Assembly: GCA_029237695.1 (NCBI GenBank)
Contig: CM055265.1
Span: forward strand, 112,084,773 to 112,148,772
DNA: 64,000 nucleotides
Source of the DNA: Conchocele bisecta
Taxonomy: Eukaryota; Mollusca; Bivalvia; Lucinida; Thyasiridae
Direction of reading: 5' to 3'
How positions within the stretch are numbered: position 1 is the stretch's first letter; every line of letters starts with the position of its first letter. The position numbers and the translations under genes were made by a program. Below, in pieces: positions 1 through 64,000 of the stretch. The notes beneath the pieces were generated by a model. The model was not told the DNA's origin. It worked only from the letters and a program-made list of their open reading frames with translations, and made no database searches.

Positions 1-185
1 AATAATAAAACATTTTTGCGTGGGTGGCTAATTGTCTGTCGATGGCAAAGAAACTGTGTTAACACCCGCACGGAAGTCTCCATATGCCCATGACAATATA
101 TGATGGGCGGGGGCGTAATGGTACCTATTGTTTTCTTATTTACGGACACATATCAGCAGAATACCACAGGTCAAAGATTTATCAA

Positions 186-243
186 AAATTACCCCACCCA
201 CCCACTTCGATACATATCGAAGTGCGTGGGTGGGGTAACGTTT
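186..243. repeat. Strong hairpin
   Basis: TTACCCCACCCACCCACTTC pairs with GAAGTGCGTGGGTGGGGTAA around a short ATACATATC loop. It lies in a unit of about 100-420 with other short inverted words (CGAGTCTTTGACC against GAAAGGCTCG). Confidence 0.7.
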
Positions 244-513
244 TTAATGAGCTATTGTATCAGTCCTGGTCCGAGTCTTTGACCTCACATGTGAAAGGCT
301 CGGGCCTAGCACTCGGACAGCTGTCATTGAAAAACGTTACTCTCTGCCCATGACATCCACTTAATTCGGCCCGAGTTCTCTACCTTTGTATGACATGGGC
401 AGAATACATGGTTATTTTTAGATCATGAACAGTATGCGCAATGACGACATCGTAGTCCCTTTTTATCATGACGGGTCAGAATTATGATTGGATCGGATTG
501 TTTTATTATACTA

Positions 514-644
514 CAGTGGAACCTCTAAACCGGACACCAATGCAACCTCTGTGATCCTATTATTGATGGGATTTACAGTGGAACCTCTCTAACCCGGAGA
601 CCCTGGGGACCTCCCAGGGTGTCGGGTTTAGAGAGGTTCCACTG
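514..644. mobile_element. Family F2 pogo-like MITE, copy 1 (rearranged)
   Basis: Ends CAGTGGAACCTCT ... AGAGGTTCCACTG with TA on both sides. A second start (CAGTGGAACCTCTCT) at 576 shows an internal duplication or nested copy. The TIR type and TA target site are those of pogo/Tigger-like MITEs. Confidence 0.7.
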
Positions 645-650
645 TATACA

Positions 651-1265
651 AGTATCTTAAATTGTGAATATACCGTTTGAATATGGTGACGATGAATCAC
701 ATCGTACCCATTTGCTGGAAAGTTCAACCGCGTACGACAGCATACAGTCACGTCATTTATTCTTCGCGTGGCTATGTTACCGCAGTCCGGATCGCTGGCG
801 TCAAACACGGTGTCTGCGTCCGGCATGATATCCTCCACATGCGATGTGGTGAAGAAATGACTATCGGGAAACAAGAGCAGGTGATCAGGTGATTGCTAAA
901 AACAGTTACTCAATTAGTTACTATGGTGACATATTTGTGCCGTCTACTTAACGTGATAATGTGATAGCTAAGTCCTCTTATTTCACAGTATACGTCGTAT
1001 TAACTACATAATTGTCGCGGTAAGACGACTTACTAATGGTCAGGACGAGATCAATTGAACGAGGTAAATAAGACGATATCTCATAAAAATGTTTAGTACG
1101 CATTATCTTGTTTGACATCAGTTGGTCGTTTTGACTTGATATTTATCGCGTAAAGACGACTTATTAGCTGGTCAGCACGAACAGTTAATGTACTATGTCG
1201 ACACAGTGTCTTATTAAGTTGACGAGAAAGAATTGAATTAGATTCAAAATCGATGTCAATGGCCA
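651..1265. other. No gene recognised
   Basis: AT-rich. Short related words (GTAAGACGACTTACTAATGG near 1020, GTAAAGACGACTTATTAGCT near 1150) suggest a diverged tandem duplication of about 130 bp; otherwise nothing is seen. Confidence 0.4.
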
Positions 1266-1662
1266 TGCTCCAGATAAGTAATTAGTAATTGAGTATTGTC
1301 ACTCCATCATTTCTGAAGCAATTAGGTATTTCAAAATTTTAAATTGGTAAAATAAAATCACACTACTATTTACACATCAACAGACAGCAATTATTGAATA
1401 GTTTGCTTCTAAATGAAAATATGTCTTGGCATTTCATTAGAATTGTCTCCTTGGAGACAATTCTAATGAAATACCAAGATGTGATTTCATGGAAAATAAG
1501 AAAAATATGCTATATTTGTGGTCTGTTTATTATTTTCTGCAGCTTGACAAAGGTACCACAAAATTAGTATTGCTTTTGGTACTCGCTGCTTCCGATTTTA
1601 ATTGAATTTTTGGCAATTTTAATTTGGTATTTAAGCAAATACGCAGCTTATCTGGAGCTCTG
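1266..1662. mobile_element. Family F7 MITE, copy 1
   Basis: About 400 bp, ends CTCCAGATAAG and CTTATCTGGAGCTCTG. The centre has a perfect palindrome, ATTAGAATTGTCTCC / GGAGACAATTCTAAT (1436-1468). Other copies are at 55161-55562 and 57976-58325 in the opposite orientation. Confidence 0.75.
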
Positions 1663-1828
1663 GTATATATAGTATGCCTATGTCTTTGACCGACATCATA
1701 TCATCTCATTATTTCCAGAAGGCTTTGCGTTGGAGGCAGCAGCCGCCAACGCACTACCTTGAAACAATGACACACTAGTATAAATGTACCAACTTTATTG
1801 ACCTGGAAACAGCTTGTTATGTGGGTTG

Positions 1829-2043
1829 ATATGTGGTTGTGACTGGATAAATTTGGCTTATGTGTATTGCGACCAGTGTAGATCCAGATTCGCACAGTTT
1901 GATCAGGATCTGCACTGTTCGCCATTCCAATGAAACACCCGTCATGCTTTCAACAAGCAATATAGATCGTTATCAGACTACAGGAGGGCGATATTTGATC
2001 AGGAGCTACACTGGTCACATATGCCATAATCCCAGCCACATGG
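1829..2043 (-). mobile_element. Family F4 MITE, copy 1
   Basis: ATATGTGGTTGTGACTGG at the left and CAGCCACATG at the right, with GACCAGTGTAGATCCAGA and TTTGATCAGGATCTGCACTG inside. It is in reverse orientation relative to the copy at 4667. Confidence 0.7.
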
Positions 2044-2145
2044 CACAAGGTCCATACAATTGGATGCGACCAGATGTCACAGTGATCCGAGACATGGTGG
2101 GCAAACGTGTGTAACTACATAAGCGACCAGTGTATATCTAGATCA

Positions 2146-2353
2146 GGGGCCCGTTTCACTAAACATCGTACAACTAAAATGTTCGTAAGCGCAAATTTAG
2201 GATCGTCTGGAAATTTCATATGCAGCCTATGCTCAATAAATGTAAATCCAATAATTGTTTACAAGAAAACATTGTTAATGTAAAATTTACAGACTATCAT
2301 AAGTTTGCACTTACGAACATTTTAGTCGTATGACGTTTAGTGAAACGGCCCCC
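2146..2353. mobile_element. Family F1 palindromic MITE, copy 1
   Basis: Long arms: GGGGCCCGTTTCACTAAAC at the left and GTTTAGTGAAACGGCCCCC at the right. The inner arm word ACATTTTAGTCGTA is shared. One side of the central hairpin is deleted compared with copy 2. Confidence 0.8.
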
Positions 2354-2359
2354 AGGTCA

Positions 2360-3240
2360 GGCTGCGCAGCATTCGCGCAGCCTGATCAGGATCTGCACTG
2401 TTCGACTCATGATAATCGCGGACAATGTAGAGACTATCATGATATTGGAACATACACATTTCATGGTTTAATGGGAATAGTTTTAAGTGAATACTAGATT
2501 AAATTTCAAGCGTATTGTTAATTTCCTTGTGGGTTTGTCAATATAGCCTGCACCATTCTTAATGACTTATAATGACTCGAATATCTTGCTCCATATTGTA
2601 TTGTATCGATTTGAAGCCGTAAAGATTGGAGGCAAACTATTGTAGCAGAATTCGTAGACACCGATCAGAATCGGCACTGTTTTTCAGATTAAATGTCATA
2701 TTTATATATTATACAAATCTGGACTTTTAGCTGGTGTATATGATGTGATAATTATGAACCAGAACAGGAGATTTAAATACAGAAGCAAAAAAGAAATAAA
2801 ATTGAGATGTTGCATGAACGTCAATGTCAGAAAAATACCGTAACCTAAGTCTCTGATCTGAAGAATGAATATATGAAAAATCCATATATTTGTTTTATTA
2901 TTTAACCACTTACGAATATTAATGTGACATTAAGGCTGTGGTCGAATTATAATTAAATGAGGACAACATATGTAGGACTCGCTCGAAAACTGGGACATAT
3001 GTCGCGTGAGCATGATTCATGATCACGATCAAGTGGTGTTGTGTTTTAGCACACCATGGTTTGTGGTGTCTGCGGGAACATGTGTGGCATATTCAATCAA
3101 GTGTCAGTGCCATATGATCAGCGGTAAAATGGAGCACACCCACTCCACAGACTGATAGGTCGTTCACTCGTGCAGTCGTCCTAGTAGAGTAGCCGCTGTG
3201 GCGATATATAACATATAAATCAATCAATCCCAGTTGATAT
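2360..3240. other. No gene recognised; MITE scraps
   Basis: CAGCCTGATCAGGATCTGCA near 2380 is an F4 fragment. The rest is AT-rich and has no conserved coding signal that I can see. Confidence 0.4.
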
Positions 3241-3241
3241 G

Positions 3242-3364
3242 CAGTGGAACCTCTCGAAACCGCACGATATATAATATACCAATCACATGTCATTTGTAGT
3301 GGACCTTTCTAAATCGGAAAACCTGGGATGTTCCCAGGGTGTCCGGTTTAGAGAGTGTTCACTG
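3242..3364. mobile_element. Family F2 pogo-like MITE, copy 2 (short)
   Basis: Starts CAGTGGAACCTCTCGAAACC; the inner part AACCTGGGATGTTCCCAGGG TGTCCGG is the usual central hairpin; ends AGTGTTCACTG followed by TA. Confidence 0.7.
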
Positions 3365-3485
3365 TAATTCAATTCAAGTCATGGTGGGTGCTTTGCAGTC
3401 ATGAACATTGGATATATATTATAGGGAGACACATCAAAATTAGTGTTTAGGTTTCCAGTTGACAGGGTTCTACAGCAATATACCT

Positions 3486-3727
3486 GGGGGCCGTTTCACT
3501 AAACTTCTTACGACTAAAATGTTCGTAAGTGCAAATTTAGAATCGTCTGGAAATTTCAATTGATGGATTTACATTTATTGAGCATATGCTGCATATGCAG
3601 CCTATGCTCAATAAATGTAAATCCAACAATTGTTTACAAGAAAACATTGTTAATGTGACATTTACAGACTCTCATTATTTTGTACTTACGAACATTTTAG
3701 TCGTACGAAGTTTAGTGAAACGGGCCC
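3486..3727. mobile_element. Family F1 palindromic MITE, copy 2 (complete)
   Basis: Best full copy. Arms GGGGGCCGTTTCACTAAAC and GTTTAGTGAAACGGGCCC; centre GCATATGCTGCATATGCAGC with flanking TTTACATTTATTGAGC / GCTCAATAAATGTAAA. Confidence 0.85.
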
Positions 3728-4222
3728 AGACTCCTCAATCCTCTTCTGTCTATATGTGGCCTTTATTACAATTTAGGTCGTGGGCTTTTAAGTCATGTTT
3801 ATGTTTTATTATAAGGGAGTTTTAGTTAGGCATATTTACCAAACCAAATAATAATGTACAAGGTCTTGAAATAAAATAAATATACGCAACATTCTCGAGT
3901 TTAATGATTGCGCCATGTTTTTGGCATTGCCTCCCGTATAGCACAACCGTTTTTCGCCGATGGTGATTTTGAAAAAAAATGCAACGTTTTCGGTATACGA
4001 CGTCTAAAGTTGACGAAAAATTCAGAGCTCATGCGGAAGTCATTTCTTCTGAATCTTTTTGTCAATTTTCGATGTCAGTTACAGAAGATGTGACAGACTT
4101 TCCCAATCCAAGGTGCATGCCCACGTGGTTAGAACAACAATAACACTGACTGAAAGTGTTGAAAGCGCGCCCACTCCGAAGTAAGTATTAGTTGATAGTT
4201 TCCTTAATATGCAACGAATTTT

Positions 4223-4441
4223 GATGACATATGGCGCAGCAAACGCGTCTTCACGAGATGCATTTGGTGGTCTCGGGACTTCGGCACATACTTATGTCAT
4301 TTTTGTGAAGAATCGATTTCTGTGTCAGTAAACACGTAAATCGATTCTTCGCAAAAACGATATAAGTTTGGGCCAAAGTACCGAGACCACCAAAATGCAG
4401 ATTAACAAGACGCGTTTGATGCGCCATACTTCATAAACATC
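4223..4441. repeat. Long imperfect palindrome (MITE-like)
   Basis: The left arm (GGCGCAGCAAACGCGTCTT, TTTGGTGGTCTCGG, GAAGAATCGATTT) is repeated inverted on the right (AAATCGATTCTTCGC, CCGAGACCACCAAA, AAGACGCGTTTGATGCGCC). Confidence 0.75.
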
Positions 4442-4666
4442 CATTACATAATAATGACAATATACAATAATACGTACCTTGACTCGGAGGCGCTTTTGAA
4501 CGTTTCAGTAATTGTTGTTGTTTTTGTAACCACGTGATCATGCACCTTGAAATGGATATCGACGAAATAGGGGGGCGATACGCGGAAGGTAATTCTAGAC
4601 ACCCAGCAATGCAATTGTACACTTCACTGTGCGCTATCATTGGCTGTCGTACGACACGTATTTATT

Positions 4667-4905
4667 ATATGTGACTGTGACTGGAGAAATGTGGCTTATT
4701 GGATCTGTGACCAGTGAAGCTCCTGATCAAGCAGTACTACACTCATGTAGCCAGATAGCGATCTATATTGCTTGATAGAAGCAGTTCATTGAGGGAATGG
4801 CGAACAGTGCAGATCCTGATCAGACTGTGCGGGTGCACAGGCTGATCTGGATCTACACTGGTCGCAAAAACCATGCGCTCCATTTCTCCAGTCACAGCCA
4901 CATAT
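4667..4905 (+). mobile_element. Family F4 MITE, copy 2 (complete)
   Basis: Ends ATATGTGACTGTGACTGGAG and CTCCAGTCACAGCCACATAT. The inner words GCAGATCCTGATCAGACTGT and GCTGATCTGGATCTACACTG are the family mark. Confidence 0.8.
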
Positions 4906-5069
4906 CTGTGTCAGTGTTTACTATCTTGTCTAAGTGTTCCAAGAAAGTCATTCCCTGTTCATTGTTCATAGAAGATACTATTTTAGACATCGATATGTGT
5001 CGCTCCTAAAGGTGTAATAATTTAAACTGTAAAATAAAACTCTCATTGTTTGTACAGGCGCAATATTAT

Positions 5070-5240
5070 CCTACATATTATTTGTATTGTTCCCGGTCTC
5101 GCTAGAGCCGCGAGGCATATCGTGTTTGGACTGTGTGTCCATCCGTGTGTGTGTCCGTGGGTCCGGTTAAGCGTTTTGCTGGATTTTCTCCAGTCTGCCA
5201 CCGGGGGAATTTGTCACATTTTTTTTGGTTTCAAACTATA
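5070..5240 (+). repeat. Single hairpin plus CCGT-type module
   Basis: CGGTCTCGCTAGAGCCGCGAG, split here as a hairpin-like word, is followed by TGTCCATCCGTGTGTGTGTC and CCGTGGGTCCGGTTAAGCG. This is the same order (hairpin, CCGT-rich tract, GGTTAAG) as in the satellite modules at 44-54 kb, but with no tandem array behind it. Confidence 0.45.
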
Positions 5241-5600
5241 AATGGCGAACACGATCTAATTTTGCATGAAAACAATGAATAGACAAACAAAAAACGGGAA
5301 TATTTGTCTCGTGGACAATGAGTCTTCAGTGGTTTTGCATTCAGTTGACCATTATTCTCACATCACACTGTATACCATATGCATACGACATAATAAATGA
5401 TAATCACTGACAATATGTCGCTGTATACCTGTATAACCTGTCCTGGAACGGTCAGCTTGGAATACTAGTATATAAATCTAATCTATACACTTTTCAGATT
5501 AAATCACTTTCCTGGACTCGCGAGCAGCAGACTCGTCACATTACTTTTATCATCTATCCGGGATCTGAGACGTACTTAAAAAATAAGTTGCATGCTTTTC

Positions 5601-5679
5601 ACAGTCCGCCGGCGAATCGAACCCACGACCACTGCCGAGTACTACAGCGACGTCGACGCGACCATTACACCACCGCGAC
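5601..5679 (-). pseudogene. tRNA-like sequence, left copy of an inverted pair
   Basis: On the minus strand: GGTGTAATGGTCG (A-box-like, 5658-5672) and GGGTTCGATTCGCC (B box, about 5611-5624), ending GGACTGTGAAAAG. The similarity to the right copy includes the GTGAAAAG flank, so this is a head-to-head duplicate and not two unrelated genes. Confidence 0.6.
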
Positions 5680-5771
5680 ATCGCTGTGGTGTAACGGTAG
5701 TGTCGTCATCGCTGTAGTAATATGCACTGCAGCCGTTATAGGGTCCGGGTTCGAATCCCGGACGGACCGTG
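5680..5771 (+). pseudogene. tRNA-like sequence, right copy of an inverted pair
   Basis: A-box-like TGGTGTAACGGTAG at 5687-5700 and B box GGTTCGAATCC at 5748-5758, followed by GGACGGACCGTGAAAAG. No convincing anticodon arm; the middle is longer than in a tRNA. It is the inverted partner of 5601-5679. Confidence 0.6.
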
Positions 5772-5820
5772 AAAAGTATTACAAACATCATAAAACGTCA
5801 GCTGATACTCAGTGAATTCA

Positions 5821-6603
5821 ATAGTGGCCTATCATATTTTTGTTGGTGGTTGGTGGTTAGAGGTTTACTAACATTTATAACATAACAGCACATACATTGA
5901 ACAAATATCAAATGAATAAATTAAACATGTAATTGCCTGCTTAATGTATTAGTTTTAATCGATAGCTGAAAAAAACCATTATGGTATAGCAATACCACGT
6001 TTGTCTTCAATGTTGGATTAACTTGGCGCAAGTTAGCGTGCATTGCTTCGAAATGTGGCCAATGAGTACACCAACGTACAGCGTCATTTTACAAAAAAAA
6101 AAAAAAAAATAAAAAAATAAACAACAAAAAAACAATATGGCATGATTTTACATTTTTCCGGCTAATTGATCAATATATTACATTTTCCATGGATCTACGC
6201 GACAACGATCAAAGGCTACATAAGTGTGCAGGAAAACCGCAATGTTATTGAACGCGAGTGTTTGACTCTTGTTTGCCTCTGGTAGCAAGACATCAAACGT
6301 TCAAACTGAGGTTAGGAATAAATATACCTAGCCACTAAATCATCTAAGTCGAGAGTGGGGTATTGTGTGGTATCAACGTGCGGCAGGGGTTCAATCAGAA
6401 AGAAGAAAGTTTATTTTTTATCATGATAATAAGCTGTAAAATATATATATAATTTGTGCAAATTTATTTTTTTCTATGGCAAATGATATCGACAATATTG
6501 AGACATACATGTAACATACAAGTGGGTGGGTTGATAAGCAGCCACGTGTGTTCGTATACCCGTATCACGGCTTGCAAACTCATTCTGATGTCATTGCCAT
6601 CCA
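5821..6603. other. No gene recognised
   Basis: AT-rich with a poly-A tract at about 6091-6128. Nothing else is identified. Confidence 0.4.
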
Positions 6604-6820
6604 GGGGGCCGTTTCACTAAACTTCGTACGACTAATATTGCAAAATTGCACATTAACAATGTTTTCTTGTAAACAATTATTGGATTTACATGTATTGAGC
6701 ATAGGCTGCATATGCAGCCTATGCTCAATACATGTAAATCCATCAATTGAAATTGCCAGACGATCCTAAATTTGCACTTACGAACATTTTAGTCGTACGA
6801 AATTCAGTGAAACGGGCACC
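6604..6820. mobile_element. Family F1 palindromic MITE, copy 3
   Basis: GGGGGCCGTTTCACTAAACT at the left, AGTGAAACGGGCACC at the right, central GCATAGGCTGCATATGCAGC. The left arm has a deletion compared with copy 2. Confidence 0.8.
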
Positions 6821-6829
6821 GGGAAACTA

Positions 6830-7520
6830 ACTGATATTGCAATATGGCTTCCAAGATGGCCGCCAATTTTAGACGTTTTCGATAAGAGTACATTGATTCA
6901 CCGTATATTGTGCTTATATTCATATTACGCATCAACACACAATTGCAGAAAGAATGTTTATGCATGATATACATACATGTACATGTGTGCCATTTTATAT
7001 TAACCATGCAAAGGGTGTGATACATTGCTCAGTCGATGGGGTTATCATTATCAGTGCGTAAATTTGACTGTCGCTGTTCAATAAAAGAGCACATAGCACA
7101 ATCTAGTGTAATACATATGCAAACATGACCGTTGCAGAACACACGCTTGGTGGTAAGAACAATTTCAATGTATGTATGTAATGAATGGAATTTAACATAT
7201 GTGTTTAATATGGTATGTATTAAACTCGTTTACTTATGTACTAAGAAACGACCTCGTTTCTTATGAAATTAGTAAATTTGTTTATCACTCATTTGTACTA
7301 TTTGTACCTCATTGCGAGTTATTTTATAAAGTAAGAACATGTGTCGGATGGCGGTTCAATACGAATATACTGCGACATATGTTTAAACAATGGACTCCGC
7401 ACGTGATATACTTCAAAGGGCAAACATGATCAGGTGCGGAATGAATCATATTGGGATAACTTAATAGTATTACGCTGCCTTTATAAGTTGGGCTAAATCC
7501 GTGATAAAACATACTCAATA
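6830..7520. other. No gene recognised
   Basis: Contains one TCCAAGATGGCCGCC motif (6850) like that in TIR elements 1 and 2, standing alone. No coding signal. Confidence 0.4.
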
Positions 7521-7567
7521 TATACAGTAAAACGACTTATTCAAAGGAACCTCTCTTAAAGTTGTAT

Positions 7568-7635
7568 CGTAATTAATCCGAATTTTCTGTCTGTAACGCA
7601 GTGCGACTTCAGTAAGTTACAGACAGAAACTAATC
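7568..7635. repeat. Short inverted repeat
   Basis: TCCGAATTTTCTGTCTGTAA against TTACAGACAGAAACTAATCC around a small loop. Confidence 0.55.
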
Positions 7636-7650
7636 CGATAACATTGCAAT

Positions 7651-7909
7651 CTTGAGGGAGTAATCATTTATTTTTCCCATAATGCATTATTTCATATAGA
7701 ACTAACGACAGCATATATTTGATGATTAAAAGTATGCATAATTATTTATACTGAATTTATTACATTATCACAGCCATTTTGGCTGTGATAATGTAATAAA
7801 TTCAGTATAATAATTTTTTTTTATAAATTTATCCTTAAATTGAAAATTCCTCCCTGAAAGTATACTTAGCAAGATAAGTATACTTTGTAATGTTGGTGAA
7901 ATATGCTAC
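7651..7909. mobile_element. Family F3 AT-rich MITE, copy 1
   Basis: Starts CTTGAGGGAGTAATCATTTA. Centre CATTATCACAGCCATTTTGG with a mirrored GCTGTGATAATG, then AATTTATCCTTAAATTG. Ends TTGGTGAAATATGCTAC. The first about 40 bp of the left end are missing. Confidence 0.75.
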
Positions 7910-8059
7910 ATGTATATGTGCATTTGGTGCTTTAATTAGCAGTATAGAAGACCATTCGCTTCATGCTATGTTATTGTGTTGTGGCGAATGGGGCGGGGTG
8001 GACGGGGTGGACGGGGTATTGGGGCGGGTTCCTCCGCTGCTGACCTTTCGTAAATATGA

Positions 8060-8150
8060 ATTTTGACGTCCGTTATTTTTCAATAGTTTTTAAGGAAGAC
8101 ATGTGTGGAGTTCTTCCTTAAAAAATATTGAAAAATAGCACGTCAAAAAG
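8060..8150. repeat. Inverted repeat
   Basis: TTTTGACGTCCGTTATTTTT and TTTTTAAGGAAGA at the left against TTCTTCCTTAAAAAA and AATAGCACGTCAAAA at the right. Confidence 0.6.
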
Positions 8151-8189
8151 AGGGCGATTTTCAGATGCTGCTAAAGTACGTTAGCTCTG

Positions 8190-8478
8190 TAGCCGATTTC
8201 ATCAAAATTACAAAGTATACTTATCTAGCAAAGTATACTTTGAGGGAGTAATCATTTATTTTTCCCGAAATGTATTATTTGATATAGAACTAACGACTGC
8301 ATATATTTGATGATTAAAAGTATGCAGAATTATTGTACTTAATTTATTACATTATCACAGCCATGTAATACATTCAGTATAATAAAAATTAATAAATTTA
8401 TCCTTAAATCGAAAATTTCTCCCTCAAAGCATACTTTGCTAGATAAGTATACTTTGCACTGTTGGTGAAATAGGCTAC
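8190..8478. mobile_element. Family F3 AT-rich MITE, copy 2
   Basis: GTAGCCGATTTCATCAAAAT at the left, GTTGGTGAAATAGGCTAC at the right; AAGTATACTT words repeat in both arms. Confidence 0.8.
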
Positions 8479-8640
8479 TGATTCAATGCGACAGCAAATA
8501 AACAGCAGACGACATATTCGTTTCCCGCCTTTTTATGCTTAACCAGTTGACAAAGGCATACCTGTGTAAAACGGGTGTACCACCGAAATAAATAATGATA
8601 TATGCTACGTTATAATAAATCTATCTAATGCTAACAATCA

Positions 8641-8766
8641 TTAGACACCAAAATAAACCAATTTTCCCACGACGTCTACCTGTTCATCATTCATGAATTT
8701 GTTTGCTAACCAACCCAAGGTCGCCAGATAAAACGAGGCCTATTTTTTTCAACTACATATCTACGG
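8641..8766 (+). repeat. Direct repeat, left copy
   Basis: TTAGACACCAAAATAAACCA ... ACTACATATCTACGG; repeated at 9450-9571 with some differences. The MITE and palindrome cluster 8767-9449 lies between the copies. Confidence 0.75.
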
Positions 8767-8789
8767 AGCCCCGCAGGGACATGGATTTG

Positions 8790-8965
8790 TTTTATTAATT
8801 CGTTCCCACGAAATAACAATTCGTTCCCTCAATTTAACAATTCGTTCCCTCGAATTAACAGTTCGTTCCCACGATATAACAATTAATTCGTGCCCTCGAA
8901 TTAACAATTCGTTCCCTCAATTTAACATTTAAATTGTTATTTCGTGGGAACGAATTGTTATTTCG
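8790..8965. repeat. Short palindromic tandem array
   Basis: At least seven copies of AATTCGTTCCCACGAAATAAC and variants in about 20-bp steps (the quoted word is one unit plus one base), with the orientation flipped near 8935. Each unit is itself nearly palindromic. Confidence 0.7.
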
Positions 8966-8997
8966 TGGGAACGCATTAATAAAAACAATAATTATAT

Positions 8998-9115
8998 TTA
9001 TCCCGTCAACACAGTGCGTATGTGCCGTGAAACACGGTGCCGTGAAACATTTTTGATATCCAGTCAATACTAGTTTTGCATTTTGCAGCCATTTGTAGGT
9101 GTTGACGGGATAAAT
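8998..9115. repeat. Short TIR element
   Basis: Ends ATTTATCCCGTCAACAC and GTGTTGACGGGATAAAT, inverted and exact. Confidence 0.65.
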
Positions 9116-9432
9116 AGAATAGTAGGTTAGTGCCGTGAATGGGAAAAAATATCTGGCGCGGCACGGAAACGGGATGTGCTCGGCAGAGCGTCGCCCATCC
9201 CGTTTCCTGAGCCTTGCCAGATATGTTTTCCCATTCACGGCACTAACCTACTGTTCTCTATCTATTTTCCTTATTTCTGAACCAAAGTATATGTTGTGAC
9301 CACTCATTTGAACCGTCTCGTCGAGACGGTTCAAATGAGTGGTCACAATATATACTTCTGATGAGAAATAAAGAAATTCTTGAGCCTTGCCAGATATTTT
9401 TTTCCCATTCACGGCACTAACCTACTATTCTC
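9116..9432. mobile_element. Family F8 palindromic element, copy 1
   Basis: GTAGGTTAGTGCCGTGAATG at the left, CATTCACGGCACTAACCTAC at 9219-9253 and again at 9408-9427. Inner hairpin TGACCACTCATTTGAACC / GGTTCAAATGAGTGGTCA around CGTCTCGTCGAGACG. Confidence 0.75.
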
Positions 9433-9449
9433 TATGTCCCCTCCGTACG

Positions 9450-9571
9450 TTAGACACCAAAATAAACCAATTTTCCCACGGCGTCTACCTGTTCATTCAT
9501 GAATGTGTTTGAAAACAAACACAAGGTCGCCAGATCAAACAAGGCCTATTTTCAACCACATATCTACTTAA
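9450..9571 (+). repeat. Direct repeat, right copy
   Basis: Partner of 8641-8766. Confidence 0.75.
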
Positions 9572-9937
9572 TCTTTCTGGAATTTGTACGTTCTGCCAAA
9601 AACCCTATAACACAATTATACGACCTTGCTTGTATAGGTACAAGTAATGTTTGGTATGTACGTATATCTTGGTTGACCACATTCCTTAAATCGCGATACT
9701 GAACTTTAAAATACCTTTTGACTGAGGTAACCTCCCGGGTTAATGTTTGTGTATGCTATTGAATCATATATTTATAACGTACGCACAATGGCATGCTATT
9801 AATTGGTGATTTCAATTAATATTTAAAGATACATGTATGTACGCATGAACTATTTTGCACCATCCGGACTCTGCTTTTTGAAGGCTCCGTCATAGAGTTT
9901 GCGTACCATACAAAATAAGCGTTTAGTATGCGAATAT

Positions 9938-10124
9938 TAACCCTTAGACTGCGGGTAACGAACATTATCGTCTGCTGGTGTTCTATATTTTGAATTATTT
10001 TCCCAATAACAAAATGATTTGGCAGGACTTTCTAAAGTGCTGCCAAACCATGTTTAATCGATCAAATGGAAACTAAAAACTAAACAGCAGACGACACTAT
10101 TTTTTTCATCAGTGTAATGGTTAA
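9938..10124. mobile_element. Family F6 MITE, copy 1
   Basis: TTAACCCTTAGACTGCGGG at the left, TCGTCTGCTG near it; AACAGCAGACGAC and AATGGTTAA at the right. The central palindrome is reduced. Confidence 0.75.
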
Positions 10125-10574
10125 AGACGGTTTGCCACGCACGGGTCCATTGTAATGTATGTGGGTGTGACTACTAAGCGATGATAGTACTATATTACCG
10201 ATATGTATTATGCTTCATTTCCCTCCGTAATGCCCACACTTTGCTTACTGACGCTTCTAATTATTATATCTTATCTTTTAACTTCTACAGGGAAAACAAG
10301 TATTGTATCAATGTAACCAGCCGCGATAAAGGGGGGTGTATTTGGTTTGCAACTAGAGTAGCCCAGATCAGCCTGCGCTGTTCGCTATTGGACGGGACCG
10401 TTATTCGTTTGAGCCAGAATTTAAATAACCTTGATCGTACTGAGTCATACCTTTAATGTGATCATGACTTGATCGCTTTGTGTTTGAAGTTGCCAGAGCT
10501 GCAGATAAATACGCACCTTATCTGGAGCTCTGAGTTGCTTTTGTGTCACCCAGTTCCGGTATATGATTATCACT

Positions 10575-10775
10575 TTAACCCTTTCATCCCTAAGTATCTG
10601 ACATTGGTCGTCAACTGCTCACTTCTTGATTATTCCATTGATCCGAGAAGGGGTATATTTAAAACAAAAAAGAACAGATTTAGAAAATACTGACAAAAAC
10701 TGCAGATCCTGATAAGACGGCTTGTTACAAGCCGGCTCATTTTGGATATACGGTGTTTGCAAATGTTGGCTTTAT
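10575..10775. mobile_element. Family F5 palindromic element, copy 1
   Basis: TTAACCCTTTCATCCCTAAG, then CTGCAGATCCTGATAAGACG, GCTTGTTACAAGCCGG, TTGCAAATGTTGG. Confidence 0.65.
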
Positions 10776-10861
10776 GGTACATTTGTATATGGGGATAAAC
10801 GGGTGTAAATAACATTTGTTGTTTTGATTTGTCACTGGTTGAACATCTTGTTGCATCTGTG

Positions 10862-11150
10862 GTGAATATCTGGCGCGGCACGGAAACGGGATGTGCTCGG
10901 CATAGCCTCGCCCATCCCGTTGCCTGAGCCTTGCCAGATATTTTTTCCCATTCACGGCACTAACCTACTATTCTCTATCTATTTTCCTTATTTCTGAACC
11001 AAAGTATATGGTGTGACCACTCATTTGAACCGTCTCGGCGAGACGGTTCAAATGAGTGGTCACAACATATACTTCTGATGAGAAATAAAGAAATTCTTGA
11101 GCCTTGCCAGATATTTGTTCCCATTCACGGCATTAACCTACTATTCTCTA
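10862..11150. mobile_element. Family F8 palindromic element, copy 2
   Basis: Same order as copy 1 from ATATCTGGCGCGGCACGGAA, including the TTTGAACCGTCTCGGCGAGA hairpin (about 11018-11064). The leftmost arm is missing. Confidence 0.75.
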
Positions 11151-11159
11151 TCTGTCAGT

Positions 11160-12050
11160 TAATGTTTATTTTAGATACAACTCATTATGGTATACATACT
11201 TGCTTGACCACAAAATGCATACCTCACACATACACTGTTAGTATATAAACTCTACAGGACCTTGGTTTATTTGCATATAAGTACGTCTCGCCACGACAAA
11301 AGGGGGTTGGTGAAGTTTTGTCAACTGTTGCCCGAGACAAGCGTGAGCATCCGCGCAGTCTGACCAATGTATACACAGTTTGCTGCTGGAGATAACAACT
11401 TCAACACAATAGACCTCTTTCCTAATATTTGCAAACAGTGTAGACCATGATGAGCCGGCTCGTAACGAGCCGTCTCATCAAGATCTGCACCATTTGTGGG
11501 ATATTTTAATATGTGTTTGTACAAAAGGAACCCATTTTCTGCATAATGGAACAGTCTCAAACATAACATAAACTAGTCCATTCCAGTTACTTAGGGGTGC
11601 ATTGGTTAAAGAAAGTATCTTGTTGACAATGCGCTCTGATATAATTATTAACAACGTTACATACATTACGGAAAACATGGCTTTTTTTCTAAATCATTTT
11701 CTCATTCCACATGTGGTGTGCTCGATTTGAGTATTAACGCTTTTGTGTCCCAGACAATCAAGTTTAGTTTAAGGCGCAGGTGGTAGGCTCAGCGAACAAA
11801 CTATTATTTTGAAATCTGACTTAAATTGTATTTGAAAGACGTCATGATCATCAATTTAAAATTTTCCATTATTATCGAAACGTGCGCGTGTCGTAATTAT
11901 TTATTTTGTTTGTTAGAACCTGCGCAATGCCTGAATCAATAAACACGAATCAACTATTTATTTAACATGTCGGCATGTCCTTGAAAACGGTAACACACGT
12001 TAGCCGACCACCACATGAGGTACCTTACCAGCGTCCTTCCAGATTAGCCG
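11160..12050. other. No gene recognised; one F5 core
   Basis: 11424-11496 is a family F5 core (AACAGTGTAGACCATGATGA, GCCGGCTCGTAACGAGCC). Otherwise AT-rich and non-coding by eye. Confidence 0.45.
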
Positions 12051-12117
12051 ACGCATGCGTACAGGTCCGTGTGCTATGTTCATTTATGCTAATCACATGG
12101 TCGAAGGGCGTAGAACT

Positions 12118-12395
12118 GAAGGAACGAAATTTAAGGTTTACATTTCGTCTCTACGCGGCCAACGAGAGAACTATAATGTTCTTAATGTTCGTTTCCACGC
12201 GTCATTGGAACGAAATGTAAGGTTCTTAATGTTCGTTTCCACGCGTCATTGGAACGAAATGTAAGGTTCTTAATGTTCGTTTCCACGCGTCATTGGAACG
12301 AAATGTAAGGTTCTTAATGTTCGTCTCTACGCAGAGTAGAAACACAAGAACGAAGTGCAATTTTCTTAATGTTCGTTTCTGCGCCGCGTTTATAC
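12118..12395 (+). repeat. 44-bp palindromic tandem array
   Basis: CTTAATGTTCGTTTCCACGC starts at 12181, 12225, 12269 and 12313 (the last diverging after TTCGT), exactly 44 bp apart. Each unit pairs with itself (TTCGTTTCCACGCG against CATTGGAACGAAA). Diverged units flank the array. It lies about 370 bp upstream of a RUNX exon. Confidence 0.85.
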
Positions 12396-12412
12396 GAAAA
12401 TTAACGCCCATA

Positions 12413-12650
12413 ATATGTGGCTGTGACTGAGAAATGGGGTTTATGGGATTTGTGGCCAGTGTAGCTCGTGGTCAAATAGCATCCTCATGTAGACTGATAA
12501 TGAACTATATTCATTGTTAGAAGCATGCCGGGTGTTTCTTTGATGAAGTGATGATCAGTGAAGATCCTGACTGTGCGGATGCACAGGCTGATATGGATCT
12601 TTACTGGTCGCAAAACCCATACGCCCCATTTCTCCTGTCACAACCACATA
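12413..12650 (+). mobile_element. Family F4 MITE, copy 3
   Basis: ATATGTGGCTGTGACTGAG at the left, CTCCTGTCACAACCACATA at the right. It ends 115 bp before the RUNX Runt-domain exon. Confidence 0.8.
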
Positions 12651-12746
12651 CTAGTTTCTACCCGGCGTGAACACGAATGAATGAAAAGAAAACGAAGAGG
12701 TAAATGGCTCATAACTAGCCACCATGCGTAACCTTGGTAACCATAA

Positions 12747-12884
<138 letters not shown>

Positions 12885-13017
12885 TAAACTTTATCGGTAT
12901 AGGTTTGGTATAAATGGAACTTGAACATATACTATTCATTAACCCATTAAAGACAGGATACAATTACAGTAGTATGAAACGTTTATGAGAAAAAACAAAC
13001 TATTTTCTTTATTTCAT

Positions 13018-13090
13018 CTCGAAAGTATATGTTATTACCACTCGTTTGAACAGTCTCGAGTGGTAACAACATATATACCTTAATGGAGAA
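13018..13090. repeat. Hairpin related to F8
   Basis: AAGTATATGTTATTACCACT and GAGTGGTAACAACATATATA, around CGTTTGAACAGTCT; the F8 inner hairpin in a shorter form. In a RUNX intron. Confidence 0.6.
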
Positions 13091-13258
13091 ATAAACAAAA
13101 TAGTGAAATTTACTAAACAATATCGTTTCCTTCGATTGAGATGGGTTAAACAAGTTTACTCATTTCGTAAATGTGTTTCATAAATACAGATCCGTATAAC
13201 AGGTCAACGTTAAATCTCATCAGCCCCATTTCTCCAGTCACAGCCACATTTACTATTA

Positions 13259-13474
13259 CAGTGAAACCTCTCTCTAACCGGACACCCTGTGAGTTCCCCA
13301 GGGTGTCCGATTTAGAGATGTTTCACTGTTAATCAGGCATATGACCATTCTGTGATACACGCGTGTCCTTTGCAATCATGAGCATGCATTATCATATGAG
13401 ATGCGTTACCAAGAAACGCATCAAACTTAGATCACATGTAATTTATTGGTGTCCGGTTTAGAGAGGTTCCACTG
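13259..13474. mobile_element. Family F2 pogo-like MITE, copy 3
   Basis: TA-CAGTGAAACCTCTCTC ... AGAGAGGTTCCACTG-TA. Inner ACCCTGTGAGTTCCCCAGGG hairpin. In the RUNX intron, 57 bp before the exon at 13532. A 30-bp F4 end (TTTCTCCAGTCACAGCCACA) sits just before it. Confidence 0.8.
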
Positions 13475-13531
13475 TAGAAACTATGACACACAATAACATT
13501 TTCCTCAAATGGGTGCATACTTTATTTCCAG

Positions 13532-13735
13532 AACTGCGCACAGACGACCGTCGAATCATCCACAGAAGTCCGCTAGACATTCCAATGGAGCGTCCCTTGA
13601 CCGACCCGCTCTGTGACAGTAGACGCTTTCCCTCACACCTGGCCGAACTGGAGCAGTTACGACGAACGACGCAGGCTGCCGACACCCGCCGGATACCGAA
13701 CATCACGACAGAGAGCAATGGGTTCAACACATCAG
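13532..13735 (+). CDS. RUNX: RUNX, exon after the Runt domain
   Basis: Second RUNX exon in the window. Acceptor atttccag ends at 13531 and donor gtaatt starts at 13736; phase 1 on both sides, matching the exon before it. It joins to the Runt domain tail through RCKTKLRTDDRR. It contains PSHLAELEQLRRTTQ, which aligns with SERLSELEQLRRTAM of vertebrate RUNX1, at the same place relative to the Runt-domain exon. The rest is a poorly conserved, polar linker typical of this region. A pogo-like MITE ends only 57 bp before the acceptor. Confidence 0.92.
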
Positions 13736-14001
13736 GTAATTAATATTTCTATATACTGTAGACGTAAAAAGTTTGACTTGAAACTTCATATACTTCTTTA
13801 TCATCATCCATATTTTCATTCGGTGGCCCACTCATGCGATTTCATGCCCGATGTCAAGACCAAATGACTTAGCAAATATTTGGTGGTCGGACCAAACAGT
13901 GGCTTGGGTTACCCGTGAACCCTGCTCACCTGATTTATTTATTAGCATCGTAATCACAGCCACACCCTCTAGTAACACGTTGCCACCTGTTCCGTTTTCA
14001 G

Positions 14002-14163
14002 ACAGCAAACGGAGCCCGTGGGGTAGCTATGACCCACTGCCGCCGTATACGAAGGATTCCATGTTCTGCAGCGTCAACAAAGATTCCATGTTCTCATCCA
14101 TCAATGCCGCCCCTCCGCCTGCACCGTCGTACGGCCAGCCGCAAAACATCGCGTCCCTACCAG
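14002..14163 (+). CDS. RUNX: RUNX, activation-region exon
   Basis: Third RUNX exon in the window. Acceptor ttttcag ends at 14001 and donor gtacgc starts at 14164; phase 1 at both ends, so the frame runs through. The product begins DSKRSPWGSYDPLPPYTKDS, matching the SPPWSYDQSYPSYL block of vertebrate RUNX1 that opens the transactivation region. It has a near-repeat, KDSMFCSVN then KDSMFSSIN, and a proline-rich end. The exon is 162 bp, a multiple of three, so skipping it would keep the frame; whether that happens is unknown. Confidence 0.9.
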
Positions 14164-14555
14164 GTACGCTAGATTCCGGATTGTACAACATTCTCAGCAT
14201 GTATTATGTTCTCTTGTTTGAAATTGGGAGGTTGGAAAGGTCGAAGCTGAACTGTGCCAAATCGTATTTATCGAATCATGTATGCGTCCAAATATTCCGG
14301 TGTCATCCATAACTAACTGACCATACGCTAATATTTTACGTGGTACGTTTCTGCAACTCATTAACTCTGGCTTAACTTTTCATTAGGTCAAGCGATTTCA
14401 TTTGACGAAAATTCTTGACCATAATTGTGGTCAGGGAATACTTAAAAACAGTTTGCCTACATGTTTATCATACATGTAACTCTCAACAATTATAGTGTGG
14501 CTTTTTATGAATGACCAGCTTCGTGTCAATATTCTGACGAAATCTTTTGTTACAG

Positions 14556-15466
14556 GTCCCAAATTATCACCGACGACCATAGATCACTCGGACACCCGCC
14601 TTCTCAACTTAACTAACATCACAGACATGCAGGTGCCCGCTACATCACACAACACTTCGTTAGATCGCCAGCTGCCAGTCGTACCGGAAGCACATCGGAT
14701 CGAGCTTAGTTCGCTGGAGCCCCGTTACAGCAATCCCAGTTTACCGCTGATGCTACCGCCACGGTACCAGCCCACTACACAGGAAATCCGCTTCACGGAT
14801 CAAAGAATTTCGGAACCAAGATTTGCTGAGCCTCGCTCTCTGAATGTCCAGTCATTAAATGTGCCATACACTACATGTTCAAACCTGGCTATATTGGAGG
14901 AGAGCCGGGCTATTTCAACGTTACCACTGTCTTCAAATAATCCAGGACTAAACCCTGCATATCAACTATCATCTGATTTGTTCAGTCCCATCAATCAACA
15001 GGCCATGTCCGCGTCTCTGAACATTTCCGGCCCATCAATGTCGGCGTCGTTCAATATTTCCGGCTCACCCCAGTCATTACTCGCTCCAAACTTTATGTAC
15101 CCACACATATACTCCAACAATCAAAATCTCCAAAGCAGTCTGCATCTACCCACTGGTGAATTTAGAACATATGAAATTCTTGGTTGTAACAGATCCAGCG
15201 ACCTGTTGGGTCAAAGGTCAAATGACATGGCTACTCAGAGATCCTCTGACATTAACTTGAGAATAGAAAGGCCGCTTATGTCGCCAGTTTCACGGCTGGC
15301 TCTGGAGGGAACGACATTGCCACTCCGCGACGATCAAACTACGCGTCAGCACACGGACATGCAAACAAACCAAACGCATCACTCGGACATAACCATGGCA
15401 ACCGCAAGTTCCGTCACGAGGGAGCGAACCAGCAGCGATGGTAACTCCGTATGGCGGCCATATTGA
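14556..15466 (+). CDS. RUNX: RUNX, terminal coding exon ending in VWRPY
   Basis: Last coding exon. Acceptor gttacag ends at 14555; phase 1 entry gives GPKLSPTTIDH. About 300 residues rich in Ser, Pro, Asn, Leu and Gln, with short internal repeats (SMSASFNISG and variants near 15010-15070; RSSDLLGQRSNDMATQRSSD near 15190-15255). The protein ends NSVWRPY then TGA at 15464-15466. VWRPY is the conserved C-terminal motif of runt proteins that binds Groucho/TLE co-repressors, so the C-terminus is intact. With the three upstream exons the visible coding part is about 463 residues. The reading frame also runs 60 bp upstream of the acceptor, but that part is intron. Confidence 0.95.
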
Positions 15467-16172
15467 TTCGTGTGAACTAAGTAACAAAGCGAAATATGTG
15501 GCTGTGACTGTAGAAATTGGATTTATGACCAGTGTAGCTCTGATCAAATATCACACGCTTGTCACATGATAACGATCTAGATTGCTTGTTAGAAGCATGA
15601 TGGGTGTTTCATTGATAGAATGACGAACAGTGTTCATCCTGATCAGACTGTGCGAATGCACAGGCTGATCTGGATCTACACTGGTCATATACCCATAAGT
15701 CCCATGTCTCCAGTTGCGGCCAAATATATGTCGTATGTCTACCAAAGATGTCTGTATACCATTAAACATAGTTGTGAAACTCATGCAGATTCACAACGGC
15801 AGTTGCAGATTCGGGGTTACTTGATTGGCCAGTGAATGACTTCTTTGACTGCATTCCAGTTTTTGAAAGTGTTGTTGAATGGTATTACTTTAATGGTGTT
15901 ACAATGTTATTTTTGTAATGAAGCTTGGTGTCGTTCATGTGCCTTCTTTGTCCTGGGTTGTAAGATATTCTTAAGACGCAGCTTAAAATACATGCGGGAT
16001 ATCACGTGTATTGTCTGATCATCATCTACATTGTTTCATCATAATTTAAATTGTTTCATTGTCATCATCTGCATTGTTTGATCAACACCTTCATCGTTTG
16101 CTAATTAATTACTTCATTGTTTGACTCGTACAATTATCAGAATACACAAGTTCGAATGCCGACAGAGAATCT
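15467..16172 (+). other. Likely RUNX 3' UTR and downstream sequence
   Basis: Sequence directly after the RUNX stop codon. A family F4 MITE starts only 27 bp after the stop (15494-15726), so if the UTR is of normal length the mRNA carries a palindromic MITE. I did not find a convincing single polyadenylation site; the AATAAA-like words further on lie in AT-rich MITE sequence (16380s). The end of the transcript is undetermined. Confidence 0.5.
15494..15726 (+). mobile_element. Family F4 MITE, copy 4
   Basis: ATATGTGGCTGTGACTGTAG at the left, CTCCAGTTGCGGCCAAATAT at the right, with the GATCTGGATCTACACTGGTC core. Just after the RUNX stop codon. Confidence 0.8.
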
Positions 16173-16495
16173 GTAGCCGATTTCATTAAAATTGCAACGT
16201 ATACATGTACTTATCTAGCAAAGTGTACTTTGAGGGAGTAATCATTTATTTTTCCCGAAATGCAAATCATGTACATGTACATATAGAACTAATGACTGCA
16301 TATATTTGATGATTAAAAATATGCAGAATTATTATACTGAATTTATTACATTATCACAGCCATTTTGGCTGTGATAATGTAATAAATTCAGTATAATAAA
16401 AATTAATAAATTGATCCTTAAATTGAAAATTTCTCCCTCAAAATATACTTTCTAGATAAGTATACTTTACTTTGCAATGTTGGTGAAATAGCCTA
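16173..16495. mobile_element. Family F3 AT-rich MITE, copy 3
   Basis: GTAGCCGATTTCATTAAAAT at the left, GTTGGTGAAATAGCCTAC at the right; central GCCATTTTGGCTGTGATAAT. The most complete copy. Confidence 0.8.
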
Positions 16496-16629
16496 CTGGA
16501 CCTCTGCGTCATTGACAACAAATTTTAACAAGGATCCACTGTCGCTGTCACAGAGTCATATTTAAAGGCGTCAGTGGAACAAGGGAGATAACTCCTCAAT
16601 GGATCGTTACGATCGGTTAATGGTGGCAG

Positions 16630-16955
16630 CAAAGCTTGTAGCTTTCGTTGCCCCAAATAAGTCTGGCATTCAGGACTGCACTGTGCGATACACAGTGACT
16701 CTAGTAGCAAAACGATTTTCAGACTAGTCCATTTATGAAAGGGGGGGGGGAGGTATTCTCAAAAATATGAAAATTACTTGCAAAAAGTGCAGATGCTGAT
16801 GAGACCGCTCATTACGACCCGGATCATCTGGATCTGCACTGTTTGCATAAACCGCTATAGCGGGCTTTCGGGTTCAAAGGGTTAAACTACTTGAGTCACT
16901 GTATCACACACTGCAGTCCTGAATGCAATACTTATTTGGCGCTACGATGAAAACT
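16630..16955. repeat. Inverted arms split by a family F5 copy
   Basis: CCCCAAATAAGTCTGGCATT ... TCAGGACTGCA and CACAGTGACTC at the left (16650-16702) against GAGTCACTGTATCACACACT, GCAGTCCTGAATGCAATACT at the right (16903-16950). Between them (16709-16885) is an F5 element with GTGCAGATGCTGATGAGACC and TCGGGTTCAAAGGGTTAA. This suggests insertion of F5 into the loop of an older palindrome. Confidence 0.65.
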
Positions 16956-16959
16956 TCAT

Positions 16960-17680
16960 CTTATCACCGGATAGAAAAACACGAATATTGTTCTTAAATC
17001 TCATCAAAAATATACACTGTGACGACCATCTAAACTGTCTCTTTGCAACCAGTAAAATGAATGTTAAATGGTGAATGTGGAAAATATTGTGAAGAATATT
17101 GCATATTTATGAACTGTATTGCGGAATTCCAAGTGTAGTGCGTTACTGACTATACATCGTGAATATTTGAAGGTTTTGTCAATCGATCTCTGTTTTGAGA
17201 AATGTGAAAGATGCAAATGTATTTGATAAATCTGCGTTATTGTATGAGAGGCATGTATGCAGATGTTAACTTGTCATTTACAAATGTTAGAGCTAGTCTT
17301 TTGGTCACTGATATATGGTGCTATCGGTATGTATGAATGGATCACATGTGATAAGATGTAAGATAAAGTATTATGCGTGCGTACGTAAAAACGGTGATTG
17401 CATTATCATGTAATCACTGTGTTGTTTACCAGTAATACATCATTCTATTTTAAAATACTGAATCACAAAATATTGTCAAGAGACCCAAGATAAATCGCTC
17501 ATGTTCATTGAAAAAACGCATACATATAGATGCATATTTGGTTTAATACATTTTACTTAAGTCTGTATAAAAAGAACACATGAAATATAAAAAAACAACA
17601 CGTTTTACACATATGTGTGAAATAGCTCTACCAAATGTGAACGTGGTGATAATTATTTGGAGTGCTATATAAAAAAATGT
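16960..17680. other. No gene recognised
   Basis: AT-rich, no repeat family identified. Confidence 0.4.
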
Positions 17681-17686
17681 ATAATA

Positions 17687-17901
17687 CAGTGAAACCTCTC
17701 CAAACCGGACACCCTGGGATGGTCCCAGGGCGTCCGGTTTAGAGAGGTTCCACTGTAATTCTGGTATACGAGTGCTCCAATACATAGGTTTGTGTATTGC
17801 GATCACGAACAGGCACTACCAATATAAGTACAGTACCGTTAAAGCTACCAAATTTGAACAAACGCAGCGGTCTTGGTGTCCGGCTTAGAGAGGTTTTACT
17901 G
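17687..17901. mobile_element. Family F2 pogo-like MITE, copy 4
   Basis: TA-CAGTGAAACCTCTCCAAAC ... TTAGAGAGGTTTTACTG-TA. An inner end (GAGAGGTTCCACTGTA) near 17742-17757 shows the same dimer-like structure as copies 3 and 5. Confidence 0.8.
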
Positions 17902-18133
17902 TATTACATGTGTAATATTGTTTTACTAAATTAACTTGTGATGATTGTTTGATTGTTATCTATATGGTACTATGCGTTTGTACATGTAAAATCAGTGCTT
18001 TGGGAGTTAACCAAATTGTCAGTTTACCACAGAAAACTTGTTTCATATTTTTTATATGTTATGATGATATTCTTAATCTTATATGTATTGTACAGTGAAG
18101 TATTGGGTTTTATAATTGTGCATTGTCCGTTGC

Positions 18134-18380
18134 TTAACCCTTTCACCCCTAAGTAACTGAATGGGCTGCGATATGTTCGTTTTGCAACCAATCCAATCAT
18201 CGCAAAATGATTTTCAGACTATTCCATTTATAAAAAGGGGGTATTTGTTTGTCTCAAAAATATGAAAATTACTTTCAAACAGTGCAGATCCTGATGAGAC
18301 GGCTCGTTACGAGCCGGCTCATCTGGATCTGCACTGTTTGCATAAACCACTATATCGGGCTTTCGGGTTCAAAGGGTTAA
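18134..18380. mobile_element. Family F5 palindromic element, copy 3 (complete)
   Basis: TTAACCCTTTCACCCCTAAG at the left and TCAAAGGGTTAA at the right. Core GTGCAGATCCTGATGAGACG, GCTCGTTACGAGCCGGCTC, ATCTGGATCTGCAC is a near-perfect hairpin. Confidence 0.8.
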
Positions 18381-18539
18381 GTGGTACCAGTAACGTGTGC
18401 ATGGGCAATCTGTCACCACGTGTACAACTTGTGTGTAATACTCGCCATCTCCTGCATCACGTTGCCTGCTTACTTTGTAGTATCTACAATGGCAAGTAAT
18501 TTACTATCAAACGTAACCATTTCACCCCTAAATATGAAA

Positions 18540-18782
18540 GGGGCCGTTTAACTAAACTTCGTACCACTAACATGTTCGTAAGTGCAAAATTATGATAGTC
18601 TGTAAAATTCACATTAACAAAGTTTTCTTGTAAACAATTATTGGATTTACATTTATTGAGCATAGGCTGCATATGCAGCCTATGCTCAATAAATGTAAAT
18701 CCATCAATTGAAATTTCCAGACGATCCTAAATTTGCACTTACGAACATTTTAGTCGTACGAAGTTTAGTGAAACGGGCCCCC
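18540..18782. mobile_element. Family F1 palindromic MITE, copy 4
   Basis: GGGGCCGTTTAACTAAACTT at the left, GTTTAGTGAAACGGGCCCCC at the right; centre GCATATGCAGCCTATGCTC. Confidence 0.85.
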
Positions 18783-18877
18783 GGTGCATTGTGGTCTACG
18801 ATATGCACCATGGCATGCTCCATGTTAATTTTGGACTTTTCTTAGATTAATCAAATAAGTAGTATTGCTTAACAATC

Positions 18878-19133
18878 TTAACCCTTAGACCGCTACACAC
18901 AACAATTGTTGTCTGCTGTTGCTTTTATATCTTGCCTTATTTCTCAATAACAAACATGATTTGATATCACTTCCGAATCATTTCCAATGGAAATGGAAAT
19001 GATTCTGAAGTGCTGTCAACGCATGTTGTAAATTATTCTAAAGTGTTGTCAGAGCATGTTTTTGATGATAAAAATGGAAAACAGAAAATAAACAGCAGAC
19101 GACAAAAAATTAAGATAGCGATGTAAGGGTTAA
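18878..19133. mobile_element. Family F6 MITE, copy 2
   Basis: TTAACCCTTAGACCGC at the left, AAACAGCAGACGAC and AAGGGTTAA at the right; TCATTTCCAATGGAAATGGA centre. There is an internal duplication of the GTGCTGTCA word. Confidence 0.8.
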
Positions 19134-19222
19134 TAATAATGACAAACACTGCATAACCTGATGAGGCGGCTCGTGACGCGCCGGCTCATCTGGATATGCA
19201 GTGTTTGTAAATGTTGGATTTA
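19134..19222. mobile_element. Family F5 palindromic element, copy 4 (core)
   Basis: AACACTGCATAACCTGATGA, GGCGGCTCGTGACGCGCC, ATCTGGATATGCAGTGTT; directly after an F6 copy. Confidence 0.7.
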
Positions 19223-19633
19223 TGGCATGTAGGGTTGAAATGGATAATGCGTTTTTGATATCAAATCTTTTGAAAACCACAGTGTATGTATTTATATTAT
19301 TCATTTGTATTACTTTCGGAAATAGACAGACTGAGAAACACCTAGATAATTGTGTTCAACATTTACTTTCGTTCAAACACATAGTGATATATTATGAACC
19401 TATCAATGTCTCCTCTGCTTGGTGGGTGGGGTGGGGGCGATTAGTGGTGGACATACACAGGGAATTAAACTGCAAAGACATTCCTAAATGATGGATGACA
19501 TAAAATGAAACTCAACTAAAATCATGTTTCAGCACGATTTATGTAAATGTTTGTGATGCTTACATTTCTATTAGAGTTAATAATAATTTGGACCTTGCTC
19601 AGGAAAAATAACTTAATAAAAACGTCTCATCAG

Positions 19634-19834
19634 GGTGCTGTTTCACCAAACTTCGTAGGACTAAAATGTTCGTAAGTGCAAAATGATGATAGTCTGCAAA
19701 TATCACATTAACAATGTTTTCTTGTTAACACTTATTGGATTTACATTTTAAATCCATCAATTGCAATTTCCAGACGATCATAAATTTGCACTTACGAACA
19801 TTTTAGTCGTACAAAGTTTAGTGAAACGGGCCCC
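19634..19834. mobile_element. Family F1 palindromic MITE, copy 5
   Basis: TGCTGTTTCACCAAACTTCG at the left, GTTTAGTGAAACGGGCCCC at the right. The central stem is deleted (19742-19752). Confidence 0.8.
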
Positions 19835-20013
19835 TGTAGTATATCAATTTTCAAAACATGTGGTGTCAAAATAGTCTCACGGCTGAACAAAAGTGATGTA
19901 TGCGACGTATTGGACTAGCGTAGCCGCATATCAGCCTGCGCGTTCACACACACTGATCCGGGGCTACACTAATCGCCATTCAGTTAACCTGACTTGGTAT
20001 ATATTATAGGAAT

Positions 20014-20232
20014 TAATGGCCTTTTTGTGGAATTTATCGGGGATATAAACTTGGAAAAGTCGCGGGAATACTGGAAGTTTATATCCCCTAATGAATGGCC
20101 TTTTGTGGAATTTGTCGGGGATATAAATTTTGAAAAGTCGCGGGAATACTGGACGAAGGCCTTCGTCCAGTATTCCGACGACTTTTCCAAGTTTATACCC
20201 CGATAAATTCCACAAAAAGGCCATTTATTCCT
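20014..20232. repeat. Compound palindrome with internal direct repeat
   Basis: AATGGCCTTTTTGTGGAATT and AAAAGTCGCGGGAATACTGG occur twice in direct order (20016, 20093), then inverted (CCAGTATTCCGACGACTTTT, AATTCCACAAAAAGGCCATT). The centre is GACGAAGGCCTTCGTC. Confidence 0.8.
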
Positions 20233-20234
20233 TA

Positions 20235-21226
20235 TAATTCCAGCATTTGAAATACATTCATCAAGAAAATGTGTTTATTTTCCGTTTTCTTAAGAATTAT
20301 TTTAAATGCGCTTCACGGTTACGGAAATTAGTTCGGCGTGGGATATAAATTTTGGACAGAGACTTGCTACGGGCCAATCAAATGTTAGGGAATTGTGTAA
20401 ATAGTTTTGTGCTGGAATTATCACTAGTTAACAAGTGTTGGTCTATTCACTGTAGGCTTTCATATTTCATGGAGTAACATTGTGACAGTAAACGCAGTTA
20501 CCCAGATAAATAATATAATAGCGCCCGCCATGACATATGCCATGACATTATAGCTTACCAGATTCGGAGTAACCTTTTTCGAATTTAATCGGAAATAGCT
20601 GCAGCTAAGAGGGCGGTGTCATTGACTGAGGCTAGTATGAAATTTCTTGGCTTATCTGTACATAATTATCGCATCAAAATCGAAGGGGTCTATGGTAGAT
20701 AAGAGGCTTCGAGTTTGTCCCACCCCCTTTTTCCCACTCACCTCTTCAATTGCTCTAGCAGTTGCTGAAATGCAGATTGAAAAACAGGTGAACGATTCGG
20801 ACCTGTGACATTAAAAACTGCCCATTGAAAAAATGCCATTACTCCACCCATCCGGCCGATCCGGCCGATCCGTTGTCGTACTGTGCGTGAAGTTTCAATA
20901 AAAATCCCATCACCCCACCCATCTGTTGTCGTACGATACGTTAAGTTTACAGTACGACAGCAGGTTTTTACTACAATTTTATGTTTTCATTGGGCATTTT
21001 TCATGTCACAGCTAGGAGTCTTGCATAATAACAGGCGCGCGTCACGTGTGTAGCCCACCGTAGATATACAGAGAACGAGAGACGGTCGTCTGCTGTCTGG
21101 AGGGAAGGATTACGGGTTTTATAGGATTGTTCGGCCCACGCAGTCGCTCTGCAGGGTTTACAAGGTTCGATGGTCTAGCTTTGTCGATCTCCAAAGCCTG
21201 TGGATTAACATGCGTTTCACAATATG
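20235..21226. other. No gene recognised
   Basis: A diverged duplication near 20850-20940 (CACCCATCCGGCCGATCCG; CACCCATCTGTTGTCGTAC) and a CpG-containing stretch 21030-21180. No exon identified. Confidence 0.4.
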
Positions 21227-21428
21227 TTGACCCTTACAATGCGGGAACGGTAAATTGTCGTCTGCTGTTGTTTTATATTTTCTTTTCTTTCTAAATAAAA
21301 CGTGTGTTGGCATCACTTTAGAATCATTTCCATTGGAAATGATTCTAAAGTGTTGTCAAATCATGTTTTCATGAGAAAATATAAAATCAACAGCAGACGA
21401 CACTTTATTTCATCACTGTAAGGGTTAA
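21227..21428. mobile_element. Family F6 MITE, copy 3
   Basis: ATTGTCGTCTGCTGTTG at the left, AACAGCAGACGACAC and AAGGGTTAA at the right; perfect centre AATCATTTCCATTGGAAATGA (one base beyond the stem). Confidence 0.8.
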
Positions 21429-21825
21429 TTCATAATGTACATTCAGTCAGTGATCTTATGAAATATGGAAATATTATATGTTTTATGAAATTGACTGTAT
21501 AATAAAATGTTTAAATATCATACACAATCCTTTGTTGTTTTTGCATAATCCAATGTGTTCAGTATCCCCTCGCGGATAGACAAGAGGGGATATAGCGTTT
21601 TATTATATACCTACCCCTGAAATACATAGTTATACGATGTAAATAAAAGTCATATGTTCTCATCGATGAAATAAACAACTTCCGGTGAAAATACGACTAC
21701 TTCCGCTATCTATATTCATAACGCGCACCTGCAGTGCCGGACTGCAAATAGGCTGCAATTACACATACATTACCGTATACAGTCTAAAAAACTGCTAATT
21801 TCCATGGAGCGGTATATAATGAATA

Positions 21826-21942
21826 GAATATTCATATTTTTGCAACGAATATGACATATGTTAGGCACTCGTGAAAAATGGACATTTCACACCACGAGAT
21901 GAACATATATGTCATATTCGTTGCAAAAAATATGAATAGCCT
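21826..21942. repeat. Inverted repeat
   Basis: TTGCAACGAATATGACATAT against ATATGTCATATTCGTTGCAA, with ATTCATATTT / AAATATGAAT outside. Confidence 0.75.
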
Positions 21943-22159
21943 CTATTTATACCTCAACCAGCGTCTGAAGTAACCTAATAAAGGGGGCCGAATAAACATC
22001 TATATTCGCTACTAGCCGTATTATATATACATCAAAGTAGCATAATAAACTTGCACTTTTGTTTTGGTGCTCAGTTTGCATATACAATGTAACCGGGTAC
22101 CAGCCGCACTAGCTTTATTTTCTCAACTTTAACCTCTCGTCATGTGACCAGTGCAGGCG

Positions 22160-22262
22160 CGGATACATGTGGGGGGGGGGGGTGTCCACAGGGGGACCGG
22201 ACCCCCCTCCCCCCCTGCACCCGGCAAAAAAAAAATACGAAAATCTACATTACTCGAATAGT
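22160..22262 (-). repeat. G/C-run repeat, related to 28873-28965
   Basis: Contains poly-G, CCGGACCCCCCTCCCC, a poly-A tract and ACTCGAATAGTGGGATGA; the complement resembles ACTATTCGAGCAATGTGGAT and following GGTCCGGG at 28880-28930. Confidence 0.5.
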
Positions 22263-22375
22263 GGGATGACTTTTTTCGTGGCCTAGTTGTCAGGATCTGC
22301 GGCGATCTGGCAGATCGCGCCTGCAGTAGGTTCAAAATAGCAACGGAAAAAGTGTCTCACTTCACCTCAATAGTG

Positions 22376-22680
22376 TTGGAATAATTTTAGAATTACTGCA
22401 CCGATTTTCACAAACTAACTCTTGTTTTCTTAGTTAGACCATGTCCAAGCTATCTAGCGGGGTTTCGGAGTGAATTTCTAAAAAAAGTAGTTTTTCGACC
22501 AGCTTCTCGAGCTCCTCCACCTTGTCAAAACTGTCCCACTTCAAATCAATTTTTTGCAATAATTTCAGAATTACCGGACCGATTTGAACAAACTAGCTCT
22601 TGTTTTCTTTTTTGGATCATTTCCAAGGTAGCTAGCAAGGTTTTGGGTGCGAATTTCTAAAATAAAATGTTTTCCGTACT
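22376..22680 (+). repeat. Tandem duplication, about 180 bp, two copies
   Basis: AGAATTACTGCACCGATTTT (22391) and AGAATTACCGGACCGATTT (22570), each followed by AACTCTTGTTTTCTT-like and GCGAATTTCTAAA-like words. Confidence 0.65.
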
Positions 22681-22809
22681 GCTCCTTGTCCTCCTCATCC
22701 GAGACGGCCGTAATGACGTCAGTCAGACAACATTACGTCATAAATCAACGTGACGTAAACGTAAAATGGGTTGCGGTATAAAGTAAATACATATTTACTA
22801 TATATAGTC

Positions 22810-22845
22810 CATGTACGTACGTACGTACGTGCCTACGTACGTTAG
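22810..22845. repeat. ACGT-type microsatellite
   Basis: (GTAC)n-like run TACGTACGTACGTACGTGCC and following. Confidence 0.7.
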
Positions 22846-22849
22846 TAGT

Positions 22850-24440
22850 AATATCTTTTATTTTTCAATATCTCCTGAACCGCTTCATCGATTTTGATAA
22901 TATTTGGCCACAGTGTGTGTCTAGGGATGGTGCTCTATTTAGCATACGACGCACGCTCGACCGCCCAATGTCAATGGCACTTATGGACTTATGTATTCAC
23001 CTTGTTGTATTCGTGTAGTGGTATTTCCATATTTGGGTCGGGAGCTGAGAAAAGGGACCTTATACCTGTTATACGTTAGCGGACAACGTAGTCTATAATC
23101 AGCCAAGTCAGATTGTGTGTCACATTATGTATTACACGTACGTATTACATATCCTAATGATTATGATTTCAAATATAGTGTCATTTATCCGTAGCACAAC
23201 CGTGCGCAACTAACTTTATTAAAACGTGCACATAGATAGGATACGGAAATATAAAGCGCACGAAAACTGAATTAGTACATATACTTCGATATCAATTTTC
23301 TATTTAATAACAGTGACAACTATACTGTGAATGATTATTTTGGACAAGACCTGTAAAACCCGTGCTTATTGCCGCTACCCCCAAGATCCGGTCCAGCCTG
23401 TGCATAGATCTGCGCACTCTGATCACACATCCACCTATTATTAGGCTATATTATCCCGCATGCTGGCCAAAAGCTGTAGTCATATTGGCTTCATACTGTC
23501 CATTATATACATGGCATACCACTTGCGCACTACTGCAGCGATGCAGTGACCTTTATAATTTCGCTAAAATCAAATGGCAAGGCATGTACGAAAAGACAGC
23601 ATACCGAAAAGACAGACAGCCACCATTAAATCAGCTTATTAATAAAACATGTTTTGATTTTATTCATTTCATTTCGTAGTGCCGATTGGCGAATACAATA
23701 TATATGGGTAACTTGAACTTGACAAAAATCAAATTGTGTGCAATATCTTTGTATTATAGACAATACCATAAAAGTATTGAACAATTGAGCCACAACACCA
23801 GCTTGATTGGCTGCAATGTTTATCTAAATCAGGGAAGTAATGAATAAATGACAACCAACACTGTTTTACCAAAAGTATTACACTCCCGATATCTCGACCG
23901 AAGAATTGTTTAGGACTGGCACATTATGTTTAATAAAGTTCACGTTTTTTCCTCTTGTTCAATGCGGAAAATGGTAAACCTGTCATATATAATATGAGTC
24001 AGTCCAGTCATGAATACATGTATGCATATTAACAACATATAGCAAAGTGTAATGATTGAAAGAAAATGTTACACCCCTGACATGTCATGGGTACTTTAAT
24101 TCGAAATATCACGTACTAGTATTTGTATGAGTGTATGCAAGAAAGGCAATATCTGTACCATAATATAGCTAAACTAAAAGAAAATGTTTCACAAAAGCCA
24201 ACATTACTGTAATAATTAATACTTTGCTTAGTTTGGTTTGGTAAATTTGGAGGGAACATTTCGAGGACGTGGACATCGGTATATAGATGTTGCTATTTGA
24301 AATCGCTTCAGTAGTTGCTAAAATATTAAATAAAGTATGGTCTGAAGTGGAAGATTTTCTTACCTGAATCAGTCACTGTGCACCCCATACAAATAGCAGG
24401 TGAAACACTTTACGATACCAACACTTTACGATACTGGTCT
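22850..24440. other. No gene recognised
   Basis: AT-rich. Open frames present (for example 23362-23679, +) show no familiar motif and no splice context that I trust. Confidence 0.4.
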
Positions 24441-26330
24441 CGGATCTACCTCTGATATTGAAAGGCAAATCTTTTGAACAACTTCTTTTGTAAACAGTCG
24501 ACTATCGACGACAATGCATACACACTACCCGTACAAGCGGAAACCCATCAACCTTCAATCTCTATAATCACAATCTCTCATAGCGACGTCTGTGACGCAA
24601 CAAAGGCAATTGACCCATCCAAAGCTAGTGGTCCTGATCTTATCAGCCCAAGACTTCTACGGGAAACAGCTATCGTATTAACACTCTCTACATATGTTAT
24701 AACATTGATCCGCATGTCTCATTTCCCCTCTTCTTGGAAGCTAGCTAACGTCACACCAATCTTTAAAAAATAGAATCCATCAAAACAACAAAACTATACT
24801 GACCAATATCTCTTCTCAGTTGCATTGGTCAGTTGATAGAGCGCTGTATCCACAAGTATCTATGCAACTTTCTCATTTACAACAATAAGCTAACTTCATT
24901 CCAATCAGGCTTTATTAGACTAAGAGGATACTCTACTATCAACCATCTTACTTATGAATACAACGGCATTTGTAAGGCACTTGCATGATGACGTCTAGGA
25001 GGTCAGAACAGTCTTTTGTGACATCTCTAAAGATTTCGACGGAGTATGGCATCGCGGTCTTCCATACAGACTGTCTTCCCTTGGTATTCACGGTCCTCTT
25101 CATAAATGGTTTTCTTCCTATTTATCTAATCGACAGCAAAGGGTAATTTAGTCTAATTCCAGTTCGCAGCGGTCCTTGGTCCTCTTCTTTTTCTTATCTT
25201 CATAAACGATATCGCTGAGGAAATTAAATTAAACATTAGTCTTTACGCCGACGACACCAGTCTCTGCATTATCGTCGATGACCCTGTCCTTTCTTCAACT
25301 ATTCTACACGACGATCTTAACATTATCCACAAATGGTCAGAGAAGTGGCTCGTAAACTCCATCAAAAACTGAAACTATGGCTTTTTCCCGGAAATACAAC
25401 AAACCATAACGTTCTCCACCTATACTCATGATCATGAATGATGATTGACTAGATTCGGTCAAAGAACACAAACATCTTGGACTAACACTATCTGACGCCC
25501 CTAAGTGGAACTATCATATCCCACAGTGTATTAACAAAGCATGGCAACGCATAGGCATTTTGAGATCTCTAAAATTTCGTCTTAAAAGGTCTTCGCTGGA
25601 CGTACGTATTTCTGTTTATTCGTCCCCTCCTTGATTATGGCGATGTTGTCTGGGATAATTGCTCGAACCAGATGAAAGATGACCTGGAGGCTGTGCAAAC
25701 TGAAGCTGTCAGAATAGTGTCGGGCGCGACCAAACTTTGCAACATAGCCAGACTCTATTAGGAACTCAAGTGGGAAACATTGGCCGATAGGTGTAATAAA
25801 CCCAGACTAGTCCTTTTCTATACACTCTTAGAAATGCTGACGATATACCTCATATACATAATTGTCGCACACAACTGTACGCAAATTATATTAAATCATC
25901 ACCTCTGTTTAACGTCGTAAATAGGACAGGACACATTCTTCATACACGCCTTCGTCTTTCGTGTAGCGCACTTAATTTCGACCTTCATCGAAGATCTATT
26001 GCTGACACCCCGCACTGCACATGCATATGCGGATCCACTTTCTCTTGTATTGCAACAAGTATACACTTCAACGAAACACACATATTAACAACCTCCCATG
26101 TCCTTCCACAGCAGATACCCTTCTTCACGGGAATGAACATATGACATTCGAGGAAAATAGCTTCGTATTTCAATTTCAGCAATTGATGAGACAAGTGGGC
26201 AGATGTCCAGTACGCGCCACCATGTCAGCAGCGAGTGCACTAGCTATGCTTTACCCGCACTACCCTACCCCCCCCCCCCCCCCCGGCCCCCCCCCCCCCC
26301 CCGGGATCAAATTTCGCATACAATGGCTAT
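24440..26330 (+). pseudogene. Decayed CR1/Jockey-group LINE, reverse transcriptase region
   Basis: Remnant of a non-LTR retrotransposon ORF2. The open piece at 24474-24773 reads FNNFFCKQS..., KAIDPSKASGPDLISPRLL and SSWKLANVTPIFKK, the N-terminal RT blocks of CR1/Jockey-type elements. Past a stop, other frames continue with SFQSGF (about 24900), CDISKDFDGVWHRGL (RT motif A, about 25020-25060), FSSYLSNRQQRV (about 25110-25145) and ISLYADDTS (catalytic motif C, about 25235-25260). Later come EHKHLGLTLSDAPKWNYHI (about 25465-25520) and thumb/tail-like sequence, then a Cys-rich end (CTCICGS, about 26015-26035). Several stops and frameshifts break it, so it is dead. The 5' part (ORF1, endonuclease) is missing, as expected after 5' truncation. 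No poly-A tail is clear; a poly-C tract follows at 26266. Confidence 0.85.
26266..26304. repeat. Poly-C tract
   Basis: Two C-runs split by GG, ending GGGATCAAA, just left of element 1. Length may be unreliable. Confidence 0.8.
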
Positions 26331-26358
26331 AATTTAGATTACACTGATCATTCTATTA

Positions 26359-26515
26359 GTCCATGCATTAAACAGTTGAGGTTGGACAAAATTGTTGAAA
26401 AAGGTTTCTCAACTGATTATATCACATAATTGATAACTATAGGTTAAGAAAAAAAATAGTTTACCATAATTTTCTCTGGGCAACTGTCTGAAAGTAGGTC
26501 AAATCCAAGATGCAA
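26359..26515 (+). repeat. Left terminal inverted repeat of element 1
   Basis: Pairs with 30030-30197 on the opposite strand, with small indels. The inner end carries AAATCCAAGATG, the degenerate start of the subterminal motif AAGATGGCCGCC. Confidence 0.75.
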
Positions 26516-26871
26516 AATCCAAAATTGCCGAATATAGAAAATACAACCAAACAGTGTCACCTAAAATTCAAAATGGCCGCCAAAGTGCAAAATTATGACA
26601 TTTATGTCCCATTAGGGTCACTAATGAACATAAATATTGCTGAATGATTGTATAATGACAATGGGTTGGCAGATGTCATATACTAAGCATCAGTAATACA
26701 CTTAGTGTGTCTCAAACTACTATTTTTCTAGGGATATAGTGACATGTAAGAACTTAATGCAGGTGTACAAATGGCGGCTGTGTTTAAAAACTTAACAATT
26801 AAGCACATGTTATGTATGCTCTTACTATACTTAACTGATAGACTGATAGTGCACATACAAATCACGATATA

Positions 26872-27066
26872 TGTCACGGTCAATCTTAGTTTGATCAAAC
26901 GGTTTCACGAAACCAAGATTGGAACCAAGTTAACCTGAAAACATTTTGTCAAAGGAGACCATCAATCTGTCAGATTTGTGTCTGTTTGTAACAAGATTGA
27001 CTGTGACAACCACATTCAATCTGACTTACATATCTGTTTGATCAAACTAAGACTGACCGTGACAAC
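26872..27066. repeat. Inverted repeat inside element 1
   Basis: GTCACGGTCAATCTTAGTTT at the left against AAACTAAGACTGACCGTGAC at the right. Confidence 0.7.
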
Positions 27067-27156
27067 ATGCCCCATGTCTAGGTCACCAACAATGTGTCAG
27101 TCATCACAATACACATGTATGTATGTATGTCTACAACGAACGCCACTGATTTGGTA

Positions 27157-27939
27157 TTAGTATCTCCATGGAGAATATAAATGAGAATACCAGGCATTTG
27201 AATCATGACTTTCTCCATATGTACACGCTATTTCGTTACAGTGGCCACAAGCCAAAGAACATAAAAGTCCATTTTTCCTACACGAACATGTGTTTTTGTC
27301 ACACTTTCCACTACAATTACATTTAATAATCTGAAGTAGAGATATAGGAGCGGCAATTTGGTCCATTCTATGTGGCTTCAAACTTGGCCCATGTGGTGTT
27401 GTACGGAGGTCCCAACACCATTCGGTTGCCTCCATGGTGTTACCCTGCCAGACCTGTACCTGGTGATAAACCCGCTGGCTGTGGAACCTAGCAGCATCTG
27501 AGGTCGGTGGAAGTCGTTCAGGGGGCAAATAGCTGGCACTTGAAACAACCTTCTCCGACAATTTAGATACACGTTCATGATTCAAGTCAGAATCAGGCTT
27601 ACTGCCATATAGTGTCAGAAGGGCCTGATTCCAAGCTCTCTCAATGTATGTGTGACTAACTGCTGCCACCGAGAATGATTTTGCGAATTCTTGCAGACCA
27701 CGGTATCTGCCCATAGCCGAGATTTTTCCTATGCCATAGGGTATTGATGTAGTGTCACATCCCGACAATGCATGGATAAAGAGTAGGGAGTGGCTGAGTT
27801 CAGGATCTAAAGTCTCTTGCAAGACGGGTACATCAATTAGCTTTGTGCTAGTCTGAAGATAGATTGGTTCGTGTACAGTAGGCTTGAAGTGATGTTGCAA
27901 CAGAATCAGAAGGTCAGTAGCATCCCCTACAACAACCAT
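27157..27939 (-). pseudogene. C-terminal fragment of PIN/XPG-like, Cys-rich-tail transposon protein
   Basis: Open frame of 260 codons. Near its N-terminus it has VVVGDATDLLILLQHH, a beta-strand plus acidic pair as in PIN/XPG-type nuclease folds. Residues 50-75 carry HALSGCDTTSIPYGIGK, which fits the GCDT motif of the same domain. Residues about 140-175 carry LPPTSDAARFHSQRVYHQVQVW. Residues about 205-240 are Cys-rich: CNCSGKCDKNTCSC, then CSLACGHCNEIAC, a likely zinc-binding tail. This order is known to me from many uncharacterised multi-copy invertebrate proteins. No upstream part of the protein is visible before 27939, so this is the 3' remnant of a longer gene. It lies inside TIR element 1. 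Function as a transposition protein is inferred from location only. Confidence 0.7.
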
Positions 27940-28259
27940 CGGTTTTGTCCCAGCGAGCTCACAGCAAACACACGAGCGGATGTAGCTTCAAAAGTATACA
28001 TGTATATACATTTACTTTACACGTCATTGCATGACACAATGTCACTACAACTTTGTGGAGACCTCATGGCAAGAAATTACGTATACAATATGTACATACA
28101 TTCATGTGCGAATTCAACAATTGTAGCAGGGTTGTTCAAGACTTAGAACACTAAGATTCGTACATCACATTTGTGAAAGTAATCCATGCATTTACCATGA
28201 ATAAGACAAATTTTCATGACCAATAGGATTTTTCAAAAACAATGTAGGCCTATGCACGT

Positions 28260-28470
28260 GCCCCCCCCCCCCCCCCCCCACAGCTGTGCCCCACTATAAA
28301 AAATAATGGGCCTAGAAATGGCTAAGTCAACACCCACAAAAAAATGGCCAGGGGGGGGGGGTGGGGTCCTCTAATAGAGCAAAACAATTTTCGTCTCTCT
28401 GCAACAATAGTACCGCAAGAGTATGTGCACGGGTCACCACCCCCCCCCCACCCGAGGGGGGGGGGGTAAT
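28260..28470. repeat. Poly-C / poly-G cluster in element 1
   Basis: C-run at about 28261-28279, G-run at about 28350, then a C-run and G-run pair at 28440-28468 able to form a hairpin. Assembly here should be treated with care. Confidence 0.7.
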
Positions 28471-30029
28471 TTTATGTCTGCAACAATATTACACCAACCC
28501 AGCCCAGGCAGTCTTGTTTGTGCACGGAAATAGGTATCGCACGGATTTGGGGTCGTGTGTCATTGAGATGGCCATTTGGGAGGTGTCACACTTGGATATT
28601 CTCCAGGGCAATTGGTCAGAAGAAGCAACCTGACATGATCAAGTTATATGTCATTAATTATTTAACTTACCCAACATGTGGCATACTGAAATTTAAAATA
28701 TTGCCACAAAAAAAACTTGTGGTTGTTGTTTTTGTCATCGTTGTTGTTCATGGACATGGACTCCTGCGCTTAGTTTTCGCGGCACCAGGTACAAACAAAC
28801 TTGGCAAACTTGGTGACGGGTTGGATGCATACCGCAAATACAGAAATACCGAAAAATATCATATTATTAAGTCATTCAACTATTCGAGCAATGTGGATAT
28901 TTTTTTGTCGACAGCTGGGAAGGGTCCGGGCCTGGTGGACCCACCCCTGGATCCTCTCTTGTTCACCCAGAGCTCTGACTTATCACCACGTATACTGTAT
29001 TGTTTAGGAAACTTAAATAGTAAACTTGTTGCAAGAGTTGGTACCTCTACATACAATATTTGGTGAGTGATACGCCAACAGACATGGGGATGCTTTCCAA
29101 ATGAGTGGACTTTTTCGCTAAATTTGAGTAAAATATGTCCGTATTGAACATTAAATCAATGTTTAAAGTATTAAATCATGCTAAAAGAATATCAGTAACA
29201 TCTAAATAATCATAACAAATCCAAATGAACAAGATATGGGTACCTAATAATAGTTTACACTGTGAAACTACAATATCGTAAATTTAGCCATTTGGCACCC
29301 AGGCTAAAATCCAAAATGGCCGCTGCCGAGAAAACGTACTTGATTTGGAAATCCTACCCAAACTTTTTTTGAAGGTCTTGGCATACAGAACATGAAAATG
29401 CAAAGTTTTGCTCTAAAATAAAAATGTACACAAACTCCCACAGAGCCTACACTATTGATTATCACAGATATGATTACACAGGCATACTTCCAGCTATATA
29501 TGTAGTGCTGTCAGGTATAGTCTATTTAAAGATAGCAGCCACTGCAGGGAAAGTACCTACCAGATTCGGCTTCCAAATCAGAACAAGCAGAATGAGTGAT
29601 GACTAGAATAGGGAATATCTAAACATATGCCCTGATGGAGTGGACACATTATGTTATGGGCTGATTTTGAAAAACAAACATATGTAAATTGCACCACAAA
29701 CTGAGTTCAGTGGTATCTCATTGTATTCAAGTGTAATTATTAGTTTCTTATAGTTCATATTAAAACAGTATGGTTGTGTCCACCATTTGTGTGCATGTGT
29801 GTTATATGTGTTTAATAAACCACAAGTGTTTAACTATTTTGTGAAAATGACATCTGACAAGCTTTTCATTGTAAGTCGTTATACAAGTATCACAATTGTG
29901 TTCATATTTTGACAGCCATTTTGGCTTTTGGCGGCCATTTTGAATTGTTGGTGACCTTATGTGGCCAAGATAGTAGTCGATTGAATTCGTTTCATAGTTC
30001 TGGCGTATTCCTATTTTCTGCTATTTTGA

Positions 30030-30197
30030 CGGCGGCCATCTTGGATTTGACCTACTTTCAAACAGTTGCCCAGAGAAAATTTTGGTAAACTATTTTTTTT
30101 CTTAACGTATAGTTACCAAGGAGGTGATATCAGTTGAGAAACCTTTTTCAACAATTTTGTCCAACCTCAACCATTTTTCCTGCTTTAATTACCGGAC
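30030..30197 (-). repeat. Right terminal inverted repeat of element 1
   Basis: Inverted partner of 26359-26515. Ends in GGAC followed by TA. The motif GGCGGCCATCTT sits at its inner border (30031-30042). Confidence 0.75.
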
Positions 30198-30361
30198 TAT
30201 ATGTGCGTACTCCCTTGTTTATTACTGAACTTGTCGTTTTATAAATATACTACTATAAAATTCATATTCTACCAACAATCTACACATATTATTACCATCT
30301 ATTTGAAATATAAATGGTCAATTAATTGTTATTTCAGTCACAATTGACAATGAACTATATA

Positions 30362-30519
30362 GTCCAGGCTCCCTAATACAAGTCCGCATATACTTTTCGC
30401 GGCGCGATTTTTGACACTTGATTCTGGTAATATGACCCATAGGCTACGATAATAACCCAGGTAGACTTTCGAGATAGGCGACAAACGTCAATGAAGAGAG
30501 AAAATCCAAGATGGCCGCC
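30362..30519 (+). repeat. Left terminal inverted repeat of element 2
   Basis: Starts GTCCAGGCTCCC after a TA and ends at the first AAGATGGCCGCC (30508-30519). Pairs with 35883-36040. Confidence 0.8.
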
Positions 30520-30998
30520 TTTTTCACTCACAATACACTGGATGAGCCATAATTTCATATATAAAAGACATGTGGACATACTTTTGGTATCGGTTTTTCT
30601 TTACTAGAGTATATCCAACATATTGCAACTGTTTGTGTTACAAAAGACTCCTATTTGCAGCCACAAATACAAGATGGCCGCCGTTTTAAACAGGAAAAAC
30701 ACTTTGTCAGACATCAATTTATCTCTGCAAGGCATGCATACATCTAATCAGTATTTATTTTCACTATCTGTCAAATTCATAACACTCTGGGCACGTTTAT
30801 CCACAATCACTCGCGATATGCAAACAATAATCCAAGATGGCCGCTGTAATTATTAAGAATAACCTGTGTACGGCACACATGTATAGCTAAAATGACTACT
30901 GTAAAAGCTTTTTGCATATATTTGGAACATGTGTTTGGCATTGTTGCGACAATAATGCATTGCTACAATTCTGACACCTGTTTTTCAAAATGGCCGCC
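30508..30998 (+). repeat. Phased AAGATGGCCGCC motifs, left side of element 2
   Basis: Motif starts at 30508, 30671, 30834 and 30987 (the last is AAAATGGCCGCC), spaced 163, 163 and 153 bp, all in the same orientation. The sequence between them is only weakly alike, so this may be an old tandem repeat of about 160 bp in which only the motif is kept. The motif contains CCATCTTG on its complement, a YY1-like core. Confidence 0.7.
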
Positions 30999-31339
30999 AA
31001 ATTTCGACGATTTAAATCGCTCATATATATGAACTAAGAAGCAACTTTCCAATAAATAGTGAACACCCGGATATTTCAATAGGTAATACGAAAAATATAC
31101 ACCTTTAAATCATCTAATTTGGATGTAAGAACTTAAATCGAGAACAAAAAGAAAATTACACCATTTATTGTATTAAACAACCAACTGAATCGTAGCAGTT
31201 TATAATTACGTCGATAACATGTATGCATAATTGTGTCTGTTACACTATAAGTCATCGTTCAATTAAACACCTGTAAACGTTATGCAAGTCTTAACAATAC
31301 TATTCCAATTGTTTTCGGGTGAACAGCGCGATTGTGTTG

Positions 31340-31531
31340 TCACAGGTTTTGACAATCATTTGCTTTTTTGTGGCAAAATGACACACACTTAACGGCACTA
31401 GATCTGCCACCACAGTTACACGTTGTTAGCACGGATACAGGTAATCGTTTCAAGGACTTTTCTGGTTTCAGAGAAACATCTACATTAATCCAGCCAAAGT
31501 TGGTGGGATCAAGTGCGCTCATATCGTCCAA
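31340..31531 (-). pseudogene. Cys-rich C-terminal tail of the element 2 protein
   Basis: 63 codons ending with TCNCGGRSSAVKCVSFCHKK, a shortened relative of the Cys-rich tail in element 1 (CNCSGKCDKNTCSC...). Preceded by NFGWINVDVSLKP, matching the WCWD-type region of the sister. The tail stops close to the left subterminal repeats of the element. Confidence 0.55.
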
Positions 31532-31772
31532 AAGTGTGATTGCACCGCGAACTACAACGAATGATCGTGTTATATGTCCACGGACAACACTGGACGTTGG
31601 GGGAAGTTCATATATAGCCCTTATAGCAGTGTGTCTGGTATGGTACTGGAATCGTAACTCATCAAACGTTTACTCCGTTGTTTTTGACCTAGAGCCAGAC
31701 CATACTTGCACAAGATAACGCTCAGCCATCTGAATTTCATATTCGTCAATAATGTCACTCTCCGAAATTGGC

Positions 31773-32548
31773 TCAGTACGTTTCTGGGTGACTTATAACG
31801 GCACTATGCTTTGTACCTAATTCGCTCACTGAGTCATCGCCGGTCGTGATATGCGCTTTAACAAGAACTTGACAGAGCGCGGCACCTAACTTCCCGTATA
31901 ATATATGGAGTGGTATGAGTCGCCGTTTCGTACCTACACCATACTGTACCCTCAACTCTTTCATGTGTCTTTTCAAAATGTATTCCATGTATCGCAGCAA
32001 CAGAACGACATTGTCGGTGTCGTTCGAAATTACTATGACACGTTCACATCCTCTTTCAACTGTCCAATTGGTATGTGGAATGATACGAGTATCCGCTTCT
32101 TCCAGCCAGCTACTGAGTTCTGCTATGTCACCTGTGTGTCCTCCTTCGGGCTGCTCAAATAGCTGTGCGGGAAGAACTTCGCCATCCACAACCATTCCAC
32201 TCAGTACCAATGAATGTCTCTTATGTCACGAATGGCAACGTCTCGTACTAATATTTCCAACTTTGACTTATTCGAAGCCAAAGTCCAGAATTTTTCCATC
32301 TGCTGTGGTATTGACACTGTTTCGTGCATCTCAACACAACCAGTTGAACCTGCACGACGTAGTCTCTCGCATTCTTTTATCGACAACTCAGCATAACTGT
32401 CAAAGATGATATGAGTTTCGTCTGCCTGAGAAACACCACGGGCACCTGAAATCACCTTCTTTATGACCTCGCCAAAGTGATCATATGATGTTAAATTATG
32501 TACCTGGCAAACTCTTGACATGAAATTGATTATAATCGTGGTTTTCAA
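31773..32548 (-). pseudogene. PIN/XPG-like domain region of the element 2 protein
   Basis: 32201-32548 contains IIFDSYAELSIKECERLRRA. 31773-32210 contains WLEEADTRIIPHTNW, then RVIVISNDTDNVVLLLRYME, GTKRRLIPLHILYGKLGAAL and KAHITTGDDSVSELGTKHSA. The acidic residues in EEADTR, NDTD and GDD are placed as in PIN/XPG-type metal-dependent nucleases (the family norm at the last site is GCD; here it is GDD). The match to this fold is by eye. It is the same domain as in the element 1 fragment, where the last motif reads GCD. Confidence 0.65.
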
Positions 32549-32670
32549 TACAGATTGTCTTTGGAAATCATAGTCGTTGTCAGTGAAGTTCTGTAATCAG
32601 CGCACTTTTTGTTGGTTTAGTTGGCAAATCACCATCGAACAATGGACTGCATGGGAGAAGATCATAACTG

Positions 32671-33556
32671 TCATTGACATTCCTCGCTCCTTTGCCATTT
32701 CACTTTGGTAGATATGTCATCGATAGAGCCCAGTAGTGTAGCACGTGTACCTGTGTCAGCTGCGACATCAACCTTAGGAAGCTTCCGCTTTGATATGGTA
32801 TCGCTCAACTTCTTCGATTTCTCAACATATCGCTCGCGCCGAAATTCTCTGTAAGCGCTATGTCCGTTCTCTATGACGCCGAGCAAACGCATATTTGTAT
32901 CCTGGTGCACCACGCGTTTGGTGACGAAGTTGTGTAGTTGAACTAGTGTTACTGGAATGAGAAAAGGGTTTCCTCGGGACTGTATAAAATTAAGCAGACG
33001 CACAACATTTCTATCGAACAGCTCACCTTTCCGGCCGCTTAGCTCATGATGGATTGATGTTTCCATGTTTCCATGTGCTCCATGATGCGATCATTTGTCG
33101 GTGCACGAAATGTATTGGAGATGCCAAGAATTTCGTGGAAAAGCAACTGCCACTCAACAACTAATTCAGAGTTACGAGTTTGGCCGACAATGCCAACCTG
33201 GCTTTTGGATGTCCGTTGAATCGACTGTTCTAACTTCATATCTGGCGCTACAGCGCTTCCATCTCTGTCCTTTATCACAAACCGGCCACGCATGTATGAC
33301 CTGTACAAGTCAGGGTGCTCTACCAGGGTGCTCTCTCGAGGTAATGTACCACGAGCCATGCCGATATATAGTTTATGGCATCAAACTCCTGGAATATTGC
33401 CATGACCGAGTCAACAGTTGAGACGTGAAGTGGCCAATTCCCATCCCTATCCGCGACAATCAGGTGCTTTATCTGAGTTACAATGTTCTGAAATACTCCC
33501 CAGAATCCACACAACTCCGACTTGGCCTCACATTCTCTTACAAATCGCAGGAACAA
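32671..33556 (-). pseudogene. Middle blocks of the element 2 protein, frameshifted
   Basis: Three overlapping pieces. 33320-33556 is in the same frame as the central block and has FVRECEAKSELCGFWGVFQ and FQEFDAINYISAWLVVHYLE. 33039-33359 has EHPDLYRSYMRGRFVIKDRD, AVAPDMKLEQSIQRTSKS, GIVGQTRN and FHEILGISNTFR. 32671-33066 has HELSGRKGELFDRNVVRLLN and DISTKVKWQRSEE. The overlap at 33320-33359 shows a real frameshift inside the run YLERA...EHPDL, not an intron. Each step moves the frame by the same amount. Confidence 0.65.
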
Positions 33557-33589
33557 CTGCCGCAGATTGTCGGATACAGCTCGGCAAAC

Positions 33590-34876
33590 TTAGCAGATGA
33601 ATAACTGTGCTGTTTTCTTTTCAAAACACCTTTCAGCTGTACCACAGATTCCAAAAATGCAACAAGTTTCATGGCTAAGCCAGGACACCCTCCATGCTAG
33701 TGTATCCAATACTTCAGAGACAATTAGCATTCCCCGGAGTGACCGAACATAATGCCCACCTGACAATACTGACTGCAGTACACGTTTCCCAAACACCTCA
33801 GACTCAATGAGTGCATCTTCCATACCACTACCGGTAATATATTTTCCAGCACAACGCAGCAACACCTTGGCCATGTGGAACATTCCCATCATTTGATATA
33901 TGTCGTTGAAAACATCCGACTTCATAAAAATATCAGCGACTGTATGAAAAACTGCCTCATCACAGAAGACAGGAAGTCTTACCTGATCCAACTGAGCTCG
34001 AACACACTGAACAATTGTGAGAGCTTTTCTCACTGTGGCATAATCTGTAACTGGAGAGGGAATAACTGGAAGAAATCCTACCCGCATTATAGGCACTTTT
34101 GCTGTTGAAATTAGTGCATGTATACCACCCCAAGGAGGCAGACCACCCGTAGGACTATCTGGCAAACCACACCGGACCAAGGAGATCAGAAACTCGGAGT
34201 CACTAGCCTTCGTAACTGCAGAAGTGGACAGCGTTAAATCTGTGTTTTCTACTAGTTTGAAATTGGAAGGTAGACTTGGTCGCACGACCGGTTTGGTATG
34301 TTTGGGAACAATTTGGCAAGGAAGCGTTTTATTGACAGCACGGGACGATTTACTCAATGTTGTGCTCGATACCTGTGGTTTACTATGAGGGATATCGGAT
34401 ACATCCTGAAACAGTACCATAACGGTGTCATGCGAACTTTGGGTGCCTGATAATGAAGAATTGTCTGCGAAGTCCGCATTGTCTAGTGACCCTAGTGTGA
34501 AACCTTGTTTAGTGAACTGACTGGGAATGGGTGTACCTAGTGCTTTCGACGTTTGGATGGCATATGCCGATAAAAGGTTACGGGAACCCCTCACCTCCTT
34601 ATACACAGTCGATACACCGATGCGATTCATAGATGTCAAAAGCTCGCGACTTCGGCATTTACCGTACACAGTTTTACCTAACATGGCGTGAAGTGGGGTT
34701 TTCCGCGCCCCATGAAATAACTGAAAGTATAATATCTGAAATAGACAATGTAACTGAGTGTGATAATGCTTAACATCCCATTCTACATCTTGACTAGCAC
34801 CTACATCCCCACTGTCAGAATCAGGGTTACTACTCTCGTCATCAACATCGATGCCATCCTCATCCATTTGTAACAT
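33590..34876 (-). pseudogene. Central block of the element 2 protein
   Basis: The longest open frame in the window, 428 codons. Starts with an acidic stretch (MDEDGIDVDDESSNPDSDSG), then LFQILYFQLFHGARKTPLH, KCRSRELLTSMNRIGVS, an STHDTV-like SSHDTVMVLFQDV and a Ser/Pro linker. Residues about 230-400 hold the best conserved part: GGIHALISTAKVPIMRVGFL, PVTDYATVRKAL, LPVFCDEAVFHTVADI, MGMFHMAKVLLRCAGKYITG, SGMEDALIESEVFGKRVLQS and VLSGGHYVRSLRGMLIVSEV. I do not know the fold; a DDE-type transposase core is possible but unproved. The frame ends at TAA 33590-33592, yet the same frame goes on with matching family sequence. Confidence 0.7.
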
Positions 34877-35287
34877 TTATATTTTCAACAAACGAGATTT
34901 AATGATGTTAAACAACGATGCAAAGAAGGTCATGAGTGAGTCATGCATCGTTGTACCTTCCCATGATTTTCTTAATTCGTGGCTATCACAGAATTTTTCA
35001 TTGCGATCAAAATTTACTTGTTGCATTTCCTCACTCAGTATCTCCCCAGCGGCTTTCATTATATATAATGATTTTATCTTAGCTGCCAACTCATCTGTTG
35101 TAACATAAGAGGAAAATACCATCTCTGGTTTGTTTTTCTCATGTGATTGACAAAACTTTACATCATCACCATAATGTTCGATAAGTAAGCGCTTAACATT
35201 ATGATTATAAACTTGTACGGTTGTATCAAACCCCATCATGAAATATTTTAGTTCTGTCATTGTGAAACCATAACCCTTTTTAAGCAA
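34877..35287 (-). pseudogene. N-terminal block of the element 2 protein
   Basis: 136 codons. Contains YNHNVKRLLIEHYGDDVKFC, MVFSSYVTTDELAAKIKS, NEKFCDSHELRKSW and FFASLFNI, conserved-looking blocks at the start of this protein family. It ends at a TAA (34877-34879); the next piece begins with ATG directly after the stop in the same frame. The same frame continues upstream of the ATG across another stop at about 35297 (EQAI, stop, CIDPLLKKGYGF), so the true start is further upstream. Confidence 0.65.
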
Positions 35288-35719
35288 TGGATCAATACAT
35301 TATATAGCCTGTTCGAAAATAACATGTTTCGTAGATTTAGGTGGTTCGTCAGTTGTTTTATCGTCCTCGGATTGGGCTCGTACAAATCTATGTATGTACC
35401 GTTTTACACAGACCCTAAACACGTTTCACAGGACGGACAACTAATGTGAGAAGCAGAGAAGAATATATCAAATTTAGCAATGCTCAAAATTTATATAAAA
35501 TAACCTTCGTACGGCGGTTATTTAGAATATAAAATGACGCTCCTGGAAAACACTCGATCCCTATCTCGAGTCTTTGGCTGCATATGACACCCTTATGGAA
35601 ACCTAATATATTAAGAATGACTGAAACCCGACATCGCATCATAATGGATTCCAAACGTATGGCCATACGTCATTGAAACATGAAAATATAATATATTTAG
35701 AGATTTGTGTTAATAAAAT

Positions 35720-35894
35720 GGCGGCCATCTTGAAATTTCGATCATTTACGGTAAGCTAGTATGAATCAAACTTGCCAAAAAAGTCAGATAAGTAATCGTT
35801 GGTACGATTGCATACGGGTTTTGTATTTAAACACGTTTTACATATATAAAACATGCTGCTTCTATGCCTTCTTCCGCAATATGGCGGCCATCTT
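35720..35894 (-). repeat. Phased GGCGGCCATCTT motifs, right side of element 2
   Basis: Starts at 35720 and 35883, again 163 bp apart and in mirrored orientation relative to the left side. Confidence 0.7.
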
Positions 35895-36040
35895 GGATTT
35901 TGACTTCCCAACGTTTTTTGTCGCCTGTCTGAAAAGTCTACCTGAGTTTTTTTTAAAGTGGATATGTTATATTATTAGAAACAAGTGTCAAAAATCGCGC
36001 CGCAAAAAGTATATACGGACTTGTATTGGGGAGCCAGGAC
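35883..36040 (-). repeat. Right terminal inverted repeat of element 2
   Basis: Begins with GGCGGCCATCTT and ends GGAGCCAGGAC before TA. Inverted partner of 30362-30519. Confidence 0.8.
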
Positions 36041-36825
36041 TAATAGTCATAACATGCCCGACATGTTTATTGTACTTACGCTTATAGATCCTTATAGTGG
36101 AGAGGAATTCATATAAGCTTTCTTAAGCTTGTTTTCTAATCCACACCCTTTCTTTGTATCATAACATGTATTGTTCCTTACATGACTTATAATTTAATAA
36201 AATATTGTTTAAACTAAATAGCAGGTGCCCGTGACGTACAGTTCTTTAGGGTATAGCGGATCTTAGGGTATAGCGGATCGGTGTAGATTTGTATCAACAT
36301 ATTTTTGTATAATGTACATGTAAAATAAATAAAATATTACCGTTAGGAAGAGTGATCTATCCCCCACACAATGACATGTTTACTTTGATATAGCAGTTTC
36401 CTTGCCGGGCGTATAGCTTCAAGAAACACAATGACGTAACCGGAAGTTTACACCAGTTAAAGCGAAAGTAGGTTGCTCCAGAGTAATTTCACTAAAAATG
36501 TATAAACAGTTAGTTTGGAAAAAACAAACTCTGTGAATAATATGATGTACAATCATGTCCTCTATAACTGCAAAGAAGCTTGGTTCATAAATCACGCCAT
36601 GTCACTGAATACAGACGTCAATAATAACGCAACTGATTCCGGTAGTAGCGGATCGCCGATTTTGCGTATTTGCGGGGATCGTCTCAAAACAAAATATGAC
36701 CTGAAAACACTATAGCAAATGTATTTTTTAAAGCTATAAATGTTTTTTTGGAATTTTATATGTACCAAATAAAGTAAAATGTAACTGTGTTATTCTTTGC
36801 ATTTTTATTATTTTTTTACATTTTT

Positions 36826-36912
36826 CAAATCGGGATTTTTTTCATCCCGATCATGAGAATCGGGTTTTGAGTCTCCAATCGGGAGACTCCCGATCAAATC
36901 GGGAGACTTGGC
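36826..36912. repeat. Multiple inverted words
   Basis: AATCGGGATTTTTTTCATCC, GAGTCTCCAATCGGGAGACT and TCAAATCGGGAGACT can fold in several ways. Confidence 0.6.
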
Positions 36913-37051
36913 ATGTCTGAATGTAATATACATGTAAGCATGTTTCCAAGTCATTTACAAAACAAATACATGATTTGGAATGTTTTGAGACTCCCCCCTC
37001 AGCAACTGTCGCACAGCGATCCGGTAAACACCAACGCTATCCGTTACTGAC

Positions 37052-38311
37052 CGGTATGACTGAATAGCGAAAACAAGTTGTTTTCGCGAAAACAAGATTT
37101 ACTTGCGAAAACAACCCATAAAATGATTATTTGGTAAAACTTTATTAATTTTCTCCGTGCATATTATTATTACTGTTATAAATAATTAATGGACCAAATT
37201 TCGCTGAAAAATATTAAAGTTGAGTGTAGTTATGATTAGTATTCTTATTTATTCCTGATTTCGCAAGGTGCGCCATGATTGTTTGAATAGCGAAAACGGG
37301 ATTCAGTTACGGATCTGAGCTATAAACTGATACATGTATAACATATTTGTTTAAGATAATATGTGTTAAACATGTATTTAGGGTCATTGTTTGGTCCGTG
37401 AATATTAATATTTGATCATATATTTGTATGTTTACTGGTAATCTACGCTATTTGCTTCGTTGTCTGAATAGCGGGGCAAGTTGCTTTCGCGAAAAACAAG
37501 ATATGCTTGCGAAAACAACCCATAAAATCAATATTTGAAATAATGATACAGAAAAAAAGCCTGTAAATATAGAGATATATATTAATACTGTCACTGCCTT
37601 TCACGTTCGTCGTCAAAATTTTGTAAAGCGCAATGTATGGAAATTCAAGAATCAATCTTGTACAAGAATCACGAAAGTGGCGGCGACATCAATTACAGTG
37701 ATTATGGCCGTCCATTATCACGCTGATTCAATATACATATATAAAGGCTTCAGATATTTAAGATAAAATTATGTTTATAAATTATCAAATCCCACTAAGC
37801 ATGCACCAAAACTTTACACTCCCAATAAAAAACATGATGTGTGTATGCAGTTTTAGTGTTTGGAATCTTGTTTTCGTGATAACAGTTACGTATGACACAA
37901 TGGATCTTCCTTCGTAATTCTGTAAAACATTGTCAATAATTCCATTAAAAGCTGGGTTTTCTTTCTAACATCTTCCTGTCAGTCAATTTATAATATTCTG
38001 TTTAACTTGCTCACAGAAAATTTACAACTTTACTTGAAATAAATCGTTTTACAGGCTGTTTTTGTTGAGCGAATTGAGATTTCCTGAACCCAACTTCGCG
38101 GGCGTGATGCCTATAATTGAATTTTCAATCATAACTACACTCAGCTTTAATATTTTTCAGCGAAATTTTGTCCATTAATTAGTTATAACAGTAATAATAA
38201 TATGCACAGATAAAATTAATAAAGTTTTACCAAATAATGATTTTATGGGTTGTTTTCGCAAACAAATCTTGTTTTCGCGAAAACAACTTGTTTTCGCTAT
38301 TCAGTCATACC
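37052..38311. mobile_element. Inner MULE-like TIR element
   Basis: TIRs of about 180 bp: GGTATGACTGAATAGCGAAA ... TTGAGTGTAGTTATGATTA at the left (37052-37240), inverted at 38120-38311. A 10-bp target duplication, CGTTACTGAC, flanks it (37042-37051 and 38312-38321). Length of the duplication and the long TIRs suit a Mutator-like non-autonomous element. A third, direct copy of part of the TIR lies at 37459-37530. Confidence 0.75.
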
Positions 38312-38979
38312 CGTTACTGACTAATTCAATGCGTTTGGTAAACAAGGAATTATGCGAGGAAAACCTTGAAATAAATTAAAAAGGTAACCCAATTTGGACA
38401 CTTTTTCCTGTCTATTGGTACCAGGTACTTGTCCAAACGTTATATTTTAAAGACGTATGCAGCAATAATCTGCTTAGCGATCCGCTATACCCTAAAGAAC
38501 TGTATATAATACGCACCGTGCTACTTTCACTTTCAAAAGTTACAATCTGGTCGTGTATCCCGTCGTTCGGTAAAGATAAGCAAGCATGCCATAAATGTCA
38601 ACAGAACACGCAAGAACATGAGTGTTTATTATTAAATTCGTTTGAAACATATTTGCTTAGGTATCACTCAAGAATCATGCTGTATTTGTATGTTTCTGAT
38701 AATTAAGGAGAATTGTGTCAACTTAGCGAATTCTAGTCAAGTCGCCCAATTGTTGGCTAAATCGACCGCATGTCGCCCACTGACCAACTCCGTCCCCTTT
38801 TGGGCTGATTCGTTAAAACGCTAACAATCGGGTGATAGTGTATGTTAACTAACACAGTCATAGTCCATCTTGGATGTACATAATCAGCCAATACAATTAC
38901 ATGAACAATTCCTTCCAAGAGGCGCTATTTGGTTAGGTCTTGGTCGTTTACAAATTATATTATTGCCAAGTAGGAAGCA

Positions 38980-39093
38980 AGTCAAAACGGCCCTTGGTCA
39001 AAACGGCCGCTGGTCAAAACGGCCCGGATTTGGTCAAAACGGGCCACCAAGTTTTGGGAATTTTGTCAAAACGGCCCCTACTAAACGGCCTCC
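38980..39093 (+). repeat. Left arm, GGTCAAAACGGCC repeats
   Basis: Copies start at about 38981, 38997, 39012, 39031 (one extra G) and 39065, then CTAAACGGCC. Confidence 0.8.
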
Positions 39094-39373
39094 TATTATA
39101 TATTATATATTTTTCTTTTTTTCTACATATATATACAAATATTCTTAATATTCATCTAAAATAACAATAATAAATGACCTTGTTAAGTTTGTATTATGAA
39201 TATTTATGAAAACTTTAATATGCATGCAATATATTATATTTGTGTATGGTTTGTATATCTTATCAATTACCATGGATGTTTTTCACACCTTTATGGTGGG
39301 TGGCAGGTGGGAGCACGCGATGGGTAATTTAACGATCGGGGTTCATCCTTACCGGAATCCCGACTGGAGACCA

Positions 39374-39552
39374 GTAGCCGATTTCATCAACATTGCAAAG
39401 TATACTTATCTAGCAAAGTATACTTTGAGGGAGTAATCATTTATTTTTCCTGAAATGCATTATTTCATATAGAACTAACAAATTAATATATTTCATGATT
39501 AAAAGTATGCAGAATTATTATACTGAATGTATTACATTATCACAGCCAAAAT
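39374..39552 (+). mobile_element. Family F3 MITE, left half
   Basis: GTAGCCGATTTCATCAACAT to ATTACATTATCACAGCCAAA; broken at the centre of the palindrome. Confidence 0.75.
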
Positions 39553-39599
39553 GGAATATATTTGTTCTCGATTTAAATATTCCGTTCTGATTTTGGGAT

Positions 39600-39712
39600 T
39601 TTCCCCCCAATGCAGCAGGTTAAAATGGGATCGAACCCGTTTGCCCGGCCTTACATGACCTTAGCTGTTGATAGGCCATTAAACACTAATAAACAAACAA
39701 ACACACCTTTAT
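39600..39712 (+). mobile_element. SINE 3' part
   Basis: Contains GTTGATAGGCCATTAAACAC followed by an (AAAC)n tail, the standard end of mollusc SINEs, and a B-box-like GGATCGAACCCG before it. The head is not recognisable. Confidence 0.5.
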
Positions 39713-40235
39713 GTAGACAAATACCCATTATCTAACACCTTGTATTTTAGTGGGGATACAACACAATTAATAACTTGTTATAGCCGATAATATTAGTCTT
39801 TTATAGATTTGAATAAATACAATACAATATACAATACAATATATTTTATTCTGGTATATAACATATATTACATATTTTTACCATAATAAAATGTAGTACA
39901 GTGAGACATGATAATTTAAATTAATTATCGTGTTTGAGGAGCTTAGAATGTGAAACCTGAATGATACGTTGAATGATATTGTATATCAATTTATAAATAA
40001 ATTACATGTACAAGCGTCAGTTCTTAGGCGATATTGGATAGCAATCACAGTGATGTTCCTGTTTGAATGCCATTGTGTTTGCATCACATGTAGACAATAA
40101 CACGTTGGCGAACAGTGTAGTTCTTGATCAGACTGCAAATTCAGTTATGTGCTGGCTGGCTATATTGCAAGAAATAAATTACATATTTTAAGTTATAGTA
40201 TATGGCTATAAAAACAAATATATAGATTGCAAAAT

Positions 40236-40500
40236 GGGAAACAGTGTAGACCCTAATCAGACTGTGAATACAAGTTTCCCCTCTAGATCTATAGCCTCAA
40301 CAAGTGATTATGTACAAGATGGGAAACAGTGTAGATACGAGCAGACTGTGTGTGCAAATTCCCATATATAGCATCAACAAGTGGCTATGTACAAGATGGG
40401 AAACAGTGTAGATCCTGATCAGACTGTGTGGGCATATTCCAATATATCTATAACATCAACAAGTGGCTATGTACAAGATGGGAAACCATATAGCTATATA
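40236..40500 (+). repeat. Tandem array of about 82 bp built on an F4 fragment
   Basis: GGGAAACAGTGTAGATCCTG and variants start at 40236, 40321, 40398 and 40480 (steps 85, 77, 82). The unit includes GATCCTGATCAGACTGTG from family F4 and the spacer ACATCAACAAGTGGCTATGT. A related single piece (TTGGCGAACAGTGTAGTTCT) lies at 40105. Confidence 0.75.
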
Positions 40501-41446
40501 ACATCAATCATTTTTAGCCAGGTTTTTTGAAAAAAAATCCAAGCTATTGGATTGGCGAAAGCCGGGCGGGCGGGCGGCGGGCGGCATCCACAATCAATGT
40601 TAATTAAGTTTTCGTGTTTGAGTCCATTTCTTTGTTACTGTACCACCTAGGACCACCAAACTTTCACAGCTTCATAATCAAAGGGTGCCCACCACATATT
40701 ACTATCCAACATGTTACTTTTTTTTTTAACTTGACCCATTTTTTCCGCGCAGTCGACTTAGCCAGTTTCAATGGTAAGTTTTCGCGTTTACAATGTTAAG
40801 TTTTCGTGTTTGAGTCCATTTCTTTGTTACTGTACCACCTAGGACCACGAAACTTTCACAGCTTCATAATCAAGGGGTGTCCACCACATATTACTATCCA
40901 ACATGTTACTTTTTTTTTAACTTGACCCATTTTTTCCGCGCAGTCGACTTAGCCATTTTCAATGTTAAGTTTTCGCCTTTACAATGTTAAGTTTTCGTGT
41001 TTGAGTCCATTTCTTTGTTACTGTACAACCTAGGACCACCAAACTTTCACAGCTTCATAATCAAGGGGTGCCCACCACATATTACTATCCAGCATGTTAT
41101 TTTTTTTTTAACTTGACCCATTTTTTCCGCGCAGTCGACTTAGCCATTTTCAATGTTAAGTTTTCGCGTTTACAATGTTAAGTTTTCGTGTTTGACTCCA
41201 TTTATTTGTTACTGTACCACCTAGGACCACCAAACTTTCACACCTTCATAATCAAGGGGTGCCCACCACATATTACTATCCAACATGTTACTTTTTAGCC
41301 AGGTTTTTTGAAAAAAAATCCAGGCTATTGGATTGGCGAAAGCCGGGCGGGTGGGGCGGGCGGGTTCTGGGCGGGCGGGGTGGCGGGCAGCGGGCGGCTG
41401 GAGTCCACAATCAATGTTAAGTTTTCGTGTTTGAGTCCATTTCTTT

Positions 41447-42875
41447 ATACCCCCCGCAACGAGTTGTGGGGGGGTATACTGGAGTCAGGTTGTCCGTCCG
41501 CCCATCCGTCCGTGCGTCCGTAAACTTTACAGTAAACTTAACATCAGAGAAATATTGTTATAACTTCTATTTGCTTCATCTAAAATGCTTGATATTTCAC
41601 ACATGCATTCCTGTAAGGCTCTACTACCATGCTGTGCCAAAACAACGACCGTCCAACCCCCGCAGATCCCAAGGTCAAGGTCAAATACTTAGTCTGTAAA
41701 CTTAACATCAGAGAAATATTGTTATAACTTCTATTTCCTTCATCTATCTAAAATGCTTAATATTTCACACATGCATTCCTGTAAGGCTCTACCACCATGC
41801 TGTGCCAAATCCACAACCGTCCAACCCCCGCAGATCCCAAGGTCAAATACTTAGTCTCTTTAGAAAACTTAACATCAGACAAATATTGTTCTAACTTCCA
41901 TTTCCTTCATCTAAAATGCTTAATATTTCACACATGCATTCCTGTAAGGCTCTACTACCATGCCGTGCCAAATCCACGACCGTCCAACCCCCGCTGATCC
42001 CAAGGTCAAGGTCAAATACTTAGTCTCTTTACAAAACTTAACATCAGAGAAATAAGTTATAACTTCTATTTCCTTCATTGAAAATTCTTATTATTTCACT
42101 TGTGCATTCCTCTAAGGTTGTACTATCATGCTGTGACAAATCTACGACTGTCCAACCCTGCTGATCCCAAGGTCAAGGTCACATACTTAGTCTCTTTACA
42201 AAACTTAAACATCAGAGAAATTATGTTTTAATTAACTTCTATTTCTTTCATTGAAAATTCTTAATATATTTCTTATGCTGTGACAAATCCCCACTGATCT
42301 CGAGGTCAACATCACATACATACCGTATAACCTCGAATTAACGCCCCCCTCCTAATAAACGCCCCCCCCCCCCCCCCCCCCCACCCCACCCCACCCCCCC
42401 CCAAATCCCCCCCCCAAATTAAAAAAATAATAAATAAAATTTACCAATGACCGCCAATTTCAAACACAAATAATCCTTAAATCCTTATTTGTGTTTGAAA
42501 TTGGCGTCCTTGGTAAAATTTTTAAATTATTATTTTTTTTAATGGCTAATAAACGCCCCCCCCCCCCCTTTTGTAAGATGTAAACGCCTCCGGGGGCGTT
42601 TAATTCGAGGTTATGCGGTAGTCTCTTTACAAAACTTAACATCAGAGAAATCGGTTATAACTTCTATTTCCTTGCTCGGATCTGCTTCACATTTCACACA
42701 CTCATTGCTCCAATGGACCTCTACCACCCGGTGACAAATTCACGTTCATGCCGCTTGCGCTAATCCCAGAGTCAAGGTCACAAGCCCACACACTTGGAAA
42801 TTTTTGCATATTTTAGGGGTACCTGGGCCCACGCGGGGGGTATTCCGTAAGCCTCGCTTACTGACCAATCTAGTT
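41447..42875 (+). mobile_element. Element A, copy 1: hairpin / CCGT tract / tandem units / 3' hairpin
   Basis: Starts ATACCCCCCGCAACGAGTTG, then GTGGGGGGGTATACTGG (hairpin) and GTCCGTCCGCCCATCCGTCC. It goes on with units of about 165 bp (AACATCAGAGAAATATTG, TTCACACATGCATTCCTG, CCGTCCAACCCCCGC). It ends with GGGGTACCTGGGCCCACGCG, GTAAGCCTCGCTTAC and CCAATCTAG. It splits a satellite S unit exactly: ...TCCATTTCTTT before and GTTACTGTACCACC after, so both borders are visible, with TT possibly duplicated. Confidence 0.85.
42323..42618. mobile_element. MITE with poly-C arms, inside element A
   Basis: TA-CCGTATAACCTCGAATTAAC and GTTTAATTCGAGGTTATGCGG-TA are inverted ends (the last quoted with one base beyond the TIR). 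Poly-C runs follow each end, and AATTTCAAACACAAATAA / TTATTTGTGTTTGAAATT lie in the centre. Confidence 0.8.
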
Positions 42876-45800
42876 GTTACTGTACCACCTAGGACCACCA
42901 AACTTTCACAGCTTCATAATCAAGGGGTGCCCACCACATATCACTATCCAACATGTTACTTTTTTTTTTTTAACTTGACCCATTTTTTCCGCGCAGTCGA
43001 CTTAGCCATTTTCAATGTTAAGTTTTTGCGTTTACAATGTTAAGTTTTCGTGTTTAAGTCCATTTCTTTGGTACTGTACCACCTAGGACCACCAAACTTT
43101 CACAGCTTCATAATCAAGGGGTGCCCACCACATATCACTATCCAACATGTTACTCTTTTTTTTAACTTGACCCATATTTTCCGCGTAGTCGACTTAGCCA
43201 TTTTCAATGTTAAGTTTTCGCGTTTACAATGTTAAGTTTTCGTGTTTAAGTCCATTTCTTTGGTACTGTACCACCTAGGACCACCAAACTTTCACAGCTT
43301 CATAATCAAGGGGTGCCCACCACATATCACTATCCAACATGTTACATTTTTTAGCCAGGTTTTTTGAAAAAAAATCATGGCTATTGGATTGGCGAAAGCC
43401 GGGCGGGCGGCGGGCGGGCGGCGTCCACAATCAATGTTAAGTTTTCGTGTTCGAGTCCATTTCTTTGTTACTGTACCACCTAGGACCACCAAACGTTCAC
43501 AGCTTCATAATCAAGGGGTGCCCACCACATATCACTATCCAACATGTTACTTTTTTTTAACTTGACCCATTTTTTCCGCGCAATCAATTAAGCCTAAGTT
43601 AAGCGTTTTCAATGTTAAGTTTCGTGTTTCAAGTCCAGGTTTCGTGTTTATGTCCATTTCTTGGTACTACACCTAGGACCACCAAACTTTCACAGCTTCA
43701 TAATCAAGGGGTGCCCACCACATATCACTATCCAACATGTTACTTTCTTTTGAACTTGACCCATTTTTTCCGCGCAGTCGACTTAGCCATTTTCAATGTT
43801 AACTTTTCGCGTTTACAATGTTAAGTTTTCGTGTTTACCAAACTTTCACAGCTTCATAACCAAGGGGTGCCTACCACATACAACTATCCAACATGTGACC
43901 ATTTTTTTACCTTCACCTATTATTTCTACGTAATTGACTTAGCCATTTTCAATGTTAACTTTTTAACGTACGTCTGGTTAAATTTTTTGGTTAAAACTTT
44001 TTTGTTGTACTATATCTCTGCAACTGCTTCGCCCATTACCTTGAAACTTCACATGGGTGTTTATCATCGTCCATACTTTCACTCTAACCCCCAACCGTGC
44101 GGCCCCTGTGCCCAATGTCAAGGTCAAATTACTTTGAATTTTTTTGTTAAAGTTTTTTAGTGTACTATATCTCTGCAACTGCTTCACCCATTACCTTGAT
44201 ACTTCACATGGGTGTTTATCATCATTGTCGCACCCGCTTGCGGAAGCAGCGCGTATCGTCAGCATTTTTGCATACGTCCGTCTGTCCGTACGTCCGTGTG
44301 TCCGGTTAAAGTTTTTTAAAGTTTTTTCGTTAAAGTTTTTCCATCTACTATATCTATTTTTTTTAGTGTCCATGCCTCGCCCCAAGGCGCGACATGCAGG
44401 CAACGGCCATCTAGTCTACAAAATGTGGGTAATTATGTTATCCAAGTGTCCATGCTTGGAAAAAACCTGGCCTTCGTGGCTTTGCCTGTTTCGTTTCTTG
44501 TTTTTAACTTGACCATTTTTTCCGCACAATCGACTTAGTCATTTTCAATGTTAAGTTTTCGCGTTTACAATGTTAAGTTTTCGTGTTTAAGTCCATTTCT
44601 TTGGTACTGTACCACCTAGGACCACCAACTTTCACAGCTTCATAATCAAGGGGTGCCACCACATATCACTATCCAAACATGTTACTTTTTTTTTTTTAAC
44701 TTGACCCATTTTTTCCGCGCAGTCGACTTAGCCATTTTCAATGTTAAGTTTTTGCGTTTACAATGTTAAGTTTTCGTGTTTAAGTCCATTTCTTTGGTAC
44801 TGTACCACCTAGGACCACCAAACTTTCACAGCTTCATAATCAAGGGGTGCCCACCACATATCACTATCCAACATGTTACTCTTTTTTTTAACTTGACCCA
44901 TATTTTCCGCGTAGTCGACTTAGCCATTTTCAATGTTAAGTTTTCGCGTTTACAATGTTAAGTTTTCGTGTTTAAGTCCATTTCTTTGGTACTGTACCAC
45001 CTAGGACCACCAAACTTTCACAGCTTCATAATCAAGGGGTGCCCACCACATATCACTATCCAACATGTTACATTTTTAGCCAGGTTTTTTAAAAAAAAAA
45101 TCATGGCTATTGGATTGGCGAAAGCCGGGCGGGCGGCGGGCGGCGTCCACAATCAATGTTAAGTTTTCGTGTTCGAGTCCATTTCTTTGTTACTGTACCA
45201 CCTAGGACCACCAAACGTTCACAGCTTCATAATCAAGGGGTGCCCACCACATATCACTATCCAACATGTTACTTTTTTTTTAACTTGACCCATTTTTTCC
45301 GCGCAATCAACTTAGCCGTTTTCAATGTTAAGTTTTCGCGTTTTCAATGTTAAGGTTTCGTGTTTAAGTCCATTTCTTTGGTACTGTACCACCTAGGACC
45401 ACAAAAACTTTCACAGCTTCATATCAGGGGTGCCCACCACATATCACTATCCAACATGTTACTTTCTTTTGAACTTGACCCATTTTATCCGCGCAGTCGA
45501 CTTAGCCATTTTCAATGTTAACTTTTCGCGTTTACAATGTTAAGTTTTCGTGTTTACCAAACTTTCACAGCTTCATAAACCAAGGGGTGCCTACCACATA
45601 CAACTATCCAACATTGTGACCATTTTTTTACCTTCACCTATTATTTCTACGTAATTGACTTAGCCATTTTCAACGTTAACTTTTTAACGTACGTCTGGTT
45701 AAATTTTTTGGTTAAAACTTTTTTGTTGTACTATATCTCTGCAACTGCTTCGCCCATTACCTTGAAACTTCACATGGGTGTTTATCATCGTCCATACTTT

Positions 45801-48800
45801 CACTCTAACCCCCAACCGTGCGGCCCCTGTGCCCAATGTCAAGGTCAAATTACTTTGAATTTTTTTGTTTAAGTTTTTTAGTGTACTATATCTCTGCAAC
45901 TGCTTCACCCATTACCTTGATACTTCACATGGGTGTTTATCATCATTGTCGCACCCGCTTGCGGAAAGCGCGATATCGTCAGCATTTTGGCATACGTCCG
46001 TCTGTCCGTACGTCCGTGTGTCCGGTTAAAGTTTTTTCGTTAAAGTTTTTCCATCTACTATATCTATTTTTTTAGTGTCCATGCCTCGCCCCAAGGCGCG
46101 ACATGCAGGCAACGGCCATCTAGTCTACAAAAAGTGGGTATAATTATCTTATCCAAGTGTCCATGCTTGGAAAAAACCTGGCCTTCGTGGCTTTGCCTCG
46201 TTTCTTGTTTTTAACTTGACCCATTTTTTCCGCACAATCGACTTAGCCATTTTCAATGTTAAGTTTTCGCGTTTACAATGTTAAGTTTTCGTGTTTAAGT
46301 CCATTTCTTTGGTACTGTACCACCTAGGACCACCAAACTTTCACAGCTTCATAATCAAGGGGTGCCCACCACATATCACTATCCAACATGTTACATTTTT
46401 AGCCAGGTTTTTTAAAAAAAAATCAAGGCTATTGGATTGGCGAAAGCCGGGCGGGCGGGCGGGCGGTGGGCGGCGGGCGGCGTCCACAATCAATGTTAAG
46501 TTTTCGTGTTCGAGTCCATTTCTTTGTTACTGTACCACCTAGGACCACCAAACGTTCACAGCTTCATAATCAAGGGGTGCCCACCACATATCACTATCCA
46601 ACATGTTACTTTTTTTTTAACTTGACCCATTTTTTCCGCGCAATCAACTTAGCCGTTTTCAATGTTAAGTTTTCGCGTTTTCAATGTTAAGGTTTCGTGT
46701 TTAAGTCCATTTCTTTGGTACTGTACCACCTAGGACCACCAAACTTTCACAGCTTCATAATCAAGGGGTGCCCACCACATATCACTATCCAACATGTTAC
46801 TTTCTTTTGAACTTGACCCATTTTTTCCGCGCAGTCGACTTAGCCATTTTCAATGTTAACTTTTCGCGTTTACAATGTTAAGTTTTCGTGTTTACCAAAC
46901 TTTCACAGCTTCATAACCAAGGGGTGCCTACCACATACAACTATCCAACATGTGACCATTTTTTTACCTTCACCTATTATTTCTACGTAATTGACTTAGC
47001 CATTTTCAACGTTAACTTTTTAACGTACGTCTGGTTAAATTTTTTGGTTAAAACTTTTTTGTTGTATCTCTGCATCTGCTTCGCCCATTACCTTGAAACT
47101 TCACATGGGTGTTTATCATCGTCCATACTTTCACTCTAACCCCCAACCGTGCGGCCCCTGTGCCCAATGTCAAGGTCAAATTACTTTGAATTTTTTTGTT
47201 AATGTTTTTTAGTGTACTATATCTCTGCAACTGCTTCACCCATTACCTTGATACTTCACATGGGTGTTTATCATCATTGTCGCACCGCTTGCGGAAAGCG
47301 CGATATCGTCAGCATTTTGGCATACGTCCGTCTGTCCGTACGTCCGTAGTGTGTGTGGTCCGGTTAAAGTTTTTTGGTTAAAGTTTTTCCATCTACTATA
47401 TCTATTTTTTTAGTGTCCATGCCTCGCCCCAAGGCGTGACATGCAGGCCACGGCCATCTAGTCTACAAAAAGTGGGTATAATTATGTTATCCATGTGTCT
47501 ATGCTTGGAAAAAACCTGGCCTTCGTGGCTTTGCCTCGTTTCTTGTTTTTAACTTGACCCATTTTTTTCCGCACAATCGACTTAGCCATTTTCAATGTTA
47601 AGTTTTCACGTTTTCAATGTTAAGTTTTCGTGTTTAAGTCCATTTCTTTGGTACTGTACCACCTAGGACCACCAAACTTTCACAGCTTCATAATCAAGGG
47701 GTGCCCACCACATATCACTATCCAACATGTTACTTTTTTAGCCAGGTTTTTTGAAAAAAAATCCAGTCTATTGGATTGGTGAAAGCCGCGCGGGTGGCGG
47801 CGGGCGGCGGGCAGGCATGGGCGGCGGGCGGCGTCCACAATCAATGTTAAGTTTTCGTGTTTGAGTCCATTTCTTTTGTTACTGTACCACCTAGGACACC
47901 AAACTTTCACCAGCTTCATAATCAAGGGGTGCCCACCACATATCACTATCCAACATGTTACTTGTTTTTTAACTTGACCATTTTTTCCGCGTAGTCGACT
48001 TAGCCATTTTCAATGTTTAAGTTTTCGCGTTTACAATGTTAAGTTTTTCGTGTTTAAGTCCATTTCTTTGGTACTGTACCACCTAGGACCACAAACTTTC
48101 ACAGCTTCATAATCAAGGGGTACTCACACATATCACTATCCAACATGTTACTTTTTTTTTGAACTTGACCCATTTTTTCCACGCAGTCGACTTAGCCATT
48201 TTCAATGTTAAGTTTTTGCGTTTACAAATGTTAAGTTTTCGTGTTTAAGTCATTTCTTTGGTACTGTACCACCTAGGACCACCAAACTTTCACAGCTTCA
48301 TAATCAAGGGGTGCCCACCACATATCACTATCCAACATGTTACTCTTTTTTTTAACTTGACCCATTTTTTCCGCGTAGTCGACTTAGCCATTTTCAATGT
48401 TAAGTTTTCGCGTTTACAATGTTAAGTTTTCGTGTTTAAGTCCATTTCTTTGGTACTGTACCACCTAGGACCACCAAACTTTCACAGCTTCATAATCAAG
48501 GGGTGCCCACCACATATCACTATCCAACATGTTACATTTTTAGCCAGGTTTTTTAAAAAAAAATCCAGGCTATTGGATTGGCGAAAGCCGGGCCGGTAGC
48601 GGGCGGTGCGGCGGGCGGTGGGTGGTGGTCGGGCGGGCTCCACAAATCAATGTTAAGTTTTCGTGTTTGAGTCCATTTCTTTGTACTGTACCACCTTAGG
48701 ACCACCAAACTTTCACAGCTTCATAAATCAAGGGGTGCCCACCACATATCACTATCCAACATGTTACTTTTTTTTTAACTTGACCCATTTTTTCCGCGTA

Positions 48801-49639
48801 GTCGACTTAGCCATTTTCAATGTTAAGTTTTCGCGTTTACAATGTTAAGTTTTCGTGTTTAAGTCCATTTCTTTGGTACTGTACCACCTAGGACCACCAA
48901 ACTTTCACAGCTTCATAATCAAGGGGTACTCACCACATATCACTATCCAACATGTTACTTTTTTTTTTAACTTCACCCACCGCGGCGGGCGGGGGCGGGC
49001 GGCGGGCGGCGTCCACAATCAATGTTAAGTTTTCGTGTTTGAGTCCATTTCTTTGTTACTGTACCACCTAGGACCACCAAACTTTCACAGCTTCATAATC
49101 AAGGGGTGCCCACCACATATCACTATCCAACATGTTACTTTTTTAGCCAGGTTTTTTGAAAAAAAATCCAGGCTATTGGATTGGCGAAAGCCGGCGATGC
49201 GGGCGGCGGCGTGCGGCGCGGCGGGCGGGCGGCGTCCACAATCAATGTTAAGTTTTTCGTGTTTGAGTCCATTTCTTTGTTTACTGTACCACCTAGAACC
49301 ACCAAACTTTCACAGCTTCATAATCAAGGGGTGCCCACCACATATCACTATCCAAACATGTTACTTTTTTTTTAACTTGACCCATTTTTTCCGCGTAGTC
49401 GACTTAGCCATTTTCAATGTTAAGTTTTCGCGTTTACAATGTTAAGTTTTCGTGTTTAAGTCCATTTCTTTGGTACTGTACCACCTAGGACCACCAAACT
49501 TTCACAGCTTCATAACCAAGGGGTGCCTACCACATACAACTATCCAACATGTGACCATTTTTTTTACCTTCACCTATTATTTTCACTAATTGACTTGACA
49601 TTTTCAACGTTAACTTTTTAATGTACGTCTGGTTAAAGT

Positions 49640-50670
49640 TTTTTGGTTAATACTTTTTCGTTATACTATATCTCTGCAACTGCTTCGCCCATTACCTTGA
49701 AACTTCACATGGGTGTTTATCATCATCCATATTTTCATTCTAACCCCCAACCGTGCGGCCCCTGTGCCCAATGTCAAGGTCAAATTACTTTGAATTTTTT
49801 TGTTAAAGTTTTTTCGTGTACTATATCTCTGCAACTGCTTCACCCAATACCTGGATACTTCACATGGGTGTTTATCATCATTGTCGCACCTGCTTGCGGA
49901 AAGCGCGACCCTGTGCCCAATGTCAAGGTCAAATTACTTTGAATTTTTTTGTGAAAGTTTTTTCGTGTACTATATCTCTGCAACTGCTTCACCCAATACC
50001 TTGATACTTCACATGGGTGTTTATCATCATTGTCGCACCTGCTTTCGGAAAGCGCGATCCTGTGCCCAATGTCAAGGTCAAATTACTTTGAATTTTTTTG
50101 TTAAAGTTTTTTCGTGTACTATATCTCTGCAACTGCTTCACCCAATACCTTGATACTTCACATGGGTGTTTATCATCATTGTCGCACTGCTTGCGGAAAG
50201 CAGCGATCCTGTACCCAATGTCAAGGTCAAATTACTTTGAATTTTTTGTTTGAAAGTTTTTTCGTTTTTTGTGTACTATATATCTCTGCAACTGCTTCAC
50301 CCAATACCTTGATACTTCACATGGGTGCTTATCATCATTAGTCGCACTGCTGCTGAAAGCGCGATCCTGTGCCCAATGTCAAGGTCAAATTACTTTGAAT
50401 TTTTTTGTTAAAGTTTTTTCGTGTACTATATCTCTGCTGCAACTGCTTCACCCAATACCTTGATACTTCACATGGGTGTTTATCATCATTGTCGCACCTG
50501 CTTGCGGAAAGTGCGATCCTGTGCCCTATGTCAAGTTCAAATTACTTTGAATTTTTTTGTTAAAGTTTTTTCGTGTACTATATCTCTGCAACTGCTTCAC
50601 CCAATACCTTGATACTTCACATGTGTGTTTATCATCATTGTCACACCTGCTTGCGGAAAGCGCGATATCG
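49640..50670 (+). repeat. T-module block of about 149-bp units
   Basis: Seven units with CTATATCTCTGCAACTGCTT, CTTCACATGGGTGTTTATCA and CCTGTGCCCAATGTCAAGGT. Small indels vary the spacing. Confidence 0.85.
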
Positions 50671-51349
50671 TCAGCATTTTGGCATCCGTCCGTGTGTCCG
50701 GTTAAAGTTTTTTGGTTAAAGTTTTTCCATCTACTATATCTATTTTTTTAGTGTCCATGCCTCGCCCCAAGGCGCGACATGCAGGCCACGGCCATCTAGT
50801 CTACAAAAAGTGGGTATAATTATGTTATCCAAGTGTCTATGCTTGGAAAAAACCTGGCCTTCGTGGCTTTGCCTCGTTTCTTGTTTTTAACTTGACCCAT
50901 TTTTTCCGCGTAGTCGACTTAGCCATTTTCAATGTTAAGTTTTCGCGTTTACAATGTTAAGTTTTCGTGTTTAAGTCCATTTCTTTGGTACTGTACCACC
51001 TAGGACCACCAAACTTTCACAGCTTCATAATCAAGGGGTACTCACCACATATCACTATCCAACATGTTACTTTTTTTTTTAACTTCACCCATTTTTTCTG
51101 CGCAGTCGACTTACCCATTTTCAATGTTAAGTTTTCGCATTTACAATGTTAAGTTTTCGTGTTTAAGTCCATTTCTTTGGTACTGTACCACCTAGGACCA
51201 CCAAACTTTCACAGCTTCATAACCAAGGGGTGCCTACCACATACAACTATCCAACATGTGACCATTTTTTTACCTTCACCTATTATTTCTACGTAATTGA
51301 CTTGACATTTTCAACGTTAACTTTTTAATGTACGTCTGGTTAAAGTGGT

Positions 51350-52370
51350 TAATACTTTTTCGTTATACTATATCTCTGCAACTGCTTCGCCCATTACCTT
51401 GAAACTTCACATGGGTGTTTATCATCATCCATATTTTCATTCTAACCCCCAACCGTGCGGCCCCTGTGCCCAATGTCAAGGTCAAATTACTTTCATTTTT
51501 TTCGTTAAAGTTTTTTCGTGTACTATATCTCTGCAACTGCTTCACCCAATACCTTGATACTTCACATGGGTGTTTATCATCATTGTCGCACCTGCTTGCG
51601 GAAAGCGCGATCCTGTGCCCAATGTCAAGGTCAAATTACTTTAAAAAATTTTGTTAAAGTTTTTTCGTGTACTACATCACTGCAACTGCTTCACCCAATA
51701 CCTTGATACTTCACATGGGTGTTTATCATCATTGTTGCACCTGCTTGTGGAAAGCGCGATCCTGTGCCCAATGTCAAGGTCAAATTACTTGGAATTTTTT
51801 TGTTAAAGTTTTTTTGTGTACTATATCTCTGCAACTGCTTCACCCAATACCTTGATACTTCACATGGGTGTTTATCATCATTGTCGCACCTGCTTGCGGA
51901 AAGCGCGATCCTGTGCCCAATGTCAAGGTCAAATTACTTTAAAAAATTTTGTTAAAGTTTTTTCGTGTACTACATCACTGCAACTGCTTCACCCAATACC
52001 TTGATACTTCACATGGGTGTTTATCATCATTGTTGCACCTGCTTGTGGAAAGCGCGATCCTGTGCCCAATGTCAAGGTCAAATTACTTGGAATTTTTTTG
52101 TTAAAGTTTTTTTGTGTACTATATCTCTGCAACTGCTTCACCCAATACCTTGATACTTCACATGGGTGTTTATCATCATTGTCGCACCTGCTTGCGGAAA
52201 GCGCGATCCTGTGCCCAATGTCAAGGTCAAATTACTTTGAATTTTTTTGTTAAAGTTTTTTCGTGTACTATATCTCTGCAACTGCTTCACCCAATACCTT
52301 GATACTTCACATGGGTGTTTATCATCATTGTCACACCTGCTTGCGGAAGCGCGATATCGTCGGCATTTTG
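51350..52370 (+). repeat. T-module block with exact 149-bp period and a recent dimer duplication
   Basis: Unit marks at 51518, 51667, 51816, 51965, 52114: always 149 bp. Units 51518 and 51816 are alike, and so are 51667 and 51965, including private variants (ACTACATCACTGCAACTGC; CATTGTTGCACCTGCTTGTG). A 298-bp dimer was therefore copied. Confidence 0.9.
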
Positions 52371-54660
52371 GCATACGTCCGTCCGTTCGTCCGTGTGTCC
52401 GGTTAAAGTTTTTTGGTTAAAGTTTTTCCATCTACTATATCTATTTTTTTAGTGTCCATGCCTGGCCCCAAGGGCGACATGCAGGCCACGGCCATCTAGT
52501 CTACAAAAAGTGGGTATAATTTATGTTAGCCTAACCCAGTGTCTATGCTTGGAAAAAACCTGGCCTTCGTGGCTTTGCCTCGTTTCTTGTTTTTTAACTT
52601 GACCCATTTTTTCCGCGCAGTCGACTTAGCCATTTTCAATGTTAAATTTTCGCGTTTACAATGTTAAGTTTTCGTGTTTAAGTCCATTTCTTTGGTACTG
52701 TACCACCTAGGACCACCAAACTTTCACAGCTTCATAATCAAGGGGTGCCCACCACATATCACTATCCAACATGTTACTTTTTTTTTAACTTGACCCATTT
52801 TTTCCGCGCAGTCGACTTAGCCATTTTCAATGTTAACTTTTCGCGTTTACAATGTTAAGTTTTCGTGTTTAAGTCCATTTCTTTGGTACTGTACCACCTA
52901 GGACCACCAAACTTTCACAGCTTCATAACCAAGGGGTGCCTACCACATACAACTATCCAACATGTGACCATTTTTTTACCTTCACCTATTATTTCTACAT
53001 AATTCACTTAGCCATTTTCAATGTTAACTTTTTAACGTACGTCTGGTTAAATTTTTTGGTTAAAACTTTTTTGTTATACTATATCTCTGCAACTGCTTCG
53101 CCCATTACCTTGAAACTTCACATGGGTGTCTATCATCGTCCATATTTTCACTCTAACCCCCAACCGTGCGGCCCCTGTGCGCAATGTCAAGGTCAAATTA
53201 CTTTGAATTTATTTGTTAAATTTTTTTCGTGTACTATATCTCTGCAACTGCTTCACTCATTACCTTCATACTTCACATGGGTGTTTATCATCATTGTCGC
53301 ACCCACTTGCGGAAAGCGCGATATCGTCGGCATTTTGGCGTACGTCCGTCCGTCCGTGTGTCCGGTTAAAGTTTTTTCGTTAAAGTTTTTCCATCTACTA
53401 TATCTAAGTTTTTCCATATACTATATCTATTTTTGTTGTGTCCATTCCTCGCCCCAAGGCACGACATGCAGGCCACGGCCATCTAGTCTAAAAAAGTGGG
53501 TATAATTATGTTATCCAAGTGCCCATGCTTGGAAAAAACCTGGCCTTCGTGACTTTGCCTCGTTTCTTGTTTTTAACTTGACCCATTTTTTCTGCGCAGT
53601 CGACTTAGCCATTTTCAATGTTAAGTTTTCGCGTTTACAATGTTAAGTTTTCGTGTTTAAGTCCATTTCTTTGGTACTGTACCACCCAGGACCACCAAAC
53701 TTTCACAGCTTCATAACCAAGGGGTGCCTACCACATACAACTATCCAACATGTGACCATTTTTTTACCTTCACCTATTATTTCTACGTAATTGAAATAGC
53801 TATTTTCAACGTTAACTTTTTAACGTACGTCTGGTTAAAGTTTTTTGGTTAAAACTTTTTCGTTATACTATATCTCTGCAACTGCTTCGCCCATTATCTT
53901 GAAACTTCACATGGGTGTTTATCATCATCCATATTTTCATTCTAACCCCCAACCGTGCGGCCCCTGTGCACAATGTCAAGGTCAAATTACTTTGAATTTT
54001 TTTGTTAAAGTGTTTTAGTGTACTATATCTCTGCAACTGCATCACCCATTACCTTGATACTTCACATGGGTGTTTATCATCATTGTCGCACCCGCTTGCG
54101 GAAAGCGCATTTTATGCATTTTGGCATACGTCCGTCCTTCCGTCCGTACGTCCGTGTCCGGTTAAAGTTTTTTCGTTAAAGTTTTTCCATCTACTATATC
54201 TATTTGTTTAGTGTCCATGCCTCGCCCAAGGCGCGACATGCAGGCCACGGCCATCTAGTCTACAAAAAATGGGTATAATTATGTTATCCAAGTGTCTATG
54301 CTTGGAAAAAACCTGGCCTTCGTGGCTTTGCCTCGTTTCTTGTTTTTTTTATTATTTAGCAATATAGTAGTTTAGCTGAAAAACTATCCCACCCTTCGAT
54401 AATTGGATTAATCCTGCTATGCAATCGATAGAAAATAACTGACCATCAGGCTAGTGACATCGCCTAACGATTTTCACGAAAAATATGAAAATATTTTGTA
54501 CCGAATACGGATGAAATACGGTAATATGACACAATTTTTGTGTTGTTTTCTTAAATTATATTAATTATCATTATTATTTCATTATATTACATTATACTAC
54601 ATTATACAAGCTATACACTATCAAAAACAAGTAAACTAAAAATTATACCTGATTTCTTTT

Positions 54661-54796
54661 GGGGCCGTTTTGACCAAATATGGTTTTGACCATTTATTTT
54701 GGACAGGGGGCCGTTTTTACCAATTTAGGCGGGCCGTTTTTACCAAATCCGGGCCGTTTTGACCTTGGGCAATTTTAACCATGGGCCGTTTTGACT
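54661..54796 (-). repeat. Right arm, GGTCAAAACGGCC repeats
   Basis: GGCCGTTTTGACC at about 54663, 54748 and 54784 (ends GACT); GGCCGTTTTTACC at about 54710 and 54729; two more degenerate copies. Confidence 0.8.
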
Positions 54797-54799
54797 GTA

Positions 54800-55160
54800 A
54801 TCCGCCAAGCATCGCGCATTAAATTGATAATTATTATCTGATAACGATCTATATCAGTTGTTATCTAGCTGCACGTTTTAGGCAACAGGAAAAATGTCTG
54901 TAATAGCATTTACACTTTGTGCACTAAAAACCTGCAAGGCGTTGACGTTCATACTTCGCTATATTATTATTGAGAGACAATTCTACAATATGAGACAAAA
55001 ATATTACCATAAACCTACCTAATAAAGTGTGTATTAGCATAAGTCCTGGGTCATTCTCCACGATGTAGAAAGTAAACAAAGAACGTTTCAAACGCACATT
55101 TGGGCAGACTACTCCATCATAACGCTTGTGTAAAACAGTGTAATGAAATGTAATTAGTGT
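54800..55160. other. No gene recognised
   Basis: AT-rich spacer between the satellite block and an F7 MITE. Confidence 0.4.
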
Positions 55161-55562
55161 CAGAGCTCCAGATAAGCTGCGTATTTGCTTAAATACCCAA
55201 TTAAAATTACCCAAAAACCCAAATTAAATCACAAGTAGCGAGTATGAAAAAGCAATAACAATTTTGCGGTACCTTTATCATGCTGCATAAAACAATAAAC
55301 ACACCAAAAATAGAGCATATTTTTCTTATTTTCCATGAAAACCCATCTTGGTATTTCATTAGAATTGTCTCCAAGGAGACAATTCTAATGAAATGCCAAG
55401 ACATGTTTTGATTTCGAAGCAAACTATTCAATAATTGCTGCCTGTTGTTGTGTAAACAGTAGTGTGAGTTTATTTTACCCAATTAAACTTTTGAAATACC
55501 CATTGCTTCAGAAGTGATGGAGTGACAATACTCAATTACTAATTCCTTATCTGGAGCCCTGA
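55161..55562. mobile_element. Family F7 MITE, copy 2
   Basis: CAGAGCTCCAGATAAGCTGC at the left, CCTTATCTGGAGCCCTGAG at the right; perfect ATTAGAATTGTCTCC / GGAGACAATTCTAAT centre (about 55359-55391). Confidence 0.85.
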
Positions 55563-55700
55563 GTGTTATGTACTCAGAACTACTTGTTATCCATTGATGG
55601 AATGGCGAGCAGTGTATATCCTGATCAGACTGTGCGTATGCACATGCTGATCTGTAGCTATACTGGTCGCAAAACCCATATCTCCAGTGACAGCCACAAC
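55563..55700 (+). mobile_element. Family F4 MITE, copy 5 (right part)
   Basis: TGGAATGGCGAGCAGTGTAT, CCTGATCAGACTGTGCGTAT, CTCCAGTGACAGCCACAA. The left arm is lost next to the F7 copy. Confidence 0.75.
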
Positions 55701-56019
55701 TTAGTTCTGACTACATAACTCTACTTAGACTTCATTTTCATTAAATCCTTTTGATCAATCGATCTGAAACTATACACACGTCTCCTACACATATTGTACA
55801 TATGCAACTTGGTGTTTTTATGACAAAAATATTTTGTAATTTAACAAAAATATAGACTTTTTAATTTAGTCATTTATTATACATTTTTTGTATGCAATTC
55901 TATATAATTTCTACTTTACACATCTCTACCTAACTTAGTATGCCTGTTTATCACAACAAGAGGAAGAAATAATGCTATATATGTTCAAATTCATATTAAG
56001 GTTTCTTGACTTGGTGACA

Positions 56020-57440
56020 GCTTCACATTTCTGCATCTTCGCTGTCTGGCCCGTCTTCGACGGGCGTATTTTGTGTCTTACGGCACTATAGGTTTCGCCC
56101 TGTCTGTCCGTCCGTCAATTTTTTGAGGTTTTAGTAAGAGTCTCAAATCACCTATAGGGGCCCTAAGTTTTTTGGGAGACCACATTTTCTAGTTTTTTGT
56201 CCCGCCTGCTTTATCAGAAGCGGGACATATGCATAGCTTTTCCGTTGGCGTCGGCGTCAGCGTCAGCGTAGGCGGCGGCGTCAACATTTCACGTTAAGTT
56301 TTTGCGTTTAGCTCAGTTTCCAGAAAACTTTAACTCCTACGACCTCCATACTTGGTATACATCAACACTGTGGTGTAACCATCTCACACAGATGGAGCCC
56401 ATGTGACATTGACCTACTTTTCATGGTTCATTGACCTACTTTTCACATGCATTCAACGTTAAGTTTTTGCGTTTAGCTCTGTTTCTAAAAATTAACGCTC
56501 AGGTTAATTCATTGTAACTTCTGTTTCCCTCAATGGAATGCTTTAATATCTTATACATGCATTTGTAACAACATCCCGCATCATTCTACAGAAAGCCCAT
56601 GGTGCCCACTAACCCCAAAGGTTAAGGTCGCTGACTTAGAAATTTCCGTGTTTGGAAAAGTTACCGCTCAGTTTATGCTTTGATATGCCATACATGCATT
56701 TGTAACAACATCCCGCATCATTCTACAGAAAGCCCATGTTGCCCACTAACCCCAAAGGTCAAGGTCACTGACTTAGAAATTTCCGTGTTTGGAAAAGTTA
56801 ACGCCCAGTTTATGCTTTAATATTCCATACATGCATTTGTAACAACATCCCGCATCATTCTACAGAAAGCCCATGGTGCCCGCTAACCCCAAGGGTCAAG
56901 GTCACTGAATTAGAAATTTCTGTGTTTGCAAAAGTTAACGCTCAGTTTATGCTTTAATATTCCATACATACATTTGTAACAACATCCCGCATCATTCTAC
57001 AGAAAGCCCATGGTGCCCGCTAACCCCAAAGGTCAAGGTCACTGAATTAGAAATTTCCGTGTTTGCAAAAGTTAACGCTCAGTTTGTGCTTTAATATTCC
57101 ATACATGCATTTGTAACAACATCCCGCATCATTATGCAGAAAGCCCATGGTGTCCGCTAACCCCAAAGGTCAAGGTCCCTGACTTAGAAATTTTCGTGTT
57201 TGGAAAAGTTAACGCTCAGTTTATGCTTTAATATGCCATACATGCATTTGTAACAACATCCCGCATCATTCTACAGAAAGCCCATGGTGTCCGCTAACGC
57301 CAAAGGTCAAGGTCCCTGACTTAGAAATTTTCGTGTTTGGAAAAGTTAACGCTCAGTTTATGCTTTAATATGCCATACATGCATTTGTAACAACATCCCG
57401 CATCATTCTACAGAAAGCCCATATGCCCACTTACCCCAAA
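56020..57440 (+). repeat. Element B: hairpins, GGCGTC tract, 137-bp tandem array
   Basis: Head with GCCCGTCTTCGACGGGC (56049-56065) and GTCCCGCCTGCTTTATCAGA / AGCGGGAC (about 56199-56225), then GGCGTCGGCGTCAGCGTCAG. After an introductory part, units marked ACATGCATTTGTAACAACAT start at 56555, 56692, 56829, 56966, 57103, 57240 and 57377: seven marks exactly 137 bp apart. Each unit ends near AAAGGTCAAGGTCACTGA. Confidence 0.9.
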
Positions 57441-57584
57441 TTTCAGATGTGTGCCTTACAGTCCAGATGAGTGGTCGATGGTCCATACACGGGACATAGT
57501 CCAGACCGAGGTAATCTAACCCATTTCAGATTAAAGATACAATAATTTTTGTTGAATCTCAATATTTTGTTTAATTTCTCCATA

Positions 57585-57655
57585 AATGTCCAGGTTGTTA
57601 CCTCAATTGAACCGTTTTGTTGCGACAGTTAAAACGAGGGGTAACAACATGTACT
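57585..57655. repeat. Hairpin related to F8
   Basis: GTTGTTACCTCAATTGAACC against GTTAAAACGAGGGGTAACAA; shares the order of the F8 hairpin. Confidence 0.55.
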
Positions 57656-57975
57656 TTTGAGATTAAATAAAGAAAACAGGGAATTTTTGATAAAAAAATT
57701 ACCTCCGCTAATATGTGACTGAACGGCCGGCCCGCTAGTGTAGTATTTGTGCCAGGCACCGGATCAGAACACTGTCTTTCTTGGTTCCGTGTGTCCGGCA
57801 CATTAAGAAGTTCTCAACAGGCTGCTCTTAATAGGACCTTGACCTTTTGACCTTCACAACTTTGAACTTTTTCCCACATTAAGAAGTTTGTCGGCGTTTC
57901 TCAATTCTGATATAATTTCTATATTCCTTGAAGAATTACATAACTATGATCTGCATATGATCTTGCTGTTGGATT

Positions 57976-58325
57976 CAGAGCTCCAGATTAGCTGCGTATT
58001 TGCTTACCGGTAAATACCCAATTAAAATTGCCAAACATCCAATTGAAATCAGAAGTAGCGAGTATCAAAAAGCAATAAAATATTTTTCTTATTTTCCATG
58101 AAAACACATCTTGGTAATTCATTAGAATTGTCTCCAAGTCGACAATTGTAATGAAATGCCATGACATGTTTTCATTTCAAAGCAAACTATTCAATAATTG
58201 CTGTCTGTTGATGTGTAAATAGTAATGTGATTTTATTTTACCCAATTCAAATTTTGAAATACCCAATTGCTTCAGAAATGATGGAGTGACAATACTCAAT
58301 TACTAATTCCTTATCTGGAGCCCTG
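57976..58325. mobile_element. Family F7 MITE, copy 3
   Basis: CAGAGCTCCAGATTAGCTGC at the left, CCTTATCTGGAGCCCTG at the right; the centre has TTGTCTCCAAGTCGACAA, a changed palindrome. Confidence 0.85.
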
Positions 58326-58374
58326 TGGATTGACATCAAATCAGTAAAAAGTCTAAATCACACACTCTAGCTCT

Positions 58375-58544
58375 GTAGCAGATTTCACCAAAATTACTAA
58401 GTACACTTATCTACCTATAAAGTACACTTTGCGGGGGTAATTATCTATTTGTACTGAACTGTTTTATTTCACAGAGAACTAACGACTTGTTTATTTGATG
58501 ATTAAAATTATGTACTGTATTTATTCTACATTATCACAGCCATT
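58375..58544 (+). mobile_element. Family F3 MITE, left half
   Basis: GTAGCAGATTTCACCAAAAT to ACATTATCACAGCCATTTTC. It breaks at the same central point as the copy at 39374. Confidence 0.7.
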
Positions 58545-58565
58545 TTCTTTGGGCAGAACATATTT

Positions 58566-58712
58566 ATACCAACCGCAGCAAGTTGTGTGGCGGAGGGTTG
58601 GGCGGGTATACTGGAGTCGGGTTGTTCGTCTGTGCGTCCATCCGTCACTAAACTTAACATCAGAGAAATATGTTATAACTTCTATTTCCTTCATCTGAAA
58701 TGCTTATATTGT
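58566..58712 (+). mobile_element. Element A, truncated copy
   Basis: ATACCAACCGCAGCAAGTTG, a decayed hairpin, GTATACTGGAGTCGGGTTGT, then one partial unit. It stops near ATTGTAAATTTTGTAAACAT. Confidence 0.7.
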
Positions 58713-58734
58713 AAATTTTGTAAACATACTTAGG

Positions 58735-59400
58735 CCACTCCTTTTTTTTTTTGGTTTACGGGAAATTTTTGAAAAAGTACCCACTGGGTGGTCGAAAAAA
58801 AAAAGAGAAAAAAAAAGAGTGCTCATTCCGTCAATCCGTGAGGCACCGACGGGCAGGTCCATAAATAGACACCATCACCAAATGTTCATATGACCTAGTA
58901 CAAGTCATACTATACATTTAATATTTATATTCTAGTATTTATAGGCTGCTAACTATTAATTTCTTGACAAAAGTAACAAAAGCGCCAGAGGTCTGTCATA
59001 ATATACACCCATCAAGCCATGGGCAGTATTAAAAGTGAAGTAAGTATGCACAGGTCAAGGTCACATTAAGGTCAAATGGTACGTCATGTGTTGACCATTA
59101 GCTGTTTGTGCATGTGGTAATGGTGTCTTTTGACGGACCTCATACAAGTTGACCAAGGTACGAATTGACCAATGTACGAATTGACCAGTTACCTTTTGAA
59201 GGATCTCATGCACAAAAAAAACAATCATTTGCGCCCCACCCACCAATGATAACACTTTTTGGAAGGAAATTGGTGATGGTGTCATTTGATGGACCCCCCT
59301 GTCGGTGCCTCGCGGATTGACGGAATGAGCCAATCTGATTGGTTCATTCCGTCATTTTGCGGGGCTCCGACAGGGGGGTCCATCAATTGACACTATCAAC
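58735..59400. repeat. Inverted segments with a strong central palindrome
   Basis: GGACCCCCCTGTCGGTGCC against GCTCCGACAGGGGGGTCC (59294-59380) around CGGAATGAGCC / GGTTCATTCCG. A related left word (CATTCCGTCAATCCGTGAGG, CACCGACGGGC) lies at 58824-58855, and ACACCATCACC occurs in both parts. Confidence 0.65.
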
Positions 59401-59502
59401 AGGAAATTTTCATCAAAGTTACTCAAAAGACATCAGCTCCCACATATAAAATATATTATGAGAAGTTTTAAACGGCAAATCGTGTTATACCGAACATGTG
59501 AC

Positions 59503-59736
59503 GCTGACGAATATATGGTTCGTCTGAAATTTTGAGAGTACTTCGCATGGTGTGTCGGCGGAAACAATGGTTCGACATCCCGTCGCCGTGGCTGCCGACT
59601 CAATCCGACGAACGGAGATGTCGTTAAGATGAGATGATAATGCATCACCCACTGACTGGTCGCGTCTCCCGGACAGAAAAAAATTCTGTCCGTTTTGCAC
59701 ATCAACATGAAAATAATAGGTCGTGACCTCCGCCAT
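59503..59736 (-). CDS. Candidate first coding exon, unknown protein
   Basis: Minus strand, ATG at 59734-59736 in a good context (cgctATGGCGG). It encodes about 78 residues, MAEVTTYYFHVDVQNGQNFF, then LSGRRDQSVGDALSSHLNDI, RRIESAATATGC and CEVLSKFQTNHIFVSV. A donor-like TTCG/gtataa lies near 59500, just before a stop, which suits an exon. The surroundings (59500-59850) are less AT-rich, have several CpGs and lack the repeats seen elsewhere. The alternating hydrophobic pattern could fit a small beta-rich (for example ubiquitin-like) domain, but I do not recognise the family. It could be a chance frame. Confidence 0.4.
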
Positions 59737-60088
59737 AGCGGAAGTTGCGATTCCCCGGAAGTTGTTGTTGTTGATATTCCTGCGCTGTTTTTTCCGCAGA
59801 AATCACCACACTGATTTGTCTCGGCACCCGGAATTCGCGTTCTTATAAAGTCGATACTAGAGGCCGGTGCAAATTAGCGACTTTTTTAAATTATTAATAC
59901 TGTTCGGTCGCCTATTTTAAACTAAAAATGTTGTAAACTTGTTTTGTTTTTTTCACCATTTAACCTCCGATATTTTTTTTTTTCCAAAACGAATTTGGAC
60001 TCGTCGGAAATTTCCATTTTATTTTGTTTCCATATTTCAAAAAATATGGTCGGCGGTTTTGTAAACCAAGTTATAAAAAAGAAATGGC

Positions 60089-60180
60089 CTTAATGATATT
60101 ATGTAGATGTCCGTACAAAATCACATGGAGTGTCTCATTATATGACCATAGCTGGAGCTTAGCCCTTGGAATGTGGGAAA
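60089..60180 (+). repeat. 90-bp direct repeat, copy 1
   Basis: TTAATGATATTATGTAGATG ... CATAGCTGGAGCTTAGCCCT; repeated at 63913-64000. The end overlaps the start of an F6 MITE. Confidence 0.8.
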
Positions 60181-60347
60181 CGAAAATTGTCGTCTGCTGT
60201 TGCTTTATATTTTGTCTTCTTTATAAATAAAAACATGGTATGACAGAACTTCAGAATCGTTACCATTGGAAATGATTCTAAAGTGTTGTCAAATCAAGGA
60301 TTTTGAGGAGAAAAATGGAAAATCCAAAAAAATCAGCAGACGACAAA
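60159..60347. mobile_element. Family F6 MITE, copy 4
   Basis: AATTGTCGTCTGCTGTTGC at the left, AATCAGCAGACGACAAATGT at the right; centre TACCATTGGAAATGATTC. Confidence 0.75.
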
Positions 60348-60354
60348 TGTAACC

Positions 60355-60425
60355 TCAGTCCCCACCCTAGGCATGAACTAGGCTTTCATAGTACATGTAT
60401 TTCCATCCCATTAAACCAAACAGGA
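60355..60425 (+). mobile_element. SINE fragment
   Basis: ACATGTATTTCCATCCCATT matches the body of the SINE at 62983-63182; it follows a family F6 MITE directly. Confidence 0.45.
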
Positions 60426-60438
60426 AGAGCATACCTCT

Positions 60439-60725
60439 ATTTGCGGCTGTGACGGGAGAAATGTGCTTTGCGATCAGTAGTAGATCCAGATCAGATTGTG
60501 CATCCGGATCTGCACTGTTCGCCATTCCATTAAATTAATGAAACACCTGCCTTGTTTCTGTCATGGTATGTGTGTAACTCACGAGTGGCAGAAGGTGTGT
60601 ATTCGTGCCCGGCTAGCTCAGTTGGTTAGAGCGATGGTGTGGTAAATCAGAGGTCCCGGGTTCGAGTCCCGTGGTCAGATATGCATCTTTCTCGCCCTGT
60701 GACAAGCAATATAGATCATTCTGTT
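60439..60725 (-). mobile_element. Family F4 MITE, copy 6, interrupted by a tRNA-like insert
   Basis: ATTTGCGGCTGTGACGGGAG to AAACACCTGCCTTGTTTCTG, then about 130 bp of foreign sequence, then CAAGCAATATAGATCATTCT, which continues the family. The rest of the right arm is lost to element A at 60737. Confidence 0.7.
60606..60680 (+). pseudogene. tRNA-like sequence (tRNA pseudogene or SINE head)
   Basis: Has a clean A box (TAGCTCAGTTGGTTAGAGC) and B box (GGTTCGAGTCCC) at tRNA spacing. The 5' acceptor strand GCCCGGC has no partner in the following GGTCAGA, and the anticodon stem pairs poorly, so it is not a functional tRNA. It lies in a stretch (about 60569-60702) that interrupts a family F4 MITE. 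Confidence 0.65.
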
Positions 60726-60736
60726 TGAACTTTATT

Positions 60737-61489
60737 ATACCCCCCGCAACGAGTTGTGGGGGGGGTATACTGGAGTCAAGATGTTCGTCCGTGCGTCCGT
60801 GCATCCGTGCGTGCGTAAACTTAACATCAGAGAAATATTGTTATAACTTCTATTTCCTTCATCTAAAATGCTTAATATTTCACACATGCATTCCTGTAAG
60901 GCTCTACTACCATGCTGTGCCAAATCCATGACCGTCCAACCCCCGCTGATCCTTCATCTAAAATGCTTAATATTTCACACATGCTTTCCTGTAAGGCTCT
61001 ACTACCAGGCTGTGTTAAATCCATGACCTTCAAACCCCCGCTGGTCCCAATGTCAAGGTCAAATACTTAGTCTCTTTACAAAACTTAACATCAGAAATAA
61101 GTTATAACTTCTATTTCCTTCATTGAAAATTCTTAATATTTCACTTGTGCATTGCTCTAAAAGTTGTACTATCATGCTGTGACAAATCTACGACCGTCCA
61201 ACCCCCGGTGATGCCAAGGTCAAGGTCACACTTAGTCTCTTTACAAAACTTAACATCAGAAAAATTGGTTATAACTTCTATTTCCTTGCTCGGATCTGCT
61301 TCACATTTCACACACGCATTGCTCCAATGGACCTCTACCACCCTGTGACAAATTCACATGCATACTGCTCCCGCTAAGCCCAGAGTCAAGGTTACAAGCC
61401 CACACACTTGGACATTTTTGCATATTTTAGGGGTACCTGGGCCCACGCGGGGGGTATTCCGTAAGCCTCGCTTACTGACCAATCTAGTT
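60737..61489 (+). mobile_element. Element A, copy 2
   Basis: ATACCCCCCGCAACGAGTTG hairpin, GTCCGTGCGTCCGTGCATCC tract, about four units, then GGGGTACCTGGGCCCACGCG and GTAAGCCTCGCTTACTGACC, AATCTAGTT. Confidence 0.85.
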
Positions 61490-61578
61490 CATTTTGTGGT
61501 TGACTCCTGCAAGTCTGGGCCAAATAAATCAACTGTTTGTCTTGGTATTCTCACCCAAGCCATAATGTAAGGGTCTTT

Positions 61579-62936
61579 ATACCCCCCACAATGAGTTGTG
61601 GGGGGGTATACTGGAGTCAGGTTGTCCGTCTGTCCGTGCATCCATCCGAGCAACCAAGGGTGTACAAGGGGCCATGGGGCGGAGCCTAACACAAAAGAAT
61701 CCTTTGATTTATTCCGTATGGCCCCTTATTCTATTCATTACAAGGGGCCATCTCTTTGATCTAGAACAATGGAAATGGCCCCTTGTTCACTATTGGTGGG
61801 CCGTCCGTGCATCCGTCCGTGCATCCGTCCGTCCGTCTGTACGTCCGTCACAGAAATATTGTTATAACTTTCATTTTCTTCATCTAAAATGCTTAATATT
61901 TCACACATGCATTCGTGTAAGGCTCTACTACCATGCTGTGCCAAATCCACGATCGTCCAACCCCCGCATTTCCCAAGGTCAAGGTCAAATACTTAGTCTG
62001 TAAACTTAACATCAGAGAAATATTGTTGTAACTTCTATTTCCTTCATCGAAAATGCTTAATATTTCACACTTGCATTCCTGTAAGGCTCTACTACCATGC
62101 TGAGCTAAATCCACGACCGTCCAACCCCCGCATATCCCAAGGTTAAGGTCAAATACTTCGTCCATAAACTTAACATCAGAGAAATATTGTTATAACTTCT
62201 ATTTCTTTCATCTAAAATGCTTAATATTTCACACATGCATTCCTGTAAGGCTCTATTACCATGCTGTGCCAAATCCACAACCGTCCAACCCCCGCATTTC
62301 CCAAGGTCAAAGTCAAATACTTAGTCTCTTTACAAAACTTATATTATAACTTCTATTTCCTTCATCTAAAATGCTTAATATTTCACACATGCATTCCTGT
62401 AAGGCTCTACTACCATGCTATGCCAAATCCACGACCGTCCAACCCCCGCTGATCCCAAGGTCAAGGTCAAATACTTAGTATTTTTACAAAACTTAACATC
62501 AGAGAAATATTGTTATGACTTCTATTTCCTTCATCTAAAAGGCTTAATATTTCACACATGCATTCCTGTAAGGCTCTACTAACATGCTGTGCCAAATCCA
62601 CGACCGTCCAACCCCCGCTGATCCCAATGTCAAGGTCCAATACTGTGACAAATCCCGGCTGATCTCGAGGTCACATACTTAGTCTCTTCACAAAACTTAA
62701 CATCAGACAAATCGGTTATAACTTCTATTTCCTTGCTCGGATCTGCTTCACATTTCACACACGCATTGCTCCAATGGACCTCTACCACCCTGTGACAAAT
62801 TCACATTCGTGCCGCCCCCGCTAAGCCCAGAGTCAAGGTCACAAGCCCACACACTTGGAATTTTTTTACATATTTAGGGGTACCTGGGCCTACGCGGGGG
62901 CTATTCAGTAAGCCTCGCTTTATGACCAATCTAGTT
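61579..62936 (+). mobile_element. Element A, copy 3
   Basis: ATACCCCCCACAATGAGTTG hairpin, CCGT tract, six or more units (marks 61905, 62069, 62233, 62387, 62556: steps 164, 164, 154, 169) and the standard 3' end (AAGCCTCGCTTTATGACC, AATCTAGTT). The CCGT tract is split by 61649-61800, with ACAAGGGGCCAT and ATGGCCCCTTGTT words, a small palindromic insert. Confidence 0.85.
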
Positions 62937-62982
62937 TGTTTTGGATTTATATACAAGGAAGATCATTGTTTTACCTGACCTT

Positions 62983-63182
62983 GGGATGGGCCGTGGCCTA
63001 GGGGATATGGCATTGGACTTCAGTACCGGAGGTTACGAGTTCAATCCTCACTATAGGCGTGAACAATATTTGCATAGTATTTCCATCCCACTGGTCTGTC
63101 GGATGAGACTTGAAACAGAGGTCCCATCTCTATATGACCTTCGCTGTTGCTGGGACGTTAAACCAATTCACTTTCACACATT
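62983..63182 (+). mobile_element. tRNA-derived SINE
   Basis: Head with A-box-like TGGCCTAGGGG (62994-63004) and B-box-like GAGTTCAATCC (63037-63047). The body has TATTTCCATCCCACTGGTCT and GTCGGATGAGACTTG. The tail, TGCTGGGACGTTAAACC, is typical of invertebrate SINEs. Related tails are at 39600-39710, 60355-60425 and 63645-63720. Confidence 0.7.
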
Positions 63183-63252
63183 ATCAGTTCATATCCATCT
63201 ATTTAGGTCCATGCGTGTTTGCAATCTTGATCTGATTACCATGTCGTTTCAG

Positions 63253-63366
63253 ACACCATGTCAACCGGCAAGTCTAGAAGTGACAAACAGCCATCAGTGT
63301 CTGGAACACAGAGTGAGTCCCGGAAGACCAAAGCAAAACGCCCGACACAGGACCGTAGTTCCACTG
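63253..63366 (+). CDS. Probable first coding exon; possible casein kinase 1 gamma
   Basis: Acceptor cgtttcag ends at 63252, ATG at 63258, donor gtaggt at 63367. The product starts MSTGKSRSDKQPSVSGTQSE and runs on as a polar, basic, Ser/Thr-rich N-terminus ending RSSTG with the last Gly split (phase 1). Vertebrate casein kinase 1 gamma proteins have a similar low-complexity N-terminus ending in Ser-Ser-Gly just before the kinase core (VGPNFRVGKKIGCG), so that gene is a reasonable guess, but no kinase residue lies in the window. Base composition is more even than in the repeats around it. It sits between a SINE (ends about 63182) and a pogo-like MITE (starts 63444). Confidence 0.5.
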
Positions 63367-63443
63367 GTAGGTATACAATCTCTGGCAAGGGATGGCTTGC
63401 TAGTTTAATCGTAGAACATTGGACTTTAATGTCATTTCATGTA

Positions 63444-63641
63444 CAGTGGAACCTCTCTTGGAGGTCCCCAGGGTGTCCGGCTTAGAGAGGTTTGACTGTA
63501 AATCAGGCATTTGATCATTCTGAGTCATAGTTGTGTGCTATGCGATCATGAACAGACATTATCATCTGAGATAAATGATCAACTTGTCAAAAATAAGATC
63601 ACAGGTGTTGTATTGGTGTCCAGCTTAGAGGGTTTCCACTG
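63444..63641. mobile_element. Family F2 pogo-like MITE, copy 5
   Basis: TA-CAGTGGAACCTCTCTTGG ... GAGGGTTTCCACTG-TA; inner GGTGTCCGGCTTAGAGAGGT and TTTGACTGTAAATCAGGCAT as in copy 3. Confidence 0.8.
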
Positions 63642-63644
63642 TAC

Positions 63645-63725
63645 TTTAATGTCATAGTATTTTCATCCCGCTAGACTTTTAGATGACACTTGAAAACCCA
63701 TAGTTCCGTCTCTATGTAGGACACA
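63645..63725 (+). mobile_element. SINE fragment
   Basis: AGTATTTTCATCCCGCTAGA and GATGACACTTGAAAACCCAT match the SINE body at 63078-63120. It follows a pogo-like MITE. Confidence 0.45.
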
Positions 63726-63912
63726 CCATGTGATTTTGTACCTTCGGACGGACATCTGCGTAATTTTATGAAATACGTTTACAAAATTTACAATAATTTC
63801 CGTAAATGGCATCAAAACTTGACATAATTATATTTTGCATGTACTCTGAAAATGTTGTCAACGTTTGACTTTATTTATGAAAAAAATATTGTAAATTTTG
63901 TAAACATATACT

Positions 63913-64000
63913 TAATGAAATTATGTAGATGTCCGTACAAAATCACATGGAGTGTCTCATTATATGACCGTAGCTGGAGCTTAACCCTTGGAATGTGGGA
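63913..64000 (+). repeat. 90-bp direct repeat, copy 2, running off the window
   Basis: Nearly the same as 60089-60180; ends in CTTAACCCTTGGAATGTGGG, the start of another F6 MITE. Confidence 0.8.

What the first reader, a model, noticed from the sequence alone, without database searches (positions are those of the whole stretch)
30362..36040. A bounded TIR element encoding a large uncharacterised PIN/XPG-like protein
About 158-bp inverted ends enclose a 4.1-kb coding region for one protein: conserved N-terminal and central blocks, an acidic nuclease-like domain (EEADTR, NDTD, GDD) and a Cys-rich tail. I know this protein pattern as frequent uncharacterised copies in cnidarian and mollusc genomes. 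Finding it inside clear TIRs suggests the family is a DNA transposon protein. Relation to Academ (proteins with XPG-like nucleases) is a hypothesis.
Basis: partly seen in the sequence, partly recalled or inferred. Interest (0 to 1): 0.85.

Follow-up and report, generated by a model that had tools for sequence, protein, structure and literature searches.

The report
Broken transposon encoding transposase plus FEN-nuclease
The stretch is a decayed 'jumping gene' whose single giant protein probably joins a transposase to a DNA flap-cutting nuclease; a second, distantly related element with the same DNA end signature lies beside it, so the protein family belongs to DNA transposons, most likely the known Academ kind.

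The parts
30360..36042 (-). Element 1: 5683-bp DNA transposon, coding strand minus
30360..30519 (+). Element 1 left TIR, begins TAGTCC
   Evidence: 160 nt, 80.0% to the right arm, gapless
35883..36042 (-). Element 1 right TIR, ends GGACTA
30357..30359 (.). Element 1 target duplication ATA (left)
   Evidence: reading as TA with GTCC..GGAC ends not excluded
36043..36045 (.). Element 1 target duplication ATA (right)
30505..31002 (+). Four subterminal AAnATGGCCGC-type motifs, 148, 311, 474 and 627 bp from the left end (163-bp spacing for the first three)
35715..35901 (-). Two subterminal motif sites, 148 and 311 bp from the right end (same 163-bp spacing)
31346..35413 (-). Decayed coding region for the transposase-nuclease protein: six frame changes, five in-frame stops against P0001
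33039..34876 (-). Part of the coding region that corresponds to the probable RNase H/DDE core (motifs LDNADF, FCDEAVFH, GMFH, APDMKLEQ)
31758..32593 (-). Part that corresponds to the FEN/XPG nuclease domain (IINFMS, FDSY..K..ERLRR, EEADTR, NDTD, GDD)
31364..31440 (-). Remnant of the eight-cysteine tail (nine residues, three Cys, missing); coordinates approximate
26357..30199 (-). Element 2: 3843-bp TIR element of the same protein family, terminal hexamer TAGTCC..GGACTA
26357..26512 (+). Element 2 left TIR (best block 26375-26512, 92.8% to 30037-30171)
30037..30199 (-). Element 2 right TIR
26354..26356 (.). Element 2 target duplication TAT (left)
30200..30202 (.). Element 2 target duplication TAT (right)
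27160..27987 (-). Element 2 open frame of 276 codons: later part of the nuclease domain (DATD, GCDT), LPPTS block and Cys tail (nine Cys; seven at the family spacing)

Best explanation
Element 1 is a dead autonomous copy, and element 2 an internally rearranged or non-autonomous copy, of DNA transposons of the nuclease-encoding Academ type (AcademX). The transposase is one ~1600-aa polypeptide: N-terminal Cys/His clusters, an RNase H-fold (DDE) catalytic core with a large helical insertion, a complete FEN1/EXO1/XPG-type 5' nuclease, and an eight-cysteine zinc-type tail. Most likely working: the protein binds the long TIRs and the repeated AAGATGGCCGCC subterminal sites; the DDE core cuts and joins the transferred strands into AT-rich target DNA with a 3-bp stagger; the FEN-like domain cuts or trims the non-transferred, 5'-ended strand. 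Shown here: the ends, the duplications, the association of protein and TIRs in two elements, the conserved acidic residues, and the predicted nuclease fold of relatives. Inferred: the DDE identity of the core, DNA binding by the subterminal sites, and the division of labour between the two catalytic domains.
Against: No sequence of a catalogued Academ transposase was available, so membership rests on architecture and duplication length. PMC10294476 found Academ nearly restricted to bivalves among the molluscs it surveyed, whereas relatives here include a gastropod, Nucella. A TA duplication with GTCC..GGAC ends fits both elements as well. No second genomic copy or empty site was seen.
Confidence: 0.8

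Rival explanations
1. A DNA transposon superfamily of its own, related to Academ in using an XPG/FEN nuclease but not filed there.
For: No relative in the listed rows is named Academ; Pfam and NCBIfam give no transposase match; relatives occur in a gastropod, where PMC10294476 hardly found Academ.
Against: Nuclease plus 3-bp duplication is what PMC10045372 gives for AcademX; relatives in cnidarians fit an Academ entry suffixed NV (NV as Nematostella is recalled).
Confidence: 0.15
2. The FEN/XPG domain alone catalyses transposition and the upstream core is only a DNA-binding scaffold.
For: Only the nuclease fold is found with confidence in the PDB.
Against: The core's D93, D257 and E506 are essentially invariant and sit where DDE residues sit in the RNase H fold (layout recalled); Repbase counts Academ among DDD/E superfamilies (PMC9587614, passage).
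Confidence: 0.08
3. A host repair gene (XPG family) or its pseudogene that happens to lie between unrelated inverted repeats.
For: A FEN/EXO1 fold is typical of host repair enzymes.
Against: Two elements, same end hexamer and protein family; clusters with up to 138 member sequences; the fused core and Cys tail are not those of FEN1, EXO1 or XPG (recalled).
Confidence: 0.02
4. Target duplication is the dinucleotide TA with GTCC..GGAC ends, not 3 bp.
For: TA flanks GTCC..GGAC in both elements (flanks).
Against: The three bases outside TAGTCC..GGACTA match as ATA/ATA and TAT/TAT; chance about 4e-4 for both (from 0.020 per pair).
Confidence: 0.1

Closest known systems
AcademX lineage of the Academ DNA transposons
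   Same: Encodes a nuclease and makes 3-4 bp duplications (PMC10045372, passage); counted as DDD/E (PMC9587614, passage); long elements in bivalves, mean 5565 bp (PMC10294476, passages); an entry Academ-1_NV_tp exists (PMC9004415, passage).
   Different: No reference sequence could be compared; the TAGTCC ends and the 163-bp-spaced subterminal sites could not be checked against published Academ ends.
AcademH lineage
   Same: Sister lineage within Academ.
   Different: Helicase and 9-10 bp duplications; no helicase match in the 19 relatives scanned here.
FEN1 / EXO1 / XPG / XRN 5' nucleases
   Different: Embedded in a transposon protein; 6-17% identity in the aligned rows.
RAG1/Transib and other RNase H-fold transposases
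   Same: Order of strands, position of D, D and E, long helical insertion (layout recalled); HzTransib is the only transposase among the 50 rows printed.
   Different: Match is not significant (E 0.26).
Bacterial Tn7 TnsA + TnsB (recalled)
   Same: Would work like it: one nuclease for the 5' strand, one DDE enzyme for the 3' strand.
   Different: TnsA is a restriction-endonuclease fold and a separate protein; here one polypeptide with a FEN fold. Analogy, not membership.
Tesmin/TSO1-like CXC proteins (Pfam TCR) and Pfam DUF6589
   Same: The Cys tail reaches TCR's gathering score in P0197; DUF6589 reaches its own in 5 of 7 members scanned, in stretches that map to the helical insertion and E506 of the core.
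   Different: These are domain names, not functions; animal tesmin proteins are not transposases (recalled).

Membership tests
AcademX (Academ superfamily) | Encodes a nuclease (XPG type is recalled; 'nuclease' is from PMC10045372) | tested here: met
AcademX (Academ superfamily) | 3 or 4 bp target duplications | tested here: met
   ATA/ATA and TAT/TAT in 2 of 2 elements; TA reading not excluded
AcademX (Academ superfamily) | DDD/E transposase core | tested here: inconclusive
   Conserved D-D-E and RNase H-like order of elements; no significant transposase match in the PDB (barely tests this part)
AcademX (Academ superfamily) | No helicase (which marks AcademH) | tested here: met
   No helicase among the Pfam matches of 19 relatives, some partial
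AcademX (Academ superfamily) | Cys8-type zinc tail (feature recalled, from no call) | tested here: met
   Eight conserved cysteine positions, 118-120 of 119-123 sequences
AcademX (Academ superfamily) | Sequence similarity to a catalogued Academ transposase | not testable with these tools
   No Repbase sequence is on hand; the AcademH paper is not held
AcademH | 9-10 bp target duplications | tested here: not met
   3 bp in both elements
Kolobok | TTAA 4-bp target duplication (PMC9587614, passage) | tested here: not met
   Flanks are ATA and TAT

The most novel reading that the evidence does not exclude
A single-chain, two-nuclease transposase: the DDE core joins the 3' ends to target DNA while the built-in FEN/EXO1 domain recognises the resulting 5'-flap branch and cuts the non-transferred strand, as Tn7 does with two proteins. 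Its trimming could also be why the nuclease lineage leaves 3-4 bp duplications and the helicase lineage 9-10 bp.
Probability: 0.3. Interest if true: 0.75.

Novelty: new member of a known kind. Interest (0 to 1): 0.5.

Why it matters
The family also offers an experimentally reachable case of a flap nuclease built into a transposon protein, which could show how the second DNA strand is cut and what sets duplication length in Academ elements.

Tried and rejected
Pfam and NCBIfam on window pieces and on relatives gave no XPG, PIN or transposase model. PDB sequence searches found nothing meaningful; only fold comparison did. Protein-guided scans of viral contigs and genome contigs confirmed no relative, so no independent locus with TIRs was obtained. 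TIR patterns gave one match for an 18-letter pattern in viral contigs (by my estimate a chance match, not followed) and none for a 27-letter pattern. A third TIR pair suggested by isolated motifs at 6853 and 15454 was not among the 25 longest of 81 inverted pairs shown; the other 56 were not seen. The first random-pair control held high values (27, 55, 102, 116); I took them for pairs that hit the elements themselves, did not check each, and reran it with the element ends excluded (maximum 44). Fold libraries: other transposase families did not appear for the core, which does not exclude them. Paper searches gave only passing mentions of Academ and nothing on this protein or DUF6589; PMC10799480, PMC8594854, PMC8290104, PMC6522560 and PMC12730594 were looked at by passages only and added nothing on the protein. 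I do not claim that the nuclease-DDE fusion is absent from print: the main paper on the Academ lineages (10.1186/s13100-020-00211-1) is not held.
Full report
1. The element. The inverted ends are real: 30360-30519 and 35883-36042, 160 nt, 80.0% identical without gaps, far above shuffles (104 for ~800-bp arms against at most 21 in 200 shuffles) and above position-matched pairs (97 for 200-bp arms, against at most 44 of 2000). The first and last six bases are TAGTCC and GGACTA, and the outer neighbours are ATA on both sides. Element length is 5683 bp.

2. The coding region. On the minus strand, relatives align from 35413 to 31346. No intron is seen; the aligned pieces follow on each other apart from frame changes, with one short unaligned stretch (P0001 residues 1111-1155). 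The copy is dead: frames -1,-3,-2,-3,-1,-3,-1, five in-frame stops in the aligned pieces, an Asn in place of the first nuclease Asp, and a nine-residue gap in the Cys tail. The N-terminal ~210 residues of relatives, with two Cys/His clusters in most of the aligned ones, have no clear counterpart.

3. A second element. A search of the window with relatives found a further, much weaker match at 27951-27247 (178 of the 216 collected proteins hit element 2 at E up to 1e-3). It covers the last ~15% of the relatives (P0001 residues 1367-1600 of 1612) and lies in a 276-codon open frame inside its own inverted ends, 92.8% identical over the best 138-column block. These TIRs align with those of element 1 only over a short stretch around the shared motif, yet the element also begins TAGTCC, ends GGACTA and is flanked by TAT on both sides. 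Element 2 is 3843 bp and ends 160 bp before element 1 begins (154 bp between the two duplications). Its tail has nine Cys, seven of them at the family spacing.

4. Subterminal sites. The pattern AAnATGGC[CG]GC, both strands, matches 14 times in the window, 12 inside the two elements; two pairs are overlapping readings of a palindrome, so 10 of 12 distinct sites; 0.15 expected from 20 Markov sequences. In element 1 they stand 148, 311, 474 and 627 bp from the left end and 148 and 311 bp from the right end: the first steps are exactly 163 bp. Element 2 has them 213 bp from the left and 157 and 258 bp from the right, with one further in (876 bp). They resemble the YY1 motif (recalled, with one mismatch). 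I read them as transposase or host-factor binding sites; this is inference.

5. The protein family. Three searches gave 46, 415 and 53 proteins, overlapping (of the 415 the best 120 were listed). Sources that name an organism in the listed rows are animals (Nucella, Acipenser, Branchiostoma, Porites, Actinostola, Nymphon, Oculina, Eleginops, Ceutorhynchus, Cirrhinus) and one bacterial MAG (P0039, Sedimenticola, contig 2970 bases), which I take for contamination from an animal. None of the names shown says transposase; some say 'Tesmin/TSO1-like CXC domain-containing'. Scans of one genome for each of 84,980 prokaryote species and of viral contigs confirmed no relative, with the limited sensitivity of pattern scans. 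Many full-length relatives sit on contigs of about 5-7 kb, as expected if assemblies break at the ends of a ~5.5-kb repeat (inference).

7. The core. In P0099 the order is strand 89-98 with D93-N-x-D96, strand 107-117, strand 216-223, helix 230-246, strand 252-256 followed by D257, helix, strand 278-282, H286, a helical stretch to 482, then helix 501-507 with D502 and E506. This is the layout of RNase H-fold transposases with a helical insertion (recalled), and D93, D257 and E506 are kept in 127/127, 132/132 and 131/132 sequences. Against this: Foldseek lists HzTransib only at E 0.26 and 1.2, and the whole-protein comparison barely tests this part (one search says so). I therefore call the DDE core probable, not shown. 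Pfam DUF6589 reaches its gathering score in 5 of 7 scanned members of the P0042 branch and is just below it in P0129 and P0134; its stretches map to P0099 205-553, in those five to the helical insertion and E506 but not to D257.

8. Comparison with the known. PMC10045372 (passage) states that AcademX makes 3 or 4 bp duplications and AcademH 9 or 10 bp, and ties this to the nuclease and the helicase they encode. PMC9587614 (passage) lists Academ among the DDD/E superfamilies of Repbase. PMC10294476 (passages) reports 100 curated bivalve Academ elements, mean 5565 bp, and finds Academ nearly restricted to bivalves among molluscs; relatives here include the gastropod Nucella, which speaks mildly against simple identity or for incomplete detection there. 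PMC9004415 (passage) uses an entry Academ-1_NV_tp (NV presumably Nematostella, recalled); PMC8905726 (passage) lists Academ-1 in a clam genome table whose headings I did not see. The tested features fit AcademX; the untested one, sequence similarity to an Academ transposase, is the one that would close the case.

9. Mechanism. Shown: boundaries, duplications, two protein-TIR associations, conserved catalytic acids, predicted nuclease fold. Inferred: the DDE core cuts and joins the 3' ends; the FEN-like domain handles the 5' strand. After 3'-end joining, the uncut 5' strand would leave the element duplex as a 5' flap, the natural substrate of FEN enzymes (recalled); this makes the two-nuclease reading attractive and testable, but nothing here shows it.

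Noticed in passing
window 40604-53659 and 60855-62840: Long satellite-like tandem arrays (periods ~191, ~149, ~167 bp; also ~137 bp at 56538-57440), with marked strand composition skew over ~42-54 kb.
   Followed up: no
window 25011-25264 (+): Two short pieces match P0109, a protein with a reverse transcriptase domain (PF00078), E 8.6e-8: probably a retroelement fragment.
   Followed up: no
window 6853 and 15454: Isolated AAGATGGCCGCC-type motifs outside the two elements, with no matching inverted ends among the pairs shown; may be remnants or chance.
   Followed up: partly
relatives P0044, P0082, P0126, P0178: Public records name these likely transposases 'Tesmin/TSO1-like CXC domain-containing protein', probably a naming artefact from the Cys tail.
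   Followed up: partly
relatives P0183, P0191, P0196, P0203, P0204: Pfam DUF6589 (function unknown) reaches its gathering score and overlaps the later part of the probable DDE core; no paper on DUF6589 was found in the library.
   Followed up: partly
relative P0045 (sturgeon SRP72 record): A gene model joins a transposase fragment to SRP72 and other domains: likely a mis-annotated fusion.
   Followed up: no
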